NCBI GenBank assembly: GCA_030824515.1 | Contig: JAVBXN010000047.1 | Span: 1 to 64,000 of the forward strand | Reading direction: 5' to 3' | DNA length: 64,000 nt | Source: Pelobacter sp. | GTDB lineage: Bacteria; Desulfobacterota; Desulfuromonadia; Geobacterales; Pseudopelobacteraceae | Shown here: one piece after another, positions 1-64,000 of the stretch | How positions within the stretch are numbered: the first letter of the stretch is position 1 | How the letters are laid out: the number at the start of each line of letters is the position of its first letter | Translations under genes and position numbers: made by a program | Notes under the pieces: model-generated | Database searches by the model: none | Seen by the model: the letters and a program-made list of their open reading frames with translations, nothing else | Told to the model about the DNA's origin: nothing

Positions 1-3000
1 GCCGCCGGCTTGTGTATTTCCGAATGTATATCCATTCTGCCAGAGAGCGATGGGGCCGCCACATGATGCCTGGGGACCACCACTATAACCGAGGCCAGTG
101 ACGTCAATCTTTGAGGTAGCGTCGATGGACAAAGTGCCGTCGACTGCGATGTCTAGGCGATATTCCTTCGTCGTTGTTGTCGCTGGGTGTGTTAATACAC
201 TTCCGTTCGTTAACGATACTGACAGGGATCTTATCGCCTCGACCTCGAATGTTGAATTCACTAATGAGATATTTGTCGCAGATATGATGCCGGTAGATTG
301 CACTTTGCTATTTTCGAGGTAGATAGTCCCATATGCACCAGCCGGTATCATTGTGATATTCTGATCCGCAGAACTGTTTTTAATTGTAATATCACCAGTT
401 GGAGCGTCTAAGTTTCGCGTGAACAGCGTCCCGGATCCGCCGGCTACGGTCCCTGCGCCGCCGAAAGCCATGATATTTGCACTCGGCAGTGTATTCGTGC
501 GGTAGTATATCGCGACCCGACCACCACCGCCGCCACTGCCATTGCCGACAAGGTAGCCTCCGGTTGATGTCCCGCCATTTGCGTTGATCGTGCCGTCACC
601 GGTTATGGTTGTTGCCTCGATCCTAATTCCGCCACCACTGCCGCCACCCTGCTCTGCATTTAATCCATTCGCGATAATTGCACCATCAAGATTCAAGCTT
701 GTAGCCGACAACCTGACTAGGCCACCGCCATTGCCACCGGATGAATACTGGTAGACATTACAACTGCCTGTAAAGAATATGTCATAAAATCCACCACCAC
801 CGCTTCCCAATTCGGTAGGATTTGCTAAATCGCCATATGCCGTATTTGAGCTGCTTCCCTGTGAGCCTCCGATTCCCCCATAACTACCACCATTTTTGGT
901 TGTGCTCCCCCCATTAGTGGTGTTGCCGATGGTACGACCGGTCGCGACGCTGTTTTCTCCCGCCACCGGTACATAAGATTGTCCCCAACAATCAACAAAG
1001 TTGCGTCCAGTGAACGGATCATTCCCCCTCTGGAACCCTCCCAGATACCCCTTGCCACTCACATCAATCTTCGACGTGGCATCAATTGTCATGTTTGCCG
1101 AGGTAATATCCAGCTTGGATGTATCAGTAGTAGTTGCCGCAAAATGCGTGAGGATACTGTTGTTCTGCAGGTTGACGTTGCCGGTCACCTGCATGGCTTT
1201 CTTGAGAGTGAGCGTGCTGTTGTCCATGGCAATGTTGCCGGCCACGGTGGAGGTGTCGGTGATGCTCATGGTGCTGTTGGTTATATTCAGGTTTGCCGAG
1301 AGATTCACGGTGCCGTCAACGGTCACTTGAGATCCCGTCAGCAGCATATCTCCATAGGCCACGCTCAGGTTGCCGGGGGCCATGGCGCCGGGTGACACAT
1401 TGAGCTTGCTGTTGGTCAGAGACAACGAATCAACCGTTACAGCACCGCTGTAGACGACGGTACTGTTGTCCAGAGTCACGCTTCCATACCTGCCCGAAGC
1501 CAATACATAGGGCGTTGTCGCGCTGCCTTGACCTGTAATGGTGAGCGAGGTCTGCTGCAGTGTTGTGAAATGGACGACATATGGGGCTGTCATCACATTT
1601 CCAGCCGCGTCGCTGACCGCGCCAATGGTGAGGATATATTCCGTCGCGGCATCCAGCGCGGGCGACACGGCAATTACCAAAGTCTTTCCATCCGATGAGA
1701 AGTTGCTCCACCCGGTTACAAATGCGCCATTATCCGCACGCTGGAACTTGAACGTATCGCGTGACCTGAAGCTTGTCCGGTCCATTGCTTCGCTGAATGT
1801 CACGCTGATCGGCATGGCGGCGCTGACGTTGGTGGCATTGTCGGCCGGGGTGCTGCCGACCACTGTCGGCGGTACTATATCGGCTATTTGAAGCTCCAAC
1901 TCTCCAACTCCAAAAACTCCCTGAACTGTCTCTACCACGCAGCTGATTTTCATCGTTGCATTAGGCTCCGGATTCGGCTCAACCTGGAAACTCAGTTGCT
2001 GCGTTGTCTGTGTCACAAGAGTATCGAAATTGACATCCAGGCCCGCGCCGTTTGCCGCGCCGGAGGCGCTGCAGTACAGCTTTGTCATGCCGGTGCTTGA
2101 GGTTGCCGAGACCGTGGCGCTGACGGTTTCGCCCGGCTTGTATTTGACCGTCTGGCCGGGAGACGTGATCGAGATTTCCGGAACCGGGCGGGATTGGGTG
2201 GTGTAGAGTGTCTGAATCTCCTGGGCGGTCAGGGCGCGCTTATGGATGGAAACCTCACCCAACTGGCCGCTGTAGGGACCGTAGCCGGGGGGTGCATCTC
2301 CAAATGCGTCTCCGAATACCGTTGAAGGATAAACCGCCGACTGCTGGCTGGTCTGTCCGGTTTTTACAAATTGGCCGTTCAGATACAGGCTGGGTTGCTT
2401 GTTGTCATAGACCACTACGACATGGTTCCAGCCGGATAATGGTGTCGCGGTGTCGTAGACAAGCAAGGATGGCAGATAGTACCCGCTATGCTCGAAGACA
2501 CTGATCCCGTTGGTTCCTACCGAAACGCCCGCACCGGCACCATCAACATTAAACGCTGAAACATTGGTTGGTGCGATTGCATAGCGCTGCCCACCGATTC
2601 CGCTGATTCCGCTGTTTGCTTCCGTCGTGGAGGTTCTTTCAGCGTCCGGTTTGGCCCAGAATGAAATCGTGAAGGTGTTGGGCGCATCGGCGATGTATTC
2701 CGTGGCAGCGGGCACATAGGCGCCCGATCCAGGAAAAGCCGCCGAATCGACAACAAGGCTCGCTGTCTTTACTGCCGCGGATTTCCCGGCAACAAAGGAT
2801 ACGGAACCAACCGCCTCGGCATTATTTCCTTTTACCGAATAATCATTCCAATCCCCATCCATCGGCCAGTAGCCGACCAGATCCGGGTCGAGAATCGGAG
2901 TTGAGAAGGAACTGGTAAGGTCAATGATTGTGCTGTTTCCGGCCAGGTTTCGCGCAAAGGCCTTGATGGCAAAGGTGTAGTTTGTCGCATAGGCAAGCTT

Positions 3001-5568
3001 GTTTTGCGGTGTGAAGATCAGCGAGCTTCCATCGGCGGTCAGGCTGACGGAGCCGGGCACCTGCCCGCTGTTCGCCGTAAGGGTAACCATGCCGGCTGTT
3101 ATGGATGCGGGGTCCACGCTTTCCGAGAGGCGCACCAGGATCGAGGTCCTGACCGGGACATCCTTGCTGCCGTCGGCCGGTGTGACGCCCAGGATTGCCT
3201 GGGATACCAAAAGCGGGAGGCTCTTGTTGATGGAAGAGCCACCTGCCAGTGTCAGGGTGACAGTTGCAGCATGTTCCCCGCTGGCCACGGTGTCAGGCAG
3301 GAGGATATTGTTTTGTTGGGTCAGTGTGATTCCCTGCCCGATGGTCAGGTTCCTGGTGTCCGTATATCCGGCATCAGGCACGGCAACGTTGACCGACACG
3401 TTATCGAGATTGAATCTGCCACTATTGTTCAGGCCGATGTTCAGATTAGCCGTCTCCGCTTTTTTGTAGGAGTATTTATCGAAGAGCGCAGTTATGTCGA
3501 GCGAGTTCGGCAGGGGGATTGCCACTGCCTGGCCATTCGTGCTTTCGTCACTTTGGGTGTAGGAGAGCGTGTAGGTGCCGAATTTCAGCGCCGGGAAGGT
3601 GACGGTATAGCTGAGGGTCTTGTTTTCTCCCTGGGCCAGGCTGAATGATTGGGAAGCGGAAGTAATGACCTGTCCGTCAGGATCTTTGAGGGTAATGGCC
3701 AGGGAGCCTGCGGATATTGAGATGTTGCTGTTGTTGGCCAGGTCGAAGGAAATGGTATTGTCACCCTGGTTCAATAGCGCCGGGATTTTTGGCATGACCA
3801 AAACCGGGATGGTCTGCACACTAAAGTCGGCGGGCGCCGTTCCAAGGAGCGCATTATTACCATCATAAAGTTCCGCCTGTGCCGTATAGAAGCCCGCCTT
3901 GGCGATGATTGGCAGGGTGAAGCTCAAATTCTGCGTCAGCATGGTGCTGGGGGTAAAATTTAAAGCCAGGTTAGTATCGTACACGCTGTCGCCGGTTGAA
4001 TCGTTGACATGTAGTTTGAGGGTACCTGAGTAGCTTGTTGAGCGGTTGTTCTGGATGTTGATTGTGAAGGATACGGCATCACCGTTATTGTAAAGGGTCT
4101 TGTCGGTGCGCAGATAGACGTTGGCATAGGGGAATGTGTGTTGGGCCTGGACCATGCGCGGGTTGAAGATAAGCATACTACCGGGTGCCAGGTAGTCTGT
4201 CCTTGATATGTTCCAATATGCCGGTTTGTTTGCGGGACCGGCAGGCGTGCTCATGGTGACGGTTCCGGGCAGGACATTGGCGATACTATAGGAACCGTCC
4301 GGTCCGGACACTGTTTCATAGGTGATGCCGCCGGATACAGCCCGCACGGTAACGCCGGAGAATGGCGCGTTCAAATCGGCATCCCAGACCACGCCCTGAA
4401 CGGTGCCGCTGGTGGGGGTGGCGTAAAGATTGATCCTGCCCACATTGATGAAGTCACCGGCATTGATGGTAGCGGAGATGGTCAGCGGGGCGTATCCGGC
4501 GGCGGTAAGCGTGATCTGCTGGCTACCGTTGGCGATGCCGGAAAGGACAAACAGGCCGTTGGTGTTGGTTGTGGTGCTGATGGCGGAGTTGCCGGCCAGC
4601 GCAGCTGTAACGCCTGCCAGCGGGGTGTTTGTGTTTCCATCGACCACGGTTGCCATAATCCCGCCGGTGGTTAATGCCGGTGGTGGCGGTGAAGGTTTGT
4701 TTTCGGAGAGATACAGCGCCTTGATCGCCAGGGCGGTTGAGTAGGGATCATCGTTCCAGGAACCGTTCAGGGATTGGGTGGAGGTGAGGTAGGTTGTTGC
4801 CTTCTGTAGGGGCAAACCTTGTGTTTGCCCGTCGCCGATTAAAGCGATATATGCCAAGGCGGTTTCATAAACGCTGGACGCCGCCGCACCGGACGCAGTA
4901 ACGCCAAAACCACCGTCGATGTTCTGCTGTGCAATGAGATAGGCTGATGCTCTGGTAACTGCGTTGGCGATGGCGGTGGTCTGGGGGAATTTCTGGAGTG
5001 TGGCGGATACGATGGCGGTGATGTAAATGGAACTGTCGTCGCCGGAGCTGAATCCCCAGCCACCGTCGGTGTTTTGGGTGTTGGTGAGGTAGGCCAGGGC
5101 GTTGTTGCTGATGGAGAGGTCGGGGTGGTTGGCGGATTTCAGGGCTTGGAGGGCGAGGGCGGTGTGAAAGGTGCTGTTTACATGATTTTGATATCCACCC
5201 CATCCGGAATCAGGGTTTTTGTAAGATAGCAGGGTAACCACATCGGCTGCCGTGTCTCCTCCTGAAGCCGCTGCAACCTTGATCCGTGGCACCAGATATG
5301 TTGTACTCTCGGCGGTCGCGTTCTTAATCCAGTTCAGGCCATTTGTATAGGAGGGTGATGTATCTCCAAGGAGCGCAAGCGACTCAATTGCTGTAACAGT
5401 CGTGGAATATTCAGTTACCGAGGTGGTGGCACTATTCCAGCTTCCGCTTGCGTCTTGAACGGATTTAAGCCAGTTCAGGCCATTCGTTGCAGCCACATTT
5501 TGAGCATGGGAATATGCAGGCAAGATCAGCAGCAGAAATAAGAATCCCAAAAGAAACTTTTTTAACAT
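1..5568 (-). CDS. Giant mosaic secreted surface protein (partial, runs off window)
   Basis: An open minus-strand frame runs from an ATG at 5566-5568 (preceded by AGGAG) to the window edge, at least 1,856 residues without a stop; the C-terminus is missing. Residues 1-23 are a Sec signal peptide. Residues ~25-285 carry repeats with GWG/GSW motifs like the alpha/alpha toroid repeats of the squalene-cyclase/prenyltransferase superfamily. Residues ~296-440 hold two carboxypeptidase-regulatory-like beta-sandwiches. Then come CARDB-like Ig domains (~470-790), a Big_5-type Ig domain (~790-890), a LamG/concanavalin-like domain starting YWPMDG (~895-1125), a second Big_5-type domain (~1230-1330), and a long Asn/Ser/Gly-rich beta-helix-like stretch with GGGG loops to the edge. 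It is probably exported and displayed or released as an adhesin or carbohydrate-binding protein; function is inferred from domains only. A REP-like hairpin lies within the toroid region at 4806-4830. Domain calls are by eye; the open frame itself is clear. Confidence 0.85.
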   Translation of the reverse strand, partial: MLKKFLLGFLFLLLILPAYSHAQNVAATNGLNWLKSVQDASGSWNSATTSVTEYSTTVTAIESLALLGDTSPSYTNGLNWIKNATAESTTYLVPRIKVAAASGGDTAADVVTLLSYKNPDSGWGGYQNHVNSTFHTALALQALKSANHPDLSISNNALAYLTNTQNTDGGWGFSSGDDSSIYITAIVSATLQKFPQTTAIANAVTRASAYLIAQQNIDGGFGVTASGAAASSVYETALAYIALIGDGQTQGLPLQKATTYLTSTQSLNGSWNDDPYSTALAIKALYLSENKPSPPPPALTTGGIMATVVDGNTNTPLAGVTAALAGNSAISTTTNTNGLFVLSGIANGSQQITLTAAGYAPLTISATINAGDFINVGRINLYATPTSGTVQGVVWDADLNAPFSGVTVRAVSGGITYETVSGPDGSYSIANVLPGTVTMSTPAGPANKPAYWNISRTDYLAPGSMLIFNPRMVQAQHTFPYANVYLRTDKTLYNNGDAVSFTINIQNNRSTSYSGTLKLHVNDSTGDSVYDTNLALNFTPSTMLTQNLSFTLPIIAKAGFYTAQAELYDGNNALLGTAPADFSVQTIPVLVMPKIPALLNQGDNTISFDLANNSNISISAGSLAITLKDPDGQVITSASQSFSLAQGENKTLSYTVTFPALKFGTYTLSYTQSDESTNGQAVAIPLPNSLDITALFDKYSYKKAETANLNIGLNNSGRFNLDNVSVNVAVPDAGYTDTRNLTIGQGITLTQQNNILLPDTVASGEHAATVTLTLAGGSSINKSLPLLVSQAILGVTPADGSKDVPVRTSILVRLSESVDPASITAGMVTLTANSGQVPGSVSLTADGSSLIFTPQNKLAYATNYTFAIKAFARNLAGNSTIIDLTSSFSTPILDPDLVGYWPMDGDWNDYSVKGNNAEAVGSVSFVAGKSAAVKTASLVVDSAAFPGSGAYVPAATEYIADAPNTFTISFWAKPDAERTSTTEANSGISGIGGQRYAIAPTNVSAFNVDGAGAGVSVGTNGISVFEHSGYYLPSLLVYDTATPLSGWNHVVVVYDNKQPSLYLNGQFVKTGQTSQQSAVYPSTVFGDAFGDAPPGYGPYSGQLGEVSIHKRALTAQEIQTLYTTQSRPVPEISITSPGQTVKYKPGETVSATVSATSSTGMTKLYCSASGAANGAGLDVNFDTLVTQTTQQLSFQVEPNPEPNATMKISCVVETVQGVFGVGELELQIADIVPPTVVGSTPADNATNVSAAMPISVTFSEAMDRTSFRSRDTFKFQRADNGAFVTGWSNFSSDGKTLVIAVSPALDAATEYILTIGAVSDAAGNVMTAPYVVHFTTLQQTSLTITGQGSATTPYVLASGRYGSVTLDNSTVVYSGAVTVDSLSLTNSKLNVSPGAMAPGNLSVAYGDMLLTGSQVTVDGTVNLSANLNITNSTMSITDTSTVAGNIAMDNSTLTLKKAMQVTGNVNLQNNSILTHFAATTTDTSKLDITSANMTIDATSKIDVSGKGYLGGFQRGNDPFTGRNFVDCWGQSYVPVAGENSVATGRTIGNTTNGGSTTKNGGSYGGIGGSQGSSSNTAYGDLANPTELGSGGGGFYDIFFTGSCNVYQYSSGGNGGGLVRLSATSLNLDGAIIANGLNAEQGGGSGGGIRIEATTITGDGTINANGGTSTGGYLVGNGSGGGGGRVAIYYRTNTLPSANIMAFGGAGTVAGGSGTLFTRNLDAPTGDITIKNSSADQNITMIPAGAYGTIYLENSKVQSTGIISATNISLVNSTFEVEAIRSLSVSLTNGSVLTHPATTTTKEYRLDIAVDGTLSIDATSKIDVTGLGYSGGPQASCGGPIALWQNGYTFGNTQAGG
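4806..4830. repeat. REP-like hairpin inside a coding region
   Basis: GTAGGGGC-AAA-CCTTGTG-TTT-GCCC forms a 7-bp stem with loop CCTTGTG. It matches the first arm of the intergenic element at 33644-33668, where the variable triplets are GAT/ATC instead of AAA/TTT, so pairing is preserved. Here it is translated in frame (minus strand, giving GDGQTQGLPL) in a loop between toroid repeats of the giant surface protein. Confidence 0.7.
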
Positions 5569-5647
5569 GGCCCACTCCTATTTATCAGGCATTTCAATAT
5601 TCAATAAATGTTTTAAGGAAGTTGCGGAATAGCAACTTTTCTGCAAT

Positions 5648-6175
5648 TCAACGTGTTAACTTTTCATGAGGGTTGAGGAAGAACATCCGGTCAAATCCAA
5701 ATTTGTCTGTTCTGAACTCCCATACGTAAGGAATCTGGGAAATAATTGCATAATGCAGATGTGGCGCTTTCCCAATGGCATTACCAGTAGAACCGACAGT
5801 CCCTATCTCCGCTCCTTGTCTAACTAATTCTCCTCTACCCGCTTTGAGAGTATTCAGGTGCGCATAGTAGTGAATCCGCCATTTGGGGCCGAGAATTGAT
5901 ATGACATTGCCACCATCTTTGTTTGTTTCAGCAGAGACAACAAGACCAGAACAAGCGGCAATAACCGGCGTTCCTTCTTTGGCAAAAATGTCGATTCCCT
6001 TATGAACACCGGATTTGCCCCACGGGCTGAACCAGAAGGATTTTGGGTTCCAATCGGATTTAGTCGCGCCCTTGACTGGAATAACTAACTTCTCAGGGAG
6101 GAGGAACCCTGCGGCAAGAGCCACCAATGACATTGAGGCCACGGCATAAACAGATTTTTTCCAAGGAAATTTCAT
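5648..6175 (-). CDS. M23 (LytM-type) zinc metallopeptidase, membrane-anchored or secreted
   Basis: A 175-residue protein with an N-terminal hydrophobic segment (about residues 8-27) followed by a single peptidase_M23 domain. The zinc-site motifs are visible: HKGID (HxGxD) near residue 75 and HLHY (HxH) near residue 140. It keeps the 'G..IGTVGSTGNAIGKAPHLHY' pattern typical of peptidoglycan endopeptidases, but lacks the coiled coil or LysM domain often present, so it is a minimal version. The frame opens 17 codons earlier (6226); I prefer the ATG at 6175 because it gives a normal signal/anchor sequence, but neither start has a strong Shine-Dalgarno. It is likely periplasmic, cutting peptide cross-links. 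It lies 80 bp upstream of the giant secreted gene on the same strand. Confidence 0.85.
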   Translation of the reverse strand: MKFPWKKSVYAVASMSLVALAAGFLLPEKLVIPVKGATKSDWNPKSFWFSPWGKSGVHKGIDIFAKEGTPVIAACSGLVVSAETNKDGGNVISILGPKWRIHYYAHLNTLKAGRGELVRQGAEIGTVGSTGNAIGKAPHLHYAIISQIPYVWEFRTDKFGFDRMFFLNPHEKLTR

Positions 6176-6307
6176 ATGGTGAATTTGACACTCTCTGATT
6201 CGGTTTGAGATGTGAATTTCCGCCAATACTTTTCTTGTAACCTCATCAATTAACTATTCAGAATTATGTGAAATTGAGTTTAAATACTCTTGATGCTATT
6301 TCCAAAA

Positions 6308-7414
6308 TCATTTCCCAACAAACAATTCTGAGTTACTCATCCACAAAGCAAAGTAGGGTTTAACCCCATTCTTTTGCTTGAGACAAATAAGGAATGGTTT
6401 ATCGAAAATGAATTTTCTCGGTTTTTCAATTTGTGGTGGAGGAGCATCCATTAATGCCACAAACGCCCTGGATTTAAGGACAGCTCCTTTCTCATCAAGT
6501 TTGAATCTAATTTCCTGGTTTGCCTTGGCTATAGACCATCCCTCCCAGCCTTTGTTTATTATTCGCTTATTCTCCAACTCGCTGAAGCTATGGATTAAAT
6601 CAAAATCTATTTTTGGCATTCTTAGAGTTTCATTATCTCTTAGTTCGGACGCTTTAACTTTGCCCATCCTATGGACTATGGATGTATATGTTTGTAATAG
6701 AGTTTTATTGGGTGCAACTTTAGCCAGAATAATCTGGTCATCAGCCGATTTACTGGTTAATAAAAGTATAAAGTCGTCTTCGTTCCTGTAATCGAAAATA
6801 GCTACTTGTTTGGAAAGTTTTTCGTGTTGCCGCTTGGTAGAGGAAAATGAATGTACTCCAAACCCTTTTATAAAAGTTTCGTGTCCATTGGCGGTAAAGA
6901 CAATCGGATTCTCCAGTTTTTCAAATTCAGTAGGAAACTCCAAGTTTTTATAAAGAATGGCATATGCAATAAGTTGCTTGGAGTTAGTCGTATTTTGAGG
7001 AATATTGAACTCATGTGCCACCTGATTACCAAACTTTTCCTGTTGTTCCTTATTAATCCGTGTGACAAGGTCTTTAGATAACTCTCCAGCTGTTGCTACG
7101 TAAGAATCAGAAGATATATTTATATTTTCCTGCAAGTTCCGGTTCAGATATTTTGCCAGGAGAGTATCAGGTTCAAGAAGGATATCGCCTTTAATGATTT
7201 GATCACGCATAACATTCCAGGCCATCTGGAATGACGCGCAGTAGAGCAAATTATTACTTAAATCGATCTGTTCTTCTAAATGTGAAGAAATGGTTGTATG
7301 TTGCGTTTTTGTGATTGTGGATTGTGACTCATTACCGTTAGTACACGCTGAAGCAACAATCATTACACACAAACTTATTATAATTGAGATTACTGATCTT
7401 GATTTTCTTTTCAT
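6308..7414 (-). CDS. Serpin-like lipoprotein (divergent)
   Basis: A 368-residue protein. The ATG at 7414 is chosen because GGAGG lies 11 bases upstream; an in-frame start at 7477 has no such support. The N-terminus is a lipoprotein-type signal ending VASAC (Cys at about residue 24). The body follows serpin order: a segment 'LIAYAILYKN' like the strand 'NAIYFKG', a 'RMPKIDFDL' segment like the serpin 'LPKFKI', a hinge-like 'DEKGAVLKSRAF', and an end 'FDKPFLICL...ALWMSN' like the signature 'aDrPFlf.I...ilFmG'. The hinge lacks the run of small residues needed for loop insertion, so inhibition may be lost. The homology is judged by eye. It lies 144 bp downstream of a gene whose product ends in a caspase-like domain, a suggestive but unproven pairing. 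Confidence 0.5.
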   Translation of the reverse strand: MKRKSRSVISIIISLCVMIVASACTNGNESQSTITKTQHTTISSHLEEQIDLSNNLLYCASFQMAWNVMRDQIIKGDILLEPDTLLAKYLNRNLQENINISSDSYVATAGELSKDLVTRINKEQQEKFGNQVAHEFNIPQNTTNSKQLIAYAILYKNLEFPTEFEKLENPIVFTANGHETFIKGFGVHSFSSTKRQHEKLSKQVAIFDYRNEDDFILLLTSKSADDQIILAKVAPNKTLLQTYTSIVHRMGKVKASELRDNETLRMPKIDFDLIHSFSELENKRIINKGWEGWSIAKANQEIRFKLDEKGAVLKSRAFVALMDAPPPQIEKPRKFIFDKPFLICLKQKNGVKPYFALWMSNSELFVGK

Positions 7415-7558
7415 ATACAGTCCGTCCTCCAAGTAATTATGCAGCGATGGAAATCGCTTGTTAAAGCCCAATATCAAAAGTGAATTTGCTGAGAGTTCTT
7501 AAAAATATCGACACCATTCTTGAAAATAATCTCGCCCTCAGCACATCCCATTATCGAC

Positions 7559-10500
7559 TCAATGCAATGAATTCAAAGTTAACGCCCCACCTTTTATAAC
7601 TATATATGGCTTTTTGGGATCTGAACTTGGGGTTACATATCTGCCACCTTCAACGTACCCAGCAGATACTGCAGCAGTTATTCCTTTTTGAAAGTTACCC
7701 CACCATTCAAAAGCAAAATCCGCAGCACTGTAATAATCAACAGCGTGATACCAACCCATGAATATTTGATTATCAAGTCCGAATGAATTCATAAAACTTC
7801 CGCGCTCTCCAGAGTGGCAACCATTAAGAAACACAATGCGTGCATTTGTTTCAATATCGCTAGGATATACATACTGTAAACTGCCATCAGGGTTATAACC
7901 TGGAGCTAATACATCGCCACTTGCACTACTTGACGCACCGTGTCCACTGTAATATACAATCCAATTATCGGGTCTGTTTATAAGATTCAGAAGCTTATCT
8001 TTAGAAAAAGTTCGTTCACACCTTGGAATAAATCCTCTGGCAAGTAACATCTGACTAATGTAGTACATCGTTATTTCATTATATTCACCTCCAAGCCAAT
8101 ACCACATTCCATCATTTAAGGCCAACTGGTTTGCCGGTTGTCCCAGTGCGAGCGCCGCATATGTTCGCGTCAGCAAGCCTAAAGCACTAAGTGGATGTGT
8201 AGTTGCCCCACCCGCATATCCATTCGAGATTATATACGCTCCCTCGCCGGTGTCCGGGTTTCTCGCCATGTATCCGGTGCCGTGCCACTCATTTCTTGTG
8301 ACCGCACTGGCCGGTATTGTGACCACCCTGCCTGCGGCAACCACATTCTGAATGTCGGTTTTCACTGCTGGCGCCTGATCAAGTAGAGGCAGGGTTGCAT
8401 TTATGTTGGCGCTGTTGATTGTGTAAATTGGTGTACCGGCTTCATTGGCCAGTTGCAGCAGCTTGACAGTCGATACGGAATCAAAACCGGAAAAACTCTC
8501 CCAGATCGCATGTTCATAGAACGAGGTGCTGAGTCCCTGTATTTTGGTGAATTCCCGCTCTTGGTCAGCATCCCCGGTGATTGAGAATGGCGATTGGATG
8601 AATCTTCTCAAGTCCATGAGCAGGCCGGAGATGATCGGCGGCGATGTTGGTGAGCCGAGGGTGTAGGTGTATTTGGCGGTTACCGAGACAAATCCGGCAT
8701 TGGCCGAGCGGGTGTTATGAATCTGCATCACTCCTTCAAGCACTTTTGAATCGTTGTTCGTATGGGTGAAGTATTGCAGAGCAATATTATTCAACACAAT
8801 ACCGGTTTGATTATCACCATTATTGATGGAATCGAAGAAGGTCGTGACAAGGTTATTGGAGTTGTCGAGTGCCGCAGATGCATGGCTGTCGGCTACATTC
8901 AAGGCCGACAGCCCGATGTTGTAGTAGATGCCTGTTGATATGTCGGTTTCCATGAATTCATCTGGCCTGCCTTGCCCGGTGAATGTGGCACGGAGTTTCA
9001 ACGGTTGTCCCATGCCTATTTCAGGTCCTTCCAGAACAACTGTATCATCAACTCGCACCACGGCTTTGACATGTATCAGATTCGCCGGGGTATTCAGTAG
9101 TCCGCCGTAAAATGCTACCGTTTCGATATCATCGGTGGTTGCCGGGGAATATGATACGGTGATTTTTTTGCCGGCAAGGTCGCATATGTTTTTTGTGACT
9201 TCCGTGGTTGTATTATTTTGCGGGTCATTCAGAGCGATTGTCATCTTGTGGCGTAGTGTTGCGTCTATGCTGCTGAATTTGCTGCCGACTACGACTGTTT
9301 TGTAGGGAAGTGTGCCCATGAAGATGCCGAATTCATGAGGTTTGATCCTTTTCAGATAATACATATCACTCTTGGCGCCTTGATAGTTGGCGCTGTGGTA
9401 GTCATCCAGGGTTTGAAGGTAGGACAGTGAAGGGGATATTGTGCTCTGCTTGCTCAGATATTCCGTCTCGTTAAATTTGATGATCTTGGAGATATCGATT
9501 GATGTGCTGAGTTCTTGTTCTTTAAAGCTGGGATCAATGGGGGTCCAGGCGTTTCCGGCCCCAGGTTTTGCGCCAAAAGAGGGGTACAAATTGACAAACG
9601 CTTCCACCCATACATGTTCCAGACGAATGGTGATAATCTTTCCGCTGCTATCCTTTACAGCAGTTCCCGGAATGCTGCCTGACGCGATGATATCTCCTGC
9701 CACTTTCGGGTCTTTTACACCCAACCAGGCCATTACCCGCTCGGCAGGCATTTCTATGGTTCCGTACACATATTTTGCAGGAATGTTTGCCGAACGTAAT
9801 AAGGCAATCAGCAGGCTTGCTTGATCAAAGTCATTTCCTGATTTTTCCAGAAGTGTCTGTTGCGCGCCTTTGAGCGAGCCATAATAAGATTCGAATTTGA
9901 AGTTGTTCCGCACCCATTCATAGATCTTGACAGGGTTGTTACCCAACTCTAAAGCCTTGGCCTGAATCTCGGGAGTAAACTTAACATCTGTGGTTTCGGC
10001 CAGATCATCTGCGGCGGGGAGAGTAATGGCATTGAAGCTGCTGGAGGTCAGCAATCCGGCCAAGGAACCCATTGAGGCAACCTGAATCCGCTGCTGGTTT
10101 TGCCAGGCATGCTTGTCTTTTTTAAATTCTTTGGCAAACTCTTCTTTCTTTGTCCTCGGTTCGCGCCAGACCACTACCCGTTTCCGATTAGGCATATTGA
10201 TCGGATCAAGTTTCTGATGCCCCGACGGCGCCTTGATCCGCTTCAGATGCTGATGCACCTTATGCAGCTCCGCCTCAGCCTCGGCATTGTCTTTCGCTTT
10301 CTCAACCCGTGCAATATTCCCCTTCAGCTCATTCAGGTTATCATCGTAATGTTTGACGAACTTGCGGTGCCGTTCCAGTATCGCGGGGGACAGCTTTGCG
10401 GCTTTCAGCTTCTGTTCCGTGGCGGCAAACTGGGCACGCATCTCCACATCCAGCTTGTCGATCTCGTCACGGCCGGCCTTCAAACGGGTCTTTTTTCTGC

Positions 10501-10720
10501 CGCTATCCGCCTTGGTATCGGCAAGCGTCCCCTCCAGCTCTTCCGTAACCTTTGAAAAACGCTCCTCCACACTGGCCGGTTTCTGCTTTTGCACCGGCGC
10601 TGCCTTGGGTTTCCTGGCCTCCAGCTGCGCAGCATGGGCGAGACCGAACACTCCCCCGGACGTCCAGGTGAAAAAGCACATTACAACCGCTGCGGTTATT
10701 CTTGAGTATTTACGAAACAT
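7559..10720 (-). CDS. Secreted protein: transglutaminase-like domain lacking Cys, plus caspase-like C-terminus
   Basis: A 1,053-residue protein; the start at 10720 is fixed by GGAGGGACGG directly before ATG (an upstream frame extension to 10822 lacks an RBS). Residues 1-32 are a signal peptide. Residues ~35-200 are Lys/Glu-rich and largely coiled coil. A transglutaminase-like domain spans ~260-410: 'GNDFDQASLL' at ~295, HVW at ~369 and IDPSF at ~395. The Cys normally two residues after the Gly (GxCxD) is Asp here, so classic Cys-His-Asp chemistry is unlikely. The C-terminal ~200 residues resemble a caspase/CHAT-type peptidase, with YYSGHG (His927) and NGCHSG (Cys968) 41 residues apart. The middle is probably Ig-like. 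Inference: an exported, self-processing or substrate-cleaving surface protein. The serpin-like lipoprotein follows. Confidence 0.8.
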   Translation of the reverse strand: MFRKYSRITAAVVMCFFTWTSGGVFGLAHAAQLEARKPKAAPVQKQKPASVEERFSKVTEELEGTLADTKADSGRKKTRLKAGRDEIDKLDVEMRAQFAATEQKLKAAKLSPAILERHRKFVKHYDDNLNELKGNIARVEKAKDNAEAEAELHKVHQHLKRIKAPSGHQKLDPINMPNRKRVVVWREPRTKKEEFAKEFKKDKHAWQNQQRIQVASMGSLAGLLTSSSFNAITLPAADDLAETTDVKFTPEIQAKALELGNNPVKIYEWVRNNFKFESYYGSLKGAQQTLLEKSGNDFDQASLLIALLRSANIPAKYVYGTIEMPAERVMAWLGVKDPKVAGDIIASGSIPGTAVKDSSGKIITIRLEHVWVEAFVNLYPSFGAKPGAGNAWTPIDPSFKEQELSTSIDISKIIKFNETEYLSKQSTISPSLSYLQTLDDYHSANYQGAKSDMYYLKRIKPHEFGIFMGTLPYKTVVVGSKFSSIDATLRHKMTIALNDPQNNTTTEVTKNICDLAGKKITVSYSPATTDDIETVAFYGGLLNTPANLIHVKAVVRVDDTVVLEGPEIGMGQPLKLRATFTGQGRPDEFMETDISTGIYYNIGLSALNVADSHASAALDNSNNLVTTFFDSINNGDNQTGIVLNNIALQYFTHTNNDSKVLEGVMQIHNTRSANAGFVSVTAKYTYTLGSPTSPPIISGLLMDLRRFIQSPFSITGDADQEREFTKIQGLSTSFYEHAIWESFSGFDSVSTVKLLQLANEAGTPIYTINSANINATLPLLDQAPAVKTDIQNVVAAGRVVTIPASAVTRNEWHGTGYMARNPDTGEGAYIISNGYAGGATTHPLSALGLLTRTYAALALGQPANQLALNDGMWYWLGGEYNEITMYYISQMLLARGFIPRCERTFSKDKLLNLINRPDNWIVYYSGHGASSSASGDVLAPGYNPDGSLQYVYPSDIETNARIVFLNGCHSGERGSFMNSFGLDNQIFMGWYHAVDYYSAADFAFEWWGNFQKGITAAVSAGYVEGGRYVTPSSDPKKPYIVIKGGALTLNSLH

Positions 10721-11133
10721 CCGTCCCTCCGTATTACAAGTATTCATAAGAGTTAGAACCGCATAAATGTTGCCCGCCTGTTTCAAAAGGGGGGCAATTT
10801 TGCTGACAAACATCAGACCCAAAAAGTGACTGGAACTTGTTCGATCAAACAGGTAAGGCCAGGAGCCATGTTAACCAAGTTTGCATTGGCCTTCTCATGG
10901 GAGAATGCCGGGGTATATCACGATTAATGCCAAATTGTCGGATTCTCAACCCGACTTGATTTTTTTGCATGGCTTTATTTACAAATTTTCAAAATATCAT
11001 TTAAAATCAAATATTTTACTGCCATATTGAAATAAACACAGTGGCTTGCCATCGTATACAAAGTAATCTCTTATTACACATTTCTTTCTCTTGGCCCATG
11101 GCTTTAATGTCGATGTTTGAAAATCAGGAAAAA

Positions 11134-11225
11134 AAAGTGGAAAGAAACTTTACAACTTCTGCCAAAAGCCGGCTAACTGCCTGTTATTACTGAATTAAAT
11201 AAAGTGTAAAGTTTCTTTCCACTTT
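11134..11225. repeat. Perfect 21-bp inverted repeat with 50-bp spacer
   Basis: AAAGTGGAAAGAAACTTTACA at 11134-11154 is exactly the reverse complement of 11205-11225. The spacer holds AAAGCCGGCT and no open frame. The arms could fold into a long AT-rich stem or be the ends of a very small non-autonomous element; no target-site duplication is evident. Confidence 0.7.
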
Positions 11226-11340
11226 ATTAAAAAGGCGGCGTAAGGCCCCGTTTTTAATGGGTTTTATGAAAGTGTAAAAAAACCTGCACCCTTGCAAATA
11301 TTTGAACCTGGAAAGATTGCCGTAGCGTAACCCCTCCTGT

Positions 11341-11364
11341 CCTCCCCTTAGACTAAGGGTAGGG
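11341..11364. repeat. REP-like palindrome (CCCCTTAG-A-CTAAGGG core)
   Basis: CCTCCCCTTAG and CTAAGGGTAGGG form an imperfect stem around a single central A. It is similar in style to the second palindrome at 11416-11450, and both lie in the same non-coding gap. This type of CCTCCCC/GGGG palindrome looks like a dispersed intergenic repeat; a genome-wide count would confirm it. Confidence 0.45.
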
Positions 11365-11415
11365 ACGCCCGGATGTGGCTGTGGCGGCTCCTTGTGATTT
11401 TGCCTTTGCCCTTCA

Positions 11416-11450
11416 CTCCCCCTCTTAAGTTAAGAGGTGGCAGGGGGGAG
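11416..11450. repeat. Nested REP-like palindrome (CCTCTTAA-G-TTAAGAGG core)
   Basis: The inner palindrome CCTCTTAA/TTAAGAGG (11421-11437) is perfect around a central G. The outer CTCCCCC (11416-11422) pairs with GGGGGGAG (11443-11450) with a short bulge. It lies 20 bp before the fic operator. Confidence 0.5.
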
Positions 11451-11469
11451 TTATGATTGCCCCCCCACT

Positions 11470-11502
11470 AACCTTTAATTATTATGTTGATAATTAAAGG
11501 TT
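11470..11502 (+). promoter_or_regulatory. Palindromic operator upstream of fic
   Basis: A perfect 13-bp inverted repeat, AACCTTTAATTAT (11470-11482) and its complement (11490-11502), is separated by 7 bp. A second, shorter pair, CTTTAATT (11514-11521) and AATTAAGG (11533-11540), overlaps the ribosome-binding site AAGGA of the next gene. Repeated TTTAATTA half-sites just before a gene encoding a winged-helix protein suggest autoregulation (inference). Confidence 0.6.
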
Positions 11503-11547
11503 ATAACTATAGTCTTTAATTACTTGAACAGCAATTAAGGATAATTT

Positions 11548-12714
11548 GTGAAAAAAGCAGACCTCAGTATTAATCGGCAAAAACAGCTGGTTCCGGTGGA
11601 AGGGTATTCGGGGGCTTTTGCCATCGTTCCACCGCCACCACCGAGATCGATCCCGTCAAAAACCGTTTCGGTCGAAGTAATCAAGGCCCACGAGGCACTT
11701 GGCGAACTAAAGACATCCGTCAAAGACCTGCCAAACCCGGATCTTGTCACCAGGACCTTGGACCGTAGGGAGGCGGTCAGGAGCAGTCAGATTGAAGGAA
11801 CGCATTCCGACATGGACCAGTTGCTTACTTATGAAGCCACCGGCAGTGAAGACGGCTTGCCAGCGGATGTTGTGGTTACCATGAATTATGTGAAAGCCCT
11901 TGAATACGGGCTTGCGTATGTAAGGAACAATTCCCCCGTGATCTCTTGCAAATTAATCAAGGATCTGCATGGGCATCTCATGTCAGGCGTGGATTATCGA
12001 GGCGCTGCGGGCGAATTCAGGGAAAAGCAAAACTGGATCGGGGGGGGTAATATATACCAGGCCCGCTTTGTCCCACCTCCGGCAGCATCCGTGGGAAAGT
12101 GCATGGCTGACTTGGAGGTCTTTCTGGGGGACATACCAGGCGAAGCAGACATGTATGAAGTCCCGATTGTTGTTCGCATGGCAATTGCCCACGCCCAATT
12201 CGAGACGATCCATCCATTCCTTGACGGCAACGGCCGCGTCGGTCGTCTTATATTGCCATTGATGATGGCCGCTGAAGGTTATCCACCGGTCTATATTGCC
12301 GGCTATTTGAAAAACAACCAGCGTGAGTATTATGACGCTCTTTCAGGAGTTCAGTTAAGAGAACTCTGGCCGGAGTGGATTCGTTTTTTTGCTACAGCCG
12401 TCAAGGAGTCAGTCGCAGAATCGGTCAATACAGCCATTGGACTAAACTCCATTCTCGGGCAATGGGAAGAAAAGATATCGCGCTTGCGTCTCAGGTCTGA
12501 TTCGGTAATCCATAAACTCCCGAAATACCTTGTCGGCACACCGGTTGTCAGTGCCAGGCAGATCGAGCAATCTCTGGGAGTGTCGTTTCCTTCGGCAAAC
12601 AACGCTCTCGCAAAGCTTGCTGAAATAGGCATCCTGGTTAATCCGAAAGATCAGCCAAGATACAGAATCTTCGTCGCCAGAGAGATTATCGATTTATTGA
12701 ACAAGCGGCCTTAA
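11548..12714 (+). CDS. Fic-domain AMP-transferase with N-terminal inhibitory motif and C-terminal winged helix
   Basis: A 388-residue protein starting at GTG with AAGGA 6 bases upstream. The Fic core HPFLDGNGRVGR lies at about residues 222-233, matching HPFx(D/E)GNGRxxR, so the catalytic His and the phosphate-binding loop are intact. The inhibitory motif SxxxEG (S79...E83-G84, 'SSQIEG') precedes the domain, which is the class II arrangement where the Glu blocks ATP binding until released. Residues ~310-385 look like a winged helix-turn-helix. Known Fic enzymes transfer AMP to Ser/Thr/Tyr of target proteins; the target is unknown. It stands alone with its own operator and terminator, and no separate antitoxin ORF is seen. 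Confidence 0.92.
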   Translation: MKKADLSINRQKQLVPVEGYSGAFAIVPPPPPRSIPSKTVSVEVIKAHEALGELKTSVKDLPNPDLVTRTLDRREAVRSSQIEGTHSDMDQLLTYEATGSEDGLPADVVVTMNYVKALEYGLAYVRNNSPVISCKLIKDLHGHLMSGVDYRGAAGEFREKQNWIGGGNIYQARFVPPPAASVGKCMADLEVFLGDIPGEADMYEVPIVVRMAIAHAQFETIHPFLDGNGRVGRLILPLMMAAEGYPPVYIAGYLKNNQREYYDALSGVQLRELWPEWIRFFATAVKESVAESVNTAIGLNSILGQWEEKISRLRLRSDSVIHKLPKYLVGTPVVSARQIEQSLGVSFPSANNALAKLAEIGILVNPKDQPRYRIFVAREIIDLLNKRP

Positions 12715-12849
12715 CTTTTTTGCTTGTAACCCGGCAATTACAAGCCAAAATTGGAACGTACCGGGCCGATGCCTGGTTTATAGACAAAATGGTAAAAGCA
12801 GGAGTAAATGGCAACGGTTTATTTCACGTCTACAGAAGGCAAAAGAAAA

Positions 12850-12884
12850 GGGGCTAGCGAAACCCGCTAACCCCTTTGTTTTTT
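12850..12884. terminator. Bidirectional rho-independent terminator between fic and tRNA-Val
   Basis: GGGGCTAGCG (12850-12859) pairs with CGCTAACCCC (12865-12874, one wobble pair), followed by TTTGTTTTTT on the plus strand. The opposite strand also ends in a T-rich tract (CCCCTTTTCTTTT), so it can stop both the fic transcript and the minus-strand tRNA transcript. Confidence 0.8.
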
Positions 12885-12886
12885 AT

Positions 12887-12961
12887 TGGTGGGCGCTACT
12901 GGGATTGAACCAGTGACCCCTGCCGTGTGAAGGCAGTGCTCTCCCGCTGAGCTAAGCGCCC
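12887..12961 (-). tRNA. tRNA-Val (anticodon CAC)
   Basis: The minus strand folds as a cloverleaf. The 7-bp acceptor stem GGGCGCT/AGCGCCC is followed by discriminator A and an encoded CCA. The D-arm includes TAGCTCAGCGGGAGAGCA. The anticodon stem CTGCC/GGCAG has loop TTCACAC, giving anticodon CAC (Val, GTG codons). The T-arm carries GGTTCAATCC. Length is 75 nt with CCA. The terminator immediately downstream supports a single-gene transcript. Confidence 0.95.
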
Positions 12962-13230
12962 GAAGTGCTATTTTCTATCAGAGCCAGCCGTTTCTGTCAA
13001 GTCTCCACATCTAGTAATTTCTGCCAGACACAATTGCATGGCCACAAAAAGACCTATCCGGTCTTGTTTTATATATATAAATCCATATGTTATAGTGTAT
13101 ACAGTATTCAGTTTTAGATTGACGGCACGCGGTAATGATGGCAGTATTCGAAAAACCTTACGTTAAATCTTTTGCATCTAAAGCCGGTTCAGTGGATCGG
13201 TTTATATTCAACTAAGCAGGAGGGAATTAA

Positions 13231-14094
13231 ATGAAGAGCTTGGCAAGGTTTATGAAAGCCCTTGGTGTGGCTGCCACACTGATGGGTGTCACGGCACTGA
13301 CGGCCGTTGCCGCTGATGCGCCTAAAGCGGTTCTGAGCAACACCGATTGCGTAAAGTGTCACTCGGCTGCTCCGGAAGCGATTGCCGCGAACGGCGGCGC
13401 TCACAAGACTAGTGTAAGTTGTCAGGATTGCCACGCCGGCCATCCGCCTACCGTAAAGAAAATAATCCCCGAATGCAGCCAGTGCCACAGCGGCAAACCA
13501 CACTACAAACTGGCCGCCTGCCTGCGCTGCCATAACAACCCGCACACACCGAAGATCATCAAGCTGGCCAACAACATCACCGAAGAATGTCTCTCCTGCC
13601 ACAGCCAGCAGATTGTCAAGCTGAAGCAGGTTCCAAGCAAGCACACCAAGCTGGCCTGCAGCTTCTGTCATAATGTTCACGGCAAGATTCCGCTCTGTAC
13701 ACAGTGCCACAAGCCGCACAGCGCCGATATGGGCTCAGCCGACTGCAAACGCTGCCACCAGGCCCATATGCCTACCGCAGTGACCTATGCCTCGGACACG
13801 ACAAACAAAATGTGCGCAGCCTGCCACAAAAAAGCTGCAGAGCACCTCATCAAAACAGATACGAAACATAAGGCCGTTGCCTGTGTAACCTGTCACAAAG
13901 ACAAGCACAAGACCGTTCCGACCTGCCAGAGCTGCCACGGCACGCCACACCCGGCATCCATGCTGGCACGATTCACCAAGTGCGGCGAGTGCCATAACAT
14001 CGCCCATGACCTGAACCGCTGGGATTCCAGCCCGCAGAAAGCCGCCGACAAGGCCGCGCCTGCCGCAGGAGCAAAAAAAGGCAAGAAAAAGTAA
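13231..14094 (+). CDS. Periplasmic dodecaheme c-type cytochrome
   Basis: A 287-residue protein with GGAGG 7 bases before ATG. Residues 1-28 are a Sec signal peptide ending AVAA. Twelve CXXCH motifs are spread through residues ~40-265, giving roughly one covalent heme per 20 residues. Many extra His residues (HAGHPP, KPHYK, HTPK) can act as distal ligands. The tail after residue ~270 is Ala/Lys-rich and basic. Such low-mass, His-rich multiheme cytochromes act as periplasmic electron carriers in metal reducers; the exact partner is unknown. The gene is single, with a ~270-bp AT-rich leader from the tRNA gene and its own terminator. The leader contains a 17-nt sequence (13113-13129) that also occurs just downstream of the tmk promoter. 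Confidence 0.93.
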   Translation: MKSLARFMKALGVAATLMGVTALTAVAADAPKAVLSNTDCVKCHSAAPEAIAANGGAHKTSVSCQDCHAGHPPTVKKIIPECSQCHSGKPHYKLAACLRCHNNPHTPKIIKLANNITEECLSCHSQQIVKLKQVPSKHTKLACSFCHNVHGKIPLCTQCHKPHSADMGSADCKRCHQAHMPTAVTYASDTTNKMCAACHKKAAEHLIKTDTKHKAVACVTCHKDKHKTVPTCQSCHGTPHPASMLARFTKCGECHNIAHDLNRWDSSPQKAADKAAPAAGAKKGKKK

Positions 14095-14122
14095 TCATTA
14101 TAGATAGGAATTGAGTTGGTGT

Positions 14123-14157
14123 GGGGTCGGCGATTAAGTTCGTCGGCCCCTTTTTTT
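14123..14157 (+). terminator. Rho-independent terminator after dodecaheme cytochrome
   Basis: GGGGTCGGCGA (14123-14133) pairs, with G-U wobbles, with TCGTCGGCCCC ending at 14150, followed by seven T residues. It lies 28 bp past the cytochrome stop codon. Confidence 0.85.
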
Positions 14158-14187
14158 GTGCCGATTAAACCTAAAAACGGCTTTTGG

Positions 14188-14308
14188 GTCCACGAAAGAC
14201 ACGAAATTTTAAAGCGGTACAACAATACAGAAATTCATCAAACAGGTCACACCAAGATGTTGTATATTCAGTTGTTTTTGTTCGTGTTTTTTAGTTCTTT
14301 TCGTGGAC
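14188..14308. repeat. Dispersed-type inverted repeat (GTCCACGAAA ... TTTCGTGGAC)
   Basis: A perfect 10-bp inverted repeat (14188-14197 and 14299-14308) is extended by an inner pair ACACGAA/TTCGTGT. The CCACGAAAGACACGAAA unit looks like a mobile intergenic repeat. It fills the convergent gap between the cytochrome and ykgJ genes, and no gene is visible inside. Confidence 0.6.
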
Positions 14309-14324
14309 GACTGCTTTTTCCAGG

Positions 14325-14987
14325 TTAAACCAGAGTTTTGATCAGCGGGAGGATTTTGTCTTTATCGAGTACGATTGCGGCGGGGATAAACATGTCAAGC
14401 TCGCTGAGCTTTTCACCGGAAAAGCTGCGAATCAGCTCATGAAACAACAGGAGCTCCTGGGCAAACAGTTCCAGAAACTCGAAACGCAATCCACGCAATC
14501 GCCTTGGATTCCTGGAGACAAAGTTCAAAGTGCACCATTCGTCGAACAACTCTTCACCGGACACGTCAATCAGCGGGATTCCGTTCAAACGGCAGGTCAT
14601 CGGGCGATGGTCATACACCAGGCACATGCCGGATTCGGACAACAGCAGGCAGGGAGTTTCATCCTCTTCGGGCATCAATGCGTCCCATTCCGGCTCCGGC
14701 ATTACGTTCAGCACCCATGGCTCAACGAATGCGGGAAACTGCTCTGACATTGACTCCAGCCGCTTGTTTGCAGCGGCGCTTATAATATGGCGCTGGTTTT
14801 CGGGAAGTTGATCAAATCCGCGCTTGAGATGGAAGGCATCCAGCAGGGTAATATCGAAAAGACCACGGCAACAGGAGCTGCAGCCGCCGCGACATCTGAT
14901 CTGGTCGGGATAGCGGCGGCTGCAGGCATTAAACCAGGCATCGACTTCACGCAAGAGCAGGCCATAACGATCAAGCAGGTCGGTCAT
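14325..14987 (-). CDS. YkgJ-family cysteine-cluster protein
   Basis: A 220-residue cytosolic protein of the YkgJ/UPF0153 zinc- or iron-chelating family. Cys-rich blocks are CRGGCSSCCRG near residue 32-42, then CLLL..SGMC.VYDHRPMTCR near 112-132. The spacing CxxCC...C..L...G.C..Y..RP..CR is the family signature. Biochemical function is not established for the family. Its start overlaps the stop of the deacetylase gene by 4 bp (ATGA), so it is translationally coupled as the last gene of the cco-cheX run. Confidence 0.85.
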   Translation of the reverse strand: MTDLLDRYGLLLREVDAWFNACSRRYPDQIRCRGGCSSCCRGLFDITLLDAFHLKRGFDQLPENQRHIISAAANKRLESMSEQFPAFVEPWVLNVMPEPEWDALMPEEDETPCLLLSESGMCLVYDHRPMTCRLNGIPLIDVSGEELFDEWCTLNFVSRNPRRLRGLRFEFLELFAQELLLFHELIRSFSGEKLSELDMFIPAAIVLDKDKILPLIKTLV

Positions 14988-16312
14988 GGCAGATGTTGCT
15001 GGGCCTGTTCGGTCCTGGCCACACGATCACGTCGCGAGAGCAGCCCGAAGCGGTAGCCCTTCTCTTTCAGGCTCGGGATAAGGTTGCGGATGGCAACCAG
15101 CGTGGCCTCATGACCGGCGCCATCATGAAAGAGCAATATGATATGCCGCTTTTCGGTTTTATTCAGCTGGTTGATCACAGTTTTTTCGATAAAGGCATGA
15201 TCCTTGGCGCCGCGTTTTGCGGAATCATTGCTGTTAATATCCCAATCGAATATCTGCCCCCCTTCGGAGGCGACCCTGGAAACCATCGCTTTATTTGATG
15301 CTCCGTAAGGAATCCTGACCATGCGGCCGTCTCCGCCGAGCTTTTCGATAAGTGCGGCAGTCTTGCCAACTTCGGAAACATCCTGCTGGAACGAAGCGTT
15401 GAGTTTGCGGAGATCGTGGGAAAGGGTGTGGTTGCCGACCCTGTGTCCCATTGCGACAGTAGCAGTAATGGCGCTCTGATACCTTTTGACGTTGTTTCCC
15501 AGAACAAAGAACGTAGCCGCGACCCCCTGTGACTTCAGGTAACTGGCAATCGGCAGGGTCAGATGCGAAGGACCGTCATCAAAGGTCAGATAAATCATCT
15601 TGTTGCCCGGATCATGCGGGCGCACAAACGCCGGGCGCCTCTTATTCCCGGCCGGCTTCACAGCAGCGGATTCGGGTGTTCGCCCCGTGTCATGCTGACT
15701 GGTTGTTTTTTTCACTGAATTCAGCGCGGGCAGACCTTCAGGCAGGATCTCCGGAGATTGCTGGACAGCGGTTTTTTCATGAGGCGACGATCCTGCCGTT
15801 GCCGGGACGACGGCGACCGGTTTTGTCGCATGAGAGGTTGACACCTCTGTTTCTGCTTCAACAAGCGGGGTTTGATCACAGTCCGGAGATCCGGAAAGGG
15901 AGAGCCCGCTATCATCTTCAGCTTCCATTCGCAGGGCTTCGCTGATACTGACCGGCTCAAGGGCAATGGCAATTTCATCCGGCACGCCATCATCTTTACC
16001 GGAATCCACAAACAGTGTCGCACCCTGCCTGACTTTGCTCAGTACCAGATTTCGGTAGAGCAGCTGGCTCTTCTGACATGAGAGTTGATAGAGACGCTCG
16101 GCATCTTCTATCATCCGCTGGCTGAAATACCTGTCGGCAAGCTTCAGAGTCTGCCGGATATTATCGGTCTCCTCAGGCGCAAAAGACTGGCTGCCGGCGG
16201 AAACTGCCGAATTGAAGCGGCTGAAGGCGTCATCGCGCCAGCGGGATTCCATGGAGGCACAACCCGACAACAAAACCAGAAGCAACAGGATTAAACTGAA
16301 ACATCTCATCAT
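14984..16312 (-). CDS. Polysaccharide deacetylase lipoprotein (CE4, NodB domain)
   Basis: A 442-residue protein. The N-terminus has a lipoprotein signal with lipobox LSGC (Cys at about residue 18). Residues ~30-230 are a helical, then Pro/Ser/Thr-rich linker. The NodB domain spans ~235-430, with motif 1 TFDDG (~241-245, catalytic and metal-binding Asp), motif 2 HTLSH (~294-298, HxxxH metal ligands), a motif 3-like RIPYG and a late HDG. The family removes N- or O-acetyl groups from peptidoglycan or extracellular polysaccharide. It is likely periplasmic and outer-membrane anchored. It begins 8 bp after cheX. Confidence 0.9.
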   Translation of the reverse strand: MMRCFSLILLLLVLLSGCASMESRWRDDAFSRFNSAVSAGSQSFAPEETDNIRQTLKLADRYFSQRMIEDAERLYQLSCQKSQLLYRNLVLSKVRQGATLFVDSGKDDGVPDEIAIALEPVSISEALRMEAEDDSGLSLSGSPDCDQTPLVEAETEVSTSHATKPVAVVPATAGSSPHEKTAVQQSPEILPEGLPALNSVKKTTSQHDTGRTPESAAVKPAGNKRRPAFVRPHDPGNKMIYLTFDDGPSHLTLPIASYLKSQGVAATFFVLGNNVKRYQSAITATVAMGHRVGNHTLSHDLRKLNASFQQDVSEVGKTAALIEKLGGDGRMVRIPYGASNKAMVSRVASEGGQIFDWDINSNDSAKRGAKDHAFIEKTVINQLNKTEKRHIILLFHDGAGHEATLVAIRNLIPSLKEKGYRFGLLSRRDRVARTEQAQQHLP

Positions 16313-16320
16313 GAGTCAAG

Positions 16321-16818
16321 CTACATATAGACCATAACCGTGATCGAAATGGCTCCGTCAACGGTTTTAAATGGTATGGTAACCCCTTTGCACTGCACAT
16401 TTATGCTGGAAGTTTCGTTGCTTTCAGGGGGCTCGGATATGGTTCGTAACTGGCCGGAAACCACCAGCGGCAGGCCGAGAGCCACACTGCCGTACTGTTC
16501 GTGGTACTTGGTCTTGAAGACACCGGCAATGTTGTTGGCCAGCTCTCCCATGGCATCGCGAATACACTCGTCGTCGGCTTCGTCAACCATCAGCAGTTCC
16601 TTGGCCACGCACTGGGCACTGGCCCGGTCGGTGGCGATGATGATATAACCCACCCGGTCACCGGCAATACCTACAATTCCGGTTACATCCGAGTCTACCG
16701 GCTCGACTTTCTTTTCAACCTTTCCCGCCAGCAGGTCAATATTCATATAGCTTTTGAATGTGTCCTGCGTAGCTGACATGATAGTGAACATGATTTCTTC
16801 GAACGAAATAGCTGCCAA
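16321..16818 (-). CDS. cheX: CheX-family chemotaxis phosphatase
   Basis: A 165-residue single-domain protein. The motif 'MGELANNIAGVFK' (about residues 89-101) matches the ExxN active-site helix of CheX/CheC/FliY CheY-P phosphatases, followed by the usual Gly- and hydrophobic-rich dimer strands. The start is TTG, supported by GGAGGG with 7-base spacing and no better ATG. Known role: dephosphorylates CheY-P or another receiver. It lies 23 bp downstream of ccoP and 8 bp upstream of the deacetylase, with no other chemotaxis genes in the window. Confidence 0.85.
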   Translation of the reverse strand: MAAISFEEIMFTIMSATQDTFKSYMNIDLLAGKVEKKVEPVDSDVTGIVGIAGDRVGYIIIATDRASAQCVAKELLMVDEADDECIRDAMGELANNIAGVFKTKYHEQYGSVALGLPLVVSGQLRTISEPPESNETSSINVQCKGVTIPFKTVDGAISITVMVYM

Positions 16819-16841
16819 TTTGATACCCTCCGGAAGTTTTG

Positions 16842-17339
16842 TTATTTCAAGGATAATACATACTCGACCAGGCTTTCAATCTGTTCCCGGCTGATCTGAC
16901 TGCTGAAAGCGGGCATTCCGCCAGGGCGTCCCTCGGCAATACTCTTGGTGATGTCCAGGCGCTCCTTGCCGTATCTGAATTTCGAGACCGTCAGGTCAGG
17001 CCCGATGCCCCCCTTGGCGGCTTCGCCGTGGCATGCGACACACAGGTTACCGTAAAGCTGTTTCCCTGCGGCGATGTATGTCTCAATCTTGTGTCCGCTC
17101 CCGGCAACACCGGCCCCGGAGACCTCGGCAGCCATATGCGCGGTCTGCTTCATCTCGTCACGCGCCTTCCTGGCCGCATCGGCCTCCGACCGGGAGCTCC
17201 AGCCGCTGAACAGATAATACCCCATGTAAATCACGCCCCAGACCACCAGCAGAACGAACAGAACGCGAAAAATGCCGGGAGACTTTTTTTCGTCGCGATA
17301 CTTGATTCCATCATAATCTTGCCCTTGCTGATCAGACAT
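16842..17339 (-). CDS. ccoP: cbb3 oxidase-associated monoheme cytochrome c (CcoP-like)
   Basis: A 165-residue protein with a hydrophilic N-terminus, one membrane helix (about residues 25-45), then a class I cytochrome c domain with CVACH and a distal-Met motif GGMPAF. Canonical CcoP has two heme domains; only one is present here. The second may have moved into CcoO, which carries an extra cytochrome domain. It passes electrons to the binuclear centre from the periplasmic side. It is the fourth gene of ccoNOQP, starting 23 bp after ccoQ. Confidence 0.88.
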   Translation of the reverse strand: MSDQQGQDYDGIKYRDEKKSPGIFRVLFVLLVVWGVIYMGYYLFSGWSSRSEADAARKARDEMKQTAHMAAEVSGAGVAGSGHKIETYIAAGKQLYGNLCVACHGEAAKGGIGPDLTVSKFRYGKERLDITKSIAEGRPGGMPAFSSQISREQIESLVEYVLSLK

Positions 17340-17362
17340 ATCGAGCGCTCCTTTGATAAATA

Positions 17363-17503
17363 TCAGTCATCCTTAAGCATCCTGTACTTGGGATCTTCAA
17401 GTTTCTGCTTACGATTTTTCCTGAAGGTCGCCACTGCAATAAAGACCAGTATCAACAGCAGTAATGCGGTCAGGAGCAAAAAGACAAGCCGCGCGTCAAT
17501 CAT
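17363..17503 (-). CDS. ccoQ: CcoQ/CcoS-like small membrane subunit
   Basis: A 46-residue ORF. The translation starts MIDARLVFLLL, has one membrane helix of ~22 residues, then a basic tail (TFRKNRKQK) and ends MLKDD. Its start overlaps the ccoO stop by 3 bp, with AAGCAGG just before it, so it is coupled. Position, size and topology fit CcoQ, the small stabilising subunit of cbb3 oxidases. Sequence alone cannot exclude CcoS. Confidence 0.75.
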   Translation of the reverse strand: MIDARLVFLLLTALLLLILVFIAVATFRKNRKQKLEDPKYRMLKDD

Positions 17504-18383
17504 CCTGCTTACCCAGCTTGATCAGTGTCACCAGTTTCCAGATCTTCCGTTCGTCGAGCATCCCGCTGAAGGCCGGCATTCCGTTGGCCTCAATGCCGTT
17601 GGCGATGATCGCAAACAGATCGGCGTCGGACCTAGCAGACCCTTTCAAAGAAGGCCCCAGCGTGCCCTCACGCTTGACGCCATGACAGGAGGCGCAATCC
17701 TTGGCATATATCGACAGCGCCTCGGCCTTGACCGTATTCAGGTCATTATATGGATTGTTCAGCACGTCCTGCAACTTCGGACCGTTGGACGCCTTACTGA
17801 CCGGAAGATCGGTTCCCAGCTTGCGCATATAGGCGATGATGGCGTCCATTTCGCTCTTCCCCTTAAGCTCATCCAGATCGGCCTGGGTATAGGGAAATTT
17901 CAGCAGTTTCATCTTGCGTTCCGAGTAGCTGGTATCAAGCGGAGCGTTAAGGAACGCGTAAGCCGGCATGTTCGATGCTGGAACTACCGACTGCGGATTT
18001 TCCATATGCTTGTGGTGCCACATCCCTTTCGGGTCCGGATATTTCAGTCCGATATGGGCCAGATCCGGTCCGGTGCGTCTGGATCCCCACAGATGCGGGC
18101 GATCGTAGACGAATTCGCCTGACCTGGAGTAACCGCCGCCATAGCCATAGCGCTCCACATCGGCAGCCAGGGTGCGCACCGTTTGGGAATGGCAATTGTT
18201 GCAGCCTTCCCGCATGTATATATCACGCCCTTCCTGCTGCAGCGGGGTATAGGGTTTCACCTCGGCAATCCGGTCTCCGGGACCGTTGATCCACTTGAAC
18301 GGAGCAATCATCGTAACGGTAGTGCCGACCATGATCACCACGAATGCCAGGATTATAAAGATAACGGGATTTTTTTCCAGCAT
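17496..18383 (-). CDS. ccoO: cbb3 oxidase CcoO with C-terminal extra cytochrome c domain
   Basis: A 295-residue protein. One N-terminal membrane helix (about residues 7-25) is followed by the CcoO monoheme domain with CNNCH at 61-65 and the 'GREGCNNCHSQ' context usual for FixO. Residues ~215-290 add a second cytochrome c domain with CASCH (~231) and a distal-Met motif GMPAF. CcoO is normally ~200-220 residues with one heme, so this is a fusion. It transfers electrons to CcoN. It begins 25 bp after ccoN. Confidence 0.92.
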   Translation of the reverse strand: MLEKNPVIFIILAFVVIMVGTTVTMIAPFKWINGPGDRIAEVKPYTPLQQEGRDIYMREGCNNCHSQTVRTLAADVERYGYGGGYSRSGEFVYDRPHLWGSRRTGPDLAHIGLKYPDPKGMWHHKHMENPQSVVPASNMPAYAFLNAPLDTSYSERKMKLLKFPYTQADLDELKGKSEMDAIIAYMRKLGTDLPVSKASNGPKLQDVLNNPYNDLNTVKAEALSIYAKDCASCHGVKREGTLGPSLKGSARSDADLFAIIANGIEANGMPAFSGMLDERKIWKLVTLIKLGKQDD

Positions 18384-18408
18384 GGTAAAGTCCTCGTTCC
18401 GTGGAGTA

Positions 18409-19809
18409 TTATGGTTTGGCTGCCTGCGTAACTACACCTTTTTGAAAGGTTTTGTAGATATTGTAAATGAACACCAGCAGGCCGGCCAGGTAGATGAAAC
18501 CGCTTACCGCCCGCATCTTGTAATAGGGAAAGATTGCGATCATGGTTTCCATGAAGCTGTAATGCAATGAACCGTCGGGATTTGTCGCCAGCAGCATGCT
18601 GGCCTGCTGGACACCGGCGATCCACATCGTAACGGAATAGATCAGCTGCCCGACCAGAACCAGCCAGAAATGAATATCGGCCAACCTGGTGCTGTATATT
18701 TCGGAATCGTTCATCTTGGAAACGGCATAGTAGATGGCCGCGAACAGCACCATCGAAACCCAGCCCAGCGCCCCCATGTGGACGTGCCCCGGAACCCAGT
18801 CGGTATAGTGGATAAAAGCGGAAAAGGTGCGCACCGCCTGCATCGGTCCCTGCAGGGTCTGCAAACCATAGAAGGTGATGCCGCAGATCAGGAATTTGAC
18901 CAGGTAGTTGGTCTTGAGCTGCTCCCATTGGCCATTCATGGTCAGATAGCCGTTAAATACCGCCCCCCAGGACGGGGCGATCAGCATGATCGAGAAAGCC
19001 ATCGCCAGTGTCTGGATCCAGTCCGGCACCGGTGTCCAGAGCAGATGATGCGCTCCCGTCCAAAGATACATGAATATCAGGCTCCAGAAAGCGACAATCC
19101 CCATACGGTGGCTGAAAATCGGGTTGCCGGTCACCTTGGGGAGGAAATAGTAGAATATGGCCAGGGGGGGCGTGGTCAGCACCATAGCAACCGCATTGTG
19201 TCCGTACCACCACTGCACATTGGCATCATTGGTTCCGGCAAAGGCTGAATATGACTTGAACAGATGCAGCGGCACCCCCAGGTTGTTGATCACGTACAGC
19301 ACGGTGACCCCGACCAGGGTGGCCATGATGTACCAGAGCGAAATATACATCTGCTCTTCCTTGCGTCTGAGGATCGTCATGAAGACATTGATCGAAAACA
19401 GCACCCAGATAATCGCGACCACGATCGCCAGTGGCCATTCCAGCTCGGCATATTCCTTGGTGCGGTTAAAGCCCATTGCCAGAGTCACCGCAGCGGAGGC
19501 AATGCCGATATTGAAGAGCCAGAGCGTCACCCTGGCCAACCCCGGACTCCAGAGCGGTGACCTGGTGAGCCGTTGCGTGATGTAGAAGAAGAGCGCGATG
19601 AAGCTGCCGATCCCCCAGCCGAAAATGCCCGCATTGGTATGAATGGGCCGCAGACGGCCATAGGTCAGGTATGGCGCGACATTAAGCTGCGGCCAGGCAA
19701 GCTGCAGCGAAATCAGGATTCCGACCAGAACGGCCACAGTTCCCCAGACAATACTCCAGATGATGAAACCTTTGACCGAGTCATCATAGTACCGCGTTGG
19801 TGCATGCAT
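18409..19809 (-). CDS. ccoN: cbb3-type cytochrome c oxidase catalytic subunit I
   Basis: A 466-residue polytopic membrane protein (about 12 helices) with clear CcoN features: RPIHTNAGIFGWG near residues 54-66 (low-spin heme ligand His), WYGHNAVA (CuB/heme region), HHLLWTPVP, and VPGHVHMGALGW. ATG at 19809 has AAGGAGCGGATTA before it. It reduces O2 at a high-affinity heme b3/CuB site in the inner membrane and pumps protons. It is the first gene of the ccoNOQP-cheX-deacetylase-ykgJ run. I saw no clear FNR box in the 96 bp upstream. Confidence 0.96.
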   Translation of the reverse strand: MHAPTRYYDDSVKGFIIWSIVWGTVAVLVGILISLQLAWPQLNVAPYLTYGRLRPIHTNAGIFGWGIGSFIALFFYITQRLTRSPLWSPGLARVTLWLFNIGIASAAVTLAMGFNRTKEYAELEWPLAIVVAIIWVLFSINVFMTILRRKEEQMYISLWYIMATLVGVTVLYVINNLGVPLHLFKSYSAFAGTNDANVQWWYGHNAVAMVLTTPPLAIFYYFLPKVTGNPIFSHRMGIVAFWSLIFMYLWTGAHHLLWTPVPDWIQTLAMAFSIMLIAPSWGAVFNGYLTMNGQWEQLKTNYLVKFLICGITFYGLQTLQGPMQAVRTFSAFIHYTDWVPGHVHMGALGWVSMVLFAAIYYAVSKMNDSEIYSTRLADIHFWLVLVGQLIYSVTMWIAGVQQASMLLATNPDGSLHYSFMETMIAIFPYYKMRAVSGFIYLAGLLVFIYNIYKTFQKGVVTQAAKP

Positions 19810-19905
19810 TAATCCGCTCCTTTTGGTAAGTCGAAAACTTATGCCGTTTTATGTAGGAATACTTCGTTATTTCAATTGTCCCGATTGTCCGGAGCACGAG
19901 CTATA

Positions 19906-21936
19906 TCAGAGCGCCTTGCCGGCAACCTTGAATACGAAGTCATAGGTGAGGATATCTTCCCATAAAAAGCCCTTGGCGGTGGAGCGGGTGTCATCGCTGT
20001 CACTGTAAGGCTTGCCTGGAATGTAGAACCAGTTCATGATCGCTTCACCGGACGAACGCAGGACTATCCAGTATTTACCCGGTTTCAAACGGCTGCCGGA
20101 ATCGGCCGGAAAGCCGAAATCCACCCAGTAATAACCAGGCTTGCGGGAGATGCTTTCCAGAGAAACCATCTGTGATCGAATGCCATCCAGAATATTCGGA
20201 CGGCCGCCGTCATCCCTGACCAGATCGACATATACATTACCATCGCCGCCGAATTTACGCATCGCCAGAGATACTTTATCCAGAGACATGCCGTTTTTCA
20301 GATTGAAGGCCTGGGCAAATATGTACTTGGAAGTTACATACTCCGAAGTTTCCTTGTCAAGTATCCGGGTGCCCACATCACCCTGGACGCTGTAACCGTC
20401 CACCAGATTCGGGAACTCCATGTTTCCGAAGAGCATCGCGGAACCGCCGGCCGGCTTTGAAGGTTTCTTGCCCGCAGGCCGATCCGCTTCCAGCTTTGCT
20501 ATGCGCTCCGCCTCAGCTTTTTCCCAGGCCAATCGTTTATTTTCAGCGTCCCGGCGGGCTTTGCGTTCCTCCTCGGCCTTCAGCTTGGCCAGGCGTTCAG
20601 CTTCTTTCCTTTCTTTTGCAAGCCGGTCCCTTTCACTTTGCTCCAGCGCCCTGCGTTCCTGATCGGCTTTCAGCGCTGCCAGCCTTTCTGCTTTAAGCCG
20701 TTCCTGTTCGGCGCGCTCCACTCGCAGGCGCTCCTGCTCGACTCGCTGCCGCTCTGCCAGTTCAAGTTTCAAACGTTCCTTTTCAGCACGTTCCAGCGCT
20801 TCACGTTCGGTTTTTTCCCGGGCAATACGCTCCTGTTCACGTTTTTTCAGCTCCACCCTGGAACTTTCCAAAGCAGCGTCCGGGCCTGAAACTGTTGTTT
20901 TCGCGGCCACCAGATTACTGATGATATAAGATCTCGGGGCCTTGCCGGTGCTCTTCACCGCCAGCTTGATGCTGTCGGACAGGAAAGATCCCTCGATCAG
21001 TTCGGAGTAACGCGGCAGATAAGGGGTGCCGCGCCAGGTATCGTTGATATCCCTGGAATCCAGTCCATGGGACTGCTTGATATGTCGGGATGATGTGAAC
21101 TGCCGCGATTGCTGGGGGTCATACTGAAGCCAGCCCAGATCGGGAAAATAGATCTCCATCCAGGCATGCCCCCCCTGCCCCATGCTCTGAACGATCGTGT
21201 TCCTGTTGTCGATCGGCACCTTCCAGGAGTCTTTCAGGGTAATACCACCCACGATACGGGCCGGTATGCCCACACTGCGCAACAGGGCTATGCTTAGGTG
21301 GGCAAAGTTTTGGCAATTGCCGCTCCTGGTTTCAAGGGTATACAATGCGTCATATTTGGGGGGATTGAAAGTGTACTTGATCGAATCGCTGACGTGGTTG
21401 GTAATAACCGAAACCGCCTCGTACTCGTTTTTTGCATCCGCGGTCAATCTCCGGGCCAGCTCGACAATCTCCGGGGATTCGGATTGAACCATCCCGGTTG
21501 ATTGAAGGTAGAACGCATCGTCGCCGGAGACCTTGCCGATCGGAAACGGGGTGCGGCTTTCCATGGCGGAGAGTTCGGAACGGACCTGAACGGTATAACT
21601 GAGATTGATTCTAATGTCGCTGGCAAGCCTGTCCCAGACGACTTTTTGAAAGCGGTTCCCGAATTTGTCCTGTTCGATCGATGAGCTTGTGGGTTGGGGT
21701 GAGATGTCGGTCTTCTGGGAATCCAAGGACTGGGTGACGCTCCTGCTGTGAAATTCGGCCGGCAGGGCAAAGCGGAACGTGAAGGAATCCACCTCACCCT
21801 TATCGACACTGAACTCCATCTGCTGGCGCATGGCAATACGGCTGTTGAGGCCGCCTTCCAGCATGAGAGTTTTGGCCCCGGCGGCAGAGGCTAAAAAAAG
21901 CACTGCCGCCGCGACCAGGATCATGAGCCGCTGCAT
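19906..21936 (-). CDS. Secreted transglutaminase-like protein with long coiled coil and C-terminal beta domain
   Basis: A 676-residue protein with a signal peptide (about residues 1-21). Residues ~25-150 look like an N-terminal beta domain. A transglutaminase core follows with an intact triad: GNCQNFA (Cys ~206), GGHAWME (His ~258) and YDPQ (Asp ~273). Residues ~355-490 are an uninterrupted Glu/Arg/Lys/Ala coiled coil of repeated RAEQERL-type units. Residues ~510-676 form a beta domain resembling the 'choice-of-anchor' sandwiches (AQAFNLKNGMSLDKVSLAMR). It is probably a periplasmic or outer-surface protein cross-linker or protease. Unlike the transglutaminase-like domain at 7559-10720, this one keeps its Cys. 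It is 96 bp upstream of ccoN on the same strand. Confidence 0.85.
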   Translation of the reverse strand: MQRLMILVAAAVLFLASAAGAKTLMLEGGLNSRIAMRQQMEFSVDKGEVDSFTFRFALPAEFHSRSVTQSLDSQKTDISPQPTSSSIEQDKFGNRFQKVVWDRLASDIRINLSYTVQVRSELSAMESRTPFPIGKVSGDDAFYLQSTGMVQSESPEIVELARRLTADAKNEYEAVSVITNHVSDSIKYTFNPPKYDALYTLETRSGNCQNFAHLSIALLRSVGIPARIVGGITLKDSWKVPIDNRNTIVQSMGQGGHAWMEIYFPDLGWLQYDPQQSRQFTSSRHIKQSHGLDSRDINDTWRGTPYLPRYSELIEGSFLSDSIKLAVKSTGKAPRSYIISNLVAAKTTVSGPDAALESSRVELKKREQERIAREKTEREALERAEKERLKLELAERQRVEQERLRVERAEQERLKAERLAALKADQERRALEQSERDRLAKERKEAERLAKLKAEEERKARRDAENKRLAWEKAEAERIAKLEADRPAGKKPSKPAGGSAMLFGNMEFPNLVDGYSVQGDVGTRILDKETSEYVTSKYIFAQAFNLKNGMSLDKVSLAMRKFGGDGNVYVDLVRDDGGRPNILDGIRSQMVSLESISRKPGYYWVDFGFPADSGSRLKPGKYWIVLRSSGEAIMNWFYIPGKPYSDSDDTRSTAKGFLWEDILTYDFVFKVAGKAL

Positions 21937-22032
21937 GGATATCCCTCCCGGCCAGGGTCTGAAGATTTAACGGCTGGCTGCAAACCGGAAAAAAGTTTAT
22001 CGCAAATGAGTTTATTTGCAACTACGAGCGGA

Positions 22033-23594
22033 TCACTCCCACTCAATGGTTGCCGGTGGTTTGCTGGATATGTCGTAAACCACGCGGTTGACACCCTTTA
22101 CCTCGTTTATGATCCGGCCGCTGATGCGCGCCAGGTCTTCATACGGCATCGGATACCACCCGGCAGTCATGAAGTCCTTGGTCTCGACCGCCCTCAAGGC
22201 AACTACATATTCGTAGGTCCGCCCATCACCCATGACGCCGACGCTCTTGACCGGCAGGAACACCGCAAAAGCCTGGCTGATCTTGTCGTAATGCCCGGAC
22301 GAATACAACTCCTCGATGTAGATCGCATCGGCCCGGCGCAGGATATCGGCATATTCCTTTTTCACCTCGCCCAGGATGCGGACACCCAACCCCGGCCCGG
22401 GAAAAGGATGTCTCCAGACCATCTGCCGCGGCAGGCCCAGTTCTTCCCCGATGGCCCGCACCTCGTCCTTGAACAGTTCGCGCAGCGGTTCCAGCAGTTT
22501 GAGTTTCATATAGTCAGGCAGTCCGCCGACGTTGTGGTGACTCTTGATATTGTGGGCCTTACCGGTTTTGGCTCCGGCCGATTCGATCACGTCGGGATAA
22601 ATGGTGCCCTGGGCCAGCCAGTTGGCGTCCTTGATCCTGTTGGACTCTTCATCAAAGATTTCAACGAAAAGCCCGCCGATGATCTTGCGTTTTTTCTCCG
22701 GATCGCTCTCCCCGGTCAGAGCCGATAAAAAGCGCTCTTCCGCATCGACCCGGATAACCTTGACTCCCAGGTTTTCAGCAAAAGTAGCCATGACCTGGTC
22801 GCCTTCACCCAATCGCAGCAGCCCGTTATCCACAAAGACGCAGGTCAGCTGGTCTCCGATTGCGCGGTGTATCAGCGCGGCGGCCACCGAAGAATCGACA
22901 CCGCCCGAAAGCCCCAGAATTACCTGGTCACTGCCGACCTGGCGACTGATACGCTCTACCGCGTCATCGATTATCCGGCCTGGAGTCCACTGTCCGTTGC
23001 AGCCGCAAATCGTGCGGACAAAGGTGTCTATCAGTTGCTCCCCGCGTGGGGTATGATTCACCTCGGGATGGAACTGCACTCCATAGAGGTTCCTGCCCAC
23101 ATCCTGAATGGCGCAGACCGGCGCGTTGGCTGTTGCCGCAACCACCTCGAAACCGGCGGGAACCCTTGAAACGTGGTCGCCATGGCTCATCCAGACCGGA
23201 CTTTTACCCTCCAGGTAGAAGTTTTCAAAAAGCGGACCCGGCTGCCCCACCGCCAACAGTTCGGCATGCCCGAACTCCCGTTTGCCGGCGGGAACGACCT
23301 CACCGCCGAAATGGCGGCTCATCAACTGCATGCCGTAGCAAATCCCCAGAACCGGCACGCCGAGCTCGAACAGTTCCTCGGCCACCGACGGCGCGCCATC
23401 TTCGTAAACCGACTTGGGACCGCCCGAAAGAATGATCCCGTTGGGAGCAAAGCTGCGGATTTCCGACATTGCCATATCAAAGGGGTGCAGCTCACAATAG
23501 ACATGCGCTTCACGCACCCGGCGGGCAATCAGCTGGGTATACTGGGAACCGAAATCCAGGATCAGGATCTTCTGGCTGTGGATATCGCTTGCCA

Positions 23595-23595
<1 letters not shown>
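22033..23595 (-). CDS. guaA: GMP synthase (glutamine-hydrolysing)
   Basis: 520 residues, the usual full length. The class I glutamine amidotransferase domain is at 1-195 (GICYGMQ with the nucleophile Cys near residue 84; HPE near 176). The ATP-pyrophosphatase P-loop SGGVDSS is near 231-237, and the C-terminal dimerisation domain ends TIEWE as in most GuaA. It converts XMP + ATP + Gln to GMP. The ATG overlaps the guaB stop (TAATG), so the two are coupled. An AT-rich hairpin GCAAAT/ATTTGC at 22002-22019, followed on the minus strand by six T, could be a weak terminator. Confidence 0.98.
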
Positions 23596-25124
<1,529 letters not shown>

Positions 25125-25168
25125 TCAAGGCAAAAGGGGGTATACAAACGGCTGGGCCATTCATTGGT

Positions 25169-26113
25169 TCAATCGCCGTCGCCAATGATGTCGGCAAACG
25201 CCTCAAAGTAACCCGGATGGTAAAGCTTCTTCTCTCCGCGCATTATTCTGACCGCTTCAACCGGAGGGGAGGCCGGACGGTAGGGACGGTCCATGGTCAG
25301 TGCGCAATAGGTATCGCAGATCGCACCGATCTGGGCGCTTGTCGGGATTTCACTCTCGTACAATTGGCGGGGATATCCGGTCCCATTGTAGCGTTCGTGA
25401 TGATCCAGCACCATCGAGAGGGAAACCGGATCAGACAACCCGATCTGGTGCAGCATCTTATGACCGTTGCGCGGATGGTGCCTGACGCGCAGATATTCCT
25501 TGGGGGTGAGTGCATCACGCTTTTCATGGATATCGTACGAGACATCCAGCATGCCGATATCGTGCAGCATGGCGCCGACACCGATCGGGACCAGTTCTTC
25601 GGGAGTCATGCCGAACAGCTTCCTGTGCATGAACATGGCAAGTATGGCAACCTGGGCGCTGTGCTTGAAGAGGTACACCTCGTAATGTCTGAATTTTGAA
25701 AGCAGCTCCAGCAGATCGAGTCGATCGTCTATGAGGAATTCGTGCTGGTCGAGAAAACTCCGGCATTTGTCGCAGATTCCCGGCCGGGCCGGATTTTTGA
25801 ACACCTCGCCGATATCACTCATCATGATATGGCTGAGAACCAGGTTTTTGGAGGTGCGGGAGATCTTCTCGTTACCACAGATATGCTTGAGGTTGCTCTC
25901 CACATAGAGCAGCACTTCATCGGAATTACAGCTGTCCACATAGACGAATTCCACGCCGCTTTGCCGCAAACGTTCCAGTCCGCTTTCCGAAAGGTCCGTT
26001 TCTCCATTTCGATATAGCGTATAATTCACCCCCTGTTTCACATAGAGATCAACAGCGGGAAAATATTCCGGCTCGATTGAATCAAGCACAATCGGTGAAA
26101 AATTTTTTGCCAT
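25169..26113 (-). CDS. HD-GYP phosphodiesterase (cyclic-di-GMP type)
   Basis: 314 residues. The N-terminal ~125 residues match the variable domain often seen before HD-GYP (contains 'GVEFVYVD'). The HD-GYP domain (about 135-300) has KHSAQVA, the HD pair in MLHDIGMLD, RHHPRNG, and the GYP motif HHERYNGTGYP. All metal-binding positions look intact, so hydrolysis of c-di-GMP or cGAMP is plausible. It is soluble, with no receiver or membrane domain. It is a single gene between guaBA and the M42 peptidase, on the same strand as both. Confidence 0.9.
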   Translation of the reverse strand: MAKNFSPIVLDSIEPEYFPAVDLYVKQGVNYTLYRNGETDLSESGLERLRQSGVEFVYVDSCNSDEVLLYVESNLKHICGNEKISRTSKNLVLSHIMMSDIGEVFKNPARPGICDKCRSFLDQHEFLIDDRLDLLELLSKFRHYEVYLFKHSAQVAILAMFMHRKLFGMTPEELVPIGVGAMLHDIGMLDVSYDIHEKRDALTPKEYLRVRHHPRNGHKMLHQIGLSDPVSLSMVLDHHERYNGTGYPRQLYESEIPTSAQIGAICDTYCALTMDRPYRPASPPVEAVRIMRGEKKLYHPGYFEAFADIIGDGD

Positions 26114-26204
26114 GTAAACCAGCCTCTATCTGCAGTCAGAGAGGCAGCACTCATCAGCCGCCTCTCCTGAACCAGTTTTTAGGTCCGGCAGATCATGCAT
26201 GCAC

Positions 26205-27278
26205 TCATCTCGGGATGAACTCTTCCCTTGAGGAGATCGAAGCCAGTGCCGCCACGATCAGCCTGGCGGCGTTTTCCAGATCCGCCAGCGAAACCGTCTC
26301 AACCGGTGTGTGCATATAGCGGAGCGGAATCTTGACCAGTGCGGTGGCCACTCCGCCGCGCGATATCTGCATCACGTTGGCGTCGGTGCCGGTAGCGCGG
26401 GGGGTGGCGGTGTGCTGTATGGAGATTTTTTCTTTCTCGGCGGTTTTTGAGAGCAGCTCGAACAGATGCGGATTGATATTGGCGCCACGGGCCAGGATCG
26501 GACCCTTGCCGAGCGCTACTTCACCGTTGTGCTTTTTCTCCACGTCCGGCTGGTCCGTGGCAAAGTCCACCTCCACGCAGATTCCCACATCCGGGTTGAT
26601 CGTATAGCAACTGGTGGTGCCGCCGCGCAGCCCGATCTCCTCCTGAACCGACGAGACCCCGTACAGGTCAATCGACAGTTTGCCGGCGGATGCGGCTACC
26701 AGGCGAAGCACTTCAGCCACCACGAAACAGCCGGCCTTGTCGTCAAAACCGCGCGAGGCGACCCGGTCGCCCTGCAGGCGGGTAAACGCGCTTTCAAATG
26801 TGACGGCATCCCCTACCCTCACCAGTTTTTGGGCCTCTTTTTTGTCCTGAGCACCGATATCGATATACTGCGACTCCAGTTTCACCACCGTTTCACGGTC
26901 CTTATTGTCCATCAGGTGGATCGGCTTTTTTCCGATCACCCCGGGCAACGGACCGGCGGAGGTGTGGACATTGACCCGTTTGCCGGGAGTCAGATGGGCA
27001 TCCACGCCGCCGACCGCGGCAAAATACAGGAAACCTTTGTCATCGATATATTTGACTTGCAGTCCGATCTCGTCGGTGTGACCGACGATCATCACCCGCG
27101 GCAGGTTTTTACCCTTGCCGCTGATGCGACCGAAGACGTTGCCCATCACATCGGTGGTCAACTCATCGCAGAAGGGAGCCACGTAATCGCGGAAAATCCG
27201 TTGGGCCGGTTGTTCATAACCTGACGGACTGGGGGCATCGAGCAGTTTTTCGAGAAACTTCAGTGAATCTTTGCGCAT
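26205..27278 (-). CDS. M42-family metallo-aminopeptidase
   Basis: 357 residues, usual for M42. Metal-site motifs are GHTDEIG (~66-72), GFDDKAG, VQEEIGLRGG (catalytic Glu pair, ~210-219) and VEVDFATD. Family members are dodecameric cobalt/zinc aminopeptidases (glutamyl or general) that trim cytosolic peptides; older annotation as endoglucanase is wrong. GAGGTG lies 14 bases before the ATG, which overlaps the upstream radical SAM gene by 19 bp, so it is the third gene of the rnc run. Confidence 0.93.
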   Translation of the reverse strand: MRKDSLKFLEKLLDAPSPSGYEQPAQRIFRDYVAPFCDELTTDVMGNVFGRISGKGKNLPRVMIVGHTDEIGLQVKYIDDKGFLYFAAVGGVDAHLTPGKRVNVHTSAGPLPGVIGKKPIHLMDNKDRETVVKLESQYIDIGAQDKKEAQKLVRVGDAVTFESAFTRLQGDRVASRGFDDKAGCFVVAEVLRLVAASAGKLSIDLYGVSSVQEEIGLRGGTTSCYTINPDVGICVEVDFATDQPDVEKKHNGEVALGKGPILARGANINPHLFELLSKTAEKEKISIQHTATPRATGTDANVMQISRGGVATALVKIPLRYMHTPVETVSLADLENAARLIVAALASISSREEFIPR

Positions 27279-28333
27279 TGTTGATACACCTCGTCAATGG
27301 AGTATTTAAGATCGTTTACCAGATTGTACCTGAAATAATCGTTATCCCTCTTGATCATGATTTCTTTTTTATCAAGCGTCAAATCCGCAGCGAGCCGCAT
27401 CGTCACGCCACGTCCGGCCAGCCGTTCCTGGTTGGACCGTTTATGCCCGGCAACATCAGACAGTCGCGAGGGGTGGCAAAATACATCAACCGAATCTCCT
27501 TCCGACACATAACGGCAAAGCAGATCGCCGTACAACTCTGAACTGACCAGCTGTCCCAGCGACGGGTGCCAGCAACCGGCCAAAACGGTATCCGCATTGA
27601 GTCCGTCATCGGCCTGGAGCCCGATGCGGATCACCGGCAGAGCAGACTGCAACGCTCGGTGCAAAAGCAGCTTGCAAAGCCTCACCCCCTGTTCCAGGCT
27701 CAAGGGGAAATACTCTCCGGCGCCATACCGCCGCGCCAGTTCGGTTCCACGAATAACGATCGTCGGATAGATCCTGATAAAATCGGCCCCGGCAGAGATG
27801 ACCCGCTCCAGCGACATCAACGAAGAATGCGGCGTATCGCCGGGCAACCCCGGCATCAGTTGAGCCCCGGCCAGCACTCCCTGCCGTTTGATGCAGCGGA
27901 TGGCCGCCTCGGATGCGGCCGCCGTATGACCGCGCCCGGATGCGTCCAGCACGGCGTCATCCATCGACTGGACACCCAGTTCAATTGTGCGCACGCCATG
28001 ATTTTTGAGCCACAATACCCGTTCAGGGTCAATACAGTCGGGGCGGGTCGAGAGGCGTACCGAGGAGATTTCGCCGCACTCCAACAACGGCTGCAAAGGC
28101 GCCAGCAATTCACCCTGAATTTTTTCGGGGAGAGCTGTGAAACTGCCGCCGAAAAAAGCGACCTCAACCGGTCGCCCGCCCGCACCGGACCGCCATGCGG
28201 CAATTTTGGAGAGTATCTCCACGTTGGTCGGCAGAGCGCCACCTGCACCGGATATGGTCCGCTGGTCACAAAAGACACAGGTGTGCGGGCAACCCTGGTG
28301 GCTGATAAAAAAAGGGACCGTAACCGGCTTCAC
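27260..28333 (-). CDS. Radical SAM protein, Elp3-like fold
   Basis: 357 residues. CPHTCVFC (CxxxCxxC) near residue 15 binds the radical SAM 4Fe-4S cluster, followed by GGSFTALP and the 'ELGVQSMDD' strand characteristic of the Elp3/HemN-like branch. The C-terminal ~60 residues are unlike the acetyltransferase domain of Elp3, so this is the short bacterial version often found next to rnc. The substrate is unknown; tRNA modification is the usual guess. The start overlaps rnc by 4 bp. Confidence 0.88.
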   Translation of the reverse strand: MKPVTVPFFISHQGCPHTCVFCDQRTISGAGGALPTNVEILSKIAAWRSGAGGRPVEVAFFGGSFTALPEKIQGELLAPLQPLLECGEISSVRLSTRPDCIDPERVLWLKNHGVRTIELGVQSMDDAVLDASGRGHTAAASEAAIRCIKRQGVLAGAQLMPGLPGDTPHSSLMSLERVISAGADFIRIYPTIVIRGTELARRYGAGEYFPLSLEQGVRLCKLLLHRALQSALPVIRIGLQADDGLNADTVLAGCWHPSLGQLVSSELYGDLLCRYVSEGDSVDVFCHPSRLSDVAGHKRSNQERLAGRGVTMRLAADLTLDKKEIMIKRDNDYFRYNLVNDLKYSIDEVYQQCAKIH

Positions 28334-29040
28334 TCAACCGGTCCCATGGAGGCCCTGATGCTGCCCAGCGCTTGCGCCGCCGCGGCCTGTTGGGCAATTT
28401 TTTTGGATTTTCCCTGGCCCTCACCGACACAGCGGCCGTCAAGCAGGACTTTGAAGTGGAACAATCGGTCATGCGGGGGGCCGGATTCCTCGAAGAGGCT
28501 GTATTCCGGCATCGAGGCGCCCAGCACTGAAAGCAGCTCCTGCAGTTCGCTTTTTGAATCACGCCCAAGCGTCAACGATTGCGGTTTCGCCGCCAGATCG
28601 GCAAAAAGCCGTTCAACCAGTAAGCGGGCGACCTCCAGACCGGCATCCAGGTAGAGCGCTGCCAGCAGCGATTCCAAAACATCCGCGAGGATCGAATCCT
28701 TGGTACGACCCGAGGATTGTTCCTCCCCACGTCCGAGCAACATGAACTCCCCAATATCAAGAGTCCTGGCCCGATCAGCCAGCATATCCTGTCCCGCCAG
28801 CCGGGCGCGGAGACGGGACAGGTCACCCTCGTCCCAATCAGGATGCCCGTGGTAGAGCAGCTCGGCCAACAGCATGCCCAAGACGGCATCCCCCAGAAAT
28901 TCAAGCCGCTGGTAATCGTTACCGTTGATCCCGTCCGATTCATGCAGATAGGAAGTGTGTGTAAGAGCACGCAAAAGAAGGGCCCGGTCTTTGAACCGAT
29001 GTCCCAGAACCGCTTCAAGTTGTTGTAAGTTCGAATTCAA
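28330..29040 (-). CDS. rnc: Ribonuclease III
   Basis: 236 residues. The RNase III signature RLEFLGDAVLG (~45-55) holds the catalytic Glu/Asp, and ADVLESLLAAL (~117-127) provides the second metal-binding Glu. A C-terminal double-stranded RNA-binding domain runs from ~160 with the KKIAQQAAAAQAL helix. It processes rRNA and cleaves dsRNA. It is the first gene of rnc-radical SAM-M42, divergent from tmk across a 147-bp gap. Confidence 0.97.
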   Translation of the reverse strand: MNSNLQQLEAVLGHRFKDRALLLRALTHTSYLHESDGINGNDYQRLEFLGDAVLGMLLAELLYHGHPDWDEGDLSRLRARLAGQDMLADRARTLDIGEFMLLGRGEEQSSGRTKDSILADVLESLLAALYLDAGLEVARLLVERLFADLAAKPQSLTLGRDSKSELQELLSVLGASMPEYSLFEESGPPHDRLFHFKVLLDGRCVGEGQGKSKKIAQQAAAAQALGSIRASMGPVE

Positions 29041-29116
29041 AGGCTGTATCTCCGGAGCTAAACTATAGCGACACGGTCAGATTTTGGCAACTGAAAGTCA
29101 TATCAGTGGAATTAGG

Positions 29117-29145
29117 TTGATAAATCGGGGGCGCTTGCATATAAT
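29117..29145 (+). promoter_or_regulatory. Sigma-70 promoter for tmk-holB
   Basis: TTGATA (29117-29122), a 17-bp spacer, then a perfect TATAAT (29140-29145). Transcription should begin near 29152, about 36 bp before the tmk start codon. A 17-nt sequence at 29152-29168 recurs (one mismatch) in the dodecaheme cytochrome leader. Confidence 0.75.
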
Positions 29146-29187
29146 TTCGAATTTAGATTTACGGCACGTACCGACTTATGGACTCTG

Positions 29188-29853
29188 GTGAATACGTTGG
29201 GCTATTTCATTACATTTGAAGGCGTGGAAGGATCGGGGAAAAGCACCCAGATCAGGTATTTGGCGAACAGCCTGATTTCCCGCAACCTGAGCACCACCCT
29301 GACCCGTGAGCCCGGCGGTTGCCCGATTGCCGACAAAATTCGCGCAATCCTGCTGGATGCCGACAACAGTGCCATGTCAGCGATGGCCGAACTGATGCTT
29401 TACGCCGCTGCCCGTGCCCAGCATGTCAACGAGGTGATAGCTCCGGCGCTGACCGAGGGGAGCATAGTGCTGTGCGACCGCTTCTGCGATGCAACGGTTG
29501 CCTATCAGAGCTATGGCCGCGGCCTTGACCGGTCGATCATCGACACCCTCAACAGCCATGCCTGCTCCGGAATTTCACCGGATCTTACAGTTCTGATCGA
29601 CTGTGACCCCCGGGTAGGGCTGGAGAGGGCCCGCCGCCGGATCGAACAGTCCAGCGGCCCAAGGGAAGAACGTTTCGAGCTGGAAGCCATGGCCTTTCAC
29701 CAGCGTGTCCGCTCAGGTTATAATCAACTGGCCATTGATGAGCCGCAACGTTTCGTAATTATTGATGGCGCCGGAACGGTTGAGGGAATTGCTTCAGAAA
29801 TTTCAGCGGCGGTTCTGGCGCGGATCCCGGAAGGCCTGCGTGCCATTAGCTGA
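29188..29853 (+). CDS. tmk: Thymidylate kinase
   Basis: 221 residues. The P-loop EGVEGSGKST is at ~11-20, the DR motif in CDRFCDATVAYQ is at ~91-102, and a LID region RRRIEQSSG at ~149 is followed by an Arg-rich stretch. It phosphorylates dTMP to dTDP. The start is GTG with no convincing Shine-Dalgarno; TTG three codons on is possible. It overlaps the true start of holB by 14 bp. The order tmk-holB-PSP1 matches that around the Bacillus yaaT locus. Confidence 0.95.
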   Translation: MNTLGYFITFEGVEGSGKSTQIRYLANSLISRNLSTTLTREPGGCPIADKIRAILLDADNSAMSAMAELMLYAAARAQHVNEVIAPALTEGSIVLCDRFCDATVAYQSYGRGLDRSIIDTLNSHACSGISPDLTVLIDCDPRVGLERARRRIEQSSGPREERFELEAMAFHQRVRSGYNQLAIDEPQRFVIIDGAGTVEGIASEISAAVLARIPEGLRAIS

Positions 29854-30817
29854 CATCAGAGGACACGAGCGGATTATCGAGGTTCTGCGGCGTTCCCTGC
29901 GAACCGGTAAAACAGCCCATTCATACCTGTTCGAAGGTATTCCCGGATGTGGTCGTAAAAAAACCGCTCTGGCGCTGATCCAGGCCATTTTCTGCAAAGC
30001 GGGCAGAGATGACGCCTGCGGAACCTGTCCGTCATGCCGCAAGGTATCCGGCGGCAGCCATGCCGACATTCATACGGTTGAGCCTCTGCCGGACAAGCGC
30101 GACATAAGTATCGATCAATTGCGGGAGATGCAACGGACCTTGTCACTGCGCCCCTACGAAGCGCCACGCAAGGCCTGCATCATCGAACCGGCCGAGCGCA
30201 TGAGCGTCAACGCGGCCAACTCACTGCTGAAGACACTGGAAGAGCCCCCCGGAGATGCGCTGATCATCCTGCTGACTGAAAACGCGGGGATGCTGCTTCC
30301 GACCATCCGTTCCCGCTGTCAACTGATCCGGTTTGCGCCACTATCGCCCGAGCATATCCTGGCACTGCTCGAATTAAACGGCATGGAAAGCGGTGCAGCC
30401 AGCCTTCTGGCCCCGGTTTCCGGCGGCAGCATGCAGCGGGCGCTGGAACTGGACAACGAGTCGCTCGCCGTACGCCGCGACAACGTAATATCACGTTTGG
30501 GCAAGATGGACATAAACCGGATAGCCACCGTGTTTGATGCCGCCGAAGCTTTGTCCGGCAACCGCGAAGAAACGCTGGAACTGCTTGATCTGCTGCTGTC
30601 GCTATATCGTGATGCGGTCCATCTGGCCGCCGGCAGCCATGAGATAGTAAACCGCACGGCAGCCACCGCAATCGAAGCCATCGCTGCCCGCAATTCACTG
30701 CAGCGTATCATGGAACTTCTGGATGATATCTACCAGACCCGGAGGGACGTCCAGAGAAACGCCAACCCAAAATTGGCCCTGGACCATCTGTTCATGAACA
30801 TTTCCGCCGACGCCTGA
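29840..30817 (+). CDS. holB: DNA polymerase III delta' subunit
   Basis: 325 residues from GTG at 29840, chosen because GGAAGG (29829-29834) sits 5 bases upstream; the frame opens earlier (29762) but that part overlaps tmk. It is a clamp-loader AAA+ fold: a degenerate P-loop GIPGCGRKKTA, a zinc module of Cys residues (CGTCPSC), 'NSLLKTLEEPPG', and the sensor 'TIRSRCQ'. Delta' is the non-ATPase stator of the clamp loader. A terminator follows at 30863. Confidence 0.94.
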   Translation: MPLADIRGHERIIEVLRRSLRTGKTAHSYLFEGIPGCGRKKTALALIQAIFCKAGRDDACGTCPSCRKVSGGSHADIHTVEPLPDKRDISIDQLREMQRTLSLRPYEAPRKACIIEPAERMSVNAANSLLKTLEEPPGDALIILLTENAGMLLPTIRSRCQLIRFAPLSPEHILALLELNGMESGAASLLAPVSGGSMQRALELDNESLAVRRDNVISRLGKMDINRIATVFDAAEALSGNREETLELLDLLLSLYRDAVHLAAGSHEIVNRTAATAIEAIAARNSLQRIMELLDDIYQTRRDVQRNANPKLALDHLFMNISADA

Positions 30818-30862
30818 ATTGTCGATTCAGCCGTCGGCATAGACGAAAGCTTTGCACAAGTT

Positions 30863-30887
30863 CCGGTTACAGAATGACCGGTTTTTT
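30863..30887 (+). terminator. Rho-independent terminator after holB
   Basis: CCGGTTA (30863-30869), loop CAGAA, TGACCGG (30875-30881) and six T. It separates tmk-holB from the downstream ricT-metG transcript. Confidence 0.75.
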
Positions 30888-30971
30888 GAATAGAAGTGAC
30901 TTCCTGCACTTTTCCGGCAGAGAATTAATCCGTTAACGCACTTATCCTGTTTATCAGGGTTAGGAGGTTTT

Positions 30972-32111
30972 TTGTCACATATTGTAACCATTCAGTTTGC
31001 AAAAGCCGGCAAGATGTACGACTTCGACGCGGGCTCCATCGAACTTGTCCAGGGTGATCACGTAATTGTAGAAACCGAGCGCGGACTGGGCATCGGCCAG
31101 GTTGTGCGTCCTACAAAAGCACAGGACGAAACAACGCCGAGCAACCTGGTTGCCATAAAACGCAAGGCAACTCCGGATGACATGGCAACGCTGGAAATGA
31201 TTTCCCATAAGGAAAAAGAATCTTTCGAATTTTGCGTCAAGCGCATCATTGAACGCAACATGCCCATGAAGCTTGTGCGTGTGGAATATCAGTTCGACTG
31301 CAGTAAAGCGGTCTTTTTCTTTACCGCTGACGGACGTGTCGATTTCCGCGATCTGGTCAAAGATCTGGCCCATTCCTTCCACACCCGCATAGAAATGCGC
31401 CAGATCGGGGTTCGTGACGAAGCCAAGATGATCGGTGGCATTGGCATTTGCGGTCGTGAGCTGTGCTGTTGTTCCTGGCTGCGCGACTTCCAGCCGGTAT
31501 CGGTCAAGATGGCCAAGGAACAGAACCTGGCGCTCAATCCAAACAAGATTTCAGGTCAATGCGGACGCCTCCTCTGCTGCCTGGATTACGAATACGACAC
31601 CTACTGCTGCCTGCGTAAGAACTTTCCAAAAGCCGGAAAAAGGGTAAGCATTGCCAACGCGACCGGGATAGTGGACAAGGTCAACATACTTACCGGCAAC
31701 ATTACGCTTAAACTTGACGACAACAAAATCGTGGTTATCAGGCGCGAAGAGATTACCGGCGATGGCGCGGCGGTTGCGACCACATCCGCTCCCGAAACAG
31801 CAACACAGCGCAGCACACCGCCGGCACAGCCCCGCCCCCCGAAAAACCGTGAACGGCGCGCCGAACAACGGCGCAAGCCCGAAAAGAGCTCGCTGCAATC
31901 GGTGCTGCAGATTGACACGGAGGAATCAGTGGCTGTTCAACAAACGCCTCCGCCCCCACCCCCCAGGAAACCGGGCGCGGAACAACCAGCTGAAGCAGGC
32001 AAGACGGGTCAGCCACGCAGCAAAAAACACCGGTCCCGAAAACACGGGCACCGAAAACCACAGGGCGGCACAACAGACGGCGGAACACCGACGCCATCCT
32101 CAGGAGCTTGA
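30972..32111 (+). CDS. ricT: PSP1-domain protein, RicT/YaaT family
   Basis: 379 residues. The start is TTG with AGGAGG (30962-30967) just upstream. Residues ~1-250 are the PSP1/RicT domain with conserved Cys clusters CGRELCCCSW (~160) and CGRLLCCLDYEYD (~197), the residues that bind Fe-S clusters in the RicAFT complex. Residues ~260-379 are an unusual Pro/Lys/Arg/Gln-rich, probably disordered tail not present in short family members. In Bacillus this protein affects RNase Y-dependent mRNA processing; the role here is inferred. It ends 1 bp before metG. Confidence 0.9.
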   Translation: MSHIVTIQFAKAGKMYDFDAGSIELVQGDHVIVETERGLGIGQVVRPTKAQDETTPSNLVAIKRKATPDDMATLEMISHKEKESFEFCVKRIIERNMPMKLVRVEYQFDCSKAVFFFTADGRVDFRDLVKDLAHSFHTRIEMRQIGVRDEAKMIGGIGICGRELCCCSWLRDFQPVSVKMAKEQNLALNPNKISGQCGRLLCCLDYEYDTYCCLRKNFPKAGKRVSIANATGIVDKVNILTGNITLKLDDNKIVVIRREEITGDGAAVATTSAPETATQRSTPPAQPRPPKNRERRAEQRRKPEKSSLQSVLQIDTEESVAVQQTPPPPPPRKPGAEQPAEAGKTGQPRSKKHRSRKHGHRKPQGGTTDGGTPTPSSGA

Positions 32112-32112
32112 C

Positions 32113-33639
32113 ATGAAACCGACCTTCTACGTTACAACCCCGATTTACTACGTCAACGATGTCCCGCATATCGGGCACGCCTACACCACTGTTGCCGCCG
32201 ATGTCCTGGCACGCTACAAACGGCTGATGGGTTACGATGTCTATTTCCTGACCGGCAGCGACGAACATGGTCAGAAAGTCGAAAAAGCCGCCATTACCGC
32301 CGGAGAGACGCCGCTTGAACTGGCGGACCGGGTAGTAAAACGCTACCAGGCGCTCTGGGAACGGCTGGGAATTTCACACAGCGACTTTATCCGCACCACC
32401 CAGGAACGCCATAAAAAGGGCGTCAGTGAAATATTCAGCAACATTCTCGCCAAGGGAGACATATACCTTGGTGAATACGAAGACTGGTACTGCACACCCT
32501 GCGAAACATTCTGGACGGAAACCCAGCTGATCGAGGGGCGCTGTCCCGACTGCAACCGGCCGGTTGAAAAACTCAAGGAGGAGTCCTACTTCTTCCGCAT
32601 GAGCAAATATCAGGAACAGCTGCTGGCCCACATCGAAGCCCATCCCGATTTTATTCAACCCAAAAGCAAACGCAATGAAATCGTCTCCTTCATCAAGGAG
32701 GGTCTGCGCGACCTTTCAGTTTCACGAACAACCTTTACCTGGGGCATTCCGGTGCCGGGCAACGACCGTCACATCATCTACGTCTGGTTCGACGCCCTGA
32801 CCAACTACATCAGCGCCCTCGGCTACCCGGATGAAACCGGAAATTACAGCCGCTACTGGCCTGTAGACGTGCACCTGATCGGCAAGGACATCCTCCGTTT
32901 TCACGCCGTGTACTGGCCGACCTTCCTGATGGCGGCCGGCCTGCCGCTGCCTGAAAAAGTCTTTGCCCATGGCTGGTGGACGGTGGAAGGGCAAAAGATG
33001 AGCAAGAGCCTGCAGAACGTGGTCGAGCCAAACATGCTGATCGACAAATACGGCGTTGATGTGGTGCGCTACTTCCTGCTGCGGGAAGTTCCCTTCGGCC
33101 TGGATGGCGATTTTTCACACACCGCGCTGATCCAGCGCATGAACTCGGACCTGGCCAATGACATCGGCAACCTGCTCTCACGCTCCACAGCGATGGCGGT
33201 AAAGTATTTTGAAGGAATCCTGCCGGAACCATCTGAAATGATCGATATCGATCTTGCCCTAAAAACTAAAACCGGGGAAATGATCGCGATTGTTGACAAG
33301 TTCATCGATGAGCTGGCCTTCAGCAAGGCACTTCAGGCGATCTGGGACGTAATTTCAGCCGGAAACAAATACATCGACGACTCGGCACCCTGGACACTGG
33401 CCAAGGATCCGGCCAACAGGGGACGCCTGGCCACGGTCATGCACACGCTGCTCGAATCGCAGCGCATCACGCACTGCGTACTCTCAGCCTTTTTGCCGAC
33501 AACGGCCGGCAAAGCGCTGGCGTCTTTGGGATATGCGGAAGAAATTTCAAAAGAGAAATTGGTGTGGGGCGGCTTGAAGGCAGGTACCGTAATAACCAAA
33601 GTTGAGGCACTCTTTCCGAGGTATGAAGGGAAGGAATAA
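32113..33639 (+). CDS. metG: Methionyl-tRNA synthetase
   Basis: 508 residues from ATG at 32113, preceded by CAGGAG; the frame extends upstream but that part is shadow of ricT. HIGH is present as HIGHAY (~20), the zinc knuckle as CTPC...CPDC (~127-146), and KMSKS as QKMSKSLQN (~296-304). It ends after the anticodon-binding helical domain with no C-terminal EMAP-like domain, so it is the short form. It charges tRNA-Met. A REP-like dimer begins 4 bp after its stop. Confidence 0.97.
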   Translation: MKPTFYVTTPIYYVNDVPHIGHAYTTVAADVLARYKRLMGYDVYFLTGSDEHGQKVEKAAITAGETPLELADRVVKRYQALWERLGISHSDFIRTTQERHKKGVSEIFSNILAKGDIYLGEYEDWYCTPCETFWTETQLIEGRCPDCNRPVEKLKEESYFFRMSKYQEQLLAHIEAHPDFIQPKSKRNEIVSFIKEGLRDLSVSRTTFTWGIPVPGNDRHIIYVWFDALTNYISALGYPDETGNYSRYWPVDVHLIGKDILRFHAVYWPTFLMAAGLPLPEKVFAHGWWTVEGQKMSKSLQNVVEPNMLIDKYGVDVVRYFLLREVPFGLDGDFSHTALIQRMNSDLANDIGNLLSRSTAMAVKYFEGILPEPSEMIDIDLALKTKTGEMIAIVDKFIDELAFSKALQAIWDVISAGNKYIDDSAPWTLAKDPANRGRLATVMHTLLESQRITHCVLSAFLPTTAGKALASLGYAEEISKEKLVWGGLKAGTVITKVEALFPRYEGKE

Positions 33640-33643
33640 TTTC

Positions 33644-33714
33644 GTAGGGGCGATCCTTGTGATCGCCCTTTGCGACCTGCTTTCAATAGGGCGAATACAA
33701 GATTCGCCCCTACG
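33644..33714. repeat. REP-like inverted dimer between convergent genes
   Basis: There are two hairpin arms. The first, 33644-33668, is GTAGGGGCGAT-CCTTGTG-ATCGCCC. The second, 33689-33714, is on the opposite strand: GTAGGGGCGAA-TCTTGTA-TTCGCCC. Stem triplets differ but stay complementary. The second arm supplies the TAG stop codon (33710-33712) of the ABC ATPase gene. A single related arm lies at 4806-4830. No REP-associated transposase is seen in the window. Confidence 0.8.
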
Positions 33715-34621
33715 GTCTATTGACCAAGGACAGGAAGAAATCCTCCAGGTCCCTGCGCCTGGTTTCCACCAGCGCCACTTCGGCGCCGGAAGCATTGACC
33801 TCGCCCATAAAGGCATTGAACGCACTGCAAGAAACATAGAATTCGGATGTCGAGCCGGCTACGCGTAGCGGCTCGATACCGGCAAAATTGCGGCCCGCGC
33901 CATCCTGAAGCCGCAGATGGACCAGATACCCCTCCACACCGCTTCTCATGATGTTTTCAACCAGGTCCACGGCAACCAGACTCCCCTTGACGATTACCCC
34001 AACCCGGTCGCAGACCTTCTCCACATCATCGGTAATGTGGGTACTGAAGAAAACGCATTTGCCGCGCCTCTTCAGGTCCAGGATGATGTCCTTGACCAGC
34101 GCCCGCCCGATCGGATCCAGTCCGCTCATCGGCTCGTCCAGAATATACACATCCGGATCATGGACAAGCGTCTGGGCCAAACCGACCCGTTGCACCATCC
34201 CCTTGCTGTAGCCGCGCATCGGCCGCTTGCGGGCCTCCCAAAGATCAAGTCGCTTCAAAACATCTTCGGTACGACGCTTAAGCAATGACGAATCCATCCT
34301 GAACTGGGAGCCGACGAAAGTTATGTACTCCTCGGCACTCAGGTAGTCGTAAAACGCCGGATTTTCGGGTAAAAAACCGACCTGGCGACGGGAATCGGTC
34401 AATGTCGAATCGACGCCCATGATGCTGGCAGTACCGGAACTTGGTTTCAACAATCCCATGATCAGCTTGATGGTGGTACTTTTACCGGCACCATTCGGGC
34501 CGAGAAATCCAAAGACTTCGCCGGCTTCAATCTGAAGATCCAGACTTTTCAGGGCATCTACCCTGGTCATTTTTTTCCCTTTAAACTGTTTACAGAGTCC
34601 GGCTGTTTCAATAGCGATCAT
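33710..34621 (-). CDS. ABC-2 type transporter ATP-binding protein
   Basis: 303 residues. Walker A is GPNGAGKST (~42-50), the Q-loop is 'VGFLPENP', the signature is YSKGMVQRVGLA (~138-149), Walker B is VYILDEPMSGLDP (~157-169) and the H-loop is STHI. The C-terminal ~80 residues are the regulatory extension of CcmA/NatA-type ATPases. It powers the permease encoded two genes upstream. Its stop codon lies within the REP-like repeat, so the C-terminus may have been reset by insertion. The start overlaps the preceding gene by 4 bp. Confidence 0.93.
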   Translation of the reverse strand: MIAIETAGLCKQFKGKKMTRVDALKSLDLQIEAGEVFGFLGPNGAGKSTTIKLIMGLLKPSSGTASIMGVDSTLTDSRRQVGFLPENPAFYDYLSAEEYITFVGSQFRMDSSLLKRRTEDVLKRLDLWEARKRPMRGYSKGMVQRVGLAQTLVHDPDVYILDEPMSGLDPIGRALVKDIILDLKRRGKCVFFSTHITDDVEKVCDRVGVIVKGSLVAVDLVENIMRSGVEGYLVHLRLQDGAGRNFAGIEPLRVAGSTSEFYVSCSAFNAFMGEVNASGAEVALVETRRRDLEDFFLSLVNRP

Positions 34622-35511
34622 CGAGTTTCTCCCGCATTTTGCGTAGTTGCCTTTTTTGCTCCTGCAAAGGCAAACTTGCTGGTGGTTGCAACCTTGCCGT
34701 TCGCTTCCAGGTAGAACTGGCCGCCGTAAGGATCCGCTGGTGGTGGCGAAAGCAGGCCGGATCTGACAAGATTATCAACAGATACCGGTAAAGTGCCACC
34801 TGAGGCGAGAAAGCTGTCCCTTGCCAGTTCAATCCGCCGAACTTCTTGGAACGCAGTCAAACGGGTCTGGTAGTTTTTCTTGACTGCAGGATTCCTCTCG
34901 CCTTTTTCCATAGCTGAAAGGTACGTGATGGCAAGATCAGTCTGCCCGGATTCCTGCATGTAGCGGCCTGCAAGGAGTTTTGAAAGGTCGGACCCAGAAA
35001 GCTCGCCGGCACGTTTATAATATTCTGATGCTTTCTTGTAGTCCTTGATGAAATAGGCGCTATTGAAACCTGCAAAGAATGGCAGCATCCAGTCCCAGGT
35101 CCGGTATTTCATGCCGTAGTCCAGAAGATCGTTCGCCAGTTTGTACTGCTTGACTTCCCAGGTCAGAAACGACTGGGCAAAATAGTAGGCATCCATATTG
35201 TACGGATCCAGCTTTACGGCACCATGAAGCATTCCAGACATACCTTTATAATCAGGCGGCTGGACAATGACATTAGCCTGCTGCTTCTCCGCAATACCCC
35301 CGAAGTACATGATGACCTTCATGACCAGAGAGGCGCCCACCAACTCCTTATGATCGGCACTGGCATAACGCAAGACATTGATGCTGGGCAAATAGCCAAG
35401 TTTTTCTTCAATAGGCTTCTGCTTCATATAGGCCGTGAACGGTCCAAGAACCGCACAATAGATCGTGAGAGAGACCAACAGTGCAACAACCGGCCTGGAC
35501 ACTGCGCTCAT
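34618..35511 (-). CDS. Membrane-anchored TPR-like protein in ABC-2 operon
   Basis: 297 residues with one N-terminal membrane helix (about residues 8-28). The soluble part is helical and TPR-like ('DPYNMDAYYFAQSFLTWEVKQY', 'DYKKASEYYKRAGELSG', 'GQTDLAITYLSAMEKGERN'). The C-terminal part carries a 'DPYGGQFYL' segment of the kind seen in pseudopilin-like or type IV secretion-associated C-termini. It overlaps both neighbours by 4 bp, so it is made with the permease and ATPase and is likely an accessory of that exporter. Function unknown. Confidence 0.75.
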   Translation of the reverse strand: MSAVSRPVVALLVSLTIYCAVLGPFTAYMKQKPIEEKLGYLPSINVLRYASADHKELVGASLVMKVIMYFGGIAEKQQANVIVQPPDYKGMSGMLHGAVKLDPYNMDAYYFAQSFLTWEVKQYKLANDLLDYGMKYRTWDWMLPFFAGFNSAYFIKDYKKASEYYKRAGELSGSDLSKLLAGRYMQESGQTDLAITYLSAMEKGERNPAVKKNYQTRLTAFQEVRRIELARDSFLASGGTLPVSVDNLVRSGLLSPPPADPYGGQFYLEANGKVATTSKFAFAGAKKATTQNAGETR

Positions 35512-36302
35512 TTCATTTCCCTGCGCGCAAAAAGCAAAGCTCCAACGCTCAAAACGATCCCGATATAAATCAGAAAATAAACCGCGCTCAACAACAGTCC
35601 CTGGGTATTAAGCGGAATAGCATAGATGGCATGCACCTTCAGATCAAAACCGCTCAGATTGGGAAGCAGGTAATACAACACCAGAGCGGACTTGCGAACG
35701 ACGACCGACACAGCCGCCTGTGCAGAGGGGGTCTGCAGATAGTCGTAAACCTGTTGAGTGACGGTTCCCGCCAGAAAAGTACTGATCGCCCCAAAAACCG
35801 GCAGAAAAAAGGAAGTACTCACAGTAGCAAGTGTCATGGCAACCGCCACCACGATAATATATTTGAGCGCATCGAAAACTATTGATGTGATTATGGCTGA
35901 CCAGAGCAACGGACGGGCAGGTGGGTATGTCAATGAAGCAATCTTGATAGATACAATTGCAGCACTTCCGAGAAAGAGAGCCGCTATAAGCATGAATATT
36001 GCTATACCCAAAAAACGACCAACCAGATATGTTGAGCGACTCACGGGAAGACTCAATACACTGAAGGTGTAGCGCCGTTCAATGTCTTTCCAGATCGAGG
36101 TTGCCCCAAGAAAGATCGCCAGAAGTAGCATTATGAATGAAATCAGCGATAGCGAAAGCGTAGTGGATAATTCTGTAACCTGCCGCATGGAAAGTGATGC
36201 TACTGATGGAATGAAGATAAAGAGAACCGACAACACCATAATTCCCTGAAAAATACGATCACGGAAGATGCCTTTCAGGGTAATCGTAACTATAGATAAC
36301 AT
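35508..36302 (-). CDS. ABC-2 type transporter permease
   Basis: 264 residues with about six membrane helices and no large soluble domain. A segment 'SIWKDIERRYTFSVLSLPVSRSTYLVGR' shows the coupling-helix region common in ABC-2 permeases such as NatB. It is first in the operon permease-TPR-ATPase. The substrate is unknown; the location at the border of the glycosylation island allows, but does not show, a role in envelope export. Confidence 0.85.
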   Translation of the reverse strand: MLSIVTITLKGIFRDRIFQGIMVLSVLFIFIPSVASLSMRQVTELSTTLSLSLISFIMLLLAIFLGATSIWKDIERRYTFSVLSLPVSRSTYLVGRFLGIAIFMLIAALFLGSAAIVSIKIASLTYPPARPLLWSAIITSIVFDALKYIIVVAVAMTLATVSTSFFLPVFGAISTFLAGTVTQQVYDYLQTPSAQAAVSVVVRKSALVLYYLLPNLSGFDLKVHAIYAIPLNTQGLLLSAVYFLIYIGIVLSVGALLFARREMK

Positions 36303-36625
36303 AATGAATCCGCCTCCTGTGTATGACCAATAGCAACAAATCAGTACTCAGAAACAATTAGATTTAAGCAGGTTATGCTTTACCACATTGACTGAGTCGG
36401 TTTAATAAACGATCAATATATATCAGCCGAATACATATATCAAGCGACCTTCTTGTAGTGTAATGACAGGCAGTGCTGAATTATTCTCACCCTGAACAAA
36501 CTTCATCGTTCATATTTTCATAGCACCTTATCTTAATTATTCTGTTTATTATGATTAGCAATATGCTTAGAATGTGCCCTCTTTGAAAATGCATCCTGAA
36601 TCAAGCCAAACATTAAGGTGGTTTT
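36303..36625. other. Divergent intergenic region at the island border
   Basis: A 323-bp AT-rich gap between the ABC operon (leftward) and the transketolase genes (rightward). It must hold promoters for both, but I found no confident -35/-10 pair, palindrome, tRNA or mobile-element end. Composition turns AT-rich here and stays so up to the pilin genes. Confidence 0.5.
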
Positions 36626-37447
36626 ATGATAGCGTCACAGAATAACCAAGCATCGACAAATGAGTTTTTACTTGAACTGCGGCGCGACATCATCATGATG
36701 GCTGCGAACTCGTCCCATGTTGCTGTCGCATTATCTTGTATAGATATATTGGCGGCGTTATATATAGAAGTTCTCAACATTACACCATTAACGGTGGACG
36801 CTCCCGAACGTGACCGTTTCATTCTATCCAAGGGGCACGGTTGCATGGCACTCTATGCAGTTTTGGCTCGAATGGGATTTATAGAACGGACGTTGCTGAA
36901 TTCATATGGACACAATGGCTCTGTTCTTGCCGAGCATCCGCTGGCAGGCAAGCTCGCAGGAGTGGAATGTGCCACCGGTTCCCTCGGGCATGGACTCGCA
37001 ATTGGCGCAGGCATGGCCAGTGGACTAAAGCTCCAGGGTGTTTCAGCTAGGGTATTCGTCCTGCTTGGAGACGGGGAATGTAACGAGGGAAGCGTCTGGG
37101 AAGCTGCGGCGCTATCCCGCGCAAGGAATCTAGATAATCTGGTTGCTGTTGTTGATGTAAATGGACTTCAAGCTTGCGGCCCATCCAAGGACATTTCTCC
37201 AGGCATGGGACTTGCCGACTGCTGGAAGAGCTTTGGCTGGGATATTTCTGAAGTTGACGGTCACGATTACAGAGAGCTTGTCAAAATCCTTGGACATGCT
37301 GCAGGCAATGGTCTGCCAAAGGTCATACTGTGTCAAACAATAAAGGGGAAGGGGGTAGATTTCATGGAAGGTGATCTGGAGTGGCATTACCGCCCAGTCA
37401 GGGGTGATGATCGTGACAAGGCTCTCAGGAGGCTGAAGGGTGCGTGA
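36626..37447 (+). CDS. Transketolase, N-terminal subunit (split)
   Basis: 273 residues; AAGGTGG precedes the ATG. It holds the thiamine diphosphate-binding half: LSKGHGCMALYAVL (~70), the GDG...N cofactor motif GDGECNEGS...VVDVNG (~150-180), and TIKGKGV. The other half is the next gene (8-bp overlap). Split transketolases either run the pentose pathway or make special sugars in surface-glycan clusters. This one opens a glycosylation cluster, so the latter is likely (inference). Confidence 0.93.
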   Translation: MIASQNNQASTNEFLLELRRDIIMMAANSSHVAVALSCIDILAALYIEVLNITPLTVDAPERDRFILSKGHGCMALYAVLARMGFIERTLLNSYGHNGSVLAEHPLAGKLAGVECATGSLGHGLAIGAGMASGLKLQGVSARVFVLLGDGECNEGSVWEAAALSRARNLDNLVAVVDVNGLQACGPSKDISPGMGLADCWKSFGWDISEVDGHDYRELVKILGHAAGNGLPKVILCQTIKGKGVDFMEGDLEWHYRPVRGDDRDKALRRLKGA

Positions 37448-38381
37448 TGCGTTTTTTTCAGAACTTTACAGCCTTTTCATACATGACCGGAGAATCGTGT
37501 TCCTGACAGGTGATCTCGGCTACAAGCTATTTGACCGGTTAATTGAACATGACTCGTCAAGAGTCATAAACTGCGGAATCCGGGAGGCCGGTATGATCGG
37601 CTATGCTGCCGGGTTGGCAAAGACGGGTCTGCTGCCGTTTGTCTACTCGATCACACCTTTTGTGACGCTACGCTGCCTTGAACAGATCAAGATAGACCTC
37701 TGCTACAACCAAGCAAACGTTGTGATTGTTGGAGTCGGGGGGGGATTTGCATATGGGCCGAATGGGCCGACTCACCACGGAATTGATGATATTGGCGTTT
37801 TGAGTTGTCTGCCGCAGTTGACTATCTGGACTCCGTCTGATCCATATGAGGTACGGCTATGCGTCCAAGCGACGACATCCCTTGAAAGCCCGGCTTATCT
37901 GCGTCTTGGGCGTAACAAAGAGCCTCATATCTTTGACTCGCTGAATGAATCGCCAGATATTTCCCACCCAGCAATGGTCAGAGAAGGAAGTGATGGAGTA
38001 ATCATAACCAGCGGCTTCATTCTTCACGAAGTTCTCAAGGCTGTCGAGTTGCTCAAACAACATAACATACACCCTGCTGTAGTTCGCCTAACAACTCTCA
38101 GACCGTTTCCGGCAGAATACATCCGTCTGATGATCGCCAACAGCAATCAGATCATGACCGTGGAGGAGCACGTTGCAACCGGGGGACTTGGGCAGGAAAC
38201 AGCTCGGATCGTAGCCGAGGCATGCGCTGGCACCCGCTTCAGCATGCTTGCCATAGCTACGGAGTTCCCTGATGCCTGTTATGATAGAGAGTCTCTGCTT
38301 GCCAGATCGGGGCTTGATGCAGATTCGATAGCAGCATCATACTTAAAACTACTAGCCCAAAAACATCGAGGATACGCCTAG
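37440..38381 (+). CDS. Transketolase, C-terminal subunit (split)
   Basis: 313 residues from GTG at 37440. It contains the pyrimidine-binding domain ('INCGIREAGMIGYAAGLA', 'FVTLRCLEQIK', 'GPTHHGIDD') and the C-terminal transketolase domain (about 190-310). The conserved Glu that activates thiamine is in REAG. It pairs with the N-terminal subunit encoded just upstream; the two would form an alpha2beta2 enzyme. Confidence 0.93.
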   Translation: MRDAFFSELYSLFIHDRRIVFLTGDLGYKLFDRLIEHDSSRVINCGIREAGMIGYAAGLAKTGLLPFVYSITPFVTLRCLEQIKIDLCYNQANVVIVGVGGGFAYGPNGPTHHGIDDIGVLSCLPQLTIWTPSDPYEVRLCVQATTSLESPAYLRLGRNKEPHIFDSLNESPDISHPAMVREGSDGVIITSGFILHEVLKAVELLKQHNIHPAVVRLTTLRPFPAEYIRLMIANSNQIMTVEEHVATGGLGQETARIVAEACAGTRFSMLAIATEFPDACYDRESLLARSGLDADSIAASYLKLLAQKHRGYA

Positions 38382-40339
38382 TGGCGTCTGAGAACATCAT
38401 AAATGATCGGCGCCACGGCAACTTACTGGAACTGTTTCAAACGGCTGTACTGGCTTTTTCGGTAAGCGGTCTGTGCTACTACAGTTACTATCTTCTAGCA
38501 CCATGGATATGGAGCCGGAATATTGCTTACCGGCCGGAAAGCATCACACCCTGGATACTGATGCATACCGCAGAGCATGATGGCATCGAGATATATTCAC
38601 TTTATATTTTGATGTTTGTGAATATCATAATCACAGCAACGTTATCTTGGCTAATTTGGAGTAGTACTGAAAAACGCACACAACATTCTTTACTAGTACT
38701 GTGTGTAATAATTTCGTGCATATTTTGTACAACAATCGGCTTTACGCCTCCGATGAACACCCTCCAGAAGACTCCTCTCATAGAAATAATTTTAGTATCA
38801 CTATTCTTTATGGCGGTAATTTATTCTCTTGTTGCGATTCTTTATCACCTGCAACAACTCTCAAGTCGGGGTTTGACAATAGCAGTCGCCTTGGCGCTTG
38901 CTCCAGTATGCTTCATAGCAACATCGCCAATTACATGGGATGATTACACATACATATTTGCCCCGGCATTGCAATTGCTTAAAGGCACTGCCATCCATGA
39001 CATTTACTTTCAGTATGATCTTTTGCCTTCTCTGCTTGCAACAATTTGGATGAAGCTTGGATTGAATCTGAACACCTTTCAGGTTCTTGGGCAGGCAGCC
39101 TATTATGTTTCAATACTGGGGACTTACCTACTTTCAAGGAAACTTTTCCAAAAAAAGGAACTCGCGTTTTTTCTAGTGATAGCCCTCATTCTTGGGCGTA
39201 TCTATGCTAGTCCGCGGGATGTTGTATGCTACTTTCAGGTGACACCACTACGAATTGATCTCTGGCTACCGCTGCTTGTGGTTATATATTTCCTAGGGCC
39301 GTATCACTGGTTGGTAGGTCTGATATGCGGGCTTCTGATACTACTGATCAAAAACTTCGGCATTATTTACAGCTTGGCATACATTCAGTTACTGATAACA
39401 TTGTTTGGGGTCAGCTATTTCGATAGAAATAGAAAAGTATCACTGTGGCAAAGCATGCTGGTGTATGGGAAACATTGCTGGCTGCCACTTATAATTATAG
39501 CATCGTTCGTTACTGCGAGCCATATTCTTTTCAGAAACAGCGAGTTTGGAAATTATTCCGGATACTATAAAAAGCTAAGTATCGGCTTCTTACATATCTC
39601 ACCAAACTCTTTTTACTGGTATGCCCCAGTATTGTTCAGCATGGTTATCGTCCTATTGCTCAGAACGAGACTGTCAGTTTCCCCAACCTACTTGGCAACC
39701 GGTTTGATGTTGACCTACTGTGCCATAGGCAACTCTATATATTTCTTTGGCAGAAGCCACGAACACAATATTCTCAATATTGCAATCGTACTATTGTTCC
39801 TGCTATTTTTCCTGCTCGACCTTATCTCGCGTTTTCTGAGCGAAAGTGCTGAAAATGGTGTACTAATATCGTTAAGACGTAGCAACGGCATTATTGTTGT
39901 AGCTGCAGTAATACTCTCTGTAATGGTGGTTTTCTATACGGGGAATATTCTGGACAAGATAGGCACACAGTTCATAAATGTTCGAAAAGGGCAGCTAATC
40001 TATCCACATGATTATACGGAGAACCCTCTCCTATGCGATATAAACGCTATTCGGAATGTTACGCATAACAGCAGCAGAGTATATTTTGTCAGCAGTTTTG
40101 ACTTTGACTGCTACTACTATGGTGGTTATACACCGATAGGGTACTGCAACCCATTCAAAACTTGGATATTTTCCTCTGAACTCAGCCGTTTCTTGCAAGG
40201 CATGCTTGACAACGGCTATTATCTGGTCTGCAGCACTGAAATGAAGTATCTGCTTGCTGATCTGCACTACAATTACGATGCTTCAGCCGGAAGCGCTATT
40301 GTAGTTGCAAAGCAGAACAACCCAATACCCAAGCCATGA
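38381..40339 (+). CDS. Polytopic membrane protein, GT-C glycosyltransferase-like
   Basis: 652 residues with roughly a dozen membrane helices over residues ~20-530, then a ~120-residue periplasmic C-terminal part. The first large loop carries 'ITWDDYTYIF', resembling the acidic motif of GT-C enzymes that use polyprenyl-phosphate sugars. I recognise no closer family. The GTG start overlaps the previous stop by one base. It may use the lipid-linked sugar made by the GT2 domain of the next gene (inference). Confidence 0.6.
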   Translation: MASENIINDRRHGNLLELFQTAVLAFSVSGLCYYSYYLLAPWIWSRNIAYRPESITPWILMHTAEHDGIEIYSLYILMFVNIIITATLSWLIWSSTEKRTQHSLLVLCVIISCIFCTTIGFTPPMNTLQKTPLIEIILVSLFFMAVIYSLVAILYHLQQLSSRGLTIAVALALAPVCFIATSPITWDDYTYIFAPALQLLKGTAIHDIYFQYDLLPSLLATIWMKLGLNLNTFQVLGQAAYYVSILGTYLLSRKLFQKKELAFFLVIALILGRIYASPRDVVCYFQVTPLRIDLWLPLLVVIYFLGPYHWLVGLICGLLILLIKNFGIIYSLAYIQLLITLFGVSYFDRNRKVSLWQSMLVYGKHCWLPLIIIASFVTASHILFRNSEFGNYSGYYKKLSIGFLHISPNSFYWYAPVLFSMVIVLLLRTRLSVSPTYLATGLMLTYCAIGNSIYFFGRSHEHNILNIAIVLLFLLFFLLDLISRFLSESAENGVLISLRRSNGIIVVAAVILSVMVVFYTGNILDKIGTQFINVRKGQLIYPHDYTENPLLCDINAIRNVTHNSSRVYFVSSFDFDCYYYGGYTPIGYCNPFKTWIFSSELSRFLQGMLDNGYYLVCSTEMKYLLADLHYNYDASAGSAIVVAKQNNPIPKP

Positions 40340-40387
40340 TGCCATGATATACCAGAAAACAAACCAGCTCTTCTGAGAAAGCACCTA

Positions 40388-42352
40388 ATGAACATCGCTC
40401 ACAAAATAAAAAAACTCCAAGGCCCGATACTTGTACTTGGCGGCAGCGGCTTTATCGGGGCAAACCTTGTGAGGACGCTCCTGTCGCATCGAAACGACGT
40501 TTACGGAACCACAACCAACTTTGACGCCTGGCGACTGGAAGATCTTCCGGAACGGAACAAAGTGGTAGTAGATCTGCTCGTGGACTCAGACACGGAAAGC
40601 CTCTTTGGCAAGATCGCACCACGTACGGTCTTCAACTGTGTGTCATATGGCGGCTATTCATTTGAAACCGATTTTCGACTCATCTACCGTACTAATTTCA
40701 ATCTGACCACCAGACTGCTCCATCTGCTGGAGAATCAATCAATTGCCTGTTACGTCCACTCAGGCAGTTCCTCGGAATACGGGGACAACTGTACAGCGCC
40801 GGATGAAACAGCACTGCCATCACCCAACAGCGACTATGCGGTCTCCAAGGTGGCCTGCGCCAACCTTATATACTACTTTGGCAGGAAGAAAGGCTTTCCC
40901 TGTGCCAATCTGCGGCTCTATTCTGTCTACGGACCTCTTGAAGACTCGTCACGACTTATTCCCACTATCATTCGCTGCGGCACGGAAGGTCATTATCCGA
41001 ACTTCGTTCATCCCGACATTTCTCGTGACTTTATCTATATCGACGATGTAGTTGAGGCGTTCGTTAACACGGCACTCTATCTGAATGCAAGTGACTACGG
41101 TGAATCATTCAACATCGGCAGTGGACAGAAGACTACCATTGCAGATATCGCAATGATCGCACGTGAACTATTCAGAATAGATCATGAGCCTGAGTTTTCC
41201 TCCATGCCCGACCGTAAATGGGATGTCGGAGACTGGTACGCCAACCCCGATAAAGCTGCCCGAAGCTTGGGTTGGCGGCCTCAGGTATCGTTACGCGAGG
41301 GACTTGACAGCATGGTTAAGTGGTATCGTTCCCTGCCCAACCACGAAAAATACCATCTTTCGTCCAAACAGTTCCAACTAGACACCACACACAGTGTTTC
41401 TGCTATCGTTGCATGCTATAAGGACAATCAGGCCATACCAGTCATGTACCAACGCCTAAAAGACACCTTTGTCAAGCTCAAGATCGATTACGAGATCATC
41501 TTTATCAACGACAACAGCCCGGATGACAGCGAAGAGGTAATCCGAACCATCACACGGCGGGATAAGCGGGTTACAGGAATATCACATTCCAGGAACTTCG
41601 GTTCTCAGGCCGCTTTTCGAAGCGGAATGGAGGTTGCTTCAAAGAATTCTTGCGTTCTTCTGGATGGCGACCTTCAGGACCCTCCAGAACTTATCGAACA
41701 GTTTGTGGCCAAGTGGCGCGAAGGATTCGACGTGGTCTATGGTTGCCGTATAAAACGGGAAGCGACGCTTTTCATGCGGGTTGCGTACAAGCTCTTCTAC
41801 CGTGTTTTCGATGCCTTTTCATATCTTACAATTCCTCACGATGCCGGTGATTTTTCGTTGATGGACAAAAAAGTTGTGCAGTGCCTTCTTCAATTTCCAG
41901 AACGGGATCTGTTTTTGCGTGGTATCCGTGCTTTTGTAGGATTCCGGCAAACCGGGGTCAACTATGTCCGCCCGGAACGGATGTTCGGCGTGACCACCAA
42001 CAACCTGATCAAGAACATCGACTGGGCCAAAAAGGGGATTCTCTCGTTTAGCAACACCCCTCTCAACATCCTGAGCTTTGCCGGCACATTGCTTTTCATT
42101 ATCTCAATCCTGCTTGGAATTGCGCAAATTGTTAGCCGCCTCATTTTCCCCGAGCTTGCTCCCAGGGGTGTAACAACTATGCTGCTGATCATCCTGTTTT
42201 TCGGATCGGTCAATCTCTTTGCTATCGGTATAGTAGGCGAATACATCGCAAAGATATTTGAAGAGGTAAAGCAAAGGCCACTGTTTATTCGAAAACATTT
42301 AATAAGAGATGGTGAGACTCGTAATTTCACGGTAGATCGGCACAACAGCTGA
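40388..42352 (+). CDS. Fusion: NAD-dependent sugar epimerase/dehydratase + GT2 polyprenyl-phosphate glycosyltransferase
   Basis: 654 residues. Residues ~10-320 are an extended SDR: GGSGFIG (Rossmann Gly motif, ~18-24), SSSEYG, catalytic YAVSK (~154-158), and RDFIYIDDVV. Residues ~335-560 are GT2 of the DPM1/GtrB type: SAIVACYKDN, INDNSPDDS, LLDGDLQDPPE (DxD) and SRNFGSQAA. Two C-terminal membrane helices (~560-630) follow, as in GtrB/ArnC. One chain would thus both form a nucleotide sugar and load it on undecaprenyl phosphate. These activities are normally separate genes. There is no sign of a frame join; the linker is ~15 residues. Confidence 0.9.
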   Translation: MNIAHKIKKLQGPILVLGGSGFIGANLVRTLLSHRNDVYGTTTNFDAWRLEDLPERNKVVVDLLVDSDTESLFGKIAPRTVFNCVSYGGYSFETDFRLIYRTNFNLTTRLLHLLENQSIACYVHSGSSSEYGDNCTAPDETALPSPNSDYAVSKVACANLIYYFGRKKGFPCANLRLYSVYGPLEDSSRLIPTIIRCGTEGHYPNFVHPDISRDFIYIDDVVEAFVNTALYLNASDYGESFNIGSGQKTTIADIAMIARELFRIDHEPEFSSMPDRKWDVGDWYANPDKAARSLGWRPQVSLREGLDSMVKWYRSLPNHEKYHLSSKQFQLDTTHSVSAIVACYKDNQAIPVMYQRLKDTFVKLKIDYEIIFINDNSPDDSEEVIRTITRRDKRVTGISHSRNFGSQAAFRSGMEVASKNSCVLLDGDLQDPPELIEQFVAKWREGFDVVYGCRIKREATLFMRVAYKLFYRVFDAFSYLTIPHDAGDFSLMDKKVVQCLLQFPERDLFLRGIRAFVGFRQTGVNYVRPERMFGVTTNNLIKNIDWAKKGILSFSNTPLNILSFAGTLLFIISILLGIAQIVSRLIFPELAPRGVTTMLLIILFFGSVNLFAIGIVGEYIAKIFEEVKQRPLFIRKHLIRDGETRNFTVDRHNS

Positions 42353-42368
42353 CCGGGGAGAACCGAAC

Positions 42369-43307
42369 GTGGATATGATTTCTCGGCCATGCCCTATATG
42401 CGGTTCCTCTGAAACCCGCAAAATATTCGCCGAGGCGAACTTCGATATTGATCGCCTTGACAGTTTTGCATTTGCCTCCCGCAAAACACCTGAATATATG
42501 CATTACCGGCTAATTGAATGCCCGGTTTGTGACCTGCTATATGCCAACCCGCTACCAAGCGAGGATTTCCTGACAGAAGGCTATGGTGACGCATCATATG
42601 ACAGCAGTATTGAGGCACATTACGCTGCAGCAACATATGCTGATTTGCTTTCCAGATTTATATCTCTGTTGCCTGAGCGATCAGGCGCACTGGATATAGG
42701 TGCGGGAGATGGCGCTTTTCTGGAGTACCTTCTGAGACATGGATTTGATCAGATTGTCGGTGTGGAACCGTCTCGAGCTCCAATAGCAGCAGCCCGGACA
42801 GACATCCGGCCACTCCTTAGGGAAGGGAATTTCAGATGCGAAGATTATGTTTCGGAAAGTTTCAATCTGGTAACCTGTTTCCAAACGCTTGAACATCTCT
42901 ATGACCCACTGGCAATGGCGCGTGGTGTATATCAACTTCTCAAGCCTGGAGGGGCGGTGTTTTTTGTCTGCCATAATCGACGAGCCTTACCCGCCCAGTT
43001 GCTTGGGCGCAAATCGCCCATCTACGACATCGAGCACCTCCAGCTTTTCTCACCGTCAAGCGCTCATTTTCTTCTGGAACAGAGCGGTTTCTCGAACATC
43101 ATGTTAATAAATGTGGTTAACCGCTATCCAATCCGCTACTGGCTCAGGCTATTGCCTCTCTCTTCTGGTGTAAAGAGCTTACTTATCACGACTCTCGACC
43201 GGATTAGAATCGGAGGATGGTCCATTTCAGTTCCTGTAGGCAATATAGGAGTTGTTGGTTTCAAACCTAAAACTGAACTCAGCTTTCTTAATCGTGTACG
43301 CTGTTAG
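42369..43307 (+). CDS. SAM-dependent methyltransferase with N-terminal zinc ribbon
   Basis: 312 residues from GTG at 42369 (GGGGAG 8 bases upstream; an ATG two codons on is less well placed). The N-terminal Cys pairs CPIC and CPVC (~8-60) are the zinc-ribbon of sugar C-methyltransferase-like proteins. The SAM site is LDIGAGDGAFLEYL (~100), with TCFQTLEHL and a Methyltransf_23-type fold. It probably methylates a sugar intermediate of the glycan. It ends 6 bp from the convergent GT39-like gene. Confidence 0.85.
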   Translation: MDMISRPCPICGSSETRKIFAEANFDIDRLDSFAFASRKTPEYMHYRLIECPVCDLLYANPLPSEDFLTEGYGDASYDSSIEAHYAAATYADLLSRFISLLPERSGALDIGAGDGAFLEYLLRHGFDQIVGVEPSRAPIAAARTDIRPLLREGNFRCEDYVSESFNLVTCFQTLEHLYDPLAMARGVYQLLKPGGAVFFVCHNRRALPAQLLGRKSPIYDIEHLQLFSPSSAHFLLEQSGFSNIMLINVVNRYPIRYWLRLLPLSSGVKSLLITTLDRIRIGGWSISVPVGNIGVVGFKPKTELSFLNRVRC

Positions 43308-43313
43308 CTATAA

Positions 43314-44981
43314 TCAATAAGAAAATCTCGTCTTTTTATCAACAATCATCTCGTAAACGTAATATTTTTCGGGGGTATATCCGACCGCAAACGGGAGTGG
43401 TCCAAATAAATCCGAGTAAAAACCAGCACCTGTACTTACATTCGTAGTTGAAACCAATTTTGCCACATCAAAGGTATATTCATTTTTGAAAAGAGCCAAA
43501 TGTTGATACAACAGTTTTGTATTAGTATTATTCCCGGGAATAATAACAAGATCACCTTTTTTCAGAGAAGGATTTTCATAATCAAGCACTTTAACACCGC
43601 CGGCACTTTCAATGTAATGCTGAAACCCCCAATGTCCTTCTAACCAGACTTTTCCAGGCCAATCTCTAATTTTATCATGTATGGAATGCGCAGCAGTACG
43701 TGCAGATTTTGCCAAACTATAATCAGCACTTGCTACAATCATTGCCATTAGTAATGACAGAATTAACGGAGCATAAAAACCTAGTATACTAATTAAATTC
43801 AACTTGCATGATTGCCTCAGATGCCGCATTACCAATATCCCTGCAACCGGTGCAATCGGAAGAATGCTACGAGCGTTAACTGACCAGTTTACAAAAACGG
43901 TGAAGGCAAATGTCCCTATAACCCAAAGAAATAACAACAAAGAATCTGAATCCCTATTTCGTAAAAAATCAGAAAAAACAATAAATATAAAACTCACGCC
44001 TGCAAAAACAAAAAACGGCAACTGAGCCACAAATGTCCAATTTATACCATCGGCGCCAGCAATTGGATAATAATTTAAAACATCAAATCTCATCAATATC
44101 ATCAATATTATTATAATTGCGGCTAAGTGCAACAATACATACATTTTTTTAGTATAGATAACGTAATATAACCAATGAACTAAAATACAACCACCCAAAA
44201 AAGAAAGTCCAGTAACGATATTAGCTAATGTATTTTTATGTGATGTTTGATGATTATAAATTGAAAATGACTCTATGTAACTGAGCTGCCTTAATCCGTA
44301 TTTAATATAGGTAATTTGATCAAATAAAAATATCGCGGCAATCGGCAGTAGCAAATATAATATCCATTCACCTGGTTTTCTCTTTTCAAGCATTGAATAC
44401 GCCAATAATAGTGGTACAAGACATATCCCCATATATTTTGTCATTATACAAAGAATTATCAGTACAGAAGAAATTAATAGATATATCCTCCTGTCTTCAA
44501 GTATTCCACGTCTCCAATAAAATATACTAAACACCCAGAATGACAACATAAGTACATCACACATCACCGTTGTACTGGATACAATAAATACTGGTGTACA
44601 CAATGCAGCCAAGGTAGCAATGAAGGGTTTTGCACATAAATCGCAAGCTAGTAGATATGTACCGAGAATGGCAGCGCAGGCTGGAATAAGAAAAGCTACA
44701 TGAAGTGATATTTCACTATATCCAAAAAAACAGCCTGCTAATGCAATAAAATAGGCAACTACAGGTGGATTAGTAATTACTGGAGGTGAAAATTGCATGT
44801 AATAGCCAAAATAATCCAGTGGATTAGATTGAATATGTTTGGCCATTCCGATGAAAGTAGGGTCGTCAATATGAAAGGCTTTATTTACAAATGGGATAAG
44901 ACATAGAAGGCATATAAGCAGCAGCAAGCATATTGTTCTATTGGAACTGATTTGTTTTTCATTATTTTGGGTCATATTCAT
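43314..44981 (-). CDS. GT39/ArnT-like membrane glycosyltransferase
   Basis: 555 residues with ~12 membrane helices. The first periplasmic loop has FHIDDPTF, the acidic Asp-Asp motif of PMT/ArnT enzymes, followed by 'TNPPVVAYFIALAG'. The last ~130 residues are a soluble periplasmic domain. Such enzymes move a sugar from polyprenyl phosphate to protein or lipid A on the periplasmic side. It is the last gene of the six-gene minus-strand run, 0 bp after the methyltransferase gene. It is very AT-rich compared with the core genes. Confidence 0.8.
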   Translation of the reverse strand: MNMTQNNEKQISSNRTICLLLLICLLCLIPFVNKAFHIDDPTFIGMAKHIQSNPLDYFGYYMQFSPPVITNPPVVAYFIALAGCFFGYSEISLHVAFLIPACAAILGTYLLACDLCAKPFIATLAALCTPVFIVSSTTVMCDVLMLSFWVFSIFYWRRGILEDRRIYLLISSVLIILCIMTKYMGICLVPLLLAYSMLEKRKPGEWILYLLLPIAAIFLFDQITYIKYGLRQLSYIESFSIYNHQTSHKNTLANIVTGLSFLGGCILVHWLYYVIYTKKMYVLLHLAAIIIILMILMRFDVLNYYPIAGADGINWTFVAQLPFFVFAGVSFIFIVFSDFLRNRDSDSLLLFLWVIGTFAFTVFVNWSVNARSILPIAPVAGILVMRHLRQSCKLNLISILGFYAPLILSLLMAMIVASADYSLAKSARTAAHSIHDKIRDWPGKVWLEGHWGFQHYIESAGGVKVLDYENPSLKKGDLVIIPGNNTNTKLLYQHLALFKNEYTFDVAKLVSTTNVSTGAGFYSDLFGPLPFAVGYTPEKYYVYEMIVDKKTRFSY

Positions 44982-45605
44982 TCAATATTTATTTAGTTTA
45001 ATAGATAGCAACTCTTCTTGCCACGGTAAAGGTTTATCCATAAAAGCTATTGCAAATATTTCAGTATCGCCAACTTCAGAATAAACATGCGGAAATCCAC
45101 TTGTCATCAACATTTTTATCAATGTTTTTTCAGTAAAACCTGTTTTATGGGCAAAGAAATCTTTCCCACTACGTTCTATCTGACTCTGAAATCCATAGAT
45201 CACATCAAGAACCCTTATTGGACCACTAGGTGCTGTATAGAGAATATCCTCAATATCCATTCCATTTTCCACAACAGACTTCATGACTTCAAGTAAATCG
45301 GGAACCCTTATGTATGCAAAGCCTCCCCTCTTTAATACAATTCTGAAGCCCTTGACTACTTTAACAACATCATGGGCGTAATAATGTTCAAGATTGTGAG
45401 AACAATAGATCGCATCATATTGACGCGCTGGAAGCTTCCACAATTCACGTGCATCGCACAAGACATCTGGGTTACATAGCGGATCAATATCCAGCAGATC
45501 ATGACGCCATCCCTGAAAACATTTAGGAATTTCAATTGCCTTGTTATTACCACCTACATTAAGCACTGCCCGTGCAGATTCACTTGATTGATGCGATAAT
45601 GTCAT
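44982..45605 (-). CDS. Class I SAM-dependent methyltransferase
   Basis: 207 residues from ATG at 45605, preferred over the GTG at 45617 because GGAG sits 7 bases before it. The N-terminal 'VLNVGG', 'HDLLDIDP', 'YDAIYCSHNLEHY' (post-motif II Glu-His) and 'VLKRGGFAYIRVPD' define a small Methyltransf_11-type domain with a Gly-poor motif I, as is common in O-antigen clusters. The same VGG / HNLEH layout occurs in the C-terminal half of the radical SAM fusion three kb upstream. The target is probably a sugar (inference). Confidence 0.8.
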   Translation of the reverse strand: MTLSHQSSESARAVLNVGGNNKAIEIPKCFQGWRHDLLDIDPLCNPDVLCDARELWKLPARQYDAIYCSHNLEHYYAHDVVKVVKGFRIVLKRGGFAYIRVPDLLEVMKSVVENGMDIEDILYTAPSGPIRVLDVIYGFQSQIERSGKDFFAHKTGFTEKTLIKMLMTSGFPHVYSEVGDTEIFAIAFMDKPLPWQEELLSIKLNKY

Positions 45606-45622
45606 AAATATCTCCACATATT

Positions 45623-47614
45623 CTAAAGCTGCATCTGTTTTTTAAGTTTCTGCACAATTTTTGATGAATTGTCACCATACATATTTCCGGGCGGATATGC
45701 TTTTGCAGCTTGTTCGTACATTTGAATGGCTTTTAGCTTGTCATTTCTGGCGATATAAATCTGCCCCAAGCGATAGAAAATAAATGGATCATGATTTAGC
45801 AGATAAGACTGATTATATAAAGATATGATTTTATCCTGAATTTTCCTGATACTGTTTGGATCCTTTGCCTGAAGAAGCTCGTTTTCCTGGAAATTGATAT
45901 AAAACTTTAGCGCAGCAGCTGATTTGCCTTTCGTGGCGCTAAGCACCTTTTGCAAAAGTGCTTCTGCTTTTTCTTTGTTACCTTCTGTTGCCTCAATTCC
46001 AGCCATATTTATATCGTAGTTATCCATATATTTGTTGCTTGGTAAAGATGAGGCAATAATGTACTGTTCCCGAGCAGATTTCAAATCTCCTGCACGTATA
46101 AAAGCCAGCATATAAAGCCCCCGAAGTTCTTTCTGGCGAGGATTTTTAGAAACGGTATCAGCAATCAGCGCCATATTGGTCTGCCAGGTAATATTCCTTT
46201 GAAAAGTAACAAAAGACATGACAATCAAAAGGACATAAACAGCAACATGTACTGACATCATTGTAGCATTACGTATATTTCGTTCCGCAATAAGTTGAGC
46301 CACAAATAGAGATACCGATATACTCCAGAATGCTGATGCAATATATATGTATCTTTCAGCATAACCGGTCCAGGCTATTGTTCCGAATGCAAATGGAAAG
46401 GCTGGCAAAACACAACACATACCTGTAATTGCCAAAGCAGATATAGTGTTTCGCTTCAGGACAAGCCATAATGTCAACAAAAAAACAGCTATTCCGAGGA
46501 GATCATAGAGAGGGTTTATCTCCAGAATGAAAAAATTAAGCGGCGACGGCAAAAAGAACTTCTTAACATAGTAACCAGCCGCACCTAGAAAAATCGAAAT
46601 TGCATAGCCAGTATCTTGAAATATTAGATTAAGCGTATTGGAAATACGATCAATGTTCGATGAGAATGCAATTTTCCTGAACACAAAAAAAAGAGTGCCA
46701 GTTACAAGTCCTACCAGTGCCAGCAATATCGTAACGGCAAAATGCTCTCTGATAGTTACTTGAAGCGGCTTATTGCCAATATCCGTCCAGAGTGAATACA
46801 GCATAAAGCAACATCCCAAAAACAGTACAGACCAGTACGAGCCAATATAAAGAACAATAATCACTGAAACAGAAAAAAAGAGTAGGTATATTATAAATGG
46901 GTGGAATAACTTCTTGGTTGACAGGACTACCGGCTCAATAGTTCTTTGAGATGCGTCACACCTGGGAAGTACCAATAAAAATGGAACCGCCAGGATAAAA
47001 CCAAACGCAACCTCTTTCGCTAAAAGTGATAACAGGAGAGCAGTACCAGAATAGAAAAGGTCCAGCTTTTTCCTTCTATCCAGATATCTAAACAAAAAGA
47101 TGGTACTAACAAGAATGAAATTGCAAGCCATGATATCTGTCCTTCCAGATATCCAGTTTACAGATTCTGTTACTATCGGGTGTATTGCAAAGACAAGTGC
47201 GGTTACAAACGGCAAAAGACTGTCAATTTTAAAAGCCAGACGACCAGACAGCCTTAAAGTAAGCAGATAGACGAGAAGAATATTTACAAAATGAAACAGG
47301 ATGTTCTCAAGATGCATGAACGAACTGCTCATCATCCAGAGCTGTTTATCAATATATTGACTGAGACCGAGAAGTGGCCTGTAATAACCACCACCGGCAG
47401 ATCGGGGCACAAATATATTCGATAAGCTCATAGTCTCTGAATTCAAAATATCGTTTACCATACCCAGATCATCAATAATGGATATTTCAGCAAATATGGC
47501 TGGATAATAGATCAACAAGACCAATATGCAGAGTAGAAGAATCTGATAGGTTTTCTTTTCGGGAATAAATATGTGGGGCATGTAAATTTTGCGACACATG
47601 AATGGGAACTTCAT
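45623..47614 (-). CDS. TMTC-like O-mannosyltransferase (membrane GT-C with C-terminal TPRs)
   Basis: 663 residues. The N-terminal ~450 residues contain about 10-11 membrane helices with 'ISIIDDLGM' (acidic motif), 'YYRPLLGLS', and 'AIHPIVTESVNWISGRTD', closely resembling the TMTC family that O-mannosylates cadherins in animals. The C-terminal ~180 residues are TPR-like ('AREQYIIASSL', 'YDINMAGIEATEGNKEKAEALLQKVL', 'IFYRLGQIYIARNDKLKAIQMYEQAAK'). The expected activity is periplasmic O-glycosylation of exported proteins from a lipid-linked sugar. The start overlaps the upstream gene by 4 bp. Confidence 0.8.
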   Translation of the reverse strand: MKFPFMCRKIYMPHIFIPEKKTYQILLLCILVLLIYYPAIFAEISIIDDLGMVNDILNSETMSLSNIFVPRSAGGGYYRPLLGLSQYIDKQLWMMSSSFMHLENILFHFVNILLVYLLTLRLSGRLAFKIDSLLPFVTALVFAIHPIVTESVNWISGRTDIMACNFILVSTIFLFRYLDRRKKLDLFYSGTALLLSLLAKEVAFGFILAVPFLLVLPRCDASQRTIEPVVLSTKKLFHPFIIYLLFFSVSVIIVLYIGSYWSVLFLGCCFMLYSLWTDIGNKPLQVTIREHFAVTILLALVGLVTGTLFFVFRKIAFSSNIDRISNTLNLIFQDTGYAISIFLGAAGYYVKKFFLPSPLNFFILEINPLYDLLGIAVFLLTLWLVLKRNTISALAITGMCCVLPAFPFAFGTIAWTGYAERYIYIASAFWSISVSLFVAQLIAERNIRNATMMSVHVAVYVLLIVMSFVTFQRNITWQTNMALIADTVSKNPRQKELRGLYMLAFIRAGDLKSAREQYIIASSLPSNKYMDNYDINMAGIEATEGNKEKAEALLQKVLSATKGKSAAALKFYINFQENELLQAKDPNSIRKIQDKIISLYNQSYLLNHDPFIFYRLGQIYIARNDKLKAIQMYEQAAKAYPPGNMYGDNSSKIVQKLKKQMQL

Positions 47615-48867
47615 ATGCTATTGACTGGTTTTGTTGCAACCATATTTAAACTGATATACCGGCCATTAATCACCATGTTACTTGCATCTTTGAAAACATT
47701 GAAAGTTTCAACCCTGCATATATTTTCAAAACCAGTCAGTCTCAATAACTGTTCCAGATATCTTTCGTTGTAGCCTGAATTATGGTAGTCAAAAGGATTT
47801 GAATGGCCACCAAAAATTATTTGGGTAAGAAACTGCCACTGCCCAACAGTTAGGTCAGGGATCAGAAGGAGCTCTGCAAGGCAGTCAAGGTCTGGGACGC
47901 TCACCATCAGCCTGCCACCAGGCTCCAGAACCCGATACCATTCAGCAAGAGCTGTTAATACCTCTTCAGCAAAATCAAGATGCTCAAGAACATGTGATGC
48001 ATAGACCTCAACGAACTCTCCTTCGCCAAAATCAGAGAGGTCAGAAGCCTCGGCAATATGATCAACAATGGGTGAAGGTAATATGTCCAGAATTTCCCAT
48101 TCGCTATTCTTTTCCTGTCCACCAATATGGAGCCTTCTTTGCCTTTTGTCCATAACCCCCTCTTGTGAAGTTGTTGTAATTTTATAACGATTGTGTTTAT
48201 CCAGCAACCTGTGTTCCTCAGCAATTACTTCGGAGTTTAAATTTGCCCAGCAATATTCACATTCTGGTATCTTTCCAAACATCTCTTCAGAGTTGAAATA
48301 ATTTTCTGATAATTTTACTGCCAATGTCAGTGGATCTTTATCTTTATCAATCCTCTTTACTGCATCAAACACACACGGCCCACAAACTGGAAATACCATA
48401 TTTCCATAAATCATTGGTCCAGGACATATGCAGTTACACGGTATTCTTGCAGGAAACTGTTTGTTGGCAAAATGCGTTTTTATAACATAATTGACTTTAC
48501 TATGCTTCAACTCCTTTACTGCTACACTGGGATAATAACTGACATCAATTCTTGTGATGTCATCCATAACGTCTATCGCATTCTGTAATGCAATACCATT
48601 AGTTGTAATAACAATATCATTCACTGCCTTTGATTTTCTCATCAGAGCAATTCCTTCCTTAATGTGCCGCCAAAGTAACGGCTCACCGGGACCATGAAGG
48701 AAAAGGTCAACTGTATAGTTAGACTTTTCTGTAATATTCAGAAAAGATTCTAGATCTTTCATAGATAGATGGTAATTCGGATTATATGCTCTCATTCCCT
48801 TATGGGCGCAGTGAGCACAATCAAGCTGACATTCGGAGCAGACTTCCAAGGGAACACGAATTGGCAT
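47611..48867 (-). CDS. Fusion: radical SAM/SPASM-like enzyme + methyltransferase domain
   Basis: 418 residues; GGAG lies 9 bases before ATG. Residues ~1-215 are radical SAM: CQLDCAHC (CxxxCxxC, ~12-20), 'LHGPGEPLLW', 'ITTNGIAL', then SPASM-like Cys groups CNCICPG, CGPC and CEYCW that could hold auxiliary Fe-S clusters. Residues ~245-415 are a class I methyltransferase-like domain: 'LHIGG', 'ASHVLEHL', 'EPGGRLMVSVPD'. One gene thus couples radical chemistry with a SAM fold. Targets could be a sugar or a peptide. It abuts the GT2-OGT gene with no gap. Confidence 0.83.
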   Translation of the reverse strand: MPIRVPLEVCSECQLDCAHCAHKGMRAYNPNYHLSMKDLESFLNITEKSNYTVDLFLHGPGEPLLWRHIKEGIALMRKSKAVNDIVITTNGIALQNAIDVMDDITRIDVSYYPSVAVKELKHSKVNYVIKTHFANKQFPARIPCNCICPGPMIYGNMVFPVCGPCVFDAVKRIDKDKDPLTLAVKLSENYFNSEEMFGKIPECEYCWANLNSEVIAEEHRLLDKHNRYKITTTSQEGVMDKRQRRLHIGGQEKNSEWEILDILPSPIVDHIAEASDLSDFGEGEFVEVYASHVLEHLDFAEEVLTALAEWYRVLEPGGRLMVSVPDLDCLAELLLIPDLTVGQWQFLTQIIFGGHSNPFDYHNSGYNERYLEQLLRLTGFENICRVETFNVFKDASNMVINGRYISLNMVATKPVNSI

Positions 48868-51318
48868 TTAAATATCTCCATTCCAAATCGTATTCAAGAC
48901 AGCTTCAAATTTTCTTGCATATGATTTTGCTGAACAAAGCACTGAATCTTTCATCTTCATACGCAAACATGAACGTAAATGAGATAATGCGTCCAGTTTG
49001 CTTGCAATAGAAACAGCCTTTTCAAGGTATTCATCAATTGAATTTGCCGTATTGCAACTCAAGCCAACCGCAGCAAGCAGACTCTCCCCTACCCTGCAGG
49101 AATGACGGTCACCAGACAATGTTATGACAGGAACTCCCATCCACAATGCCTCACAAGTGGTAGTGGTTCCATTATAAGGAAAAGTGTCAAGAGCAACATC
49201 TATATTTCCATACTGTGCAAGATGAATTAACATATTTGGATCAGAAGGTTTAATTATTAAACGATCACTAGCAATTCCTTGTTTTTTGAATCGCTTCACC
49301 ATTCTGTCAACAGTTGACGCATCTTGAAAATAATGATTTTTCAATAATAATCTTGAATTCGGAACATTGTTCAAGATTTGACACCATACCTTTATTGTTC
49401 CTTCCTGAATCTTAGGCAACATATTAAACGAACCAAAAGTAATGTATCCGTTCGTCAATGCTGGTAATGCAGAAATTTCCGGTGCATCTTCAGGTGGCTT
49501 GTAACAAAGAAAACAATCTTCAATCCTAACAAGTTGTTCGCTATATAGATTATCAGAAACTCCAGGTGGATCTGCAATTGCATCTGTAATGCGGTAATCC
49601 ATAGAAGTAAGGCCTGTAGTGTTTGGATAACCAAGCCAGGTAACCTGAACCGGCGCCAGTCTTCTAGTGAAAAGTCCGAGCCTGATTGTCTCGCCGGTGT
49701 GGCCTGCCAAATCAATAAGAATATCAGGTGCGACCTCACAAATCACATTTGCCGTTTCATCATCGGTCAATAATGAAATATCCCTCCAGCCATCTACAAG
49801 CGCTAGCGTCTTTTTTGTCATGTCATCAATATTTTTCGTATCGCTAAGGCAGTAGATTTCAAAGATGTTTCTGTCATGATTTTCCAAAAGCGGTAATAAA
49901 AAAAACCCAACAGAATGGCGGCGAAAATCGGGAGAAATGTATGCAATCCGTGTCCTTGATCGTTTCAGACGTACTGGTAAATCCTTATTTTTTATTGAGC
50001 AGTGCTGTTTTTCCCATATTCTGCTTTCTCGATATATAGCTTGTTGGGAACTTGTTTCATTATAGTTCATACATAAAAGCAGATTTGAATGGGCCTTCAT
50101 ATTTGATGGATCAAGTTTCAATGTATTACGATACGTTTTAATAGATGCATCAAGTTTGCCCTGATAAGCCTGAATCGTGCCAAGAGTTGTTAGTACTGAA
50201 GAGTTGTCATATTCAAGCTGAAGTGCTTTATTACAAATTGATTCAGCTTCCTGAAGACTTCCAGAATACATCGTTTTTCTTGCCTGCTCCGACATTGTTA
50301 ATGCTTGATATTTCCGCCATCCAGGAGTTTCAGGAACTGGCAAACAGAACCGACTATTATCACAAGGGGGAGGATACTCAGACATTTGCAGTTGAGCTAA
50401 TCCATCCCAAGGGATTCTTCTAACGCCCTCATACCCCATATATGCCGGAAGACCGTATTTTTGCTTAAAAACAGCCCAATTCTCGTAAACCCGTGCCCAG
50501 CGTCTATCAAGCTTTTTCTGTTTTTCATAATTCGGAAGGTAATCAAAATTAGCTTGGTGTTGATGCCAAGCAAAAGCCCCAATAGCAAGCTTGGGGCGAA
50601 ATCCAGCCTGACGGGCACGCACACCCAGATCATGATCCACAAAGTACCCTAAAAACCTGCGATCCAGATATCCGACTTTTTCAAGCAGTTGGCGTGTAAC
50701 AAGAAATGCATCACCAGTCAGAAATGGATCATCGAACCATTTCCCCCTAAAACTTTTAGATCTGATCCGAGCATAACGGAATAGGTCTATGAAATTATTA
50801 AGTTCACCGCAATCTTTAATATTATGGGTAATAAGGTGGTTATCAACAAAATTTGAACAACCTCTAACCAGACCGGAATCATTAAATAAATCTGCAACAA
50901 GCAGCAATTCGTTTATATAGCTAGGAGAAACAAATATATCATTTGATAAAAAGATAATTCTATTACCTGACGCATGGGAGAGTATTGTATTGAGACTTCC
51001 GCTGTACTCAATATTTTCAGGGAATCTGAAAATTTTTGTATTTTTATGTAAATACGGCACAAGCTCAAATAATTTTCCTGTGTTGTCAGGTGATGCATCA
51101 TCAACAAGAATCAACTCATAATCTCCGGTAACACTTGCCAGAAGAGAACGTAAAGCAATAAGAGTTGTATCTATATTTCCGTATGCAGCCATGCCAATGG
51201 TAATCGAAGAATCCAGTATTGAAGGTGGAAACTTTTTTCCCAGTTCCGGGTCAATAAGTAGCAATTCTGCTGGATCGGTCTTGTCCAGTTCTTCCCAAGT
51301 CATTGACATATTAATCAT
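48868..51318 (-). CDS. Fusion: GT2 glycosyltransferase + TPR + OGT (GT41) domain
   Basis: 816 residues; ATG at 51309 is an equally good start (AAGAG 9 bases upstream). Residues ~35-300 are GT2 of the rhamnosyl/galactosyl type: 'ILVDDASPDNT', 'IFLSNDIFV' and 'GDAFLVTR'. Residues ~345-420 hold 2-3 TPRs. Residues ~455-815 are an OGT/SPINDLY-type GT41 domain: ISPDFRRHSV (catalytic-region His), DLAGHTG, TWLGYPNTTG, FNMLPK (UDP-binding Lys), and DTFPYNGTTTTCEALWMGVPV. It joins a chain-extending GT2 and a protein-modifying OGT in one polypeptide. It is second in the minus-strand run, 13 bp after the giant gene. Confidence 0.9.
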   Translation of the reverse strand: MINMSMTWEELDKTDPAELLLIDPELGKKFPPSILDSSITIGMAAYGNIDTTLIALRSLLASVTGDYELILVDDASPDNTGKLFELVPYLHKNTKIFRFPENIEYSGSLNTILSHASGNRIIFLSNDIFVSPSYINELLLVADLFNDSGLVRGCSNFVDNHLITHNIKDCGELNNFIDLFRYARIRSKSFRGKWFDDPFLTGDAFLVTRQLLEKVGYLDRRFLGYFVDHDLGVRARQAGFRPKLAIGAFAWHQHQANFDYLPNYEKQKKLDRRWARVYENWAVFKQKYGLPAYMGYEGVRRIPWDGLAQLQMSEYPPPCDNSRFCLPVPETPGWRKYQALTMSEQARKTMYSGSLQEAESICNKALQLEYDNSSVLTTLGTIQAYQGKLDASIKTYRNTLKLDPSNMKAHSNLLLCMNYNETSSQQAIYRESRIWEKQHCSIKNKDLPVRLKRSRTRIAYISPDFRRHSVGFFLLPLLENHDRNIFEIYCLSDTKNIDDMTKKTLALVDGWRDISLLTDDETANVICEVAPDILIDLAGHTGETIRLGLFTRRLAPVQVTWLGYPNTTGLTSMDYRITDAIADPPGVSDNLYSEQLVRIEDCFLCYKPPEDAPEISALPALTNGYITFGSFNMLPKIQEGTIKVWCQILNNVPNSRLLLKNHYFQDASTVDRMVKRFKKQGIASDRLIIKPSDPNMLIHLAQYGNIDVALDTFPYNGTTTTCEALWMGVPVITLSGDRHSCRVGESLLAAVGLSCNTANSIDEYLEKAVSIASKLDALSHLRSCLRMKMKDSVLCSAKSYARKFEAVLNTIWNGDI

Positions 51319-51331
51319 CTCTTAATTCAAA

Positions 51332-54300
51332 CTAAGGTTTTAGATTTATAATCCCAGCAAATTTATTGGTGTACCTATGCCAAACATCGCGATAGGCACT
51401 CTCAAGAATATTTGTGAATTTTTCGGCCTCCATAAATGGAGAAGCAGACAACTGCTTCCTGAGATTTAAATGGTAATCAGAAAGACGCTTCATATCATTA
51501 CAGAGTGAAACCGTGATATCCAGATATTCATCCACTGTTTCCGCTAAAAGTTCTTCAAGGCCAAGATGGCATAAGATACTGGCCCCAACGCGTCCTGCGT
51601 GATAATTACCACGCAAAGCAATCACCGGAACCCCCATGTAAAGAGTTTCAAAAGTCGTTGTGGTGCCATTGTAGGGAAACGGATCAAGTGCGATGTCTAT
51701 CTGACGATACAATTCAAGATGATCAGTGTAAGAATCAATTGCCGGAACGCACATAACACGATCCTCTGTAACTCCTCGCCCAACAAAATGCATTTTATAG
51801 TTCTTGGCAAATTCAGAATCGATAAATGACTTGTACTTAAGCAAAAGTCGGGAGTCTGGAACGGCCAGAAGTATACGGCTCCAAAGGTCAATAACTTCAG
51901 GCGATATTTTGGAGATGTTGTTAAAGCAACCGAATGTAACATACCCTTTGATCTGTGACGGTGGAGGACCGGAATCTATAGGATTCTCAGGTGGTTGATA
52001 ACAATGAAAACCATACGGAAAACGAATCAGTTGTTCATGTTCACTAATATCACATGCAAATTCAGGGTCTGCGATTGCATCTGTAATACGATAATCCATT
52101 GTTGGTATACCGGTGGTATTGGGGTAGCCAAGCCACGAAATCTGTATCGGTGCAGCTTTTCTGGCAAACAATGTCAGCCGGTTTCCGGCTGTATGCCCTG
52201 CAAGGTCAACCAATACATCAACTTTATCGTTTGCAATGAGTTCAAGCAGTTCTTGATCTGTAAATTCTGAAGTATTATGCCAAACATCAGCATACGACTC
52301 CAGCATCAAGGTTTGAATATCTGACTTCGTCCTGTCTGAATAGCAGATAACAACAAAATCATCCCGATTATGCAACTGAAGAACCGGCAAGATAAAGTAC
52401 CCTACTGGGTGTCTGCAAAAATCTGGAGACACATAACCGATAATCAGCTTACGATCAGGGAGCGGATCATTTTGGAATGTCCGTTTATGATTATCTGCTG
52501 GAACATGCAGTTCAGCCCATTTTTTTTGTTCGACCGAAATAGCTGAAAGAGTGGAATCATCCAGATACTGAAATGAATATATTAAGCTGCTATGCAAGGC
52601 AGCATTCTGAGGATTTACTTCAAGCGCTCTATGCAAATCCTCCAATGCTTCATGCATCCTCGACTGGGCTGTCATAGCTTTGGCATGTACTGACAAGAGA
52701 TCTGTATTGTCAGGAAAATATCTAAGCCCCTCAGATGCGACTCGTTCCCCATCCGTAACCATGCCCATTTCACAGAAAAGCGTGCTCAGATTGATATATG
52801 CCGGCGCATATTCATAATCATAAAACAATGCTTCCTTAAAATACAGTTCAGCATTATTAATATCCTCAAGCTGATGATACGCCGATCCGATATTGTTAGA
52901 TATTATGGCTGACTCCTGAATATGTTCAGATGCTTGTTCATAGCACTCCAGAGCCTGATATGGGTCTTTCAAAGCCAGCAGAGCATTGCCTTTTTCCAGA
53001 TAGGCCTCTCCATATTCAGAGTTCAGCCTGATAGCAGTCTCAAAACACTCAATGGCTTCATGAAAATTCTTTTCCTTTTCAAATGTCAATCCAAGATTAT
53101 AGTGAGCTTCTGCGAAAGATGAGTCAGCAGAAATTGCCAATTCAAATGCTTTTTTTGCCTCATCAATTTCGCAAGTCTGCATCTTGATAATACCCAGGTT
53201 GTTGTAAGCCATTGCAAAACCTGGATTCAAAGACACTGACTGTTCATAAAGCCTGATAGCTTTATCGATATTTCCAGCTTCCATCTGATCAATACCATCA
53301 TTGTACAGCATGGCTGCTCTAGTATTTGCATCAACTATTTTATTTTCCGCAGCATCATTATAAGATTTTGAGGTGGTTTCTTTTAAATCAGTACGTTCTT
53401 TCACTATTTGAAAATAGAGTTCCTCCAGATTTCTGGTAAATTTTGCGCCGTCACAGAGAGTCGATGCCATCATCCTTGCACGTAATTCAAACCGTATCTT
53501 TTTTAATTCTTCAAATTTGAAAGCAGCCTCTTTAGCTTTGGCAATAAATTGTTCCTGCGAGAATGTTATCCATTCAGGCAAATCAATTGTTCTTAAAAAA
53601 CTGGCTGTCTGACGACCAGCGGGTTTATTTCCCATAAGTGTCAAAATCGGAACCCCCATCCAAAGAGCCTCACAGGATGTCATGCCACCAGAAAACGGGA
53701 ATGGATCAAGAGCAATATCAATATCACCATACTCCTTTAACATATCTGCATGTTGTGACTTTCCACGCAGTTCCAAACGATTAGCATCAACACCACACTT
53801 TACAAATGCTTTTATCAAGCGGTCCCGTTCTTTTTTTCTTTCCAACGAAGACCACTTAATTATTAATCTCGAATCAGGAACTGCCGTCAACACCTTACTC
53901 CACAAGTTAATGACTTCAGGTGTCAGTTTGGCAATGTTGTTGAATGAGCCAAAGGTGATAAATCCATTTTTCAGAACAGGTGGTTCAACTACTGGTGGCG
54001 CATATTCAGGCGGAGAGTAACAGAAACGGCTTCCTGGAAGCCGGATAACCTTCTCTGAAAACCATTGTTCCTCATTCTCCGGTATTGTTGTTACATCGGA
54101 AATCAGATAATCTATTGCATCAACGCCAGTGGTATTGAAATAGCCTAGCCATGATATCTGAACAGGGGCAGGTCTAAGTGCGAACAACCGCAAGCGGTTT
54201 CCTTTTGTATGTCCCGCAAGGTCTACAAGAATATCAATCCGATCATTACAAATAAGCGATGCAGCTGCTTCATCAGATAGTCTGGCAATATCACGCCACT

Positions 54301-57300
54301 CGCTGACATATCCCTGCATTATCTCTGTCAGGTCATCCCGTTCAAGCATCGTCCCATAACAATATACTTCAAAACAATTTCTGTCATACGCAACAAGAAC
54401 AGGAAGAAAATGATAACCAACCGGATGGCGCTTAAAATCTCCTGAAACATAACCAATGCGCAAACGTTTAAGTTGGACATCAGGTTTGAAATCATGCAGG
54501 ATTTGGGCGACATCGGCAGCATGAATATCATTCCATTTAAGGCTTTCTGAATATACTTCTGCCTGAGATACTTTCTGAATATAATTCAGCACAAAGAGCA
54601 GATTTGATCTTGCATCGCAATTATATGGGTTCAGTTTCAAAGACTTTCTAAAACATTTGGCAGCTTCACTACTCCTTCCCCTGTCAAGCATTGTAGTTCC
54701 CAACATCATCCAAGCATCATCCAAATCAGGAATAATGGAAAGCGCCCTTCTGAAACATCGAGCTGACAGTTCAGGGTTACCGCCAGTATCCCTGATTGCT
54801 TTGCCAAGATTTTTCCAGGCTTCCGCATGGTCGGGTGATATTTTAGTTGCTGTTTTGAATTCATCTTTGGCATCCTCCCTGAAACCAATCTCAAAATAAG
54901 CAATTCCAAGATTATTATGGGCATCGGCATTACCTGGATCTGATGCCAGAACCACCTCAAACAATTCTGCTGCTCCAAGAAAATCATTTTGTTGAATACA
55001 TAATAGCCCCTTTGAGAAATCATCGGAAACCAAAGCTGTTTTCTTGTATTTATCTTCAGGAAATTGAATACTTTCATTATGACTATCAAAAATAAGGGGA
55101 GTGTTATAATCCGTTTCGCTCCAACGGTGCCACATCCATCGAAACGCACTCTGCAGATTATTTGTGAATTTTCTACCATCACAAATGGGGGAGTTGATCA
55201 ATCCATGACGTAGTCCAATGCGCAGTAATGAAAGTCTATCCAGATCACTAGCAAGCTTGCATGCTATAGCTATGTACTCCTCCTGCGTTGATGCCACTAA
55301 CTCACCCAATCCAGCGTTCATAAGATGACTTAAAGAATGTCTCGATGAAAACAGTTTGCCAGGCAAAGTGACTACAGGCACCCCCATCCAAAGTGATTCA
55401 AGCGTGGTAAGTCCACCACTATAAGGAAATGTATCTAGCTGTATATCCACTTTACCGTAACTGGCAAGCATCTCATAGTGCGAGGCGGGACCTTCAAAAA
55501 TCAATCTGTCATTAGTGATTCCAAAACGGGAAAACATCCGGGTGTATCGTTTAATCGCATCGCTGTCGGAAAACGACGCGTTTTTGAGAAATAGCCTCGA
55601 GCCGTCTACCAGTTTCAATACTTCAGACCATAAAGCTATCGATTCATCGGATATTTTTGACGGTTTATTAAAACTGCCGAATGTGACATGTCCGTTTTGG
55701 TCCGCAGGTAGAGGACTTACTGCAGGGGAATCTTCAGGAGGCATATAGCTGACATAATCATCCGGCATCCTGATGATAGTTTCTGTCGAAAACTCATCTG
55801 AACCTTCCGGTGACTGGAAACGATCCGAAATAAGATAAGTCATTGTGGAAAGACCTGTGGTCCCCACATATCCGGCCCATGTCACCTGAACCGGTGCCGG
55901 TTTCATGGCAAATACCCTCAATCTATTGCCATTTGTATGACCTGCAAGATCAACCAGAATATTTATATTATCCCTGAATACAATTTCAGAAACCTCTTCA
56001 TCATCAATTTCATGGATATCACGGAAGACGTCGACTGACTCGCAAATACGTTTAGTTATATGGTCTTCAGAAATAACATCTGAATAGCAGAATATCTCAA
56101 AGCTGTTTCTGTCATGCAGCATCATGAAAGATTGAATAAAAAGGCCTACAGGATGTGATCTGAAATCAGGAGAGATAAAACCTATGCGGAGCAAAGAACT
56201 ACCAACGAGTTTTTCTGGAATATGAAAATGCTTCTCTAATCTACCGTGCCTAATATCCCAATTACGGCTTTCTTCAAAAAGTTCATGTATTGTGGTTTGA
56301 TAAATAGAATGCAAAAGAAATAATATATTACTTCGGACCTGATGATAGTTCGGATCTAATTCAAGCGCTTTCCTGAATGCAGCCAGAGAATCATTAAGAT
56401 TGCCCAACTTCATATAAGCGCTTCCAAGGTTATTATAGATTTTCGGACAATCAAATATATTTTCAAGGGCCTTATTACAAATTGCAATCGCCTCTCCAAG
56501 CTTTCCAACAGATAAATATAGGTTTGACAAGCTTATAAATGGTGCGGCAAAATCAGGCGAGGTAGCGATGGCATGATCAAATAAACGTATTGCTTCTTCA
56601 AGATTTCCCGTTTTGTAATACACAAGCCCCATATTGAAATATGCCTCAACATATCCTGGCTTGAGATCCAACGCCTTTATGTAACATTTAATTGCAGAAT
56701 CAAAATCCCCATTATCTGAGTGGATGTTTCCCTGATCATTAAATGTAATGTGATCTCCTGACAATTGTTTTTCCATAATCTTTACAGGCTGTTCAATAGC
56801 ACCGATATCAAGTGCTTCAGATTTTATTACTGCATTGTTTTTTCCCCATATTTTCCTAAAAACCTCCTGTATATTTTTAGTAAAAGTAATTCCATCACAT
56901 AAAGGAGAATCTGCCATTTTTTGGCGAAGAGTTGTTCGCAAAACTGAAAGTCTTTCAAGGTCTCCAGCCAGTTGACAAGCAATTGTAACGTACTCTTCCC
57001 TAGAAGAGGCAACGTATTCATCCAAACCAACATTCATCAGGTGGGAAAGTGAGTGTCGAGAAGAAAACAAATTACCTGACAAGGTTATAACCGGAACTCC
57101 CATCCAAAGAGACTCAAGAGTTGTAAGTCCGCCGCAGTAAGGAAATGTATCCAGTTGGATATCAACATGTGAATATCGGTCCAATATTTCTGCAGGCGAA
57201 CTCTGTCCTTCAGTTATTATTAATTCAGCAGAAATACCGCGAGATTTGAAAAACTCCAGATAACGTTTCACAGTAAATGGATCATCAAAAGATGGATTTT

Positions 57301-60300
57301 TGATGAAGAGGCGAGACCCTTCAACCGCATTCAGAATCTCTACCCACACGCAGAGAACCTCAGTTGACACCTTAGCCAAATTATTAAATACACCGAATGT
57401 TACATAACCGTTTGATAAAGCGGGTAACGATGAAACTTCATGAGCATATTGCGGCGGACAGTAGCTTATGTAATCATCAGGCATACGGATTATTTGCTCG
57501 CTGGAATATTCTTCTGCATCTGGTGGTGACTGAAAACGATCAGAAATAAGGTAATCAATTGCCGATAAACCGGTTGTTCCAGCGTAACCGGCCCAAGTCA
57601 CCTGAATTGGAGCCGGTTTCATTGCAAAAACCCTAAGTCTATTACCTACGGTATGCCCCGCCAAATCGACTAAAATGTCTATGTGATCTTCCCGTATAAC
57701 TTCATTTAATACATAATCATCAGTATCAATGACAGTTTTCCAACTATCTGATGCATTACGCAGTGTATGTGTAAAATCATCCTCGTAAACCGCATCAGAG
57801 TAACAGATAATTTCAAATTCATCACGATTATGAAACTCAAAAAACGACTGAATAAAATATGCCACGGGATGACGACGAAAATCTGGAGAGACAAAACCTA
57901 TTCTAATTATTTTATCTTGTGAATATCGGCAATTACCTCTACTCCAAAGATTGCTGAAGCATTCCGCATGCAACGAGTTCCAATTCAGGCTCATTTGAAA
58001 AATATCTTCTGGAGTTGTATCTGGTAAATAATGCATAAGCATAATTAAACTGGAATGAGCTTTATGCAATGCCGGATCAAATTTTATAGCTGTTTTGTAT
58101 ACTTCAACAGCCTCATGTATTTGGCCTGATTTTTCCAACGCACAGCCAAGATTTACATAACCAAGAGCAAAATCAGGCTTCAATTTAACAGCACGATCAG
58201 AATGTGTTATAGCTTTCTTTATATGCTTCAACTCAGTGTAGAGATGACCAAGATTGGTTTGTAGTTCAGCACAATCCGGCTCTATCTTGCAGGCATTAAG
58301 ATAAAATATTTCAGCAGTTTTAAAATCTCTTTTGCTTAATGCAAGATTACCTAGCGCTAACAACACACCTGCATTATCAGGCGACAACTGTCTTGCACGG
58401 TGCAATAGCTTTTCCGCTTGATCGAATTGCCTGGCATCAATCTGAAGCTGCCCAAGGTTGAAGATGGCATCGAAATATTCGGGAGCGGCCGCAACAAGCC
58501 TTTGATATGCATTGATCGCTTTTTCGCGTTCTCCTGCCTTGGAAAGTATCATAGCCATCAAAAACAGGGAATTCTGGTCATCCGGTTTCAGACATAAGAT
58601 TCTACGATAACAGTCGGATGCCTCCAGATAACATTTCTGCTCATTCAGCATCTTTCCCAGGTTTTGTAATGCTTCGATATAATCAGGTTTGAGTACTAGG
58701 GCGTTACGCACCAACTCGATCCCATTTTCAATATTTCCTATACGGTAACGAACTACCCCAAGAGCATGAAGTGCCCGAGGATAACCATTAAAATCTGCCA
58801 GAAGAGCTTCATAACAAGCTTCTGCCTCTTTAAGTTTTCCCAACACAACAAGTTGTGCAGCTTCATTGCAACGACTTTCAAGCTCAAACTCATCTTCGTA
58901 TAAAGCAACTATTGTCGGTGTCCGTATATTGGTTTGCAGGAACTTTGCTTGGTTCGCGTGATTGTATTTTTGCCAGACTGTGCGAAACATATCTTCAAAA
59001 GAATCTGCAAACCGGGCGGCATCACAAAGCACTGAGGAAACAAGCAATTCTCTTAAATCAGCATGATATGTAGAAAGCCGCTGAATGTCTCTACTAAGAG
59101 CAATAGTTATCGACAAATAATCTTCAAGCGTCTCAGCAATGAGCTCAGCCAGCCCAAGATTGTTGAGAATACTGGCACCCACCCTGCCAGCATGACAGTT
59201 GCCCCGTAATGAAATTACAGGCACCCCCATAAACAAAGCTTCAAAGGTTGTTGTGGTTCCGTTGTAAGGAAAAGTATCAAGAGCAATATCAATTTCGTTG
59301 TAGGTTGCAAGATGGTCATTAAAAGACACTTTGGTTGGAATGCATATAATCCGGTCAGAGGTAACACCTTTTGATCCAAAGCATGCTGAAAAGTTGGCGG
59401 CGAAAACAGGGTCACGGAATGATTGCGACTTCAGCAACAATCGTGAATTTGGAACTGCCATGAGTATAGCGATCCAGCAGTTAATAATCTCAGATGTAAT
59501 TTTAGGTAGTTGATTCAAGCATCCGAAAGTAATAAATCTGTTACGTATAATTGGCGGTGGAGTAAAATCCGGCGGATCAATTGGAGGCTGATAACAGAGA
59601 AAACAATTTGATAAACGGATCAATTGTTCAGAATAATTTGCTTCACTAGCCCCCTCTGGATCTGCAACAGCATCCGTAATTCGATAGTCCATTGCTGATA
59701 TGCCAGTCGTATTGGGATAACCAAGCCAGGTCATCTGTACCGGAGCCGGCCGCATCGAAAAGAGAATAAGTCGATTGCCTGCTGTGTGGCCAGAAAGGTC
59801 AACCAGAATGTCAATTGCATCATCATGTATCATACTCCAGGCAGCCCTGTCAGACAGACCTTCAATTATCCGCCAGCTGTCAACCTGTGAGACGATTTGT
59901 TCTGTAACTTCATCAGACCAGTTACTATTACTGTAACAAATCAGCTCATATTGATTGTGATCATAGTTAGTGAAAAATGGAATGCAGAAAAAGCCTACCG
60001 GATGTTTTCTAAAATCCGCTGATACAAAACCGATCCTCACTTTTCCTGTATCTTTGAAATTAGTTGCTTTGCTGTAAAGCGGCTGAAATTGTCGTCTGGC
60101 ATGTAAATCAGACCAGCGCTGTGATTCCTTCAAGACGTCGTCATGGTTATACTCTGGTAGATACTGCATGTTCATCAGAATATTGCTATGGATTTCTGAA
60201 AAGCATGGATCAGAGGCCAGTGCCTTCCTGAAACAATCTATTGCTTCCCTTACCCGTCCTGTTTCCTTGTAAACACCACCCAGATTCGTTAATGCGACAG

Positions 60301-62530
60301 GATAATTTGTGGTTAATTCAATTGCCCTGGAAATATAACGAATTGCCGATTCCGAATCAGCCAGCCAATGACAAACGACCCCCATTCCATGAAGCGCCCT
60401 TGGATTATCAGACTGATCCGACAGTATGTCCTCATATATACTTCGCGACTGCTCATATTCACCTCGTGTGAAATGCTTTTGGGCCTTAAGAAATTGACCA
60501 TCAAGGTGGGGCGGAGATACAGGGTGCGCATGACTGTAAGCTTGCCAGGCAGTACGAAAGACTTCTTCAATAGAATCTGAAAAACGAGCGGAATCACAGA
60601 GAGCAGAAGAAACAAGCAGATTCCTAAGTTCTAGATGGTATGTTGAAAGACGTTTGACGTCAGAACTAAGAGAAACAGATAAAGCCAGATAATCATCAAC
60701 TGTCTCCGCGATCAGTTCAGTCGCCCCCAGATTCGTTAGAATGCTGGATCCCACCTTTGCAGCGTGACGATTACCCCTTAACGTAATAACAGGTACGCCC
60801 ATAAAAAGGGCCTCAAAGGTTGTGGTTGTTCCGTTGTAAGGGAAGGGGTCCAGAGCAATATCTATTTGGTTGTAGGTTGCAAGATGCTCAAAGAAGGATT
60901 CTTTTGCCGGAACACACATAATACGCTCTGTTGGTATTCCGTGAGCTTCAAATTGCACAGTAAAGTTTTTGGCAAGAACAGGATCACAGAATGATTGCGA
61001 TTTCAACAACAGTCGGGAACAGGGCACCGACATAAGTATATTGCTCCAAATGGCTATGACCTCTGGCGTGATCTTGGCAGGGTAATTAAAACATCCAAAG
61101 GTAACAAATCCATTGATAAGTAATGGCGTTGACGCAACGTCAGGAGGATTCTTTGGCGGCTGATAGCATAGAAAACAATCCGGAAGCCGAATCAGCCGTT
61201 CAGAGTGTTGTTCATCGCTAAACCCTTCAGGATCGGCAACAGCGTCAGTAATTCTATAGTCCATCGCTGATATGCCAGTGGTATTCGGATAGCCGAGCCA
61301 GGTCATTTGTATCGGGGCGGCTCGATGAGCAAATATTCCCAAGCGGTTATCTGCCGTATGCCCGGACAGGTCAATTAGAATATCGATCCGGTCATCACGT
61401 ATTCTTGCTATCGCCTCTTCATCCGAAAACGAGCGGATATCATGCCAGTAATCAGCATATCCTTTTAATTGCTCCGTTACATTGTCTGACGTTAGTACAT
61501 TTGAGTAACAGTGGATTTCAAAACGGTTATGATTATGAGCTGCTAATAGCGGTTCAAAGAAAAAGGCGACAACATGCTTTCTGAAATCAGGGGAAACGTA
61601 GCCTATCCGTAGTTTCCCAGGCCGACGGTAAGGAGTTTCAAACGGGATGGTCTTTAGTGTAAAACTTTTTTCCCATAAACGACTTTGGTTAAGAATTTCA
61701 TCCTGAGAAAAGTGCGCAGAAAAATTCATGGCATACAACAGGTTTGAAAAAGCACTTTGACCTCCGCCAACTTTTAACGCAGACTTATACCAATCTACGG
61801 CTTCATGTGCTTTTCCAGAAGCTCTTGTGAGCACTGCCATCACCAGCATACTGTCAGCAGATGATGGCAACAGTTTAAGAGCTTTTTGAGCATATTCCTC
61901 TGCTGCTACATAATTCGAACCAATCTCATAACACATCGAGAGGCCTAAGAAAGCCTCTCCACAATCAGCCTGTACAGCTAAAGCGCTGCGGAATGCGTTA
62001 ACAGCTTCTTCAATACGAAAAAGCATCCTTAGGGCTTTTCCCAATGCCACATAAATCCTTGCATCCGGTGAATATTCGATTGCTTTCTGATAGAAAGAAA
62101 CAGCCTCTTCAAACTTTTGCTTTTGGCAGCAGAGATTTCCAAGCCCCAGACAGACAACAGAAGAATCAGGATTTAACGCCATGGCTTTCTGGTAGCACTC
62201 CTCAGCTTCGACAAAGCGTCCCAGTTCACTCAGCATTTTTCTTAAATTGAATAATGCATCAAGATAATCCGGTTTAAGTTGAATTGCTTGCTGCACCAAC
62301 CTGACTGCCTTTTCCGAATCTTTGCCGCTTCTGTACATGACAACCCCAAGTCCATGTAGAGCACGGGGGTTTTCGGGAATTCGCGAGAGGATATCACGAT
62401 AAATGGCTTCAGCCTGAATAAAATCACCTGTATTCACGCACAAAGAAGCATCCTGAAATTTTTTATCAGCAGATATTTCATTATAATAAAAAAGTTTTTT
62501 AGTCATATCGTTATTTTTTTGGCTTAACAC
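51332..62530 (-). CDS. Giant hexamodular TPR-OGT (GT41) protein glycosyltransferase
   Basis: 3,732 residues in one uninterrupted frame with no signal peptide, so cytosolic. Six modules repeat the order TPR array then OGT/SPINDLY domain. OGT domains begin near residues 306, 833, 1544, 2114, 2689 and 3357. Each has a DF..H motif (catalytic-region His), D(L)SGHT/DLAGHT, a 'FN...K' motif with the Lys that binds UDP in human OGT, and a D.FP(Y/F).GG/GTTT acceptor-nucleotide motif. Modules 1, 2 and 6 share WLGYPNTTG and YNGTTTTFE. Modules 3 and 4 share WAGY.GTTG and GGLTTLES. Module 5 differs (WLGYFNTTG, FSGGMTSCE). TPR number varies from ~3-4 (module 2) to ~9 (module 3). The start is GTG at 62530, or ATG at 62506; neither has a clear Shine-Dalgarno. 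No inactivated module is apparent. Donor and acceptor are unknown. The adjacent pilin genes suggest pilins or their export partners (inference). Confidence 0.95.
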   Translation of the reverse strand: MLSQKNNDMTKKLFYYNEISADKKFQDASLCVNTGDFIQAEAIYRDILSRIPENPRALHGLGVVMYRSGKDSEKAVRLVQQAIQLKPDYLDALFNLRKMLSELGRFVEAEECYQKAMALNPDSSVVCLGLGNLCCQKQKFEEAVSFYQKAIEYSPDARIYVALGKALRMLFRIEEAVNAFRSALAVQADCGEAFLGLSMCYEIGSNYVAAEEYAQKALKLLPSSADSMLVMAVLTRASGKAHEAVDWYKSALKVGGGQSAFSNLLYAMNFSAHFSQDEILNQSRLWEKSFTLKTIPFETPYRRPGKLRIGYVSPDFRKHVVAFFFEPLLAAHNHNRFEIHCYSNVLTSDNVTEQLKGYADYWHDIRSFSDEEAIARIRDDRIDILIDLSGHTADNRLGIFAHRAAPIQMTWLGYPNTTGISAMDYRITDAVADPEGFSDEQHSERLIRLPDCFLCYQPPKNPPDVASTPLLINGFVTFGCFNYPAKITPEVIAIWSNILMSVPCSRLLLKSQSFCDPVLAKNFTVQFEAHGIPTERIMCVPAKESFFEHLATYNQIDIALDPFPYNGTTTTFEALFMGVPVITLRGNRHAAKVGSSILTNLGATELIAETVDDYLALSVSLSSDVKRLSTYHLELRNLLVSSALCDSARFSDSIEEVFRTAWQAYSHAHPVSPPHLDGQFLKAQKHFTRGEYEQSRSIYEDILSDQSDNPRALHGMGVVCHWLADSESAIRYISRAIELTTNYPVALTNLGGVYKETGRVREAIDCFRKALASDPCFSEIHSNILMNMQYLPEYNHDDVLKESQRWSDLHARRQFQPLYSKATNFKDTGKVRIGFVSADFRKHPVGFFCIPFFTNYDHNQYELICYSNSNWSDEVTEQIVSQVDSWRIIEGLSDRAAWSMIHDDAIDILVDLSGHTAGNRLILFSMRPAPVQMTWLGYPNTTGISAMDYRITDAVADPEGASEANYSEQLIRLSNCFLCYQPPIDPPDFTPPPIIRNRFITFGCLNQLPKITSEIINCWIAILMAVPNSRLLLKSQSFRDPVFAANFSACFGSKGVTSDRIICIPTKVSFNDHLATYNEIDIALDTFPYNGTTTTFEALFMGVPVISLRGNCHAGRVGASILNNLGLAELIAETLEDYLSITIALSRDIQRLSTYHADLRELLVSSVLCDAARFADSFEDMFRTVWQKYNHANQAKFLQTNIRTPTIVALYEDEFELESRCNEAAQLVVLGKLKEAEACYEALLADFNGYPRALHALGVVRYRIGNIENGIELVRNALVLKPDYIEALQNLGKMLNEQKCYLEASDCYRRILCLKPDDQNSLFLMAMILSKAGEREKAINAYQRLVAAAPEYFDAIFNLGQLQIDARQFDQAEKLLHRARQLSPDNAGVLLALGNLALSKRDFKTAEIFYLNACKIEPDCAELQTNLGHLYTELKHIKKAITHSDRAVKLKPDFALGYVNLGCALEKSGQIHEAVEVYKTAIKFDPALHKAHSSLIMLMHYLPDTTPEDIFQMSLNWNSLHAECFSNLWSRGNCRYSQDKIIRIGFVSPDFRRHPVAYFIQSFFEFHNRDEFEIICYSDAVYEDDFTHTLRNASDSWKTVIDTDDYVLNEVIREDHIDILVDLAGHTVGNRLRVFAMKPAPIQVTWAGYAGTTGLSAIDYLISDRFQSPPDAEEYSSEQIIRMPDDYISYCPPQYAHEVSSLPALSNGYVTFGVFNNLAKVSTEVLCVWVEILNAVEGSRLFIKNPSFDDPFTVKRYLEFFKSRGISAELIITEGQSSPAEILDRYSHVDIQLDTFPYCGGLTTLESLWMGVPVITLSGNLFSSRHSLSHLMNVGLDEYVASSREEYVTIACQLAGDLERLSVLRTTLRQKMADSPLCDGITFTKNIQEVFRKIWGKNNAVIKSEALDIGAIEQPVKIMEKQLSGDHITFNDQGNIHSDNGDFDSAIKCYIKALDLKPGYVEAYFNMGLVYYKTGNLEEAIRLFDHAIATSPDFAAPFISLSNLYLSVGKLGEAIAICNKALENIFDCPKIYNNLGSAYMKLGNLNDSLAAFRKALELDPNYHQVRSNILFLLHSIYQTTIHELFEESRNWDIRHGRLEKHFHIPEKLVGSSLLRIGFISPDFRSHPVGLFIQSFMMLHDRNSFEIFCYSDVISEDHITKRICESVDVFRDIHEIDDEEVSEIVFRDNINILVDLAGHTNGNRLRVFAMKPAPVQVTWAGYVGTTGLSTMTYLISDRFQSPEGSDEFSTETIIRMPDDYVSYMPPEDSPAVSPLPADQNGHVTFGSFNKPSKISDESIALWSEVLKLVDGSRLFLKNASFSDSDAIKRYTRMFSRFGITNDRLIFEGPASHYEMLASYGKVDIQLDTFPYSGGLTTLESLWMGVPVVTLPGKLFSSRHSLSHLMNAGLGELVASTQEEYIAIACKLASDLDRLSLLRIGLRHGLINSPICDGRKFTNNLQSAFRWMWHRWSETDYNTPLIFDSHNESIQFPEDKYKKTALVSDDFSKGLLCIQQNDFLGAAELFEVVLASDPGNADAHNNLGIAYFEIGFREDAKDEFKTATKISPDHAEAWKNLGKAIRDTGGNPELSARCFRRALSIIPDLDDAWMMLGTTMLDRGRSSEAAKCFRKSLKLNPYNCDARSNLLFVLNYIQKVSQAEVYSESLKWNDIHAADVAQILHDFKPDVQLKRLRIGYVSGDFKRHPVGYHFLPVLVAYDRNCFEVYCYGTMLERDDLTEIMQGYVSEWRDIARLSDEAAASLICNDRIDILVDLAGHTKGNRLRLFALRPAPVQISWLGYFNTTGVDAIDYLISDVTTIPENEEQWFSEKVIRLPGSRFCYSPPEYAPPVVEPPVLKNGFITFGSFNNIAKLTPEVINLWSKVLTAVPDSRLIIKWSSLERKKERDRLIKAFVKCGVDANRLELRGKSQHADMLKEYGDIDIALDPFPFSGGMTSCEALWMGVPILTLMGNKPAGRQTASFLRTIDLPEWITFSQEQFIAKAKEAAFKFEELKKIRFELRARMMASTLCDGAKFTRNLEELYFQIVKERTDLKETTSKSYNDAAENKIVDANTRAAMLYNDGIDQMEAGNIDKAIRLYEQSVSLNPGFAMAYNNLGIIKMQTCEIDEAKKAFELAISADSSFAEAHYNLGLTFEKEKNFHEAIECFETAIRLNSEYGEAYLEKGNALLALKDPYQALECYEQASEHIQESAIISNNIGSAYHQLEDINNAELYFKEALFYDYEYAPAYINLSTLFCEMGMVTDGERVASEGLRYFPDNTDLLSVHAKAMTAQSRMHEALEDLHRALEVNPQNAALHSSLIYSFQYLDDSTLSAISVEQKKWAELHVPADNHKRTFQNDPLPDRKLIIGYVSPDFCRHPVGYFILPVLQLHNRDDFVVICYSDRTKSDIQTLMLESYADVWHNTSEFTDQELLELIANDKVDVLVDLAGHTAGNRLTLFARKAAPIQISWLGYPNTTGIPTMDYRITDAIADPEFACDISEHEQLIRFPYGFHCYQPPENPIDSGPPPSQIKGYVTFGCFNNISKISPEVIDLWSRILLAVPDSRLLLKYKSFIDSEFAKNYKMHFVGRGVTEDRVMCVPAIDSYTDHLELYRQIDIALDPFPYNGTTTTFETLYMGVPVIALRGNYHAGRVGASILCHLGLEELLAETVDEYLDITVSLCNDMKRLSDYHLNLRKQLSASPFMEAEKFTNILESAYRDVWHRYTNKFAGIINLKP
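51332..62530 (-). repeat. Six-fold intragenic module repeat (TPR + OGT)
   Basis: Approximate extents of the OGT halves: 61625-60535, 60045-58960, 57915-56840, 56195-55115, 54480-53390 and 52465-51350. The TPR arrays lie just before each (higher coordinates). The same plus-strand phrase, around a reversed 'FPYNGTTTT' codon block, recurs near 60830, 59260 and 51675. Diverged versions occur near 57140, 55420 and 53690. Repeats are similar at protein level but clearly diverged in DNA, so they are old duplications rather than an assembly artefact. Confidence 0.85.
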
Positions 62531-62563
62531 AAGGGCAAAAACGTTTGTAATAAATATAATCTC

Positions 62564-62592
62564 AAAAAAAAAGCCTGACAGATGTCAGGCTT
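62564..62592 (-). terminator. Rho-independent terminator between spc and the giant OGT gene
   Basis: On the minus strand, AAGCCTGAC/GTCAGGCTT (62571-62592, 9-bp stem, 4-nt loop) is followed by nine or more T. It ends the pilin transcript, so the OGT gene needs read-through or its own promoter in the short gap that follows. Confidence 0.85.
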
Positions 62593-62619
62593 ATTATACA
62601 TTCTATTATACCTACAATA

Positions 62620-62934
62620 TTAGAGGGAAGTCCATCCGGAATAATCAACAGTTGCATTAGCAGGTGTAGTAGCAGCTGCACCGATAGCTGCAGCAGACCA
62701 GTACATTTTTGGATCAGTATTGTTAGTACCCATCTGGCGGTCACCAGACGAGTGTTTTGATTGAGCCGAATAATTTGTAGAAGTTGAAGTGACACCAATA
62801 TTCACTTTATTTGAGGGGGAAAATGTACCACCACCAATAACTGTCGTACCAGTAATACTGGTGCTGGCATAGGCCGAACCTGCAGCCATCATCAGAGCGG
62901 CAACAAAACATATTTTTATTAAAGTCTTATTCAT
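62620..62934 (-). CDS. spc: PilA-C/Spc-like small exported pilin partner
   Basis: 104 residues from ATG at 62934, chosen for AGGAG nine bases upstream. Residues 1-23 are a signal peptide (ending SAYA). The remainder is Thr/Ser-rich, with 'FSPSNKVNIG', 'SKHSSGDRQ' and 'TDPKMYW', patterns like the C-terminal domain of full-length Geobacterales pilins and the short pilin chaperone Spc of Geobacter sulfurreducens, which stabilises PilA. It follows pilA directly (39-bp gap) and precedes a terminator. Its Ser/Thr-rich face would also suit O-glycosylation (inference). Confidence 0.75.
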   Translation of the reverse strand: MNKTLIKICFVAALMMAAGSAYASTSITGTTVIGGGTFSPSNKVNIGVTSTSTNYSAQSKHSSGDRQMGTNNTDPKMYWSAAAIGAAATTPANATVDYSGWTSL

Positions 62935-62972
62935 TTTAATAGCTCCTTTCAATTAAATTGAGACACAATAAT

Positions 62973-63185
62973 CTAGAGTGTCGGATAGATCTGATTATCA
63001 GCAAAAGATGATTCCATCTGGGTCTTGAAGTTGCGAAGATCCGAAGTTCCTGCCGAGTTAAAACCTTTGATGCGGTATGCCGAGAACTGAGGAATAGCAA
63101 CAGCAGCCAGGATGCCGATAATCGCAACAACGATCAGCAACTCAATCAAAGTAAAACCTTTTCTGTTTCTGATTTTGTTAAGCAT
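62973..63185 (-). CDS. pilA: Type IV pilin, short PilA-N type (conductive-pilin-like)
   Basis: 70 residues from ATG at 63185 (AGGAG 6 bases upstream). The prepilin peptidase site is KG|FTLIE; the mature protein is 60 residues starting with Phe and has Glu5. It is nearly the same as the Geobacter sulfurreducens short pilin in the helix. Aromatics at mature positions 1, 24, 27, 32, 43, 51 and 57 are kept (Phe at 32 instead of Tyr). It lacks the large C-terminal globular domain of ordinary pilins, whose role falls to the separate spc product. A sigma-54 promoter match is at 63250-63265. Confidence 0.93.
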   Translation of the reverse strand: MLNKIRNRKGFTLIELLIVVAIIGILAAVAIPQFSAYRIKGFNSAGTSDLRNFKTQMESSFADNQIYPTL

Positions 63186-63249
63186 GTCATTCTCCTTTCT
63201 TTGTTTTGTGCTCATAATTGAGCAATAAGTAAAATGTTATACAATATAC

Positions 63250-63265
63250 TGCAATTTTCAAACCA
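63250..63265 (-). promoter_or_regulatory. Sigma-54 (-24/-12) promoter for second pilA and spc
   Basis: The minus strand reads TGGTTTGAAAATTGCA: GG and GC are separated by exactly 10 bases, with TTGCA at the -12 element. Transcription would start near 63240, giving a ~55-nt leader to the pilA ATG at 63185. Confidence 0.6.
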
Positions 63266-63380
63266 GTTTTCAGGCTATTTAATTTCAGCTGCTTACAAAC
63301 ATCCATCTATGATAATATTTGATCTTAAACAAAAAAAACCAAATAGAGTCACCAGAACTGCCAAAAATCGTCACCCCAAC

Positions 63381-63593
63381 TCAAAAGACAGGATATGATT
63401 GCTGTTCGGCAAAAGCAGCTTCCATCTGGGATTTGAAGTTTCTTAAATCCGAGTTCGCTGCTGAGTTATAGCCTCGTAATGTATAGTCGCGAAAAATCGG
63501 GATGCTAACTGAGGCCAATATACCTATTATAGCCACCACAATCAACAATTCTATCAAAGTAAAGCCGGCAACTTTATTTCGGACTGTTTTCAT
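63381..63593 (-). CDS. pilA: Second type IV pilin, short PilA-N type (paralogue)
   Basis: 70 residues from ATG at 63593 (GGAGG 6 bases upstream). The cleavage site is AG|FTLIE and the mature length is 60. Differences from the other copy include Ser18 and Ser20 in the helix, Ile23, 'RDYTLRGY' after Pro22, and a C-terminus ending YPVF. Aromatics at 1, 24, 27, 32, 43, 51, 57 plus a terminal Phe60 are present. It is the gene nearest pilR and has its own sigma-54 promoter match. Whether both are made together or under different conditions is unknown. Confidence 0.93.
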   Translation of the reverse strand: MKTVRNKVAGFTLIELLIVVAIIGILASVSIPIFRDYTLRGYNSAANSDLRNFKSQMEAAFAEQQSYPVF

Positions 63594-63622
63594 AGCTTTC
63601 CTCCATGATGACCACGAAGTCA

Positions 63623-63638
63623 TGCAGCAACAATGCCA
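63623..63638 (-). promoter_or_regulatory. Sigma-54 (-24/-12) promoter for first pilA
   Basis: The minus strand reads TGGCATTGTTGCTGCA: TGGCA at -24 and GC exactly 10 bases after GG. It lies 39 bp past the pilR stop and about 30 bp before the pilA start. PilR, encoded next door, is the expected activator. Confidence 0.7.
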
Positions 63639-63676
63639 CCGCAAAACGGGCGCCCTACATTTTATGCCGCCTCTGT

Positions 63677-64000
63677 TCATTCCTCACCAGCATCCAGCCC
63701 AAACTTTGCCAACCGGTACCTGAATGAGCGGAACGACATGCCCAGCAACTCCCCGGCCTTTTTCTTGGCGCCGCCGGTTTTTTCCAGCGCCTTGAGAAGA
63801 TATTTTTTCTCCAGCCCCTCCAGCAGCGGCTCAAGCAGCATGCCCTCTTCCGGAATATCAATATCAGAGGTGAGACAGGCCGTTTTAGCGACCAGCATCT
63901 GTTTTGGAAGATTGTTTTCCGAAATCAGCTGCGGATCAAGAATCAGACTGCGTTCAATGCAGTTTTCAAGTTCTCGGATATTGCCCGGAAATTGATAATT
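63677..64000 (-). CDS. pilR: PilR-like sigma-54 response regulator (C-terminal part only)
   Basis: 107 residues of the C-terminus are inside the window; the gene continues past the right edge. The sequence begins with the end of the AAA+ domain (QFPGNIRELENCIERS, the family's 'PGN.REL.N' motif). A linker follows, then a Fis-type helix-turn-helix (KKKAGELLGMSFRSFRYRLAKFGL). It activates sigma-54 RNA polymerase. Location directly upstream of pilA identifies it as PilR with good probability; the receiver domain is not visible here. Confidence 0.88.
   Translation of the reverse strand, partial: NYQFPGNIRELENCIERSLILDPQLISENNLPKQMLVAKTACLTSDIDIPEEGMLLEPLLEGLEKKYLLKALEKTGGAKKKAGELLGMSFRSFRYRLAKFGLDAGEE

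Follow-up and report, generated by a model that had tools for sequence, protein, structure and literature searches.

Arrays of two to six SPINDLY-type glycosyltransferase modules beside pilus genes of Geobacterales suggest a multi-sugar protein-decorating machine

SPINDLY (SPY), the plant protein O-fucosyltransferase of family GT41, carries TPRs and a GT-B domain, as do the units of the bacterial array described here, but it has one catalytic domain where the array has six. Human OGT, XcOGT and T. terrenum OGT share with the array the family, the fold, the catalytic-region His and the pyrophosphate Lys. They differ from it by their lower sequence scores, and the base-reading position is Leu in human OGT and Lys in the array. 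The GT41 enzymes known to us act on protein acceptors. A bacterial point of comparison is FlmG of Caulobacter, a cytoplasmic O-glycosyltransferase whose TPR half binds the flagellin acceptors (PMC7591256). FlmG is like the array in its modular TPR and GT build and, on our reading of the array, in its place in the cytoplasm and its action on a subunit of a surface filament, and unlike it in having a single GT module, flagellin as acceptor and pseudaminic acid as donor.

In the Geobacter PilA-N/PilA-C (geopilin) locus, pilR lies upstream of a short pilin, and the gene of an exported partner comes next. The same arrangement, with a partner of 104 aa, is found in the window, i.e., the whole 64,000-nucleotide stretch of Pelobacter sp. 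DNA analyzed here (contig JAVBXN010000047.1 of assembly GCA_030824515.1). The pilin of this locus is central to a dispute over Geobacter filaments. O-mannosylation of PilA-C was reportedly described by Gu et al. in 2021; we give this no weight as evidence. We know of no description of GT41 arrays at a geopilin locus, and the main text of one comparative paper on these pilins has no words in glycosyl-, O-GlcNAc or TPR.

Next to these pilin genes, a single frame on the minus strand (51332-62530) encodes a protein of 3732 aa, identified from the frame, Pfam and a profile as a SPINDLY-type array of six TPR-GT41 modules. A first-pass annotation had seen six repeats of a TPR array and a GT41 domain in this frame, and the searches bear this out. 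PF13844 matches the protein with 1104 bits in 12 stretches, six N-lobes and six C-lobes, all over the curated cut-off, and a profile built from its own six domains finds six full-length GT41 copies of about 360 aa each. The start codon is GTG, with an ATG eight codons in as an alternative. The catalytic domains occupy residues 305-666 (60533-61618), 829-1190 (58961-60046), 1540-1899 (56834-57913), 2112-2471 (55118-56197), 2688-3047 (53390-54469) and 3360-3721 (51368-52453), all on the minus strand. There are at least 26 TPR matches, distributed as 6, 2, 6, 3, 3 and 6 by linker, and none inside the catalytic stretches. None of the 6/6 modules lacks the catalytic-region His or the pyrophosphate Lys, as had been claimed. 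Core identity is 61% between modules 1 and 2, 55% for the pairs 3-4 and 1-6, 51% for 2-6 and 40-43% for the other pairs. Modules 1 and 5, the two submitted to NCBIfam, match no family there over its cut-off. An AlphaFold model of residues 1-1190, comprising two modules, has a pLDDT of 86 and a pTM of 0.53; given the latter value, we drew nothing from how the two catalytic domains are placed with respect to each other.

To which donor class do these modules belong? Taken with their TPRs, modules 1 to 6 score respectively 450, 431, 423, 420, 353 and 421 bits against SPINDLY, 289, 265, 349, 376, 274 and 289 against full-length human OGT, 307, 324, 311, 308, 310 and 298 against T. terrenum OGT, and 149, 158, 149, 143, 155 and 132 against XcOGT. 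These bits count TPR matches too, and an engineered TPR protein tops module 4 (444 bits). Of the GT41 enzymes with solved structures, SPINDLY thus scores highest with every one of the six modules, and its margin over human OGT, about 43-167 bits, is smallest in modules 4 and 3. Foldseek on the two-module model also places SPINDLY first (E about 1e-45, and about 1e-32 for human OGT), but the tightest fit to the model is that of the smaller T. terrenum OGT (TM 0.92 of target, 2.3 A), so that the fold alone cannot choose between SPINDLY and OGT. According to the SPY paper, SPINDLY is set apart from OGT (L866, R904, C917) by K689, A731 and Y744, its pyrophosphate Lys holds GDP-fucose, and mixed residue patterns define an intermediate group (PMC10027727). 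In the array, the equivalents of K665, K689 (the guanosine-reading Lys, which is Leu in human OGT) and E752 are found in all six modules. Modules 1, 2 and 6, which we call A type, also keep H728, Y744, T747 and T748, and thus share the Tyr/Thr/Thr/Glu/His pocket of SPINDLY. Modules 3, 4 and 5 differ, having lost H728 and T747/T748: modules 3 and 4 (B type) have Gly/Leu at 747/748, and module 5 (C type) has Gly/Met there and Phe at 744, a position that is Tyr in the other five. The sugar pockets of the array are hence of three types. At 731, modules 1 to 6 have T, T, R, S, E and L, i.e., the Ala of SPY in none and the Arg of OGT in module 3 alone. The six modules do not carry the OGT/SEC-like signature, having Leu at 689 in none, Cys at 744 in none and Arg at 731 in one.

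The sequence scores and the guanosine-reading Lys thus point to SPINDLY-type enzymes using GDP-sugars. The first-pass annotation had named the array an OGT with a UDP-binding Lys; this Lys is not specific to UDP, its equivalent in SPINDLY holding GDP-fucose, and a UDP-GlcNAc enzyme is not favored, since SPINDLY scores higher and the guanosine-reading Lys is present in every module. The OGT/UDP reading is probably wrong. Judging from the residues, each module probably takes a GDP-activated sugar, and the A-type modules most likely use GDP-fucose or a near relative; modules 3/4 and 5 would, as part of the same reading, probably use other sugars or other acceptors. Of the two GDP-fucose genes, the window genome has a full-score gmd and, adjacent to it, an fcl-like gene whose 469 bits fall just short of the curated cut-off of 500. 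Among the 12 genomes with arrays beside pilin or spc genes (see below), gmd is over the cut-off in nine and is a contig-end fragment in G084 and G139; fcl has a match at E<=1e-60 in ten and is over its cut-off in none. The twelfth genome for gmd, G022, has an array but neither a gmd over the cut-off nor an fcl match at E<=1e-60. The literature drawn on, in addition to the two papers already cited, comprised PMC5174107, PMC11046646, PMC6201914, PMC9207759 and PMC7801869.

A gene of this length might result from separate genes or collapsed repeats wrongly joined, and the genome is a 62-contig draft. However, the modules are merely 40-61% alike in their cores and hence too divergent for assembly collapse. 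Moreover, the separately named MAG Geobacteraceae bacterium GWC2_55_20 has a homologue with the same six modules that is 89% identical (MGZK01000023.1, locus L012, 3091-14382), with an uneven third-position divergence along the gene, and a relative with five modules is encoded on a 209 kb contig from a different genus. In L012, pilR, a pilin and spc precede the array and the downstream genes and their order are the same as in the window; no counterpart of the window's first pilin was recognized there. A scan of genome contigs, from which near records may be missing, gave one relative. In a codon comparison of the window with GWC2_55_20, the dN/dS of catalytic domains 1 to 6 is 0.175, 0.190, 0.284, 0.155, 0.155 and 0.204. 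Purifying selection acts on each of the six domains separately. On the grounds of module divergence, the homologue in GWC2_55_20, selection and the five-module relative, we rejected an assembly artefact, to which we leave a negligible chance. The synonymous divergence between the two genes is very uneven: dS is 0.05 in the third TPR array and domain 3 but reaches 0.99 in the linker that precedes domain 5 and 0.76 in domain 5 itself, and third positions differ by 2-8% per 100-codon bin over residues 1001-2400 and by 43-58% over residues 2601-2900. Domain 5 is far more diverged than its neighbors, and its dN/dS is still 0.155. This is the pattern of a mosaic, and suggests an exchange of module 5.

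The first-pass annotation had also taken one catalytic domain per chain as the rule for such proteins. To our knowledge this is true of the characterized GT41 enzymes, but 89 of the 119 other homologues listed have at least two complete modules, and up to eight. These counts concern 120 listed proteins of 147 found, leaving out the window's own (P0002); ordinary-size single-module enzymes are absent from them because the search took proteins of 0.55-1.75x the query length. Among the 119, one protein has eight full GT41 regions, two have seven, three six, eleven five, nineteen four, thirty three, twenty-three two and thirty one. Six-module chains are thus rare but not unique among the listed homologues (6/119 have six to eight modules), and within this size-limited listing multi-module GT41 proteins are a sizeable class. 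The chains of P0005, P0009 and P0015 (4684-5702 aa, seven or eight full GT41 regions) exceed that of the window. In the open-license PMC literature we found no paper describing multi-GT41 chains.

We built a maximum-likelihood tree of 76 modules, with long-branch warnings on three rows. In the five- and six-module proteins, modules group by position across proteins about 50% identical. Module 1 of the window clusters with module 1 of P0004, P0006, P0008, P0011 and P0014 (97/91), module 3 with module 3 of P0004, P0007, P0008 and P0014 (98/80), and module 5 with module 4 of P0004, P0006, P0007, P0008 and P0011 (100/96). Module 2 derives from module 1 by copying (99/99), and its slot holds another conserved type of module in six relatives (100/100). 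Module 6 clusters with the last module of P0010 (100/98), apart from those that end P0004, P0006 and P0007, position 3 of P0006 and P0011 holds a different module, and the two- and three-module arrays of pilin loci depart from the positional grouping. As common descent alone preserves order, the order of the modules reveals stable, distinct modules with duplications and exchanges, not sequential action.

Before the array, on the same minus strand, are the C-terminal end of pilR (63677-64000; the remainder lies beyond the window, in L009), a second short pilin (63381-63593), a short pilin matching geopilin domain 1 in the PDB (62973-63185; 3.5e-34) and spc (62620-62934), encoding a PilA-C-like exported protein of 104 aa with a weak match to geopilin domain 2 in the PDB (E 0.005 and 0.075). 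Spc has a Sec-type signal, as read from its sequence, and the pilin is a membrane prepilin. An intrinsic terminator-like hairpin with a 9-bp stem and a T run (62571-62592, minus strand) separates spc from the array; co-transcription is thus not required, and we discarded co-transcription of the array with pilA-spc. Past the array, the minus strand encodes a GT2-TPR-GT41 fusion of 816 aa whose A-type module is the seventh GT41 module of the locus (48868-51318), a radical SAM and methyltransferase protein of 418 aa (47611-48867), TPR663, a GT-C-fold membrane glycosyltransferase with C-terminal TPRs (45623-47614), a methyltransferase of 211 aa (44982-45617) and a PMT_2 GT-C glycosyltransferase of 555 aa (43314-44981). 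They are followed on the plus strand by a fusion of an epimerase and a GT2 domain, the latter similar to PgfS/ArnC at scores below the cut-offs (40388-42352), and by a split transketolase pair (36626-38381), two genes possibly providing sugar precursors. The conserved far end is an ABC transporter with genes of 303, 297 and 264 aa (33710-36302, minus strand). In a comparison of 15 related loci, 12-13 had homologues of it (51-86%), including the pilin-side array loci of eight relatives. The GC content is 0.40 over 43314-62530 and 0.51-0.58 in pilR, in the genes beyond it and on the far side of the window; arrays have a lower GC content than the measured flank in 8/8 relatives. The locus resembles an island whose ends are constant while its cargo varies.

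TPR663 has the TMTC-like motifs DD, YRP, RxD, KE, PxxP and ERxxY, that is, by eye (alignment A2), six of the seven TMTC motifs, with SHKSYRP present as YRP alone and DW, the seventh, only as a nearly invariant Asp. Its N-terminal part has the GT-C fold (VIA-align), and Foldseek matched just the TPR half well. It resembles the TMTC protein O-mannosyltransferases in its fold, in these six motifs and in its C-terminal TPRs, and differs from them in being bacterial. From these features, TPR663 is likely a bacterial protein O-mannosyltransferase tied to the geopilin locus. The latter would then be linked to an island of several glycosylation enzymes, a TMTC-like one from bacteria among them. We surveyed 20 genomes picked by this partner and not by the array, with matches over 300 bits. 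A GT41 gene is found at the TPR663 locus in 14 of them, in two cases across contig breaks, and is missing in five (G011, G019, G024, G025 and G027, the last being the weakest case since its contig ends soon past TPR663); G135 cannot be judged. The array is hence an optional addition to a pilR-pilA-spc-TPR663-ABC core, and, TPR663 being present, the locus has a likely pilin-modifying enzyme even without it.

To study the distribution of arrays, we used loci chosen for long frames or several GT41 matches, a selection that left many GT41 matches unmapped. In the fetched loci, 16 Geobacterales genomes have a frame with at least two full GT41 modules. The array adjoins a pilin and/or spc-like gene in 12 of these, which belong to six genera and two families, so that the location beside pilin genes reported by the first-pass annotation recurs well outside the window. 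These 12 arrays have six modules (the window and GWC2_55_20), five (G084), three (G125 and G022) or two (G008, G001, G099, G104, G118, G117 and G139). We saw no spc in G117, and a spc but no pilin in G001, G022 and G118. The TMTC-like GT-C gene is present in all 12. For two further arrays, in G018 and G112, the contigs are too short to decide, their expected neighbors being on other contigs, and the last two, in G083 and G054, are in flagellar loci. G083 encodes a flagellin that has 58% identity to one from the window genome; G054 shares another gene of the flagellin neighborhood of the window genome, not the flagellin. The pockets were tabulated in selected loci, among which L052 (G018) was called a pilin locus from its companion contig. 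At least one non-A module is present in the arrays of all ten relatives' pilin loci (L041, L046, L052, L053 and L092-L097), as in the window. In eight flagellar loci, 13 of 16 regular modules have the A pocket and Lys at 689, and the other three have Arg at 689 and Gln at 728; the divergent L042_3, L102_16 and L103_13, neither A type nor with Lys at 689, were set aside from these 16. Flagellin as the main acceptor of the array is weakened because flagellin genes sit near other GT41 genes in eight relatives' loci and near a weak GT41 match in the window genome. The latter has two flagellin-domain genes: for C12:66000, this match, which is distinct from the array and has a single module, is about 7 kb away, and the contig of the other, C46, has no GT41 match.

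What might such an array do? We tentatively favor, with a little less than an even chance, a soluble cytoplasmic multi-donor protein O-glycosyltransferase of the geopilin locus, acting on Spc or the pilin before export. Six SPINDLY-type GT-B modules, each with its own TPRs, would work on one soluble cytoplasmic chain. The TPRs would probably hold the acceptor, for which the PilA-C-like exported protein Spc and the short pilin of the locus are the likeliest candidates, and several GDP-derived sugars would be added to it before export, much as FlmG does to flagellin. TPR663 and the PMT_2 enzyme would add a further sugar on the periplasmic side. The earlier suggestion of a multi-site or multi-sugar protein glycosyltransferase is indeed the most natural reading of six complete and constrained modules. 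Several observations stand against our reading. Besides the lack of GDP-fucose gene matches in G022, the absence of Ala at 731, the tight fit of T. terrenum OGT and the presence of TPR663 as another likely pilin modifier, three concern the locus. As Spc is of Sec type and the pilin a membrane prepilin, a cytoplasmic enzyme would need to act before export; the hairpin lies between spc and the array; and some TPR663 loci have no array. The last two would fit an enzyme of the same type that modifies other cytoplasmic or surface acceptors, the adjacency to pilins reflecting a shared island and not a shared substrate. The array is absent from 5 of the 19 evaluable loci with a pilin-linked TPR663, and the low GC of the island is that of mobile cargo. 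Yet the adjacency to pilin or spc genes recurs across genera and families, and the flagellin-domain genes of the window genome have either a weak, different GT41 match nearby or none on the contig. We consider such other acceptors unlikely, while taking them seriously.

The modules could also be fused isoenzymes, all doing essentially the same job, in which case fusion would only make the enzyme locally more concentrated or let more sites be modified each time the acceptor binds, and the pocket differences would be drift. The close pairs 1/2 and 3/4, the A type of module 6 and a module number varying from one to eight among listed relatives are in agreement with this; nevertheless, proteins that are about 50% identical have the same pocket types at the same positions and each module is separately constrained, which makes fused isoenzymes fairly improbable. 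At the other extreme, the distinct pockets and the largely conserved order of modules can be compared with NRPS/PKS-like logic, and a true glycan assembly line would have module order and pocket type encode the order of sugars on a protein of the pilin locus. The duplication of module 1 into position 2 and the exchange of module 5 would then rewrite the glycan, as polyketide module swaps do. We regard this as quite improbable. Finally, the modules might build up a glycan, either lipid-linked or soluble, for transfer to the pilin by the GT-C enzymes or for export by the ABC transporter. In favor of this, the locus has two GT-C enzymes, the epimerase with its domain resembling a polyprenyl-phosphate sugar transferase, methyltransferases and the transporter, but known GT41 enzymes use protein acceptors and TPR arrays suit protein binding, and we hold glycan building to be very improbable.

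Whichever the acceptor, the Geobacterales provide a natural series of one, two, three, five and six modules within one bacterial order, with up to eight elsewhere. This series lets one ask whether the choice of donor and site in SPINDLY and OGT lies in the module, in the TPRs or in the chain. Elsewhere in the window, we observed genes for a 1087-aa protein with a transglutaminase-like core (7559-10822) and for a Fic/DOC family protein with a Fic_N domain (11548-12714).
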